Origin: Flavobacteriales bacterium
Lineage (GTDB): Bacteria; Bacteroidota; Bacteroidia; Flavobacteriales; BACL11
Direction: 5' to 3'
DNA length: 44,415 nt
NCBI GenBank assembly: GCA_002712715.1
Contig: PAUF01000010.1
Location: 46,424-90,838, forward strand
This document shows, piece by piece, positions 1 through 44,415 of this stretch (the stretch's first letter is position 1; each line of letters starts with the position of its first letter). Under the pieces are notes generated by a model. That model was given only the letters and a program-made list of their open reading frames with translations, did not search any database and had not been told where the DNA came from. Both the position numbers and the translations under genes were made by a program.

Positions 1-303
1 CAAACAAAGTGCTGTAATTATATATATAGAATATTGAACTTTTTTTACCATAATAAACATTAAAAAATCACACAAATATCGTTATTATTATTCACTTTAA
101 GAAATATAGACTTAAATATATTTATACGAGAAAACTTGACAATATGTAACAAATATTTATAGAAATATAAAATCATACATTATGATAAAAATATTTCTTA
201 TTTTGCAAAATAACACTGTGATCATGAACAATAACCAAGAAACAACTATTAACTCATCAAAAACAATCTTGAAATATGAAGGATTCTTTTTGAAAAAATA
301 TTT

Positions 304-2121
304 ATGATATTTTTCAAATCTTTCATAAAGAGAATTGGATTTCTACTAATTATTTATAGCATTAGTAGAATATCCTTCTATTTTTTCAATCAAGAATATT
401 TTAAAGATAATATATTGACGAGTTTATTAGAAGGAATAAGATTTGACCTATCTGCTATCTTCTATATAAACATACCAATATTACTACTACTACTCATACC
501 ATTCAATTTCAGGACTAATAAATGGTATGCAAAGGTGACTGATATATTATTTTATTCTATAAACATCCCATTTATATTAATCAACAATGCTGATATTGAA
601 TACTACAATTTCGCCTTAAAAAGAAGTACATTTGACATTTTTAACTACTTGTCTTTGGGAGGTGGCGCTGATATAATTACATTAATGCCAAAATATTTAA
701 TAAACTATTGGCATATTACTTTACTTTCAGGAATACAAATTTTATTTCTTTTTAGGATAAAAAAAACAGCATTAAATAAAGTAGATTCATATATAAAATC
801 TACTCTATATTTTTTGTTTTCTATACTAATAACCGTCTACGCTGCTAGAGGAGGATCTCAACTTAAACCAATCAAACCAATTGACGCAGGTATTCTTAGC
901 GACACAAACAATAGCATACTAATACTTAACACCCCATTTTGCATACTCCATACATTCTTCGATAATGAATTGAAAGAATATAATTATTTAAACTCAAATG
1001 AATTAAATGAAATTTTTAATACAAATCATAAATACAATAAAGAATTTCAAAAAAAGAATGTTGTTGTAATTGTTTTAGAAAGTTTCTCAAAAGAATTTAT
1101 TGGATATCATAATCATACAGGTTTCACTCCATTTCTTGACGATTTAATAAAAGAATCTCTGGTCATGGAAAACGCATATGCAAATGGCATTAAATCAATT
1201 GAAGCATTACCTGCTATTTCATCATCCATTCCCACTCTAATGGATAATCCATTTATCACATCAACATATGCAAATAATCAATTCAAAGGACTGGGTTCAA
1301 TCTTAAAAAATGAAGGATACACGACATCATTTTTTCATGGAGGGAAAAGAGGCACTATGGGATTTTATCAATTTAGCAAAAAATCTGGTCTAGACAAATA
1401 CTATGGATTAGAAGAATACAATAACATAAATGAATATGATGGAAGTTGGGGAATATATGACCACGCTTTTTTTAAATACTTTAATGAAGAGATTTCAAAA
1501 GAAGAGAAGCCATTCTTATCTATTTTATTTTCTGTTAGTTCTCATCATCCATATAATATACCTGAAAGATATGAGAGCAAATTCAATGAGGGAGAATTAG
1601 AAATTCACAAAACAATTGAATATACAGACTATGCTTTAAAGGAACTATTTAAAATCATGAAAAAGGAACCATGGTTTAAAAATACTCTTTTTGTTATTAC
1701 AGCTGACCACACGTCTCCACTTACTAGCAATAATGAATATCAAAACACAATAGGAAGATATTCCATCCCTATTTTTTATTTTATGGGAGATAGTTCTCTT
1801 AAGGGAACCTCCAGCAATGCAATTACACAACAAATCGATATTATGCCAACCATACTGGATTTAATCGGTTATAATAAATCTTTTTTCTCATTTGGAAAAT
1901 CTCCATTATCTACAGAAAAGAATTGGGCTATAAATCAAAAACAAGATAAGTATATTTTAATTCATGAAAATGGCTATATAATGAATTTAGGAGAAAAATA
2001 TACAGAGTATAAGGACAAAACCTTCAGTGAAGAAATAAAAATATCAGAAGAAAATATTAAACTACTTAAAGCAATAAAACAGAAATATAATGAATCAATG
2101 CTAAAAAACAAATTACAATGA
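304..2121 (+). CDS. LTA synthase-like / alkaline phosphatase superfamily sulfatase-type membrane phospho-headgroup transferase
   Basis: 605 aa; N-terminal hydrophobic TM segments followed by an LtaS-like extracellular domain (VVVIVLESFSKEFIG, FFHGGKRGTMGFYQF, FVITADHTSP). Confidence 0.88.
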   Translation: MIFFKSFIKRIGFLLIIYSISRISFYFFNQEYFKDNILTSLLEGIRFDLSAIFYINIPILLLLLIPFNFRTNKWYAKVTDILFYSINIPFILINNADIEYYNFALKRSTFDIFNYLSLGGGADIITLMPKYLINYWHITLLSGIQILFLFRIKKTALNKVDSYIKSTLYFLFSILITVYAARGGSQLKPIKPIDAGILSDTNNSILILNTPFCILHTFFDNELKEYNYLNSNELNEIFNTNHKYNKEFQKKNVVVIVLESFSKEFIGYHNHTGFTPFLDDLIKESLVMENAYANGIKSIEALPAISSSIPTLMDNPFITSTYANNQFKGLGSILKNEGYTTSFFHGGKRGTMGFYQFSKKSGLDKYYGLEEYNNINEYDGSWGIYDHAFFKYFNEEISKEEKPFLSILFSVSSHHPYNIPERYESKFNEGELEIHKTIEYTDYALKELFKIMKKEPWFKNTLFVITADHTSPLTSNNEYQNTIGRYSIPIFYFMGDSSLKGTSSNAITQQIDIMPTILDLIGYNKSFFSFGKSPLSTEKNWAINQKQDKYILIHENGYIMNLGEKYTEYKDKTFSEEIKISEENIKLLKAIKQKYNESMLKNKLQ

Positions 2122-2984
2122 AAACCAAATTCATTATAAATCCTATATCTGGTTTGGGAGAAAATAAGTTTATTGAATTAGCAATTAAAAAGTATGTTGA
2201 TAAAGATAAATTTCTATATGATATAATGTATACTAAAGAGAAAGGACATGCGAAAAAAATCGCTGAAAAATGTATAGAAGAAAAATATGATTTAATTATA
2301 GTAGGTGGTGGTGATGGGACTATAAATGAAGTTATTTCAGAGATAATATTTAAAAATGTTGTTTTTGGTATAATACCAATTGGTTCAGGAAATGGATTAG
2401 CATTGCATTATAAGTATAAAGATCCAATAAAATGCATAAAGAAATTAAACAACTCTTATATAAAAAATATAGACTCTGGAATAATCAACAACTATCCATT
2501 TGTTAATGTGTCTGGAATTGGTTTTGATGCTCATATCGCAAATCTTTTCTCAAAAAGTAAAAAAAGAGGACTATTTAACTATATAAAATTAATCTTTCAA
2601 GAAATCAACTATAAAGCTAAAAAATATACAATTAATTATGAAGATGACACTCAAGAAATTGATGCTTTATTAATTGCAGCTGCTAACGGATCTCAATATG
2701 GGAATCATTTAAAAATATCTCCAAAATCAAAAACTGATAGTGGCTACCTAGATTATATTATAGTTGAAGATATGCCCAAATGGAATATCTTATATTTTCT
2801 ATTTCTTATGGCCATAGGCAAAATAGAAAGTTCTAAATTTGTGACAAGAATTAGATGCGAAGAAATGACAATAAATACAAATAAAAATTATTTACACCTA
2901 GATGGAGAACCTATAGAATTAGAGGGTGAAATTAAGATGAAAATAATACCAAAATCATTAAAAATATTCTTACCAAATGAATAA
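2118..2984 (+). CDS. Diacylglycerol kinase family lipid kinase (DgkB/YegS-like)
   Basis: 288 aa; GGGDGTINEV nucleotide-binding motif, IPIGSGNGLA, DGEP near the C-terminus; 4-nt ATGA overlap with the preceding CDS. Confidence 0.9.
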   Translation: MKTKFIINPISGLGENKFIELAIKKYVDKDKFLYDIMYTKEKGHAKKIAEKCIEEKYDLIIVGGGDGTINEVISEIIFKNVVFGIIPIGSGNGLALHYKYKDPIKCIKKLNNSYIKNIDSGIINNYPFVNVSGIGFDAHIANLFSKSKKRGLFNYIKLIFQEINYKAKKYTINYEDDTQEIDALLIAAANGSQYGNHLKISPKSKTDSGYLDYIIVEDMPKWNILYFLFLMAIGKIESSKFVTRIRCEEMTINTNKNYLHLDGEPIELEGEIKMKIIPKSLKIFLPNE

Positions 2985-3309
2985 AAAAAGAAAAAAAGGG
3001 GTCCTATACTCCACTGATCCAAATTTTGAGTATGAATACGAAGGAGAAGAAATGGAAACACTGGCAAATAACGAACAAAAACTCAGGATTCATATAGATA
3101 AACATAGAGCTGGTAAAATTGTAGTTATAATTAAAGGATTTATTGGTAGTACAGAAGATTTAAAATCTCTTGCAAAGAATATTAAAATAAAATGTGGAGT
3201 TGGAGGTTCTGTTAAAAACGGAGAAATACTTATACAAGGAGATGTTAGAGATAAGGTTATAGAAATTCTTCAATCACTACAGTATAACACTAAAAGAATT
3301 GGAGGATAA
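2977..3309 (+). CDS. SUI1/eIF1-family translation initiation factor (YciH-like)
   Basis: 110 aa; RIHIDKHRAGKIVVIIKGFIG...LAKNIKIKCGVGGSVKNGEILIQGD matches the SUI1 fold signature. Confidence 0.9.
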   Translation: MNKKRKKGVLYSTDPNFEYEYEGEEMETLANNEQKLRIHIDKHRAGKIVVIIKGFIGSTEDLKSLAKNIKIKCGVGGSVKNGEILIQGDVRDKVIEILQSLQYNTKRIGG

Positions 3310-3347
3310 TTATATCTTTGTAGTAGCAAAAATTTAAATTCTTTCTT

Positions 3348-3554
3348 ATGAAAATTCTTTAATACTACTATTTGTATTTTGTTTAATCATTCCATCTTAT
3401 TCTCAAAAAACTAATGGGAATATCTCTCAATAAAAAGATAAAAATGGAGATGTTTATTTTCGTATTACTAAATCTGATTCTATTTACAAATTTGAATCCG
3501 CAAGAGGTTCTAACAAAATTGCTACTCAAAAAACAAGTCTGGCAAAATTAAATT
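3348..3554 (+). pseudogene. Degenerate small signal-peptide protein (one frameshift and one internal stop)
   Basis: ATG AAA ATT at 3348, then after a 1-nt shift LILLFVFCLIIPSYSQKTNGNISQ*KDKNGDVYFRITKSDSIYKFESARGSNKIATQKTSLAKLN, frame starting at 3359 with internal TAA at 3431-3433. Not in the ORF track. Confidence 0.6.
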
Positions 3555-3555
3555 G

Positions 3556-3639
3556 TGCCCAGAGCGGGAGTCGAACCCGCACGTCCATAAAAACACATGG
3601 CCCTCAACCATGCCTGTCTACCAATTTCAGCACCTGGGC
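3556..3639 (-). tRNA. tRNA-Leu (anticodon GAG)
   Basis: Reverse complement GCCCAGGTGCTGAAATTGGTAGACAGGCATGGTTGAGGGCCATG...GTGCGGGTTCGACTCCCGCTCTGGGCA; long variable arm, anticodon loop TTGAGGG; CCA not encoded. Confidence 0.93.
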
Positions 3640-3652
3640 AAATTAAAAAAAC

Positions 3653-3674
3653 AATCCCACTTATTAGTGGGATT
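3653..3674. terminator. Perfect 8-bp hairpin with T-rich flanks on both strands (terminator-like)
   Basis: AATCCCAC-TTATTA-GTGGGATT; minus-strand 3' flank GTTTTTTT, plus-strand 3' flank ATTTTTATT. Confidence 0.7.
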
Positions 3675-3686
3675 ATTTTTATTCAG

Positions 3687-3759
3687 TGACCTGGCTGGGG
3701 CTCGAACCCAGGACCCTCTCCTTAAAAGGGAGATGCTCTACCAACTGAGCTACCAGGTC
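3687..3759 (-). tRNA. tRNA-Lys (anticodon UUU)
   Basis: Reverse complement GACCTGGTAGCTCAGTTGGTAGAGCATCTCCCTTTTAAGGAGAGGGTCCTGGGTTCGAGCCCCAGCCAGGTCA; 73-nt cloverleaf, anticodon loop CTTTTAA. Confidence 0.95.
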
Positions 3760-3773
3760 AATAAATTCGATTG

Positions 3774-3807
3774 CAAATATATCTATAATTATTTATCTGT
3801 TTACAAA
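3774..3807 (-). promoter_or_regulatory. Candidate Bacteroidota-type promoter for tRNA-Lys/tRNA-Leu
   Basis: On the minus strand: TTTG (3807-3804), 22-nt spacer, TATATTTG (3781-3774; TAnnTTTG), 14 nt before the tRNA 5' end. Confidence 0.5.
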
Positions 3808-3877
3808 ATATTTACCAAAATATTTAATTAATTTTATAAATATAATTAACATTGTTTCTTTCAAAAAAAAACTGGAA

Positions 3878-4369
3878 ATGAAATATTTCTTTATTGGTTT
3901 TATGGGTTCAGGTAAAAGTTATATCGCGAAAATATTTAGTAAAAAATATAACTTAAATCATATTGATCTCGATAATTATATTGAAATAAAAGAGAAAAAA
4001 ACAATTTTAGAAATTTTTAATCAATATGGCGAAAATTATTTTAGAACACTAGAAAAAAAATATCTTGAAATGATTATGAGTAAAAAGAAAGATTTAGCTA
4101 TTTCTACTGGAGGAGGAACTCCAATGCATCATAATTTAATGGATTTAATGAACAATGTAGGAGAAACTATATATTTACAATGCAACCACAATACACTTTT
4201 CAAGAGATTAAAAAATCAGAGAGACAATAGACCATTAATTAAAAACCTATCAGATACTGAACTTATTCAATTTATACAACATAATCTTGAAATAAGAGAA
4301 CAAAAATATCTTCAATCTAAAAGACAAATAAAGAATGACCTAGAAGATAATATTCTTGAAATATTATGA
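3878..4369 (+). CDS. aroK: Shikimate kinase
   Basis: 163 aa; FIGFMGSGKS P-loop, HIDLDNYIE, STGGGTP, RDNRPLI motifs. Confidence 0.93.
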   Translation: MKYFFIGFMGSGKSYIAKIFSKKYNLNHIDLDNYIEIKEKKTILEIFNQYGENYFRTLEKKYLEMIMSKKKDLAISTGGGTPMHHNLMDLMNNVGETIYLQCNHNTLFKRLKNQRDNRPLIKNLSDTELIQFIQHNLEIREQKYLQSKRQIKNDLEDNILEIL

Positions 4370-4864
4370 CAGATACACTCCCTCATTTTGACCAAATATA
4401 ACATTTACATGTTCCTGAAGAGTAGTTGATAACAATAATCCAACGTGATCAGATTTAATTGGATATGAATTATGATTTCTATCTACCATTACTAAAACAG
4501 ATAGTTTCTTTAGAGGAACTGATAATAATTTTTTAGCAGCATAACTTAGTGTACGACCAGAATTTAAAACATCATCAACTAAAATAACAACTTTTCCATT
4601 ACAATCTTCAATATCCTTGCTAGATATAATGTCTGAATTTAATGGGTCTCGTTTATCAATTGTAAAATCTAGATTTGTTATCTTAATATTAGAAATACTT
4701 TGTATAGCTAAAGATAATCTTTTAGCCAATTCAACTCCTCTAGCTTTTATTCCCACAATCATCAGTTCTTTTTCTTCGACATTCTTTTCATATACCTCCC
4801 AAGCAAGTCTAACGACTTTCTTATTTAACTCATTTTTATTTAAAACTTGTAATTTATCTGACAT
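4364..4864 (-). CDS. Phosphoribosyltransferase family protein (PyrR-like)
   Basis: 166 aa; PRPP-binding motif VVILVDDVLNSGRTL; MIVGIKARGVELAKRL. Confidence 0.85.
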   Translation of the reverse strand: MSDKLQVLNKNELNKKVVRLAWEVYEKNVEEKELMIVGIKARGVELAKRLSLAIQSISNIKITNLDFTIDKRDPLNSDIISSKDIEDCNGKVVILVDDVLNSGRTLSYAAKKLLSVPLKKLSVLVMVDRNHNSYPIKSDHVGLLLSTTLQEHVNVIFGQNEGVYLS

Positions 4865-4866
4865 AA

Positions 4867-5331
4867 TTAATAATATAATATATTTTGAAATAAACCATTT
4901 ATGACATTAACATTAGTAAAACTACCAACAGCTACATCTTGAGCTTTAAAATAAAAGTCTCCTGATATAGTAGAACTTGTAATATCCGAAAATATTAAGA
5001 TGCCATCATATGGTGGACTATATAAATTTGAAAAAGTTACTCCATCTTTTAATACAATTCCCATACCAGGAACAGAAAAATATACAGTATCACCTATATT
5101 TTTATCTGAAAAATTATACACTCTAATAGTAATACTATGTACTCCATCATCTGCTACTAAACTTAGCATATCAGAATTATTTACAGATGCAGTGATAGTA
5201 TTAGTATACATATTAGCGTTATTAATATCACATGATAAAAAAGTATTATCTGTCACAGGAGCAGGTAAATCTTGCGATTTTTCGCATGAGAAAAGAAACA
5301 ATAAACTAAACAATAAAATATAAAATCTCAT
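4867..5331 (-). CDS. Hypothetical lipoprotein (Bacteroidota DUF6252-like in style)
   Basis: 154 aa; lipobox-type signal MRFYILLFSLLFLFSC; beta-rich sequence. Confidence 0.6.
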   Translation of the reverse strand: MRFYILLFSLLFLFSCEKSQDLPAPVTDNTFLSCDINNANMYTNTITASVNNSDMLSLVADDGVHSITIRVYNFSDKNIGDTVYFSVPGMGIVLKDGVTFSNLYSPPYDGILIFSDITSSTISGDFYFKAQDVAVGSFTNVNVINGLFQNILYY

Positions 5332-5355
5332 ATTTTTTTCTTTATAATTACAACA

Positions 5356-8300
5356 TTATTCTAACAATATAAAACCGCTTTTATTATGAAATTCTCCTAA
5401 TTTATCTTCGATAGTTATTTTATAAGTATACGTACCCGAAATAACCTCGCCTCCATCCCATCCAATATTAATGTCATTACTTCTAAAAACCTCATCTCCC
5501 CATCTATTATAAATAACAATTTCATATTGATCTATTCCTTTTCCAATTGGTTTAAAAATGTCATTAACACCATCATTATTAGGAGTAAAAGTATTAGGAA
5601 CAAATAATGTATAATAAGGGTTTACAATAACATTAATAACAGCTGTATCAATACATGAAGCATTTTGTGCAACCATAGTTACAATATATGAACCCTCTTC
5701 TTGATATTGATGAGTAGGTTCAAAATCATATGAAAGACTAGAATTATCACCAAAATCCCATAAATATGATAATGCAAAAATAGAGGAATTGGTAAAAAAC
5801 ACTTCAGGATCTAACATATTAATAAATGAGGGGGAAAAAGAAATATTAGCTTTAGGAGAATTAACTATTTCTAATTGTGCCGAACCAGATCCTACATTAG
5901 CACATCCATTATCATCTGAAACATAAGGAATAGTATATAGTCCACTCTGATCAGTATAAATAACCAGAGGACTAGTGATTGTTGAAATTTGAGTTACAGC
6001 TCCATCTATTGAATATGTTAAATTCCATTCAGGGTTACCACTTAAGTCTACTACAATAGCAGCTGAATCTCCAGAACAAAGATCACCTCCCCCTGATATT
6101 ATATCCGCAGTCGGTAAAGGTATAACACTAACAACTACTTCACTAGTATCAACACAGTTAAGTATATCAGTTCCTATGACGTAATAAACCCGCGTAGATG
6201 TTGTATTAGAAACAACCGAAGAACCTACAGAAGAACTTAAATCTGTATCGGGAAACCATTGATAGTTTGAAGCTCCATCCGCTAATAAAGTTATACTTTC
6301 ACCCTCACATATAACCGGATTACTAGGATTAATAGATACAATTGGTGAAACACCGACTATTAATTCAAATTCTAAGGAATCTGAACAATTATTTAAATCA
6401 GTTCCAAGAACAGTATATGTGGTTGAACTTAAAGGAGAAGCTTGAACTATACTAGAATTGATGTTATCTAGACCATTTGCAGGTGACCAAGTATAGCTAT
6501 TAGCTCCAAAAACTTCAATTGATAATGATGAACCATAACAAATTGCAGAACTCGAAGGTAAATTGAATGACAAATTTGGAGACGGATTAACTATTACATT
6601 AGAACTAATTACAGCAGAACATCCATTTTGATCTGTTCCTATTATATAATAATTAGTAGATGAATTTGGACTAGCAATTACACTACTATCATTAGTAACA
6701 TTTAATCCTAATGCAGGAGACCATATATAATTATTTGCTCCTGATACTATTAAATTATCTGTTTCACCTTCACAAATAGTAGATACAGGTTTATTAACAG
6801 AAAGGACTGGTAATTGATTAACCAAAATCGTAATTGTATCCCAAGAAGAACATGAATTTATATCAGTTCCAGTAACTAAATAAGTTGTACTAACATTAGG
6901 ACTAGCAGAAACTACATTTCCAATATTGGAACTTAATGAAATATTAGGCTGCCAACTATATTGAACTCCTCCATTCGCTGAAAGTAAAGCGGATTCTCCA
7001 ATACAAATCGACTGTTTATCAGCATTTACTTCAATGTTTGGTGTGGTATTAACATTTACAGATATTGAAGAACTAGAACTACATCCTAAATTATCTATTC
7101 CCAAAACACTATAAATAGTACTAGAAATTGGTGAAACTTTTATTGTATCTAAGTTAGTAAGTCCAATTATCTGATTAGGACTCCATATATATGTATCCGC
7201 TCCAGATACATATAAAGTAACAGTATCACCTAAACATAAATCTATATTATTGGGGAAAGTTGAAAGGACAGGAATAGGATTAACACTTACAGTTGTAGAC
7301 ATTGTATCAGAACAACCATTATTAGCAGTTCCAATTACTGAATAAAATGTAGAAAATGATGGGTTAGCTAGCACTGTTGAACCAATTGTGTTGTTTAATC
7401 CTGTTGAAGGGTACCACTGATAATTATTGGCCCCATTGACAGATAATGATACAGATTGACCCTCACAAATAGTAGGATTGTTAGTCAAATTTAATGTTGG
7501 TTTATTCAGTACATCAATATCAATATAAATCGTATCAGAACATCCATAATTATCTGTACCTATAATCATATAATTAGTACTGCTATCTGGAAATGCAATA
7601 AAGGAAGATGAATTTATCGAGTTTATCGCATAGTTAGGAAACCAATTATAAGTTGTCGCTCCAGTCAAAATTATTGTTACTTCTTCATCTTCACAAATTG
7701 TAGGATTTATAGGGGTTGAAGACATCGATAGAGATTGAACTACAGAAACTGATACAGTATCATTACTTGAACAACCATTTATATCTGTACCAGTAACAAT
7801 ATAATCTATAGAAGTATTAGGAGTAGAGATGACATTAGAAGAATTAGTAGAACTAAGCCAAATACTTGGACTCCAATTATAACTTAAAGCCCCACTCGCT
7901 GTTAAGTTGACAGAACCTCCAAAACAAACAGTTGTATTTGAAGATGAAATATTTACTGGAACAGCAGAAGGTTGATATACAGATTGTGAAGATGTATCTA
8001 TACAACTATTAATATCAGAAACCGTCACTAAATAATTTCCAGCAGAAACATAAACTGCATTAGAAGAATTTTGAGGTGGAATAGTATTCCAATTATAACT
8101 ATATGGTGGATTTCCTCCTGAAACTTGTACATTTAATTGTCCATCGCTATATCCATAACAACTATTAGAAATCTGAGAAGTTGATAGTACTAACTGAGAA
8201 GGTTCATCTACAAAAATAGTATCAGTAATAATACAATTAGTATTATCAATTACTTGAATAATATAATTACCTGAAGATAAATTATCTATGGAATCAACTA

Positions 8301-9492
8301 TTGAATTAGTATTATTGACTATAGAAATCGGTATCATAGAAGATGAATACCAATTATATGTATAAGGTGGATAACCTCCATATATACTTAAATTAATTTC
8401 TCCATCATTACCACTATAACAACTAACATCAGTTATTATAGAGTTAGAAGAAAATGATGATGATGGATCCTCTGTAACAACTAATGTAAATGTACCTAAT
8501 TCTGATGCTGTTGCTGCATCAACTACTATATAATATGTACCTGATTCACATAACGCTGAAACAAGTTCAGATTGATTAGAACAATAATTATCATTTTCTG
8601 CAACAGCTACTACATTAGTATCTTTTAACAAATATAAATAACTATCAAACTGTGCTCCATTTGTCCCACAAAGAGAAATATTAACACCAGTTGGATTAGA
8701 TATATTAAACTTATAAATAACATCATTACCACTACTGTTTGGATAGTAATTACTATAACACTCATTACTATTAAAATGTATAAGTGGGTTTCCGGAATTT
8801 AAATTACCTAAATTTATAGCATTTGTAAAAGAATGACCATTTGTATACTTCCAATAAGTTTCAATATGTGGCTTAAAGTAACCATTAACACTGGCATCAC
8901 TACAAGATCCATTTAAATATCCATGACTATACCATTGACATGGAGGCCCATTTCTATAGTTTAAACCCTGATAAAAAGGATTACCTTCACATCTATAATC
9001 ATCACCTGTTTCTATTCCGACACATAAGCCCCACAAGTAAACTCCACAACATTCTACTCCATTCCAATCACAAACAGATCCATTCGAACAAAAACCAGCT
9101 AATCCATCAGAAGGCAGATCATCCTCCCATGTATCTAGTCTAAAATCTAAATATTGAGGAACAGTTATTGAATTATAAACAAAAGAAGCAAAAATATTAT
9201 TGAAGTCAATTGAATTTGTACCTGTATTAGTAGGCGTAAAGTTATTATCCTGCAAACAAGATCCTCCTGTCCATGGATATATAGATAAATTATCCATAGC
9301 CCAAATTTTGACCACTAATTCATCAGGAGCAAAACCCACTCCTAATAAAGATTCATCAGTAGCTGCAAAATTTCCTTGTACCTCTCTAAGTTTTACATCA
9401 ACCGAAATAGGGCCATCATTATATGACTGAGAAAAAATTAATAAACTATTAAATGAAAATAGTAACAAGAATAGAAATATTTTTAATCTCAT
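5356..9492 (-). CDS. T9SS type B sorting domain protein: Cys-rich N-terminal domain, PPC-like domain, 2 SprB repeats, tandem Ig-like repeats, PKD, CTD
   Basis: 1378 aa; signal peptide; SprB repeats (VSCYSGNDGEINLSIYGGYPPYTYNW); eight (I/L/F)C-G-(Y/N)xWxP repeats; C-terminus LFVPNTFTPNNDGVNDIFKPIGKGIDQYEIVIYNRWGDEVFRS...GWDGG...SGTYTYKI. Confidence 0.93.
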   Translation of the reverse strand: MRLKIFLFLLLFSFNSLLIFSQSYNDGPISVDVKLREVQGNFAATDESLLGVGFAPDELVVKIWAMDNLSIYPWTGGSCLQDNNFTPTNTGTNSIDFNNIFASFVYNSITVPQYLDFRLDTWEDDLPSDGLAGFCSNGSVCDWNGVECCGVYLWGLCVGIETGDDYRCEGNPFYQGLNYRNGPPCQWYSHGYLNGSCSDASVNGYFKPHIETYWKYTNGHSFTNAINLGNLNSGNPLIHFNSNECYSNYYPNSSGNDVIYKFNISNPTGVNISLCGTNGAQFDSYLYLLKDTNVVAVAENDNYCSNQSELVSALCESGTYYIVVDAATASELGTFTLVVTEDPSSSFSSNSIITDVSCYSGNDGEINLSIYGGYPPYTYNWYSSSMIPISIVNNTNSIVDSIDNLSSGNYIIQVIDNTNCIITDTIFVDEPSQLVLSTSQISNSCYGYSDGQLNVQVSGGNPPYSYNWNTIPPQNSSNAVYVSAGNYLVTVSDINSCIDTSSQSVYQPSAVPVNISSSNTTVCFGGSVNLTASGALSYNWSPSIWLSSTNSSNVISTPNTSIDYIVTGTDINGCSSNDTVSVSVVQSLSMSSTPINPTICEDEEVTIILTGATTYNWFPNYAINSINSSSFIAFPDSSTNYMIIGTDNYGCSDTIYIDIDVLNKPTLNLTNNPTICEGQSVSLSVNGANNYQWYPSTGLNNTIGSTVLANPSFSTFYSVIGTANNGCSDTMSTTVSVNPIPVLSTFPNNIDLCLGDTVTLYVSGADTYIWSPNQIIGLTNLDTIKVSPISSTIYSVLGIDNLGCSSSSSISVNVNTTPNIEVNADKQSICIGESALLSANGGVQYSWQPNISLSSNIGNVVSASPNVSTTYLVTGTDINSCSSWDTITILVNQLPVLSVNKPVSTICEGETDNLIVSGANNYIWSPALGLNVTNDSSVIASPNSSTNYYIIGTDQNGCSAVISSNVIVNPSPNLSFNLPSSSAICYGSSLSIEVFGANSYTWSPANGLDNINSSIVQASPLSSTTYTVLGTDLNNCSDSLEFELIVGVSPIVSINPSNPVICEGESITLLADGASNYQWFPDTDLSSSVGSSVVSNTTSTRVYYVIGTDILNCVDTSEVVVSVIPLPTADIISGGGDLCSGDSAAIVVDLSGNPEWNLTYSIDGAVTQISTITSPLVIYTDQSGLYTIPYVSDDNGCANVGSGSAQLEIVNSPKANISFSPSFINMLDPEVFFTNSSIFALSYLWDFGDNSSLSYDFEPTHQYQEEGSYIVTMVAQNASCIDTAVINVIVNPYYTLFVPNTFTPNNDGVNDIFKPIGKGIDQYEIVIYNRWGDEVFRSNDINIGWDGGEVISGTYTYKITIEDKLGEFHNKSGFILLE
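6125..7965 (-). repeat. Tandem array of about eight ~77-aa Ig-like repeats within the 1378-aa protein
   Basis: Repeated pattern xxICEGxSxxLxxxGAxxYxWxPxxGLxxxxxSxVxAxPxxSTxYxVxGTDxNGCSxxxxxxVxV. Confidence 0.85.
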
Positions 9493-9525
9493 TTTAATAA
9501 AAAATAAAATACAAATATAAATATT

Positions 9526-12500
9526 CTATCGTAACAATTTCAACTGACCTTGATATTCAAAAGTTTCACCATAAATATTCTCCACAAAAACTGTATAAGT
9601 ATATATTCCATGTGGACAAAGTGTACCATTTAGTCTATGAGTACCATCCCAACCTTGAGCGATATTTTTTGATTCGAATAATAACTCACCCCATCTAGAA
9701 AATATCTTCATTTCAAAAGAATTAATTCCAATTCCATAGGATTTGAAAATATTATTCTCTTTGTTATTACTAGATGGTATAAAAGAATTAGGTATATAAA
9801 TACTATATTCATCAACTACAACATTCTTAGTAATAGTATCGATACAATTATGCTCAGTAATTATTTCCAAAGTAACAGTATATTCACCATGTTCAGAGTA
9901 AGAATGAGAGACAATTGAATCAGTAGCTGTATTTAAGTCTCCAAAATCCCAATTCCAGAATTTTATATTTGACCAATATGTTGTTGAAATATCCACAAAA
10001 AAGAAAGGATCACTCTTTTGATCAATAAATCTTTGATGATATGGATACGCTTCAAAATCAGCAATTGGACTTAATAAATTATCAATATTAAATGATGATT
10101 TTTTAGAGCATCCATTATTATCAATAACATCTACTAGATAAGAACCTTGATTTAATGAATTTTCAACCAAGGATATTGAACCATTACTCCAATTTGGAAA
10201 ATATGGACTTACACCTCCACTTATAAACACTTCAGCTTTACCAACTCCTCTATTACATGTGTCTGGAAAATATTCAAGATCAAAATCAAGTTCTTCAGGT
10301 TGATATAAAGTTATTGAATCTATAGCAATACATTGATTATTATCATAAACTATCACTTCATAATATCCAGCATAAATATTTGATAAACTTTGAGATAACT
10401 CCATATTATTCCACAAAAAGGTGTATGGAGAAACACCACCAAAAGGAACCGCTTGTACTCCAGCGTCATTATAACCATTACAACTCACATTATATCCATT
10501 AAAATCAGTAACGGAAACTATATCAGTCTCTACTTTAGTCAACGGCTCATTTAAATAAATTGTTAGAAACTCAAAACAACCTAAAGAATCAGTAACAGTC
10601 ACAGTATAACTACCAACTGAAAGGTTATATACACTGTCACTAATACTGCCAAAATCCCATAAAAACTGATGTGGAGAATAACCTCCATCAACATTAATCT
10701 TAATCCACCCAGAATTATCTCCAATACACCTAATATTATATCCCGAATAATTAGAAGTTTTGACGGACATAACTTGAGATAAAGAAAGTGGTTCATCAAT
10801 CAAAAATTGAGAATTTTGAACACAGTTATTATTATCTGAAACTGTAACTAAATAAATTCCAGCCTCCAGTCCATAAATATCTTCTAATGAAGAAGTAAAT
10901 CCATTAGGACCTATCCATGAATAAGAGTACGGAGGAGCACCTGTTCCTTGAGTTATCTGTAATTCAATTTGACCAGTAAACTCTCCATTACAATTAACAT
11001 CGGTAATATTAGCGATAATTTGCATTGAATCATTTTGGACAATCAAAATTGAATCTGTCAATTTACATAAATTATCATCAATCACAGAGTATGTATGATA
11101 ACCAGCATTCAAAGCTAAAGAGTCACTAATTCCAAAATCAAACACATAAGGATAGACGCCTCCATTTATTTGAAATGATACAGTACCATTACTATCACCG
11201 TAACATAAAATATTTGTAACATTAGTAGTAACCACTAATTCAGAAGGTTGATTCACTATAATATCTCTATTTATAGAGCAATTAGTCGCGTCAGTTATAC
11301 TTATAGTGTATACTGCAGAACCAATAGATAAAAGATCTTGGGTAGTAACATTATTAGACCATAGATAATTAAATGGAGGGGTTCCTCCATTTATCTCTAA
11401 ATCAATAGAACCATCAATTCCATTAAAGCAACTTACATCCATAACATTAACAATAGTATCAAATAAATAAAGAAACACATCTAAAGTGTCTGAAAATATA
11501 CAATTATTCGCATCTAAAACATTATAAACATATTGACCTGCAGATAAATTATCATTAATCGAATCTATGGATCCATTACTCCATACATAAGAGTAAGTTT
11601 GAACTCCACCTGTAGCAGTAACTACTATAGATCCATCGGAATACCCTTCACAACTCTCATCAACAACTATAGAAGAAACAGAAATATTAGATGGTTCATT
11701 TATACTATACAACAATTGAATAGGACAATTAGAGGAATCATTTACTAAAACACTGTAATTACCAGGTGTCAAACTATCAATATAGTTACTAACCGAAGAA
11801 AAACCCAACGGACCGCTCCAATTAAAAAATGCACTATTTGAATTTGGAGTTAATAACAATATAGTACCATCAGCAAATCCATTACATGTAACATCTTGAA
11901 TGAAATTATTAACTTGAATATATGAACCATTACTGACGAATTCTGAAATTTGATTAGAACATCCGTTTTGATCTAATATAGTTAAATTATATGTTCCGGG
12001 TTCTAAATTAAAAATGTCTAAAGAATTAGAAGTATAAAAGTTTGGACCTACCCATGAATAAGAGTATGTTCCAGGAGTTGAAATTGTAACATCTATAGAT
12101 CCATCTTGTAAATTTAAACAACTTTCATTAACAACTATTGATGAAGTAACAACCTCTTGAGGTTGATTTATAATTAAAGGAGAATTGTTAATTGAGGGTA
12201 TACATCCATTATCATCAGAAATAGTATAATTATAATTACCAGCAGATAAGGAAAAAATATCCTCTGAAACACTAAAATAAGAATTAGTTCCATTCCAAAT
12301 TGTGGAATAACCTCCAACTCCACCAGAAATTGTTAGATGTATTTCACCATCAGATAATGAAAAACAGCTTACATCAATAATACTATCTACAACTGTAATA
12401 TCAGAAGGTTCTATAATTATAAAAGATAATGAAGGACCAATACAACCATTTGTGTCGAAAATACTAACTATATAATTACCTGGAGATAAATTATTAATAT

Positions 12501-14670
12501 CTTCTGAATTTGAAAAGAAAGCATTAGGGCCACTCCAATTATAATTAACTCCTGTACCAATAGAAGTCAAATCAATAGAACCATCATTATAACCAAAACA
12601 AGAAACATGATTTTCAATACCAAAGAGTGACATTGGAGATGGTTCAGTAATAGAAATTGTTTCAATTAAAGGACCACAATTGTTCGCATCAGATATTATA
12701 GCTGTATAAACACCAGCAGGAAGACTTGAAATATTCTGCAAATTACTAATATACCCATTTGAAGAAGACCAAGCAACGTTGTATGGGGGCACCCCACCAT
12801 TAATAACTAAATTAATTTGGCCATCATTTGATGAATAACAACTAACCTCCGTGTAATTAGATGTAACACTTAAAATAGGTGGCTCATCTATTATTACATC
12901 AATGGGTTCCAACCCACATCCAAGTGTATCACCAATACTATCAGTAATAAAACAATAATAATGTCCTTGATCTAAATTAGACAAATCCTCAAGACTGGAA
13001 GTAAATCCACTAACTGAATCTAACCAATAATAACTATAGGGTGGATAACCCCCAATCACAGAAAGATCAATAGTACCATCCTGCAATCCAAAACAACTAA
13101 CATCACTTTTAATATAAGAACCCGAAGAATAATTTAAATTAATCTGATAAGCATAACTAAAAGTACTCATTAAGGGACAAGCATCATCAATAACGGTAAC
13201 TACAAAATAATATGGACTATTTGCAACATCTAATAAACTAGGATTCCATGAAAAAACACCAACTGGATTAGGAGTTGAATTATTTGAAACGCTGAATGAG
13301 GCAGAAGGAATCGCATTATTCCAACTCATATTTAAATTTGTAACCGTAGAATTTGTCAAAGCTCCAATATTAAAATTGATAGTAGTGTTTCCATCGGTAC
13401 ATAGATTATAAGTAGAAATAGTTCCAGTAGGATCTGAATCTACAGAAGCTAAGGTATCAATACCTGTTAAATATGGAGGAGGTTCTGTACAATTAAGTAC
13501 ATTAACTTGTATGTCTCGAATAATGCTTCCTATGAGGACTCCATTTCTATATTCTTCAACTTTAATAGCTACAACAGAAGTGAGCGGAGATGGTGGGTTC
13601 ATACACAAATTCCCTGTAAGATAATTAAAAGTAGTCGTTCCTCCTACTGGATTATTTACTGAATAACCATTATTATACACTACAGAACCTCCTCCTGTTA
13701 AGGGAGTAATTAAGGAATAAACCAAGGAGTCACCATCAGGTTCAACAGCGCCATTATTATAACAATATGGAGTATTTGCACAAATGTATGGTACAGGATT
13801 TTGAGTAAAACTAGGCGAATTATTACATAATGTTAAATTATTTAAAGTAGCTTCAATTCTCAACTCCTCAGTTCCAGGAGCATTAATAGTACTTATCGCA
13901 TTATTTCTACAACATTCTTGAACAGAAAAAATCCAATCAGGACACTTAGCAATATTAATATTAGCTTCGTAAGTATATTCCTCGATACCAATAACATTTC
14001 CACCAGTACATGTAGAATTCATAGTTGGACATATAGGCGTAATAACAGTTCCTGATCCAGTTTGTGTAAGAGTAATACTCTGATTAACACCACAACTAGC
14101 AGAATAATAATTAAGATTTAGAGATCCAGGAGCTGAAATACCATCACAATCTCTATAAAATTTGACTGTAACTTTATAAGTATCAGGAGTACCTCCGATA
14201 TAAGTAGTCTGATATATATTTGCGCAAGGATCTGCAATAGTAAAAGAAGAAGATCCACTAGAACCAGTAGTAGGAGCACCACTAGTAATAAAACTACCAT
14301 TAACATCCGATAATGAGTAACTTCCTCCATTCCAACCATCACCCCATGAATCGAACCAATTAAATGTATAATTTCCTGGAGGGAGACAGTATATAGATTG
14401 ATAGGAAGAATTATTAGAATAAGCAGAACCCTGCCCACCTTGTGCAACTACAACACCTGCACTATTAGTAATGGTCCATGAAATTTCATTTGCCCAGGTA
14501 ACGGTCTGAATGTCAACTACAACACTACCATATCCGATAAGCGTAGTAGTTGGCGTACCTACTGTTCCAGAACTAATACATTGATAAGAAATGTCCATTC
14601 CAGCAGCATGAGTAGAATAACCATGATAGCTAATTAATGAAAATAATAATATTATTAGTATTCTTGTCAT
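9526..14670 (-). CDS. T9SS type B sorting domain protein: HAAG...YRDC N-terminal domain, ~13 SprB repeats, PKD, CTD
   Basis: 1714 aa; THAAGMDISYQC...YKVTVKFYRDCDGI...CCRNNAI; many VSCxGxxDGxIxLxxxGGxPPYxxxW units; C-terminus IYIPNSFIPSS...FEMKIFSRWGELLFES...GWDGT. Confidence 0.93.
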   Translation of the reverse strand: MTRILIILLFSLISYHGYSTHAAGMDISYQCISSGTVGTPTTTLIGYGSVVVDIQTVTWANEISWTITNSAGVVVAQGGQGSAYSNNSSYQSIYCLPPGNYTFNWFDSWGDGWNGGSYSLSDVNGSFITSGAPTTGSSGSSSFTIADPCANIYQTTYIGGTPDTYKVTVKFYRDCDGISAPGSLNLNYYSASCGVNQSITLTQTGSGTVITPICPTMNSTCTGGNVIGIEEYTYEANINIAKCPDWIFSVQECCRNNAISTINAPGTEELRIEATLNNLTLCNNSPSFTQNPVPYICANTPYCYNNGAVEPDGDSLVYSLITPLTGGGSVVYNNGYSVNNPVGGTTTFNYLTGNLCMNPPSPLTSVVAIKVEEYRNGVLIGSIIRDIQVNVLNCTEPPPYLTGIDTLASVDSDPTGTISTYNLCTDGNTTINFNIGALTNSTVTNLNMSWNNAIPSASFSVSNNSTPNPVGVFSWNPSLLDVANSPYYFVVTVIDDACPLMSTFSYAYQINLNYSSGSYIKSDVSCFGLQDGTIDLSVIGGYPPYSYYWLDSVSGFTSSLEDLSNLDQGHYYCFITDSIGDTLGCGLEPIDVIIDEPPILSVTSNYTEVSCYSSNDGQINLVINGGVPPYNVAWSSSNGYISNLQNISSLPAGVYTAIISDANNCGPLIETISITEPSPMSLFGIENHVSCFGYNDGSIDLTSIGTGVNYNWSGPNAFFSNSEDINNLSPGNYIVSIFDTNGCIGPSLSFIIIEPSDITVVDSIIDVSCFSLSDGEIHLTISGGVGGYSTIWNGTNSYFSVSEDIFSLSAGNYNYTISDDNGCIPSINNSPLIINQPQEVVTSSIVVNESCLNLQDGSIDVTISTPGTYSYSWVGPNFYTSNSLDIFNLEPGTYNLTILDQNGCSNQISEFVSNGSYIQVNNFIQDVTCNGFADGTILLLTPNSNSAFFNWSGPLGFSSVSNYIDSLTPGNYSVLVNDSSNCPIQLLYSINEPSNISVSSIVVDESCEGYSDGSIVVTATGGVQTYSYVWSNGSIDSINDNLSAGQYVYNVLDANNCIFSDTLDVFLYLFDTIVNVMDVSCFNGIDGSIDLEINGGTPPFNYLWSNNVTTQDLLSIGSAVYTISITDATNCSINRDIIVNQPSELVVTTNVTNILCYGDSNGTVSFQINGGVYPYVFDFGISDSLALNAGYHTYSVIDDNLCKLTDSILIVQNDSMQIIANITDVNCNGEFTGQIELQITQGTGAPPYSYSWIGPNGFTSSLEDIYGLEAGIYLVTVSDNNNCVQNSQFLIDEPLSLSQVMSVKTSNYSGYNIRCIGDNSGWIKINVDGGYSPHQFLWDFGSISDSVYNLSVGSYTVTVTDSLGCFEFLTIYLNEPLTKVETDIVSVTDFNGYNVSCNGYNDAGVQAVPFGGVSPYTFLWNNMELSQSLSNIYAGYYEVIVYDNNQCIAIDSITLYQPEELDFDLEYFPDTCNRGVGKAEVFISGGVSPYFPNWSNGSISLVENSLNQGSYLVDVIDNNGCSKKSSFNIDNLLSPIADFEAYPYHQRFIDQKSDPFFFVDISTTYWSNIKFWNWDFGDLNTATDSIVSHSYSEHGEYTVTLEIITEHNCIDTITKNVVVDEYSIYIPNSFIPSSNNKENNIFKSYGIGINSFEMKIFSRWGELLFESKNIAQGWDGTHRLNGTLCPHGIYTYTVFVENIYGETFEYQGQLKLLR
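10070..13125 (-). repeat. Array of about 13 SprB-type repeats within the 1714-aa protein
   Basis: Thirteen units beginning with a (V/E/I/D)xC element (VSCFGLQDGTIDLSVIGGYPPYSYYW through DTCNRGVGKAEVFISGGVSPYFPNW). Confidence 0.85.
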
Positions 14671-14711
14671 AAATCCTTACTAAATTATTGCAAAATTACA
14701 AAAAAAGATTC

Positions 14712-16307
14712 TCATTTTATTTTCCTTACTCTAAGTAGATTCAAATGGTTCTGAGAATTTGTTCTAATATCAATTAATTGGTGATTATAGAACCTTACAA
14801 TTTGATCATAATACAATGGAACTACTATAGATTTATCAATTATAATTCTTTCCATTTTCAAATACAATAACTCTCTTTTTTTTGGATCTTTCTCAATAAT
14901 AGAAGTCTCGTATAAATCATCAAATTCATCATTGCTAAAATGGGTTTTATTTAATCCATTATTCCAATTATTTCTACTATAGAATAATGATAAATAATTC
15001 TCAGGATCTGGATAATCAGCTATCCAACTTGCTCGAAAAAAATCAATCTTTGATTTAGCGACCATATCTCTATGTGTTGATGAAGGATTAACCTCAATAT
15101 TTACATTAAGACCTATTGAATTTAATTGATTTTGAATATATTCACAAAGATCCAAATAATTATCCGTAGTATTAATAGTTATTGGAGGGATTTCATAACC
15201 CATTGAATCAGATTTATATAAATAATACTTTGCTTTTTCGATATCATATTTATATCCATTTAACTTACTATTATTAGAATACATTGAAATAGGAACAATT
15301 CCATTATTAGCAGGTGTACCTATATTATTACGTAAATACTTAATCATTTGTTCTCTATTAATAGCATAATTAATAGCCTTTCTTAAATAAATATTTTTCT
15401 TAAATGGGGAATCCCCATCCATTAAGAATCCAAAATATTCAGTATTTAAAAAATTTATTGACTCAAAATTTATTTGATTCCGATACTTAGACTTAAGTTC
15501 TCCATTCAAATCTAGTAATTCATCCTTATATGAAGCATCAAGTCCTGAAATGAAATCCAAATCTCCTTGTAAAAAGCTAAGGAATTCGGATTGTTTATCC
15601 TTAATAAAAGTAATCGCAACAGCATCTAAATAAGGTAACCTATTATCATTATCGAATTCGAAATAATGAGGATTTTTTCTCAAAACAAGTTTTGATCCAT
15701 ATTTCCAATATTGATACATAAAAGGACCTGTTCCTATTGGAGATTCTCCAAAAGAAGAAACGTCAGCAAGTTCTTTAGGCACAACACTACAATACTGCAT
15801 CCCTAAAATAGATAAAAATGGTGAAAATGGTTTATGCAGTATAATTTTAAACACAGAATCATTTTCTGCATAAAAAGTATCAACATTATCTAATACCCAT
15901 GAACCAGGAGAAGCGAGTTGGGGATCCAATAAACGGTTAAAAGAGTAAACAAAATCTGAAGCAACAACCCTTCGTCCTTGATCTTCAAAAAAAACTGGAT
16001 GATTATGAAAATAAACATCAGTTCTTAAATTAAAAGTATATTCTTTTCCATCAGAGCTAATTAACCAGTCGCTAGCTATTAATGGAGAAATGTTTAGACT
16101 ATCATCAATTCTAACTAAAGAACTGAAAATCTGAGACGTTGCCCAAATAGTAGATTTATCTTTTGCAAAAGCTGGGTCTAGTGTTGATATCCCATCCGAC
16201 TCATTATAATGTAAAATATCATAATTGTCAGTATCAGGCACACTACATTGAATAAACAAAAATATCAACGAAAGCTTATAAATAAATTTCATGTCCATTA
16301 AAATCAA
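14712..16307 (-). CDS. ABC transporter substrate-binding lipoprotein, oligopeptide/dipeptide (SBP family 5) type
   Basis: 531 aa; lipobox LFIQC; GISTLDPAFAKD, YTFNLRTDVYFHNHPVF, GTGPFMYQYW, SWIADYPDPENYLSLFYS. Start may really be at the internal MKFIYK (about 16292). Confidence 0.88.
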   Translation of the reverse strand: MILMDMKFIYKLSLIFLFIQCSVPDTDNYDILHYNESDGISTLDPAFAKDKSTIWATSQIFSSLVRIDDSLNISPLIASDWLISSDGKEYTFNLRTDVYFHNHPVFFEDQGRRVVASDFVYSFNRLLDPQLASPGSWVLDNVDTFYAENDSVFKIILHKPFSPFLSILGMQYCSVVPKELADVSSFGESPIGTGPFMYQYWKYGSKLVLRKNPHYFEFDNDNRLPYLDAVAITFIKDKQSEFLSFLQGDLDFISGLDASYKDELLDLNGELKSKYRNQINFESINFLNTEYFGFLMDGDSPFKKNIYLRKAINYAINREQMIKYLRNNIGTPANNGIVPISMYSNNSKLNGYKYDIEKAKYYLYKSDSMGYEIPPITINTTDNYLDLCEYIQNQLNSIGLNVNIEVNPSSTHRDMVAKSKIDFFRASWIADYPDPENYLSLFYSRNNWNNGLNKTHFSNDEFDDLYETSIIEKDPKKRELLYLKMERIIIDKSIVVPLYYDQIVRFYNHQLIDIRTNSQNHLNLLRVRKIK

Positions 16308-16328
16308 GCTAATTTAACAATATAAAAA

Positions 16329-19300
16329 TTATCTCATTACATTAACCTCACCTTTATACACAAACAATTTATTCCTTAAGTCTGTAATAGAAACTGTATA
16401 ATAATATGTGCCATTGAGAACATCATTACCTTTGGAGGAACCATTCCATGGCAAATCTATATTGTCAGAGTAAAAAACAACTTCTCCCCACCTATTATAT
16501 ACATGCATTTCATAGGAAGAATATTCATTTATACTCACTGTAAAATAATCATTAATATTATCTTCATTTGGAGTGAATGAGTTAGGAATATAAACTATCA
16601 ATTCTGGTGAAACTTCTAAATCATAATTGAACTCATCACTGCACCCATTAATATCCTCAACATATAATGTAATACTATAAACATCAGGATAATTAAATTC
16701 AATCAGCAAGGAGTCATCACTTGAAATAAATTGATCATCTAAAAACCACTTAGATACAATAGAATTACTACTATTATTGACCAAAGAAACTTTTGGATCA
16801 AACATTGAGACATTTGAATTCGAAATTAAAAATTCCGCTTCTGGATTTACTTCAATTTGAATAATATCAAATTTAGAAATTGAACTTACACAAGAATTAG
16901 AAGTTTCTGCACTTAAAGACACAGAATATATACCTGGGTTATCATAAATATTACTAACTTGATCTCCTTCCTTTTCTAAGTCAGAACTAAAGTCCCAGTT
17001 ATAATCAATCTCTGCATAATTCTTACAAATTGCAGAAAAATCTACCTCTTCATTTAGACAAACTTTATCATCCCATAAGAAATCAATTATAGGTAAAGGA
17101 AAAATCTCTACTTGTTTCTCTATAGAAGCAAAACATGAATTTAAAGTAATAACAGACAAAGACACATTGTAAATTCCCGATTCCTTATATAAATGTGATG
17201 TATTTGGGAAATTAGTTACAACGCCATCTCCAAAGTCCCAAGTATAAGAAAAGACTTCCGAATTAGAAATTAAAGATCTATCCTGAAATCTAATAATATC
17301 TCCAATACATTGAAACTCATAAATAAAATCTAAATCAGGAACTGGATTTATTAAAACTGAATCTGTAAATTTACTTTTACAACCAAAATTTGATTCAACC
17401 TTTAGGTTTACTTCGAAGAAACCTTCTGATAGATAAATATGATAGGGACTGTCAATATCAGAGATAATTGTATTGTCCCCAAAGTCCCAATTCCAACTTG
17501 TAACATAACCATTTTCTAAATCAATTATTGGAGTAAAAACCATAGAATCACCAACACATACTTCATTTGCAGAAAATTTCACTTTAGGCAAATCATAAAT
17601 CAAAACTTCTTTAGTAATACTATTAGAACATCCATCATCAGAATAAGATACCAAGGTTGTATTAAAAAACCCTGATTCTGAGAACACATTGTTAGAGTTA
17701 AATTCGAAAGAAGAACTAAAATGATCTCCAAAGCTCCAAATATTTGCTACTACATTCGAAGATGACAGATTATTAAAATATGTCGTATCGCCAAAACAAG
17801 CTTCAGAATAAGAAAAATCTACATGAGGCAAATCATCAACAATTAATGTATCAACTAAATTAACCGAACAAAAATTCTCTAAATTAACAACTGCTATTTG
17901 AACTATAAAAGAACCCGCACTATCAAAAATGTAATGTACTATTGAATCACTAAAACTATTACCTGAAATGTTCCATTCATACAAAAAAGAACCACTAATT
18001 CCAGCATCAGCATATAAAACCATTGTATCATTATAACAATGATTTTCATATATCATACTTGGATTTGGGACATTTTGATGGACATGTACGTATACCGAAT
18101 CCCTAGAAAAACATTCGCCGTCTGTATTACTTACAAAAAACATGCTGGAAAAGGTAGGTCTAACATACACATTCTGAAGCGATGGATTAGAAATGAAAAT
18201 ACTTGTGTCCCAAAGAAAATTATTTCCATAACCATTTGCAGATAAAATAATCTCATCTCCAAGACAAACTGTATCATTAATACCTGCGTCTAAGTCGAGT
18301 AACTTTACTTTAATAGAATCATCATAATGTATTACAAATTGACAACCATAATCATTCTCAATGATTAATTTTGGGACAAAATAATCATCATATGAATATA
18401 TATGAAAAGGGTTACTATCAGTAGAAAAAATACCATCACCAAAATCCCAAAAATAAAAACTAGTGTTAAGCACGTTAGAATTAAAATACAAAGTATCATC
18501 AGCACATATTTGAGTCTCAGAAATAGTGAAATCACCAATTGGACCATTAATTTGAATCAAATCGTAATAAATCATGGTATCTCTACATCCATTCTGATCT
18601 TCAACAATTAATGAAACATCATAAATTCCTGAAGTAGAATATACATGAGATGGATTTTCCTGTGTTGAATAAATACCATCTCCAAAATCCCAATAAAATA
18701 TACTCAAATTACTGCTAGAATTATTCGTAAATGAAGAAATCAACGGAGGACATGAAGAGGTGAAATTAGAAGAAGTAAAATTAGCTGTAGGTTTTTTTAC
18801 TAATATTACTGAATTACTATCAACAGAAATACAATTCATAGAATCTTTAACAATTAACTTTACTGTATAAGAGCCTTCATTCGAATAAATATGGCTTGGG
18901 TTCTTTAATAACGAATAACTTCCATCACCAAATGACCATTCATAACTTAAATTATAACCAATAGAAGAATCAATAAAACTTACTAGTTGATCTGGACAAA
19001 TAATAACATCACTTATTTCAAAATTAATTTCAGGATATGAGAATTTGAAATCTACAGATTTCTCTAATGTATCCTTACAACCATCAGCAGAAACTGCATA
19101 AAGAATAATATTATATTGTCCTTCATCAAGATAAATATTATGAGGATTATTTTGATAAGAAAAATTATTATTTCCCAAATCCCAAAACAAATCAGCAGGC
19201 TCGGAACAAAGATCAGTAAAATTTACTATTAGTGAATCGCAACCTTCTGTATCAACTACTGCAAAATCAGCTTCAATATCTGACACCCTAAACATATTAC

Positions 19301-21644
19301 TAATTACAAGAGTATCTTTGCATCCATTAAAATCAGTCATCATTAATGTGACATCATATGTTCCAGGCAAAGAGTACAAATGATCTTGACGATTAAATCC
19401 AATATATCCATCTCCCCAATCTACTTTATAGTTTCGACAATCTTGTGATAAATTATCTATATAGGATCTTTTGGATCCAACACAAATTACTGAATCTTTT
19501 TCAGAATTATTTGCATTAATAAGATATGTAAAATTAGCCTCGGGCACTGAAACAATTAATTCATATTCATATTCATGAATACAAGCGGTAAGATTATTCT
19601 TAACTCGTAATAAAACATCATAGGTCCCGCGATTCAAATAAGTATGTACGGGATTAATGTCATTTGATGTAGAACCATCACCAAAATTCCATAAAACTGA
19701 GTCAGCTCCTAAGGAAAAATTTTGAAATTCAAAAGTATAAGGATCTAAACAATTTGTCTCAGTTTCAAAATAAGCACTAGGTTCAATAACTTGTATAAGT
19801 TGATTTTTAACTAAAGTATCAATACAAGAACCAATTCCACTAATCAATGATACTGTATATAATCCTACTTCATTATATTCATGATATGTATCTTGATTAT
19901 TGTCACTATTTCCATCACCAAAATTCCATTCCCAAAAAGTTAAACTATCGATTGAAACTGTCGCATCATCAAAACTAATTACTTCACCAGCACACACTAA
20001 TGTATCGCTAGCAATAAAATCTACATTTGAAATATCAATAACTCTTATTAATGAAGGATAGTCAATCTGTCTAATACATCCAATAGAATTTTCAACTCTT
20101 AAAGAAATATTATAAATTGAAGGAAGTACATACTGATGATTAGGACTATGTATAGATGAATAATTACCATCTCCAAAAGACCATGAATAAGATACCATTG
20201 GAAATAAAGAATTACTATTATCTGAAAATTGAACAGATTGATTTATACATACAATTGAATCTGAAAAATGAAAATCTACTACTAAATCATCAACTATAAC
20301 ATAATCTACATATGTTGAATCATTTGTACAACCATTAGAATCTACTAACAATAAAGAAACGTCATATTTACCATACTCTGCAAATTCAATTGCGGGGTTA
20401 AATAATGCAGAAGTATCACCATTACTAAATATCCACATCAATGATTGAACATTTGGAGTAGAATTATAGAAATTTACTTCGAAAGGCACAATACAACTAG
20501 AGGAGGAGTCAGTGTCAAAATCTACAAAGGGATCCGGAAAAATATGTATATAATCAATATATTCTATACTGGAAAGACATTCTCCATTAATAGATGTTGT
20601 TAAGGAAACAGAATATGTTCCAGAATTAACATAATTATGAGAAGGGTTTTTCAAATTTGAAAAAGTCCCATCTCCAAAATCCCAGTTCCAACTATCAATG
20701 ACAGAATGTGTCAAATCAATAAAATTCAACTCTACATTCTTACAATTTGAATCAGCGTCTACAGAAAACTCTGTAAGCACATTCGCTCCGACTTCAATAT
20801 AGTTACTTACTTCAAAAGAATCTAAACAAATACCATTATTGGCAATTAAAACGACATCAAAAACACCAGCAGTATACAAATGAACAGGTTCGTTATCAAA
20901 AGAAAAGTTCCCATCTCCAAAAATCCAAGTAAAATCATTAGCGTTTGAAGAATTATTAATAAAATTAATTGACTGTACTGAATCACAAGAAATTTTAATA
21001 TCCGAAGAAAAATCAGCTGCAGGTATTTGTTTTACTTCTATTAAATTGGTCGCTACCAAAATATTCTCACAACCATTATCATCCCTTACTAATAAAGAAA
21101 CATTATAGATGCCATCATTTGGATAATAATATATTGGGTTCTGCAAATTACTACTTCCACCATCACCAAAATCCCAAATCCAATCAACAATATTAGCAAA
21201 ACTATTAGATTGGTCTGTAAATACAACTTTATCATATTGACAAATTATATTTATACTCTCCGAGAAATCAGAGTTAGGCAAATCATGAATAATAATATAA
21301 TCTGTAATTATATAACTGTCACTATGGTTATTATCGCTTACTGTCAACTTCACAGTAAATATACCTGGATTGGTATACATTATTATTGGATTTGGAAGAT
21401 TAGAAGTCATTCCATTCCCAAAATCCCAATTCCATGTATCTGGATTACCTGTAGAAAGATCTTCAAATTCAACAATTAAAGATCCACATCCTACATTTGA
21501 ATTCAAAGCAGTAAAGTTAGCCGTAACTTGTGAGGTTGCACTGAAAACAGATAACATGGAAAAGAGAATTAGGTTAATAAGAAAATTACCAGGTAAAATA
21601 AAAAGAAATTCTTTCCTTAGAAACTTGTAATAATTAATTAACAT
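16329..21644 (-). CDS. Giant tandem-PKD-repeat protein with T9SS type B sorting domain
   Basis: 1771 aa; about 17-19 PKD-like units (WNWDFGDGTFSNLKNPSHNYVNSGTYSVSL); C-terminus VYIPNSFTPNEDNINDYFTVSI...YEMHVYNRWGEVVFYSDN...LNGTYYYTV. Confidence 0.93.
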   Translation of the reverse strand: MLINYYKFLRKEFLFILPGNFLINLILFSMLSVFSATSQVTANFTALNSNVGCGSLIVEFEDLSTGNPDTWNWDFGNGMTSNLPNPIIMYTNPGIFTVKLTVSDNNHSDSYIITDYIIIHDLPNSDFSESINIICQYDKVVFTDQSNSFANIVDWIWDFGDGGSSNLQNPIYYYPNDGIYNVSLLVRDDNGCENILVATNLIEVKQIPAADFSSDIKISCDSVQSINFINNSSNANDFTWIFGDGNFSFDNEPVHLYTAGVFDVVLIANNGICLDSFEVSNYIEVGANVLTEFSVDADSNCKNVELNFIDLTHSVIDSWNWDFGDGTFSNLKNPSHNYVNSGTYSVSLTTSINGECLSSIEYIDYIHIFPDPFVDFDTDSSSSCIVPFEVNFYNSTPNVQSLMWIFSNGDTSALFNPAIEFAEYGKYDVSLLLVDSNGCTNDSTYVDYVIVDDLVVDFHFSDSIVCINQSVQFSDNSNSLFPMVSYSWSFGDGNYSSIHSPNHQYVLPSIYNISLRVENSIGCIRQIDYPSLIRVIDISNVDFIASDTLVCAGEVISFDDATVSIDSLTFWEWNFGDGNSDNNQDTYHEYNEVGLYTVSLISGIGSCIDTLVKNQLIQVIEPSAYFETETNCLDPYTFEFQNFSLGADSVLWNFGDGSTSNDINPVHTYLNRGTYDVLLRVKNNLTACIHEYEYELIVSVPEANFTYLINANNSEKDSVICVGSKRSYIDNLSQDCRNYKVDWGDGYIGFNRQDHLYSLPGTYDVTLMMTDFNGCKDTLVISNMFRVSDIEADFAVVDTEGCDSLIVNFTDLCSEPADLFWDLGNNNFSYQNNPHNIYLDEGQYNIILYAVSADGCKDTLEKSVDFKFSYPEINFEISDVIICPDQLVSFIDSSIGYNLSYEWSFGDGSYSLLKNPSHIYSNEGSYTVKLIVKDSMNCISVDSNSVILVKKPTANFTSSNFTSSCPPLISSFTNNSSSNLSIFYWDFGDGIYSTQENPSHVYSTSGIYDVSLIVEDQNGCRDTMIYYDLIQINGPIGDFTISETQICADDTLYFNSNVLNTSFYFWDFGDGIFSTDSNPFHIYSYDDYFVPKLIIENDYGCQFVIHYDDSIKVKLLDLDAGINDTVCLGDEIILSANGYGNNFLWDTSIFISNPSLQNVYVRPTFSSMFFVSNTDGECFSRDSVYVHVHQNVPNPSMIYENHCYNDTMVLYADAGISGSFLYEWNISGNSFSDSIVHYIFDSAGSFIVQIAVVNLENFCSVNLVDTLIVDDLPHVDFSYSEACFGDTTYFNNLSSSNVVANIWSFGDHFSSSFEFNSNNVFSESGFFNTTLVSYSDDGCSNSITKEVLIYDLPKVKFSANEVCVGDSMVFTPIIDLENGYVTSWNWDFGDNTIISDIDSPYHIYLSEGFFEVNLKVESNFGCKSKFTDSVLINPVPDLDFIYEFQCIGDIIRFQDRSLISNSEVFSYTWDFGDGVVTNFPNTSHLYKESGIYNVSLSVITLNSCFASIEKQVEIFPLPIIDFLWDDKVCLNEEVDFSAICKNYAEIDYNWDFSSDLEKEGDQVSNIYDNPGIYSVSLSAETSNSCVSSISKFDIIQIEVNPEAEFLISNSNVSMFDPKVSLVNNSSNSIVSKWFLDDQFISSDDSLLIEFNYPDVYSITLYVEDINGCSDEFNYDLEVSPELIVYIPNSFTPNEDNINDYFTVSINEYSSYEMHVYNRWGEVVFYSDNIDLPWNGSSKGNDVLNGTYYYTVSITDLRNKLFVYKGEVNVMR
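16620..21535 (-). repeat. Tandem PKD repeat array within the 1771-aa protein
   Basis: Recurring W(D/I/S)FGDGxxSxxxNPxHxYxxxGxYxVxL motif roughly every 80-90 aa. Confidence 0.88.
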
Positions 21645-21732
21645 AAATAAAATTTAAAATGAAACGGCTTATTATTTAAAACGTTAATAAAATAAAATTG
21701 GTTACAAAGCTTTAGATATTTTAATCTTTTGC

Positions 21733-21740
21733 TACTTTTG
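21733..21740 (+). promoter_or_regulatory. Candidate TAnnTTTG -7 element for mtaB
   Basis: TACTTTTG four nt upstream of the mtaB ATG; weak TTTA -33-like match 18 nt upstream. Confidence 0.4.
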
Positions 21741-21744
21741 CAAT

Positions 21745-23031
21745 ATGAATAATCTTAACACAGTAGCATTCTACACATTAGGTTGTAAACTTAATTTTGC
21801 TGAAACATCAACAATTTCTAGAAATTTAGAAAAAGAGGGACTCAAGAAAGTAGGCTTTGATTCTAAAGCTGATTTATATATCATCAACACTTGTTCGGTG
21901 ACAGAAAATGCTAATAAAGAATGTTCAAGAATAATTAAGAAAGCAAAAAAAAACAGTCCAAATTCATTTGTAATTATCACAGGTTGTTATGCACAATTAA
22001 AACCAAAAATAATCTCTGAAATACCAGATGTAGATTTAGTAATTGGTGCTAATGAAAAATTTAATATCTCGAAAATAATTTCTCAAAAAAACACAACCAA
22101 AATTCATGGATGTGAGATAAATAATTTAAAATATAACTCATCATTTTCATTAAATGACAGAACAAGATCATTCTTAAAAGTTCAAGACGGATGTGACTTT
22201 CCATGCACTTATTGCACCATCCCTCTTGCTAGGGGAAAAAGCAGATCTGATACAATAAAAAACATTATTAAAAAAGTTTACTCAATAGCTAAAAACGATA
22301 TCAAAGAAATTGTTCTTACTGGAGTTAATATTGGAGATTTTAAAGACCCTGAAACAAATGAAGATTTTTATGACTTAATATGCAAACTAGATAAAATAAA
22401 ACAGATATCTAGGTTCAGAATCTCTTCAATAGAGCCCAACCTGATTTCTGACAAAATAATTGAATTTGTTAAAAATTCTAAACGTTTTGTACCTCACTTC
22501 CATATTCCTTTACAGTCGGGTTCAAATGATATACTTAAAAGCATGAAAAGACGATATAATGCTAAACTTTATCAAGAAAAAATCATAAAAATCAATAAAA
22601 AAATACCAGATGTTTGCATTGGAGCTGACGTTATAGTTGGGTTTCCTGGGGAAAGCAATAAACACTTTGAAGATACTCTGAATTTTATTAAAAATCTACC
22701 AATAAATTACCTTCATGTATTCCCTTACTCTGAAAGAGAAAATACAATTGCGTTTAGCATGAAAAATCAAGTTCAAATACAAGAAAGGAAAGAAAGAAGT
22801 AAAAAACTGAGAATTCTATCGAATAAGCTTAATAGAATTTTCTACTCTAAATACTTAGGAAGTACTCAAAAAGTTTTATTTGAAGAAAGTAAATCAGGCA
22901 ACTTAGTAGGATTCACAAAAAACTATATTAAAGTTGAAGTCCCTTTCAATAAAGGTATAAAAAATCAAGAAGTAGATGTCAAATTATTATCTATTAATGA
23001 ACAACAAAGAGTTATATCAAAAATTTTATAA
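21745..23031 (+). CDS. mtaB: tRNA (N6-threonylcarbamoyladenosine(37)-C2)-methylthiotransferase MtaB
   Basis: 428 aa; N-terminal TLGCKLNFAETSTI, radical SAM motif CDFPCTYCTIPLARGKSRS, FHIPLQSGSNDILKSMKRRY. Confidence 0.92.
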   Translation: MNNLNTVAFYTLGCKLNFAETSTISRNLEKEGLKKVGFDSKADLYIINTCSVTENANKECSRIIKKAKKNSPNSFVIITGCYAQLKPKIISEIPDVDLVIGANEKFNISKIISQKNTTKIHGCEINNLKYNSSFSLNDRTRSFLKVQDGCDFPCTYCTIPLARGKSRSDTIKNIIKKVYSIAKNDIKEIVLTGVNIGDFKDPETNEDFYDLICKLDKIKQISRFRISSIEPNLISDKIIEFVKNSKRFVPHFHIPLQSGSNDILKSMKRRYNAKLYQEKIIKINKKIPDVCIGADVIVGFPGESNKHFEDTLNFIKNLPINYLHVFPYSERENTIAFSMKNQVQIQERKERSKKLRILSNKLNRIFYSKYLGSTQKVLFEESKSGNLVGFTKNYIKVEVPFNKGIKNQEVDVKLLSINEQQRVISKIL

Positions 23032-23033
23032 AA

Positions 23034-24269
23034 ATGTACCCACAATTACACCACTTATTATTTGAGTTATTTGGATTAGAATTAAAACTACCAATTCAAA
23101 CATTTGGATTAATGGTAGCTACAGCTTTTCTGTTTGGCGCCTATATATTGAGGAAAGAACTAAAAAGAAAGTTTGATGAAGGATTGCTAAAATCTCAATT
23201 AAAAAAACAAAAAATTGGCGGAAGCTTATCTAAAATTGAAATATTCAAATCTTTATTCTTTGGATTTATATTAGGATTCAAATTACTGGGAGCAATACTA
23301 GAATACGATTACTTTATCAATAATACACAAAAATTCTTACTATCAGGTGAAGGGAATTTATTAGGAGGATTTATCGCTGCCGGAATTTCAATTTATTTAA
23401 AATGGAGATCTAACAAAAAAAACCGGCTCGAAAATCCAGTTTGGAAAAATGTTGAAGTTCTTCCACAAGATAATACTGGAAATATAACAATGGTCGCTGC
23501 AATTTCTGGTATAATTGGCGCTAAAATATTTGCTATTTTTGAATCTTTAGCAGCTCTAAGTCCAGAAAAGATTGCAAGATGGGAACTCAACAGACAAATT
23601 GAAATATCTAATCCTGATTATATATTTAATTACTCTGATTATATTTTTGAACAATTAATAGCTCTACATGGACTAACATTTTTAGGGGGGTTAATAATTG
23701 GATCTATTGCGGTTATTTTTTATGCAAAGAGAAACAATCTAAAAATTCTTCCAATAATTGATTGCTTTGCTCCAGTTATGATTTTAAGTTATGGTATTGG
23801 AAGAATTGGCTGTCAATTATCCGGAGATGGTGACTGGGGAATTGCTAATGACATATCTAGTAAACCTGAATTTCTTAGTTTCATGCCTGATTGGTTATGG
23901 TCATATTCTTATCCTCATAACATATCTCAAGCGGGAGATAAGATGATCGGTTGTGATCCATTTTGGGATCCATATATCTATGAATTAAATCCTGGAGTAT
24001 TTCCTACACCTGTATACGAAACATGCCTCTCATTTATTATATTTTTTATATTATGGAAATTACGAACCAAAATTAAAATACCTGGTATACTTTTTTGTAT
24101 ATATTTAATGTTTAGTAGTATTGAAAGATATTTCATTGAAAATATTAGAGTTACTGAAGAATTAATCATCGGATTAACTCAAGCGCAATTTATCTCAATA
24201 ATTTTATTATTTACTGGCATAATAGGTATTTTTTATCTAAGGAAAAACTATTCTAAATCCCAATTATGA
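23034..24269 (+). CDS. lgt: Prolipoprotein diacylglyceryl transferase
   Basis: 411 aa multi-TM; YGIGRIGCQLSGDGDWG signature, PTPVYETCLSFIIF, RYFIENIRV. Confidence 0.92.
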   Translation: MYPQLHHLLFELFGLELKLPIQTFGLMVATAFLFGAYILRKELKRKFDEGLLKSQLKKQKIGGSLSKIEIFKSLFFGFILGFKLLGAILEYDYFINNTQKFLLSGEGNLLGGFIAAGISIYLKWRSNKKNRLENPVWKNVEVLPQDNTGNITMVAAISGIIGAKIFAIFESLAALSPEKIARWELNRQIEISNPDYIFNYSDYIFEQLIALHGLTFLGGLIIGSIAVIFYAKRNNLKILPIIDCFAPVMILSYGIGRIGCQLSGDGDWGIANDISSKPEFLSFMPDWLWSYSYPHNISQAGDKMIGCDPFWDPYIYELNPGVFPTPVYETCLSFIIFFILWKLRTKIKIPGILFCIYLMFSSIERYFIENIRVTEELIIGLTQAQFISIILLFTGIIGIFYLRKNYSKSQL

Positions 24270-25723
24270 CTCTTTCTTAGAATATATAATCCAATAAAAG
24301 TAATAAATCCATTTAGGATTAAAAGTTCAAAACCAAAATCTATATAAAGATTAAGAACAAAACATAATATAGGGGAAATGATTGCAACAATTGGAACATA
24401 CTTATCCATGATCTCCCATTTGGTAAACATTCCAAAAAAATACATTCCTAAAAGAGGGCCATATGTATATCCTGCAACAGTAAATAAAGATTTAATTACA
24501 CTATCATTATTTATTAAATTAAATAAAATAATCACACAAAAAAGTACAACAGACATCAATAAATGAACCCTCTTTCTAATACCAATTTGTTTGTCAGGCT
24601 TCTCATTTTCAAATTCAATAATATCTACGCAAAAAGAAGTAGTTAGGGAAGTTAACGCAGAATCTGCACTTGAGTAAGCTGCGGCTATAATACCAATCAA
24701 AAATAATATACCAACAAACTCTGGAAGATATTGATGGAAATTAGGATCTTGTATAATAAACTCTCCTTTATTCAGAGCTATGTTAGGGAAAATCATATCA
24801 GCATTTTCCGGAACTAATAATCCTAATTTGTTAGAGTAAATTAAAAGTAATGCTCCTAGAGAAAGAAAAACTAAATCTACGAAAATTAATATTGCACTAA
24901 AAGTAAACATATTTTTCTGAGCGTCCTTAAGATTTCTACAACTAAGATTCTTCTGCATTTGATCCTGATCAAGTCCAGTCATAACTATTGCCATAAATAC
25001 CCCAGAAAAAAACTGTTTGAAAAAGTATTTTTTGTCTGACCACTCATCAAAAAAGAAAACTTTAGAATAATCTGAATTCTTAATTTCTGAGAATACATCA
25101 CTCACTCCTAATCCCATATTTTCCATTAAATAATATGAAATAATAATTACCGTAGATAACATAACTGTTGTTTGTAATGCATCAGTCCATATAATAGTTT
25201 TTATCCCACTTCTATATGTATAAACCCATATCAATGATATAGTAATTAATACAGTTAAATAAAATGGAATATTTAATTCATCAAAAACTGCAAATTGCAA
25301 GACAGATGCTATTAAATATAGTCTAAAAGAAGCTCCTATAGTCCTAGAAAGTAAAAAAAAGGATGATCCAGTTTTATAACTATATACTCCAAATCTTTCC
25401 TTTAAGTAAGTATATATTGATGTCAACTCAAGTTTATAATACAATGGCAGTAAAATTCTAGAGATAATAGCATATCCTACAAAAAAACCAAAAACCATTT
25501 GCATATAAGAAAATTGACTTTCACCTACCCAACCAGGTACAGAAATAAAAGTAATTCCTGACAAAGTAGTACCAATCATACCATACGCAATAACAAACCA
25601 TGGAGATTTTCTATTGCCTAAAAAGAAACTGGAATTACTATCATTCTTACCAGTAAAATAAGAAATGATAAATAATAACGCAAAATAGCAAACAATTACC
25701 GTTAAAATTAAAGAAGTTGACAT
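24248..25723 (-). CDS. Sodium:solute symporter (SSS family)
   Basis: 491 aa multi-TM; FFLGNRKSPWFVIAYGMIGTTLSGITFISVPGWVG, MTGLDQDQMQKNLSCRNLKDAQKNM, AAAYSSADSALTSLTTSF. Confidence 0.9.
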   Translation of the reverse strand: MSTSLILTVIVCYFALLFIISYFTGKNDSNSSFFLGNRKSPWFVIAYGMIGTTLSGITFISVPGWVGESQFSYMQMVFGFFVGYAIISRILLPLYYKLELTSIYTYLKERFGVYSYKTGSSFFLLSRTIGASFRLYLIASVLQFAVFDELNIPFYLTVLITISLIWVYTYRSGIKTIIWTDALQTTVMLSTVIIISYYLMENMGLGVSDVFSEIKNSDYSKVFFFDEWSDKKYFFKQFFSGVFMAIVMTGLDQDQMQKNLSCRNLKDAQKNMFTFSAILIFVDLVFLSLGALLLIYSNKLGLLVPENADMIFPNIALNKGEFIIQDPNFHQYLPEFVGILFLIGIIAAAYSSADSALTSLTTSFCVDIIEFENEKPDKQIGIRKRVHLLMSVVLFCVIILFNLINNDSVIKSLFTVAGYTYGPLLGMYFFGMFTKWEIMDKYVPIVAIISPILCFVLNLYIDFGFELLILNGFITFIGLYILRKSHNWDLE

Positions 25724-25739
25724 TTTAAATTTGTTTGTA

Positions 25740-25747
25740 CAAATTTA
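25740..25747 (-). promoter_or_regulatory. Candidate TAnnTTTG -7 element for the SSS symporter
   Basis: CAAATTTA on + = TAAATTTG on -, 16 nt before the symporter ATG; no clear -33. Confidence 0.35.
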
Positions 25748-25768
25748 TGATAAAAAAAATTTAATAAT

Positions 25769-25776
25769 TAATTTTG
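25769..25776 (+). promoter_or_regulatory. Candidate TAnnTTTG -7 element for recR
   Basis: TAATTTTG four nt upstream of the recR ATG. Confidence 0.4.
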
Positions 25777-25780
25777 TTAA

Positions 25781-26398
25781 ATGAAGTTTCCATCTAAAAT
25801 TGTTGAGAACGCTGTGAATCAATTATCATCACTGCCCGGAATAGGAAAAAAATCTGCATTAAGATTAGTATTACATATGATCAAACAAGATACAAGTAAT
25901 ATTAATAATTTTGGATTATCCTTTGTTGATTTATCTAAAAATATAAACTATTGTAAGGAATGTTATTCAATTTCAGATCATGATATATGCTCAATATGCA
26001 GTAACCATAAAAGAGATCAAAATACCATATGCGTAGTAGAAGACATTAGAGTATTAATGTCAATCGAAAAAACTATGCAATATAATGGAAAATACCATGT
26101 AATTGGAGGATTAATTTCACCAATAGATGGTATTTCTCCTGAAAAATTGAGAATTAATGAATTAGTAGAAAGAATAAAAAAAACAAATATTTCAGAAGTG
26201 ATTTTTGCACTAAGCACTACGATGAATGGAGATACAACAAATTTCTATATTTATAATAAAATTAAAGATATGCAAATTAAAATATCTTCGATTGCTAGAG
26301 GAATTTCTATTGGGGATGAGCTTGAATATACTGATGAAATGACATTAGGAACAGCTATTACTAGTCGTTTACCATATGAAAACTCATTCATTAAATAG
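25781..26398 (+). CDS. recR: Recombination protein RecR
   Basis: 205 aa; LSSLPGIGKKSALRLVLHMI, zinc finger CKEC...CSIC, TOPRIM VVEDIRVLMSIE, YHVIGGLISPIDGISPEKLRI. Confidence 0.95.
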   Translation: MKFPSKIVENAVNQLSSLPGIGKKSALRLVLHMIKQDTSNINNFGLSFVDLSKNINYCKECYSISDHDICSICSNHKRDQNTICVVEDIRVLMSIEKTMQYNGKYHVIGGLISPIDGISPEKLRINELVERIKKTNISEVIFALSTTMNGDTTNFYIYNKIKDMQIKISSIARGISIGDELEYTDEMTLGTAITSRLPYENSFIK

Positions 26399-26442
26399 TT
26401 TACATACAATTTCTTTTATTATTTTTGCATAAAATTTAAACA

Positions 26443-27780
26443 ATGGCTAAAATTGAACTTATTATGCCCAAAATGGGAGAAAGTGTTACAGAAGCTACTG
26501 TAATATCTTGGAATAAAAATATCGGTGACACTGTAGAAGTTGATGATACAATTATTGAAGTAGCTACTGACAAGGTAGATTCTGAAGTTCCTTCTACTCA
26601 TGAAGGAATACTGATTGAACAATTATTTCAAAATGATGATGTGGTTCAAGTTGGTGAAGCATTTGCTATAATTCAAACAAATTCATCTGATAAAGAAGAA
26701 ATAGAAGAGATTTTAGAACCTATCAAAGAATCTAAAAAAATAAATCAAGAAAATATTTCAGAAAAACAGGTAAATGAAGAAGTGAAATCCGAAGAAACTA
26801 TACTAGACACTTCAAAATCTAAAAAGTTTTATTCACCATTAGTAAAAAGTATTGCGAAAAAAGAAGGTGTTTCTCTAGAAGATTTAGAAAAAATAGTTGG
26901 AACTGGAAAAGAAGAAAGAGTTACTAAATCAGATATTTTAAATTATATAGAATCAAAAGAAGATAATGATAAGCAACAAGTTGATAAAACAGAACAAATA
27001 AAAACAATTACAAATAAGACTAGTGAAAAAAATAAAATTCAACAAGTAAATTCTTTAAACACTAATACTGGAGATATTGAAATAGTAGAAATGGATCGTA
27101 TGAGAAAATTGATTTCTGAACATATGACAATGTCTAAATCAACCTCAGCACATATTACATCAATTGTTGAAGCGGATATGACAAATATAGTTGAATGGAG
27201 AAATTCTATTAAATCCAAATTTAAAGAAAGAGAAGGACAGAATATTACCTTCACACCTATTATTATTCAAGCTATGTGTAATGCGGTTAAAGATTTTCCT
27301 ATGATTAATGTTTCTGTTGATGGAACAAATATACATGTTCATAAAAACACTAACATTGGAATGGCTGCAGCTTTACCTGATGGTAATTTAATAGTTCCTG
27401 TTATACATGAATGTCAAAACAAAAATCTTGTAGGCATTACTAAATCAGTGAATGATTTAGCAAAAAGGGCCAGGTCAGGAAATCTAAACCCAGATGACAT
27501 TCAAGGTGGAACAATCACTATGACTAATATCGGGACTTTTGGTAATTTGATGGGGACTCCTATTATAAATCAGCCACAAGTAGCAATTTTAGCATGTGGG
27601 ATAATTAAGAAAAAACCAGTTGTATTAGAAACAGAATATGGTGATATAATTGCAATTAGACATATGATGTATTTATCACTTTCATATGATCACAGAGTAG
27701 TTGATGGAGCGTTAGGTGGACAATACATAAAAAAGGTAGCTGATTACTTAGAAAACTTTAATAAGAACCAGGAAATATAG
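26443..27780 (+). CDS. 2-oxo acid dehydrogenase E2 component (dihydrolipoamide acyltransferase)
   Basis: 445 aa; one lipoyl domain (EVATDKVDSEVPS), peripheral subunit-binding domain, catalytic SLSYDHRVVDGALGGQYI. Confidence 0.93.
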   Translation: MAKIELIMPKMGESVTEATVISWNKNIGDTVEVDDTIIEVATDKVDSEVPSTHEGILIEQLFQNDDVVQVGEAFAIIQTNSSDKEEIEEILEPIKESKKINQENISEKQVNEEVKSEETILDTSKSKKFYSPLVKSIAKKEGVSLEDLEKIVGTGKEERVTKSDILNYIESKEDNDKQQVDKTEQIKTITNKTSEKNKIQQVNSLNTNTGDIEIVEMDRMRKLISEHMTMSKSTSAHITSIVEADMTNIVEWRNSIKSKFKEREGQNITFTPIIIQAMCNAVKDFPMINVSVDGTNIHVHKNTNIGMAAALPDGNLIVPVIHECQNKNLVGITKSVNDLAKRARSGNLNPDDIQGGTITMTNIGTFGNLMGTPIINQPQVAILACGIIKKKPVVLETEYGDIIAIRHMMYLSLSYDHRVVDGALGGQYIKKVADYLENFNKNQEI

Positions 27781-27792
27781 TTTTATTATTAA

Positions 27793-28575
27793 ATGGCAAT
27801 CAAACTAAAAAAATCTATAGTTTTTTTTGACTTAGAAACAACAGGTCTTAAAATTTCCCATGATAGAATAGTAGAAATTTCTGCACTAAAAATTGCAAAA
27901 GACAATCAACAAGAATCTAAGACTTGGAGAGTTAATCCGACTATTCCAATTTCTAAGGAAGCGAGCGAAATTCATGGAATTTATGATAAAGATGTTGCAA
28001 ACGAAAAAACATTTCATGAAATAGCTGAAGAAGTATATTCATTCATAAAAGATTGTGATCTAGGCGGATACAATTTAAACAAGTTCGACATCCCTCTTCT
28101 AGGAGAAGAGTTTATTAGATGCAATATTCATTTTAATTTTGATAATGTAAAATCTATAGATGTACAAAATATTTTTCACAAACTGGAGAAAAGAACACTT
28201 GCAGCTGCATATCAATTTTATTGTAATAAAAAATTAGAAAACGCACATTCTGCTGAGGCAGATACAAAAGCAACATTCGAAATATTATTAGCACAAATAG
28301 AAAAATATCAAAAACTAGAAAACAATGTAGAATACCTTAGTGAATTTTCAATTCAAAATGGGAAATCTGCAGACTTAGCTGGATTCATTAAGTATAATAA
28401 AAAAAATGAAATGATTATTAGTTTTGGTAAATATAAAAATACAACATTAAAAGAAATTTGGGATAAAAATCCAGGATATTTTTCATGGATAAAAAATGCA
28501 GACTTTCCAAAGTATACAAAACAAATACTAGAAAAATTTGTAAATGAAACGAAGTTAAATAGCAAATTAAATTAA
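27793..28575 (+). CDS. 3'-5' exonuclease, DnaQ/DEDD family, with an additional C-terminal domain
   Basis: 260 aa; FFDLETTGLKISHDRIVEIS, GYNLNKFDIPLL, HSAEADTKAT; C-terminal SFGKYKNTTLKEIWDKNPGYFSWI. Confidence 0.88.
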   Translation: MAIKLKKSIVFFDLETTGLKISHDRIVEISALKIAKDNQQESKTWRVNPTIPISKEASEIHGIYDKDVANEKTFHEIAEEVYSFIKDCDLGGYNLNKFDIPLLGEEFIRCNIHFNFDNVKSIDVQNIFHKLEKRTLAAAYQFYCNKKLENAHSAEADTKATFEILLAQIEKYQKLENNVEYLSEFSIQNGKSADLAGFIKYNKKNEMIISFGKYKNTTLKEIWDKNPGYFSWIKNADFPKYTKQILEKFVNETKLNSKLN

Positions 28576-28580
28576 AAATC

Positions 28581-29192
28581 GTGAAAATAATTTGTATTGG
28601 AAGAAATTATATGGATCATATTTCAGAATTAAATAATAATATTCCCAAAAAACCTCTATTTTTTTTAAAACCAGATACAGCTATTCAACCAAAAGGTCAC
28701 CCATTTTTTATTCCTGATTTCTCAAATAATATCCATTATGAAGTAGAAATAGTAATCAAGATAAATAAAACAGGAAAGTATATCGATAAAAGCTTTGCCT
28801 ATAAATACTTTAATGAAATTAGCATTGGTATAGATTTTACAGCAAGAGACCTACAAGATGAATGTAAAGAGAATGGTCACCCATGGGAAATCTCAAAAGG
28901 GTTTGATGGATCAGCTCAAATCAGCAATAAATTTATAGACAAATCTGAAATAGATTTACAAAACCTTAATTTTTCTTTAAAAAAGAATAATGAATTAGTA
29001 CAAAAGGGTAATAGTAGTAATATGATATTCGACTTCTATGAAATCATCTCATATATATCAAAATTTTATACGCTAAAAATAGGTGACCTTATTTATACAG
29101 GCACTCCATCAGGAGTAGGGCAAGTTGTACAGGGAGATTTTCTTGAAGCATTTATTAATGATGAACCAATGATGCAAGTAATTATAAAATAA
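28581..29192 (+). CDS. Fumarylacetoacetate hydrolase family protein
   Basis: 203 aa; CIGRNYMDHISE, FLKPDTAIQ, HYEVEIVI, TARDLQ, YTGTPSGVGQV. Confidence 0.9.
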   Translation: MKIICIGRNYMDHISELNNNIPKKPLFFLKPDTAIQPKGHPFFIPDFSNNIHYEVEIVIKINKTGKYIDKSFAYKYFNEISIGIDFTARDLQDECKENGHPWEISKGFDGSAQISNKFIDKSEIDLQNLNFSLKKNNELVQKGNSSNMIFDFYEIISYISKFYTLKIGDLIYTGTPSGVGQVVQGDFLEAFINDEPMMQVIIK

Positions 29193-29194
29193 AT

Positions 29195-29749
29195 TCATTT
29201 GAATTTCATTCTATAATCAACTTTTACTTTACCTCTCATTATATGATTGAGTTTTCTATTAATCATTTTTTTTCTCAATAAAGAAATATGATCTGTAAAT
29301 AAAATACCTTCTATATGATCATATTCATGCAATATAACTCGTGCATTTATATCATTAAATGAATCAATGTGACTTTCAAATTTTTCATCAAAATATTTAA
29401 TAGTAATTTCCGAAAACCTAAAAACATCCTCTCTAATATCAGGTATACTTAAACAACCTTCAGGGAAAGGCCACTTATCACCTCGTTGACTAAGAACTTC
29501 AGCATTAATAAAAACTTTTTTTATAGGATTTGGATTTTGATTATCATCAATTGATATATTAGATGTATCAACCAAAAAAATTCTTAATGATTTATTTATT
29601 TGAGGAGCTGCAATACCAACTCCATTAGCCGCATACATTGTTTCCCACATATTCTTAATTAAAATATCTAAACCATAATAATCTTTTCGAAGATCTGAGC
29701 ATTTCTCTTTCAACACTTGAGAACCATAAGCTACAATTGGGTAAATCAT
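29195..29749 (-). CDS. def: Peptide deformylase
   Basis: 184 aa; GVGIAAPQI, EGCLSIP, HEYDHIEGILF. Confidence 0.95.
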   Translation of the reverse strand: MIYPIVAYGSQVLKEKCSDLRKDYYGLDILIKNMWETMYAANGVGIAAPQINKSLRIFLVDTSNISIDDNQNPNPIKKVFINAEVLSQRGDKWPFPEGCLSIPDIREDVFRFSEITIKYFDEKFESHIDSFNDINARVILHEYDHIEGILFTDHISLLRKKMINRKLNHIMRGKVKVDYRMKFK

Positions 29750-29750
29750 T

Positions 29751-30719
29751 TTAAAATAAGTTATTGATTATCTGCTCAACACTTAAGTTTTCAGCTTCAG
29801 CCTTATAATTTTTCAAGACTCTATGTCGTAATACAGACACAGCAACCTCTCTAACATCTTCAATGTCAGGAGAATATTTCCCTTTTATTGCGGCATTACA
29901 TTTAGATGCAATTAATAGATATTGAGAAGCTCTGGGACCAGCACCCCATTCAATATATTTATTATTATTTTCAGAATTATGTTTAATTGGTCTTGTCTTA
30001 GTAACTAAATTAACTATATATTCTAAAACATTGTCAGTAACTGGCATTCTTTGAATTAAATCTTGATATTTAATAATTTCATCAACAGTAAGTACAGGAT
30101 TAATATTTACATTACTAATAGTATTTGAAGATTTTATTATTTCGATTTCTTCTTGAAAACTAGGATATTTTAAAACGACACTAAACATAAAACGATCTAA
30201 CTGTGCTTCAGGGAGTGGATACGTTCCTTCTTGTTCAATTGGATTTTGAGTAGCTAAAACAAAAAACGGCACATCTAATTTATATGTATTTCCAGAATTA
30301 GTTATAGATTTTTCTTGCATCGCTTCTAATAATGCTGATTGAGTTTTTGGTGGTGTTCTATTTATTTCATCAGCTAAAATAATATTTGAGAATATAGGTC
30401 CTTTTATAAATTCAAATGATCTTTGAGCATTCAGAATCTCAGAACCAACAATGTCAGATGGCATAAGATCAGGGGTAAATTGTATTCTTGAAAAACTTAA
30501 ACCCAAAGCTTTAGCAATAGTTTGCACCAATAATGTTTTAGCTAAACCAGGAACACCTATTAATAAACAATGACCATTACAGAAAATGGTGATCAAAACA
30601 TCTCGAACAACATTGTCTTGACCTACTATAATCTTGGAAATTTCATTTTTAAACCCATTATAACTAGAAACAAAACTATCTAATAATTGAACATCATCTT
30701 TTCTTTCCATTTTATTCAA
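29751..30719 (-). CDS. MoxR-family AAA ATPase
   Basis: 322 aa; GVPGLAKTLLVQTIAK Walker A, IILADEINRTPPKTQSALLEAMQE Walker B, ATQNPIEQEGTYPLPEAQLDRF. Confidence 0.93.
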   Translation of the reverse strand: MNKMERKDDVQLLDSFVSSYNGFKNEISKIIVGQDNVVRDVLITIFCNGHCLLIGVPGLAKTLLVQTIAKALGLSFSRIQFTPDLMPSDIVGSEILNAQRSFEFIKGPIFSNIILADEINRTPPKTQSALLEAMQEKSITNSGNTYKLDVPFFVLATQNPIEQEGTYPLPEAQLDRFMFSVVLKYPSFQEEIEIIKSSNTISNVNINPVLTVDEIIKYQDLIQRMPVTDNVLEYIVNLVTKTRPIKHNSENNNKYIEWGAGPRASQYLLIASKCNAAIKGKYSPDIEDVREVAVSVLRHRVLKNYKAEAENLSVEQIINNLF

Positions 30720-32037
30720 TCCATTTTTCTAGAGACTTACATGTACTAAATTCATTATCTATAAATATATATGTAATATCTTTCTTAACTTCTATCCAAT
30801 CATCAATTAATAATTGCTTCTTATGACTTAAAGATAAATCATAAATGGCATTAAAATCATTTTCTAAATTTGCTTGATGTTCATCAATCTTTTTAACAAC
30901 TTTAACAATTCTATACGATATTCTTCCATCCTCATTAGTAAATTCTAATACCTGAGAAATATCACCCTCATTCATCTGAATAATCTCAAATCTAAGATCA
31001 GGAGGTAATTCATCAATCATAAAATATGAAGAACCATTTGTTGGATTAATAATAAATCCCGAATTATTAGCACTAGGGTGATCAGAAAATTCTCTTGCAC
31101 AGTGAGAGAATTCCAATGAAGAATTAACAATACTATTTCTGTGTTCTAATAATTCTAATCTACTCTCCTTCAATTCAGAAGAAAGTACTTGAGGTTTTAA
31201 TAAAATATGACGAATATTTATTGATTCTCCTCTTCTCTCTATAACCTCTAAGATATGAAAACCATATTGAGTCTCTACAACCTCTGAAACCTCCCCAATC
31301 TGTAAAGAGAAAGCAACCGATTCAAACTCAGGCACTAAATCTCCTCTGGAAACAAAACCGATTTCTCCATTATTTTTTGCTGATTCAGTATCATCAGAAT
31401 ACAATGAAGCGAGTGTTCCTAGATCTTCTCCATTGTTAACTCTATTTCTAAAACTAATTAGTTTTTTTCTTACACGACTTTTCTCTTCTATACTAATTTC
31501 AGGAATTTTAACAATTTGGGATAATTCAACACGAGTAGGCATAATAGGAATTTGATCATTAGTAGCAAGATCTTTAAAGAAAAGTTTAACTTCTTCAGGA
31601 GTTACAGAAACAGTAGAAGTGATTTTAGATTGCATTCTTTGACTTAATAATTGCTCTTTAAAAACATCAAAAAAATCCTTTTTGATCTCTGCTAATGATT
31701 TCCCCTCAAAATATTCTTCAACAGCTGATTCGGAACCTAACTGTCTAATTAATGGATTTAATCTATTATCTAATTCCTTATTAACATCATCAGATGAAAC
31801 AACTAAACTATCTATTTTTGCGTGATGACAAAGTAATTTCTGATACATCATTTCTTGAATAATATCGCATTTGAGATTGCTCTTATCAGAATATCCTTGA
31901 TTCAAATACTGAATATACTGTCCTTCAATATCAGAATATAATATTATTTCATCACCAATCTTGACAACAATATTATCAACTATTTGAGATTGAATAAAAT
32001 TAGTTATAAAAATAAAAAAAATAAAAAATTTTTTCAT
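30712..32037 (-). CDS. SurA-like periplasmic peptidylprolyl isomerase with two parvulin regions
   Basis: 441 aa; signal peptide; NGEIGFVSRGDLVPEFESVAFSLQIGEVSEVVETQYGFHILEVIERRG; IRHILLKP. Confidence 0.88.
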   Translation of the reverse strand: MKKFFIFFIFITNFIQSQIVDNIVVKIGDEIILYSDIEGQYIQYLNQGYSDKSNLKCDIIQEMMYQKLLCHHAKIDSLVVSSDDVNKELDNRLNPLIRQLGSESAVEEYFEGKSLAEIKKDFFDVFKEQLLSQRMQSKITSTVSVTPEEVKLFFKDLATNDQIPIMPTRVELSQIVKIPEISIEEKSRVRKKLISFRNRVNNGEDLGTLASLYSDDTESAKNNGEIGFVSRGDLVPEFESVAFSLQIGEVSEVVETQYGFHILEVIERRGESINIRHILLKPQVLSSELKESRLELLEHRNSIVNSSLEFSHCAREFSDHPSANNSGFIINPTNGSSYFMIDELPPDLRFEIIQMNEGDISQVLEFTNEDGRISYRIVKVVKKIDEHQANLENDFNAIYDLSLSHKKQLLIDDWIEVKKDITYIFIDNEFSTCKSLEKWIE

Positions 32038-32879
32038 TGGGACTGAATTTTAATCTCATTAGAATTATAAGACTGTTTATAAAGTTCATTAAAAACAGAA
32101 TCAATAAATTGTATTTTATTTTTATGTTTCAAAATATTTCTAATATCTTCATACAAATATGATAAAGGAGCAAAGCTTCCTTTTTCTCGAAAATCATTTA
32201 CAAATATAATATACATCAAATTATCAACGGTTATACTATTAATTTTATTTTTTGAATATAGTAGATTTTTTTGATTTTTAATAGATAATTCTGATAATTG
32301 AGACTGTATAATACTTACATCATTCCATAAAGAATCATTTAAGTAATAAAAAACAGAATTCATATCACAGAACTTATCTAACTGATCAATTGAATAAGTA
32401 CTGTCAAGTAACTTATCCTTAATATAATTCAGTGTATTTCTATCACGATCAATTACTATTAACTTAAACTTAAAAATATCATTTTTTAAATAAATGAAAT
32501 CTTCTTGTCTAATACATTGTTCTTCATAAAATTTTTTAATTTGAAACTTATTAATATTTGTATCAAAATTATTTAACAATATATTTTTATACTCCTCAAT
32601 AATTAACCTCTGTTCATAAATTTTTACTTTTTCTTTAATATTATATTCTTCAAGATCAATTTTACTTTTAGCGTGATTAAAAATAATCTGATGAAGCAAC
32701 CAGTCCTCAATATAACTTTGAACAAATTTAGCGCTATCCAGATTATAGGTATTATATAAAAGTGATTCAATCTCTGATAATTTTAAAGAAACATCTTGAT
32801 ATTTTACTAAATAATCATCTCTATTATCAGAGCAATTACTAAGAAAAAAAAATAATATTATTGCTTTTAAGTACCTCAA
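32034..32879 (-). CDS. SurA-like lipoprotein apparently lacking a parvulin domain
   Basis: 281 aa; lipobox-like FFFLSNCSDN; placed between two parvulin genes; no parvulin GxLG...GYHI signature visible. Confidence 0.6.
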   Translation of the reverse strand: MRYLKAIILFFFLSNCSDNRDDYLVKYQDVSLKLSEIESLLYNTYNLDSAKFVQSYIEDWLLHQIIFNHAKSKIDLEEYNIKEKVKIYEQRLIIEEYKNILLNNFDTNINKFQIKKFYEEQCIRQEDFIYLKNDIFKFKLIVIDRDRNTLNYIKDKLLDSTYSIDQLDKFCDMNSVFYYLNDSLWNDVSIIQSQLSELSIKNQKNLLYSKNKINSITVDNLMYIIFVNDFREKGSFAPLSYLYEDIRNILKHKNKIQFIDSVFNELYKQSYNSNEIKIQSQ

Positions 32880-32880
32880 T

Positions 32881-34827
32881 TTATTTTATAATAGAATATA
32901 AAATTTCTGAATCTATCTCAACAGCATACTTTAATCTTAATGCATCAACCCATTTTTTTTCAAGATAATTTTGGTAATCGGAAATAACTTTACCTTTAAT
33001 ATCTTCTAACTTCTGTAAACTACTCTCATTAATATCAGTAATATCTATTAGAACAATAGACCCATCATCTAATTTCGTTTCGGTGATACCAATATCCCAA
33101 TTTACTTGATCCAATATCGAATTTTTACCTCGAGCAAAGTCACCTTCTTCTATACGTAAATTCAATTGACTATTTTTATTGATAGTGGAAATAATATCAT
33201 CATTATCAATTAGCCCTCTATTCTTTCGCCAGACTAAGGGTTTAAGTAAATATAATTTACTGGGATCTTCCAAATAATATATGCTAGCGGAAACCATATA
33301 ATCAGTATAATAATTATCCTTATTATTTGAATAAAATTCATTAAGACCAATAGTATCAGACATTGACTTAGACCAAACGTTTCTATTCATAATCTCAAAT
33401 TTCATTATTCCATCTCTAAATTCTTCAAGTAACATGCGATATCCATCATTTTCTTGTAATAATTTAGATTCCTTATATTCTAAACACTTAAAGTCTATAA
33501 ATCTATTGTACATTTCTTCAAATGTAAGTCCCTCGCCTTGGTTAACTAAAATAAAATCCTTAAAATCATTTTGAGAATACCATGTCTCATTTAGAGCAAA
33601 AAGATACCTTTTATCAATTGAACTTCTTAACATTTCATTTTCCGATAAATTACCAATAATCATCATTTCTAAATTCAAATCTTTTTTTATAGTATTTAAA
33701 CGATAATCGTGATAAATATGCTTTCTGAAATTATATTCTTTTTTTAAATTCTTTAAAAAAGAAATTTCACTTAAATTACTTCTAGGACTTTTTTCTATAT
33801 TTCTTTCAATAAAAGTTCTTTCTTCTTCAAAAGAACCAATATGTTTTCTATCTAATAATTTTACAATATGCCAACCTTTTTCTGTCAAAAATGGTTCAGA
33901 GTAATTCCCAATAGTTTCAATAGAAAAAGAAGCTTCCTCAAATTCTTTTGCAGATGAAAAAACACCTATCCATCCAGGTATTACACCTCCATTAACAGCA
34001 GTTGATCTGTCTTCTGAAAATTTATCTGCTAAATCTGTAAATGAAGATCCTTCGTTGAGTTTTTGGTATATTTCATCAATTTTCAATTTTATCTTATTTG
34101 TTTGTGTCGGTGATGGAGATGGTGGTAACTTTAACATTATATGAGCTACTTGAATTTCACCGACTGCTTTTCTTTTATCATTAACTTTTATAATATGATA
34201 TCCGAACTTTGTCCTTACAACTTCAGAAATATCACCAATCTTTGTATTATATGCAACAGTTTCAAAATCATATAGCAAATCAAAACATGAAAAATATCCA
34301 AGATTTCCATTATTATACTGACTTTCAGAATACATTCTAACAGCATCATCGAAAGAAATCTTTTTAGACTCAATCATTGATCTTACCATAACTGCCTTAT
34401 TGTATTTTGATAAAGTATCATCATCTTTATCTAATTTAAACAAAATATGTGAAGCATTAATATCATATTGCATTCGTTCAAATGCCTCATAAATTAACTT
34501 TTCCTGAAAATTCTTATCCTGTAGATAGCTATTAGCAAGTTGTTTACTATACATCTGCAATTCTGCAATGAATTCTGCTTCTTGATCAATACCTAATGCA
34601 CTAGCTTCTAGCACTTGTAATTTATAATTAATGTAAAGATCAATGTAGTAGTCTAAATATTCTTTATTAATTTTTTCTTGATTATTTTTCATTAATGTGT
34701 GAATAAACTCTTCTTTAGAAACTAATTCTTCATCTCCATTAATATCAGTAATTTTAAGAATATTTTGTGAATGAACTAAATAAAATTGAAATGTAAATAT
34801 GATAATAAAATAAAACTTTTTTTTCAT
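32881..34827 (-). CDS. Periplasmic parvulin-type peptidylprolyl isomerase, two PpiC domains
   Basis: 648 aa; signal peptide; NASHILFKL...GNLGYFSCFDLLYDFETVAYNTKIGDISEVVRTKFGYHIIKV and VAHIMLKL...GGVIPGWIGVF...TEKGWHIVKLLDR. Confidence 0.9.
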   Translation of the reverse strand: MKKKFYFIIIFTFQFYLVHSQNILKITDINGDEELVSKEEFIHTLMKNNQEKINKEYLDYYIDLYINYKLQVLEASALGIDQEAEFIAELQMYSKQLANSYLQDKNFQEKLIYEAFERMQYDINASHILFKLDKDDDTLSKYNKAVMVRSMIESKKISFDDAVRMYSESQYNNGNLGYFSCFDLLYDFETVAYNTKIGDISEVVRTKFGYHIIKVNDKRKAVGEIQVAHIMLKLPPSPSPTQTNKIKLKIDEIYQKLNEGSSFTDLADKFSEDRSTAVNGGVIPGWIGVFSSAKEFEEASFSIETIGNYSEPFLTEKGWHIVKLLDRKHIGSFEEERTFIERNIEKSPRSNLSEISFLKNLKKEYNFRKHIYHDYRLNTIKKDLNLEMMIIGNLSENEMLRSSIDKRYLFALNETWYSQNDFKDFILVNQGEGLTFEEMYNRFIDFKCLEYKESKLLQENDGYRMLLEEFRDGIMKFEIMNRNVWSKSMSDTIGLNEFYSNNKDNYYTDYMVSASIYYLEDPSKLYLLKPLVWRKNRGLIDNDDIISTINKNSQLNLRIEEGDFARGKNSILDQVNWDIGITETKLDDGSIVLIDITDINESSLQKLEDIKGKVISDYQNYLEKKWVDALRLKYAVEIDSEILYSIIK

Positions 34828-34842
34828 TGATATAAATTTAAA

Positions 34843-36312
34843 TTATCTACTATAATTGGGGGATTCTCTTGTGATTGTCACATTATGTGGATGACTTTCT
34901 GTTATACCAGCAGCAGTAACTTCTACAAACTCTGCACTAAGCATATGATTAATATCTTTAGAGCCTGTGTACCCCATTCCTGATCTAAGACCTCCTATCA
35001 TTTGATAAACAACTTCAGAAAGCAGTCCTTTATATGCTATTCTACCAACAATACCTTCAGGAACTAATTTTTTAGCATCAGTGTTGCCTGCTTGAAAATA
35101 TCTATCCTTGGAACCATTTTGCATAGCTTCTATTGAACCCATACCTCTGTATGTCTTAAACTTTCTACCCTCATATATTATTGTTTCTCCAGGGGCTTCT
35201 TCAACACCAGCTAACATTGAACCTAGCATAACTGAACTTGCTCCAGCTACTAAAGCTTTAACAACATCCCCGGAATATCTAATACCACCATCAGCTATTA
35301 AGGGGATTTTATTTTTCTTACACTCATTGTATACATCCATAACTGCTGTTAATTGAGGAACTCCAACTCCCGCTACCACTCTTGTTGTGCAAATAGATCC
35401 AGGACCAATTCCAACCTTAACAGCATCTGCTCCTGCATCAATAAGCATTTTTGCTGCTTCAGATGTTGCAATATTCCCTACTATAATATCTAATTTATTA
35501 AATTTAGCTTTCAAAGCTTTTAATATATCAACAACTCCTTGAGTATGACCGTGTGCAGTATCAATAATAATTGCATCTACAGATGCCTTAACTAAACTTG
35601 TAACTCTCTCAAAAACATCATCAGTAACACCAACTGCAGCTGCGACTCTTAATCTACCATATTCATCTTTACATGCATTAGGACGCATTCTGTTCTTTAT
35701 TATATCCTTGAAAGTAATTAACCCAACTAATTCATTATTAGAATTAATCACTGGCAACTTTTCTATTTTATTTTCCTGAAGAATTTTCTCAGCATTAGCT
35801 AAATCAGTAAACTGAGTTGTTATAATTGAACCTGAAGTCATGACGTCTGAAACAAGTAAATCCATATCCTTTTCAAAACGTAAGTCTCTATTGGTAACAA
35901 TGCCAACTAATCTCTTCTTTTCATTAACTACAGGAATGCCTCCAATTTTATTTTCTTTCATTGTGGAAAGCACTTCACTTATATTAGCTTGAGGAGTAAC
36001 AGTAATAGGATCCAAAATCATACCACTCTCTGACCTTTTAACCTTCCTAACTTCTATTGATTGTTCATCAATAGTCATATTCTTATGTAAAACTCCAATT
36101 CCTCCTTCTTGGGCAATAGCAATAGCCATTTTAGACTCTGTGACAGTATCCATTGCAGCAGAAACAAAAGGAATATTTAGATTAATATTTTTTGAAAAAC
36201 GAGTCTTAGTACAAACATTATTTGGTAAGATATCTGAAAATCTCGGGATAACTAAAACATCATCAAACGTCAAACCTTTAGATAGTATTTTTTTATTCAA
36301 ATCTTCTTTCAT
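34843..36312 (-). CDS. guaB: Inosine-5'-monophosphate dehydrogenase
   Basis: 489 aa; [20 protein letters not shown] pair, [36 protein letters not shown]. Confidence 0.97.
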
Positions 36313-36328
36313 ATTATTAAATTGACTG

Positions 36329-36357
36329 CAAAAATACTAATTTAAATGAAAGACAAA
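36329..36357 (-). promoter_or_regulatory. Candidate Bacteroidota-type promoter upstream of guaB
   Basis: On the minus strand: TTTG (36357-36354), 17-nt spacer, TATTTTTG (36336-36329), 16 nt before the guaB ATG. Confidence 0.55.
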
Positions 36358-36379
36358 AAAGAAACGAAATTTTATGCGA

Positions 36380-39300
36380 TTATCTTATCAATGAAACCAC
36401 TCCTGTTTTCTGTATTATTTGTCCAACTCCATCAATATACTCAATATGATATACATAATCCCCATTTTGTACAGGTAATCGTTCATATGTACCATCCCAG
36501 CCTTTATTAGGATCAGATGTTAAAAATATTAGTTGACCATTTCTAGTATAAATAGAAAATGTATATCCCAATTCCGAAACAAAAGATGTAATAGGCTTAA
36601 ACAACTCATTGTGCTCATCATCATTAGGGGTAAATGTATTTGGGACAAACAATTTTGGTGTCTGGGATACACAAGAAATATTCGATAAAGATCTTTCAAA
36701 AAATCCGTATTGATTTCCATTACCCTCTACCGCTTCAATATAGTAACAAAACCTTCCATTACCATCAACAAAATCACTAACTAAGTCTACAAAATTTAAG
36801 CTATCACCTGGATAAAAGGTATGTATAGGAATTAATACAAATGGTTCTCTATTTACAGATCGATATAAATTATAATAAGAAACCCCTCCTAACCATTTAT
36901 TATATGAATTAAATGAAAGTGTATTTGTATACCCATCAGGGTAAATAATAGCTCCATAGTCAGTATTAATTTCAGTTTCTAATAAAATACTTGTAGAAAT
37001 TGAAGTATCATTAAATCCGATCACAGAAGGCGTAGAAATTCTTTTATTACATGTATCAATTGGATATATATGATATTGATATGAATTTAATTGAGTTTCA
37101 ACGTTATTATCATAAAAATAAATCATATCACCATTATTAGGAAAAGGTATAGAAGCAATATTAATAAAATTGTTATTATTTAAAATACTTCTATCAATTT
37201 CAAAAGAGGAAATGATAGCAGAGTTATCTATATAGCATGAGATATCAATACCACCATCATCATGATTTACATTTGAAGTAGTTATATAATTAAAATCTGG
37301 TTTCTTGGGTAAATCAGCAAAAAAAGTGACTAAATCTGAATTTGCGACATAAGTAGAATCAAAATTATATGCTAAAATTGTAATTTCATAAGTGCATGAG
37401 TCAATAATATCCTCTAACAAGAATTCAGTCTGTGAACTATTTAATCTAATTGTATTCCTAGGATCAATACCACATGTAGTTTCTAAAATTTGAATGTTAT
37501 AATGATCTATACCACCATCCCAATTAATATAGTCATTCCAATCCATAAATATAGAATGATCACAAGCATCTAATGCTGCGATTAAATTAATTGAATTATG
37601 TTCTGCACTAGTAGCTGATGCATTACCACAACTATCAATAGCTCTAATCTGAAATAGTTCTGAATTATTTACGGCATTTGAAGATAAATCTACATAGTTA
37701 GTATTATTTAACCCAAAAACAGAGTCGATTGTAACCCATACTCCAAAATTATCCTGTTTATAGATAGCGTAGAAATCACTTCCAGCAGCTGGTTCCCAAC
37801 TAATTACTGATTTACCAGAATTATTTACAGAAACATCAGAAATAATTGGTTGATCAGGCTTTATTGTATCTAATAGATTAATATCAGCTATAGAAGATTT
37901 AGAAACACATCCACTAACATCTCCTATTTCAACATAAAATTCTGGATTATAATCACAATATTCAGCATCATGTATATAATTTAACAAAGGAGTTGTAAGT
38001 ATATTATTAAAACCTTCATTGTAATTCATTAAATAAAGATTATAATCTAAAAAAGATGTAGCTAAAAGTGGATTATGAATTGGATTCCAATTCAAATTCG
38101 CAGTAACTCCTTGATTTACTGGAGTAATATCCATATAAATACTTTGAAGAGTATCAGATTCTAATGTAGAAGACAAAACTCCACATGCTTCTTCAGTAGA
38201 TAAAAAATAAAACTGCGTAGATTGGTCCCCGTTAGCACCAATGTGTGTATATGTAGTTTCAGGAAAATAAACACTATCAATTAGAGTAAATGGCCCATTT
38301 ATATCATTAGAATGATAAACCATATAAGGTTCAGCTGTCGGTGGAGCTCCATCAACAAATTTCCATGTTAAAGTAATATCTCCATTATCTTCTACAGACA
38401 CACATCTCAAATCTGGTATAGGTGGTACCACTGTGATTTTTATAGTAGCAATACTAATTCCATTTGCAGGACAAAAATCGTCATATGCCTTAACTAAAAA
38501 TGTAAATACATTGGAAGTAACACTGCAACCCACATCAGCCTCCATGTGAGCACAATCAGTCTGCCATTCAAAAACACCTGAAACAATTCCAGGTGATGAA
38601 AATGGAGGTGTAATCCCAGCCCCATTATTAAATGTTGCACATGGTGGGTTTACACAGCTATTAACATTAATAAAATCAGTTGCAAATTGACCTCCGGAAA
38701 CATCTAAAGTAACATCTTGAAGAACTCCCCCATTGTAAGTATCTAAATCTTCAGCATCAATATTAAAACTAATCAAATCTCCTGCATAAACAGTAGTTTC
38801 ATAGGAAGGAAGTAAAGTCACAGGATCTGTAAAGGCCTCAGAGATAACAGGAGGGTCATTAAATCCATCTTGAGGTTGAGCATACAAGCCGCAATCTACA
38901 AGAACAACCTGAACCTCTCTAAAAACTTCTGCTACTAATTGACCACATTTATAAGCTTCAACTTTTATACACGTAACAAAAATTCCTGAAGTCAATGATG
39001 TATAAGTAATCTCACCAGTAGTAGCGTCTAATGTTGGGCTACCAGGTATGGGCTCAATGACTGAGTAGGGAGCAGAAAAAACTAAAGCTGTAGAGCTAGG
39101 ATTAGAAGCGGTATAATTAAGATTTTCACCTAATGGCTCTCCCCAAGAATAAGTAATTGCATCCAGTTCATCATCTGAAGCATTGTGAGAATATGAAAAT
39201 TCATATCCAGTACAAATAATAGTTTTAGCTAGTTCTTTAAATTCTGGTGAAGAATCAAAGCATGGATCTGCAGGGATAGCATTACCCGTGACAGGATCAG

Positions 39301-39793
39301 TATATGGATACATTACAGCTCTCAAAGTCCATGGGTCATCTGACATACCATTAGTAATACTACTGCTTCTACAACAGCTTCCCCATGTAAAATGCCAACC
39401 CTCAGAAGGTGGAGTTCCAGCCATCGTCGTAGGATCTGATCTCCAAACATATTCTTCAACGGCACCTAAGGTACCAGAAGCGCAATCAAAACATGTATTA
39501 CCTGATGCAGCGGTACCGGTTGGGGAAATATCAGTAATTGATATGAAATTTAACAATATGGGAGTTTGTGCTCCCAGTGCAGGATAATTATGAGCAGTTA
39601 AAGTTTGAGAAGTTTGAGAAAATGTAATACCATTACAATCTCGATAAACCTTCATTGTAAAAACATACTGACCAGTATTAGGACCAGCTTTCAAACATTC
39701 CCATGTTATTTCACCGCCCATGAAATGGGATGAATAAATATTAGATGAAAAATAAATGAAAAATAATAAAATATATAATGATATTTTTTTCAT
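36380..39793 (-). CDS. T9SS type B sorting domain protein: HFMGGE...YRDC N-terminal domain, fibronectin-like regions, CTD
   Basis: 1137 aa; SSHFMGGEITWECLKAG...MKVYRDCNGI...SCCRSSSI; C-terminus LFVPNTFTPNDDEHNELFKPI...FSIYTRNGQLIF...GWDGTYERLPVQNGDYVYHIEY. Confidence 0.92.
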   Translation of the reverse strand: MKKISLYILLFFIYFSSNIYSSHFMGGEITWECLKAGPNTGQYVFTMKVYRDCNGITFSQTSQTLTAHNYPALGAQTPILLNFISITDISPTGTAASGNTCFDCASGTLGAVEEYVWRSDPTTMAGTPPSEGWHFTWGSCCRSSSITNGMSDDPWTLRAVMYPYTDPVTGNAIPADPCFDSSPEFKELAKTIICTGYEFSYSHNASDDELDAITYSWGEPLGENLNYTASNPSSTALVFSAPYSVIEPIPGSPTLDATTGEITYTSLTSGIFVTCIKVEAYKCGQLVAEVFREVQVVLVDCGLYAQPQDGFNDPPVISEAFTDPVTLLPSYETTVYAGDLISFNIDAEDLDTYNGGVLQDVTLDVSGGQFATDFINVNSCVNPPCATFNNGAGITPPFSSPGIVSGVFEWQTDCAHMEADVGCSVTSNVFTFLVKAYDDFCPANGISIATIKITVVPPIPDLRCVSVEDNGDITLTWKFVDGAPPTAEPYMVYHSNDINGPFTLIDSVYFPETTYTHIGANGDQSTQFYFLSTEEACGVLSSTLESDTLQSIYMDITPVNQGVTANLNWNPIHNPLLATSFLDYNLYLMNYNEGFNNILTTPLLNYIHDAEYCDYNPEFYVEIGDVSGCVSKSSIADINLLDTIKPDQPIISDVSVNNSGKSVISWEPAAGSDFYAIYKQDNFGVWVTIDSVFGLNNTNYVDLSSNAVNNSELFQIRAIDSCGNASATSAEHNSINLIAALDACDHSIFMDWNDYINWDGGIDHYNIQILETTCGIDPRNTIRLNSSQTEFLLEDIIDSCTYEITILAYNFDSTYVANSDLVTFFADLPKKPDFNYITTSNVNHDDGGIDISCYIDNSAIISSFEIDRSILNNNNFINIASIPFPNNGDMIYFYDNNVETQLNSYQYHIYPIDTCNKRISTPSVIGFNDTSISTSILLETEINTDYGAIIYPDGYTNTLSFNSYNKWLGGVSYYNLYRSVNREPFVLIPIHTFYPGDSLNFVDLVSDFVDGNGRFCYYIEAVEGNGNQYGFFERSLSNISCVSQTPKLFVPNTFTPNDDEHNELFKPITSFVSELGYTFSIYTRNGQLIFLTSDPNKGWDGTYERLPVQNGDYVYHIEYIDGVGQIIQKTGVVSLIR

Positions 39794-39801
39794 AAAATCT
39801 A

Positions 39802-41253
39802 TTAATTACTTATTCTAAATTTTTTAGTCATAAAATTATCACCATTAGATAATTTTACCAAATATACACCATTACTAAATGATGACAAATCAACTGTCTG
39901 AAGAACAATGTCTGTAAAAAATAAAGATCTTCCAGTAATGTCGTAAATATGTAAACTTTTATACGAATCATTAATTACTAAGTTTCTATTAATTTGATCA
40001 AAATATAATGCATTTTGAAATATACTATAATCTAAATTAGTCCAAACTTCGGCACCAGTAGAAAAATTATCAAACTCTTCTAACTGAGATGTAGTCCCTT
40101 GTAAAATAACTTGACCATTACCATCAGTAATAGTATAAGAAGCTCCTATATAATTTACATCATTCGCAACACTCTGCAATGTATAGCACTCATTAAATGT
40201 CAGTGGAAAAAAATTGGATGATCCTACGCTTCCACCAAAACCTGATGCAATAATTAAATTGTTACTCACCTGTTTTAAATACCATGAATTACCATTCGAA
40301 CCAGATACATTTATTGAAAGAGGGGCGTCCCAATATGCATTATCAAAACCTAAATCTACTGTCATAGAAATTGTCTGATTATTAGTAGGGTCAGAATCAG
40401 AAACTCCATTTGGCAATACAACATCAATGCCAATAATATCATTATTAGAAAGATTATACACTGGATCTAAAGTTACATCAGCTATTTCTAAAGTTGATAA
40501 ATTCAAAGGGACATAAGAATTTGTGTTAGAATTCCAAACCTCATCAAATACAGTAGTGTATTGATTAACTCCATTAACAGAAACAGTAATAGTAACCTGA
40601 TTTAAATTAGTTAAACCATAATTTTGCAAAAATATTTCTGGAACTATGTCAGAACAACCAGAATTAGCGGAATTTTTCACGAATGTACGAGCATCATTAT
40701 CAAATGATGGTGGAGGCAAACAAGAACTTACTAATGAGTAAGGAGTAGCTGTTTGTCCACATTCTGTAAGAAGCCTATCAGGACAAATTTGATATACTGT
40801 TGGCCAATATCCAATAGAATAAGCAGAAGTAACTGCAGTATTGTTTACAGAGCCATCCGTACATATAATTGGATAAGGAGTTCCAGCAACCCAATCTCCT
40901 TGAGTGCCACATCCATTCCCTTGTAAACATGCTAAATCACTACCATCACCTTCAATAAAAAATACCATTACATCATTTGTTGTAGAAGAACTTACATTAG
41001 GCATTCCTGAAGGTCCATGATTCACATACAAATCTTCTAAAGCTCCACCAGTATGATAACCCCAACATGGGCCACACCAAACAGCAGAGAAATCTAAAAA
41101 TACGGTATAACCATTATCTAAATAATCATATAAATGATGAGTAGTTCCATTAATATCTGTCAAAGTAAAATCAGGAGCTACAGAACCGTTAGGTAACTGT
41201 GAATATACATTTAAGGAAAAAGCTATTAGCAATATAAATAAAAAATTTTTCAT
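39802..41253 (-). CDS. Secreted thioredoxin/redoxin-fold protein with T9SS type A sorting domain
   Basis: 483 aa; signal peptide; PDFTLTDINGTTHHLYDYL...FLDFSAVWCGPCWGYHTG; C-terminus LHIYDITGRSLFFTDIVLQTVDLSSFSNGVYLVKLSNGDNFMTKKFRIS. Confidence 0.9.
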   Translation of the reverse strand: MKNFLFILLIAFSLNVYSQLPNGSVAPDFTLTDINGTTHHLYDYLDNGYTVFLDFSAVWCGPCWGYHTGGALEDLYVNHGPSGMPNVSSSTTNDVMVFFIEGDGSDLACLQGNGCGTQGDWVAGTPYPIICTDGSVNNTAVTSAYSIGYWPTVYQICPDRLLTECGQTATPYSLVSSCLPPPSFDNDARTFVKNSANSGCSDIVPEIFLQNYGLTNLNQVTITVSVNGVNQYTTVFDEVWNSNTNSYVPLNLSTLEIADVTLDPVYNLSNNDIIGIDVVLPNGVSDSDPTNNQTISMTVDLGFDNAYWDAPLSINVSGSNGNSWYLKQVSNNLIIASGFGGSVGSSNFFPLTFNECYTLQSVANDVNYIGASYTITDGNGQVILQGTTSQLEEFDNFSTGAEVWTNLDYSIFQNALYFDQINRNLVINDSYKSLHIYDITGRSLFFTDIVLQTVDLSSFSNGVYLVKLSNGDNFMTKKFRISN

Positions 41254-41328
41254 AATTTAAGTTCTTTAATTTACAAATATAATAATTCGTATCATAACTA
41301 TAATATATGATAAACTTATATTTTATAA

Positions 41329-42288
41329 TTAATTGACTTCATCTAGAAAGCTAATATTCTTAACTTCAGATAAAGCATCATTAAACTCCTTTATTATTAC
41401 TGACATAATTTCTTTTACAGTTTGTATTTCTGAAATCATTGATGAAACCTGACCTATTTCTAATTCTCCATTTTCAACATCACCATCAAACATGCCTAAC
41501 TTCGCCTTTCCTTTAGAAAGTAAAGATTTTAACTTGTCGTAAGAAGCACCTTTGTTTTCAGCTTCTTCTACTTTATTAAAAAAATTATTTTTTAGGAGAC
41601 GAACAGCCATCACTTTTTTTAAAGATAACTTTGTATCTCCTTCTTTTGCATTCAATATCATTCTTTTGAACTTGATACTAGCAGAGGACTCAAAACAAGC
41701 AGCAAACCTACTACCAATCTGCACTCCCTCAGATCCTAAAACTAAAGCTGACAACATAGAACTTCCTGTGAAAATACCTCCTGCGGATATGACTGGTATT
41801 GATACCCTATTGACTATATCTTGAGTAAGACACATCGTAGTTGTCTCCTCAACACCGTTATGTCCACCCGCTTCAAATCCCTCACAAACAACAGCGTGCA
41901 CACCACACTTTTCTGCCTTTAAAGCAAATTTAACACTAGATACTACATGAACAACTAAAATTCCATTATCGATTAATCTCTTAGTAAATTTCGATGGATT
42001 TCCTGCAGAAGTAAAAACAATCTTGACACCATTTTTAATAATAATATCTATATTATTTTCTGAATATTTATGCATTATCGGTATATTAACCCCAAATGGA
42101 TTATTAGTGAATAATTTACATTTTTTAATATGTTCCTCAAGTATTTCCGGATACATTGATCCAGCACCAATTAATCCTAAACCTCCTTCACTACTAACGG
42201 CTGAAGCTAATTTCCAACCACTACACCAAACCATTCCACCTTGAATGATTGGATATTTTATTCCAAAAAGTTCAGTTATTCTATTCAT
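41329..42288 (-). CDS. Nitronate monooxygenase / FabK-like flavoprotein
   Basis: 319 aa; FGIKYPIIQGGMVW, VVCEGFEAGGHNG, IPVISAGGIFTG, LGSEGVQIGSRFAACFES. Confidence 0.9.
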   Translation of the reverse strand: MNRITELFGIKYPIIQGGMVWCSGWKLASAVSSEGGLGLIGAGSMYPEILEEHIKKCKLFTNNPFGVNIPIMHKYSENNIDIIIKNGVKIVFTSAGNPSKFTKRLIDNGILVVHVVSSVKFALKAEKCGVHAVVCEGFEAGGHNGVEETTTMCLTQDIVNRVSIPVISAGGIFTGSSMLSALVLGSEGVQIGSRFAACFESSASIKFKRMILNAKEGDTKLSLKKVMAVRLLKNNFFNKVEEAENKGASYDKLKSLLSKGKAKLGMFDGDVENGELEIGQVSSMISEIQTVKEIMSVIIKEFNDALSEVKNISFLDEVN

Positions 42289-42297
42289 TAAATATTT

Positions 42298-42305
42298 TAT
42301 ATTTG
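42298..42305 (+). promoter_or_regulatory. Candidate TAnnTTTG -7 element for glyA
   Basis: TATATTTG in the glyA/FabK-like divergent intergenic region. Confidence 0.35.
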
Positions 42306-42344
42306 CTATTAGTTATAATTTATTGCAATAATAAAAATTAAATC

Positions 42345-43619
42345 ATGAAAAAAGATCAAGAAATTTTTAATCTCATAAAGAAAGAAGATAAAAGACAAAG
42401 ATATGGCATTGAACTCATTGCTTCAGAAAATTTTGTTAGTTCGGATGTCATGTCAGCTATGGGAAGCTGTTTGACAAATAAATATGCGGAAGGATATCCA
42501 AGAAAGAGATACTATGGTGGATGTGAAGTAGTAGATGAAATTGAAGAGATAGCAATTAATAGGGCAAAAAAATTATTTGGTGTAGAATACGTTAATGTCC
42601 AACCCCATTCTGGATCTCAAGCAAATGCAGCTGTAATGTTAGCTTGTTTGAATGCTGGTGATAAAATATTAGGATTCAATTTATCACATGGAGGCCACTT
42701 AACTCACGGATCACCCGTAAATTTTTCTGGAAAACTATATGAAAACGCCTTCTACAATGTTGAAGAAAATACAGGATTAGTCGACTATAATAAAATTGAA
42801 GACATAGCGATAAAAGAGAAGCCACAAATGATAATATGTGGGGCGTCAGCTTATTCTCAGGATTGGAATTATGAATATTTCAGAAAAATTGCAGATAAGG
42901 TGGGAGCAATTCTTCTAGCTGACATATCACATCCTTCAGGTCTTATAGCTGCAAAATTACTAAATGACCCAGCACCATATTGTGACATAATCACTACTAC
43001 AACACACAAAACACTCAGAGGTCCTAGAGGCGGGATGATAATGATGGGCAAAGATTTTGAGAATCCTTGGAACTCTAAATCCCCAAAGGGGAATATTAAA
43101 AAAATGTCTACAATTCTTAATTCTGGTGTTTTTCCTGGATCTCAAGGCGGCCCACTGGAGCATATAATAGCAGCTAAAGCTGTAGCATTTCGAGAAGCTT
43201 TAAATCCAAAATTTAAAGAATATGCTAAACAAATAATGAAAAACGCAAAAATAATGTCTAATTGCTTCATGGAAAAAGGATATAAAATTATATCTGGAGG
43301 CACGGAAAATCATTGTATGCTGATTGATTTAAGAAACAAAGGTATTACTGGAAAAGAAGCAGAAAAATCGCTAGGCAATGCTGATATTACAGTTAATAAA
43401 AATATGGTACCTTTTGATACGACATCACCTTTCATTACTTCAGGAATGAGACTTGGGACACCCGCTATTACCACTAGAGGAATTACAGAAAAGGAAATTC
43501 CTAAAATGGTTAATCTAATTGATAAAGTGATCTCAAATCACGAAAACAAAGACGTAATTATGGATGTAAAATATCATGTGAATAACTTAATGAAAGAGTT
43601 TCCTATATATTCATACTAA
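42345..43619 (+). CDS. glyA: Serine hydroxymethyltransferase
   Basis: 424 aa; [61 protein letters not shown]. Confidence 0.97.
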
Positions 43620-43628
43620 TGTTAGTAA

Positions 43629-44415
43629 ATGAGAAAACAAGAAGAAGAAGAATTAGAAAATAAAGAAATACTTAATAAGTACCGAAATCTTCTTAGAGTT
43701 TGTGCTGAAAAAACAACAAAATCAGAAAAAAAAGATATTCGTAAAGCTTTCAACTTTGCTGTTAATGCACATAAAGAAATGAGAAGAAAGTCTGGTGAGC
43801 CGTATATTTATCACCCGATTGCTGTTGCTCAGATAGTAGCAAAAGAAATAGGTCTAGGATCCACATCTATAATATGTGCATTATTACATGACACCGTAGA
43901 AGACACTGATTATGAAATTTCAGACATAAAAAGACTATTCGGAGAAAAAACAAGTAAAATAATTGAAGGATTAACAAAAATATCTGATGTATTTGATCAA
44001 AAGGTATCCCTTCAAGCTGAAAATTTTAGAAAAATGTTGCTTACTCTTTCAGATGATGTTAGAGTTATTTTAATAAAGTTAGCAGATAGACTTCACAATA
44101 TGAGAACTCTTGATGCTATGTCAAAACAACAAAAGCTAAAAATTGCATCTGAAACCCTGTATTTATATGCACCATTAGCTCATAGACTTGGACTTTATCC
44201 AATAAAAACTGAATTAGAAGATTTGGGTTTAAAGTTTACCAAACCTGAAATTTATAAGGCTATTTCATTAAAATTAAATGAAACAAAAATTAGTAGAAAT
44301 AAATACATTAATAAATTTTCTTTGCCGTTAAAAAATGTTTTAAAAAAGGAAGGTTTAAAAACAAAAATTAAAGGAAGACCTAAATCAATATATTCAATAA
44401 GAGAAAAGATAATTC
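43629..44415 (+). CDS. RelA/SpoT-family (p)ppGpp synthetase/hydrolase, truncated by window end
   Basis: Open frame from ATG 43629 to the window edge (not in the ORF track); MRRKSGEPYIYHPIAVAQIVAKE, CALLHDTVEDTDYE, KLADRLHNMRTL, APLAHRLGLYPIKTELEDLGLKF. Confidence 0.93.
   Translation, partial: MRKQEEEELENKEILNKYRNLLRVCAEKTTKSEKKDIRKAFNFAVNAHKEMRRKSGEPYIYHPIAVAQIVAKEIGLGSTSIICALLHDTVEDTDYEISDIKRLFGEKTSKIIEGLTKISDVFDQKVSLQAENFRKMLLTLSDDVRVILIKLADRLHNMRTLDAMSKQQKLKIASETLYLYAPLAHRLGLYPIKTELEDLGLKFTKPEIYKAISLKLNETKISRNKYINKFSLPLKNVLKKEGLKTKIKGRPKSIYSIREKII

Follow-up and report, generated by a model that had tools for sequence, protein, structure and literature searches.

A small domain nested in a hairpin of an SprB-like type IX secretion cargo protein, and evidence for its exchange between related genomes

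The locus and its two type B proteins

The window analysed here is a stretch of 44,415 nt from a Flavobacteriales bacterium of family BACL11 (GCA_002712715.1, contig PAUF01000010.1, positions 46,424-90,838). Two of its genes are the subject of this work, those of P0001 (1714 residues) and P0002 (1137 residues), and their features are collected in Table 1. A first-pass annotation had described both products as type B cargo of the type IX secretion system (T9SS) that begin with the same Cys-rich domain, and the open reading frames and motifs that it quoted are all present where it had placed them. The class assignment holds throughout for P0002, which scores above the curated cut-offs of both CHU_C (39.9) and TIGR04131 (49.6). 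For P0001 it holds by Pfam, where the CHU_C sorting domain reaches 37.8 bits against a cut-off of 27, but not by NCBIfam, where TIGR04131 remains below the cut-off (28.6 against 35). With a sorting domain above a curated cut-off, P0001 is counted as type B T9SS cargo.

Table 1. Features of P0001 and P0002 (window coordinates, strand in brackets).
Feature	Position	Description
P0001, secreted, 1714 aa	9526..14670 (-)	Signal peptide, D1 with nested INS, D2, SprB repeats, PKD, type B T9SS sorting domain
P0001 N-terminal signal sequence, residues ~1-19	14614..14670 (-)	Hydrophobic stretch ending ..HGYS before THAAG; predicted by sequence reading
P0001 D1, first part, THAAGMDISYQC strand, residues 20-37	14560..14613 (-)	BLASTP/alignment with P0002 and relatives; strand in AlphaFold2 model
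P0001 extra block, residues ~38-160, linkers included	14191..14559 (-)	Deletion scan; alignment with insert-free relatives
P0001 INS domain, residues 48-147, all-beta, ~95-100 aa	14230..14529 (-)	Profile matches; AlphaFold2
P0001 INS signature FDSWGDGWNGG, residues 106-116	14323..14355 (-)	
P0001 D1, second part, residues 161-394	13489..14190 (-)	YRDC ... CCRN ... KVEEYRNG ... RDIQV..C
P0001 D2, second beta domain, residues 396-517	13120..13485 (-)	Uninterrupted in P0001
P0001 SprB repeat region	9991..13119 (-)	12 Pfam matches; probable stalk
P0001 PKD_4 domain, residues 1567-1617	9820..9972 (-)	
P0001 CHU_C type B T9SS sorting domain, residues 1626-1699	9574..9795 (-)	
P0002, type B T9SS protein, 1137 aa	36380..39793 (-)	D1 uninterrupted
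P0002 D1, residues ~21-301	38891..39733 (-)	Without insert

The SprB repeats of P0001 exceed the Pfam cut-off in 12 stretches (227 bits), which makes it SprB-like and a putative adhesin. Pfam finds no SprB repeats in P0002. RTX repeats have no Pfam match in P0001, which carries the T9SS sorting domain instead and is therefore not classed as an RTX adhesin. No PorP/SprF-like or gliding gene was seen among the window ORFs that were scanned. Three giant type B T9SS genes lie at 5356-21644 of the window, the last two of them separated by the gene of a family 5 solute-binding protein (14712-16307), and the order of these four genes is kept in genome G191. Finally, the 8.1-kb end of the window's contig (C10; window 36225-44319) is 98.99% identical to the end of contig C6, where the P0002 gene occurs again. 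This second copy is not a paralogue: the two contig ends dovetail, and the window's contig stops at base 90838.

The N-termini of the two proteins match by BLASTP over residues 150-437 of P0001 and 17-347 of P0002 (E=3e-20), and a separate collinear match joins their extreme ends (residues 4-35 and 6-37, E=8e-4); the P0001 residues left unmatched in between constitute the insert. A profile-profile comparison of the P0001 relatives with the P0002 relatives (hhalign) gives a probability of 99.6% and E=8.5e-24 for the part after the insert. Both comparisons bear out the claim that the proteins begin with a shared domain, here called D1. Its ~300 N-terminal residues outside the insert gave nothing above the curated cut-offs of Pfam or NCBIfam. 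The description as Cys-rich is loose, since among 23 D1 sequences only the YRDC cysteine and one other are invariant and the CCRN motif is often replaced by AARN. In P0002 the first cysteine is indeed followed by YRDC within about 20 residues (C33 to C53). It is important to point out that the D1 and INS profiles with which relatives were found were trained on some of the sequences then found; the pairwise BLASTP and the deletion scan described below are independent of them.

The insert in the D1 hairpin

When 124 residues after position 36 of P0001 are removed, the local score rises from 220 to 264, the highest value of all 124-residue cuts with start points 20-269, random cuts having a mean of 169. 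Because the BLASTP gap, hhalign and the maximum of the deletion scan all point to it, the extra block at about residues 37/38-160 can be considered real. The first-pass annotation had put a block of ~130 residues at 14190-14577, which is accurate to a few residues, and it was with residues 37-160 excised that the alignment scored best.

The insert-free relatives show what the block interrupts. Their D1 starts with (S/T)H.xG.(D/E)I.YxC, followed by a short turn (e.g. CLGGN) and then by Y.ITL.FYRDC; the turn (CLGGN-QY) takes just a few residues to lead from strand 1 (..DISYxC) into strand 2 (Y.ITLKFYRDC). The inserted domain, INS, occupies this turn in P0001, L016/L045, L017, L018/L087 and L036. 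It is found neither in D1 nor directly after it in L019 (G151), L020-L023, L025, L026, L028, L029, L031 and the outgroups L037-L044, and inspection of the late-starting D1 matches L230-L236 revealed no further insertions. The neighbouring genes of P0001 are conserved in G024, G191 and G151, and INS is present in the first two of these genomes and absent from G151. Presence and absence of INS thus occur at one locus within one genus. We had to discard the idea that all relatives are orthologues, as synteny puts only these three genomes' copies beside the neighbour genes of P0001.

The AlphaFold2 model of P0001 residues 20-517 has a mean pLDDT of 85.2 and a pTM of 0.69. It contains 12-residue D1 strands at 22-33 and 163-174, with a confident all-beta insert between them that is bounded at both ends by low-confidence linkers. 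From this model we infer that strands 1 and 2 of D1 probably pair across the insert. The nesting of one domain at a loop of another, as first suggested from the letters of the sequence, is thus supported by the deletion scan, by the insert-free relatives and by the predicted strands that flank the insert. P0001 also shares one trait of the RTX split-domain type, in that a loop of its beta host domain carries a small inserted domain.

The inserted domain and its occurrence

INS comprises ~95 residues with the pattern ..(W/Y)..E(I/V)SW.(I/L)....G..VASG......C(L/V)P.G.YTFNM(Y/F)DS(W/Y)GDGWNGG.Y.I. It is also predicted to fold by itself, the AlphaFold2 model of INS alone having eight strands, a pLDDT of 92.5 and a pTM of 0.86. 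No Pfam, NCBIfam or PHROGs family matched it above cut-off, a profile search of the PDB gave no relative, and the comparison with the PDB by fold gave no match at E<0.001 (best TM 0.47/0.52). The function of INS cannot be read from its fold, because there is neither a solved homologue nor a convincing fold match. A Foldseek search with the multi-domain model returned generic immunoglobulin-like chains only, at query TM 0.12-0.19.

Five matches with query TM 0.76-0.87 were obtained when the INS model (window 14221-14535) was compared with a library of predicted viral structures. Predicted structures of Virus NIOZ-UU157 proteins and of a Fadolivirus caspase contain a domain that matches the INS model at query TM 0.80-0.87. 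A tblastn search of viral contigs with the INS protein found no relative, and a literature search for 'GDGWNG' found nothing.

Within the family of the window's genome, 50 of the 52 genomes contain INS, with 1-22 matches each and 18 in the window's own genome; across the phylum it was found in 38 of 396 sampled genomes. Copies were also seen outside Bacteroidota, in two genomes of Candidatus Neomarinimicrobiota (L106 and L123). Most of the copies in the window's genome lie on contig C3, as modules within large proteins that have GCTD..DDGSC linkers. One of the open frames on this contig, of 2979 residues and running off the contig start (L013:3-8939), has ~12 INS matches, two MAM domains and many such linkers. 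Elsewhere, INS followed by GCTD..DDGSC linkers occurs in proteins that look like secreted metalloproteases (L159, L160, L164, L165 and L166), some of them with a HEIGHYLNLAHTWG motif.

INS is also nested at two further host sites, which brings the host loops to at least three. The second lies inside D2 of L024, L027, L030 and L032-L035, where D1 is intact and D2 resumes after INS. These hosts do not share the gene neighbourhood of P0001 and are therefore relatives rather than positional orthologues. The third is in a domain of L155-L157 that we would call CARDB-like, in a thioredoxin/Omp28-like protein; CARDB-like and Omp28-like are our own labels, given from reading the sequences and not from database matches. 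L180 (G216) has the same flanks as these three without INS, at 64% identity over the host. The 483-residue thioredoxin-like type A protein of the window has no BLASTP match to the host L155. INS is thus an independent module: outside D1 it stands singly or in tandem in secreted proteins, and it is nested in three host loops for which insert-free relatives exist. One further protein (L158:1153-5463) has an unrelated N-terminal part, but from INS onwards it continues with the D2 end and the SprB-like repeats seen in the L024 group, and looks like the product of a crossover at INS.

Exchange between relatives, and competing readings

We now turn to hosts that are close to each other. L024 and L027 share 92% of the residues and 93% of the DNA of D1, but only 58% and 68% of those of INS, and for L034 and L035 the corresponding values are 89% and 83% for D1 against 44% and 62% for INS. 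In windows of 60 columns, L024 and L027 agree in 91-100% of their DNA over the kilobase that precedes INS, except for two windows close to the start of the gene; the identity drops to 48-81% within INS and returns to 88-96% behind it. The first break lies within a few bases of the INS linker. In G191 and G151 the differing block is bigger: besides INS it takes in a few hundred bases at the start of D1, and the flanks on either side are similar.

These differences could mean little if INS were a structural spacer or a shielding module, nested without any ligand and diverging under loose constraint. This is the main rival to the target-binding role that we favour, and we consider it unlikely. 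It accounts for the tandem arrays of INS with Cys/Asp-rich linkers in giant proteins, which suit a structural repeat, and for the many D1 proteins that manage without INS. However, five residues (E62, D107, G110, D111 and W113, in P0001 numbering) do not vary among 47 INS copies, which suggests a site. The hosts L024 and L027 are near-identical, but the INS of L024 is closer to those found in other hosts than to the one in L027, which speaks of exchange and not of drift.

Another option is very rapid evolution of INS where it stands, driven perhaps by phages or grazers, with no exchange of cassettes. INS is indeed the most divergent part between otherwise similar hosts. However, the D1 tree pairs L024 with L027 and L034 with L035 (support 100/95 and 100/99), while approximately unbiased (AU) tests reject the INS of each pair as one clade (p=4.7e-6 and 2e-4); these pairs were chosen after the identity table had been seen. 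The tests likewise reject a single clade for all INS at the D1 site (p=3.8e-7) and for all INS at the D2 site (p=1.7e-66), and since INS is short, single branches of its trees should not be over-read. Subtypes are moreover common to different sites and hosts: L036, with INS at the D1 site, and L024, with INS at the D2 site, share 71% of the residues and 78% of the DNA of INS against 39% and 60% of D1. Evolution in place is accordingly improbable.

Errors of assembly or binning could also imitate exchange, as the genomes are draft assemblies, mostly metagenome-assembled, and some hosts lie close to contig ends. This explanation is very improbable, since G106 and G045 stay colinear for ~16 kb, in two blocks of 80-83% DNA identity that only the ~300-bp INS separates, since seven host genes from several genera show the same pattern, and since the open frames are intact. 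Finally, the reading of the insert and D1 as two sequential domains, with the N-terminal strand belonging to INS, deserves next to no credence: just ~17 D1 residues precede INS, but they correspond to the beginning of D1 in P0002 and in the insert-free relatives, as BLASTP, alignment and the deletion scan agree, INS occurs elsewhere without them, and the host resumes past INS at the D2 and CARDB sites too.

Judged from these sequence comparisons, recombination between related genomes has replaced one INS by another at a given site. The D1 tree does not distinguish a single filling of the D1 site followed by exchange from repeated filling. The account that we find probable is that P0001 is an SprB-like T9SS surface protein in which INS is nested in D1 as an exchangeable cassette and is most likely the target-binding part. 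P0001 would be exported by the type IX system and stay on the surface through its type B sorting domain, presenting D1 and INS at its far outer end. The first hairpin turn of D1 would carry the whole of INS as a second domain, and the same cassette would nest in the D2 loop and in the CARDB-like domain. By analogy with the RTX split domains, INS may bind a target outside the cell, projected from its host. E62, D107 and D111 may form a site for a metal or for the ligand, and the exchange of INS may change what is bound. One can speculate further, and here we are more tentative, that INS is a dedicated exchangeable cassette of T9SS tips that repeatedly enters loops of unrelated beta domains, such that recombination swaps the specificity while stalk and host are unchanged.

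An uncharacterised domain that sits at different loops and in different versions among close relatives makes it possible to study whole-domain insertion and exchange soon after they took place. Should INS bind glycans or particles, its exchange would be a fast route for marine Bacteroidota to alter adhesion, and INS itself would be a marker for finding binding tips in T9SS proteins.

Among known systems, P0001 resembles SprB of Flavobacterium johnsoniae, which is held at the surface through SprF (PMC9143113), in the two features that were compared, the SprB repeats and the type B sorting domain of a large T9SS surface protein. A closer parallel for the nesting is found in RTX adhesins such as AhLap, where the domains that bud from 'split domains' are the ligand-binding ones (PMC12077191): in both cases a giant, repetitive surface protein has, towards its distal end, a beta-sandwich host into which a small self-standing domain is inserted. 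RTX adhesins, however, use type I secretion and N-terminal retention, whereas P0001 has a C-terminal type B signal for the type IX system. D1 and INS also differ from the domains described for RTX adhesins, INS is exchanged between sites and relatives, and its binding is suggested by the analogy.

Nested ligand-binding domains as such are therefore already known. A limited literature search found no description of a nested domain in T9SS proteins that differs in site and version among close relatives, a search on adhesin cassettes in Bacteroidetes found nothing relevant, and we have not found a swappable nested domain described for T9SS proteins. Domain insertion is common, being present in 20% of multidomain proteins, and inserted domains are small, with a median of 115 residues (PMC13114784). 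That census concerns architectures in general, whereas in the present case close relatives differ in the presence, the site and the version of the insert.
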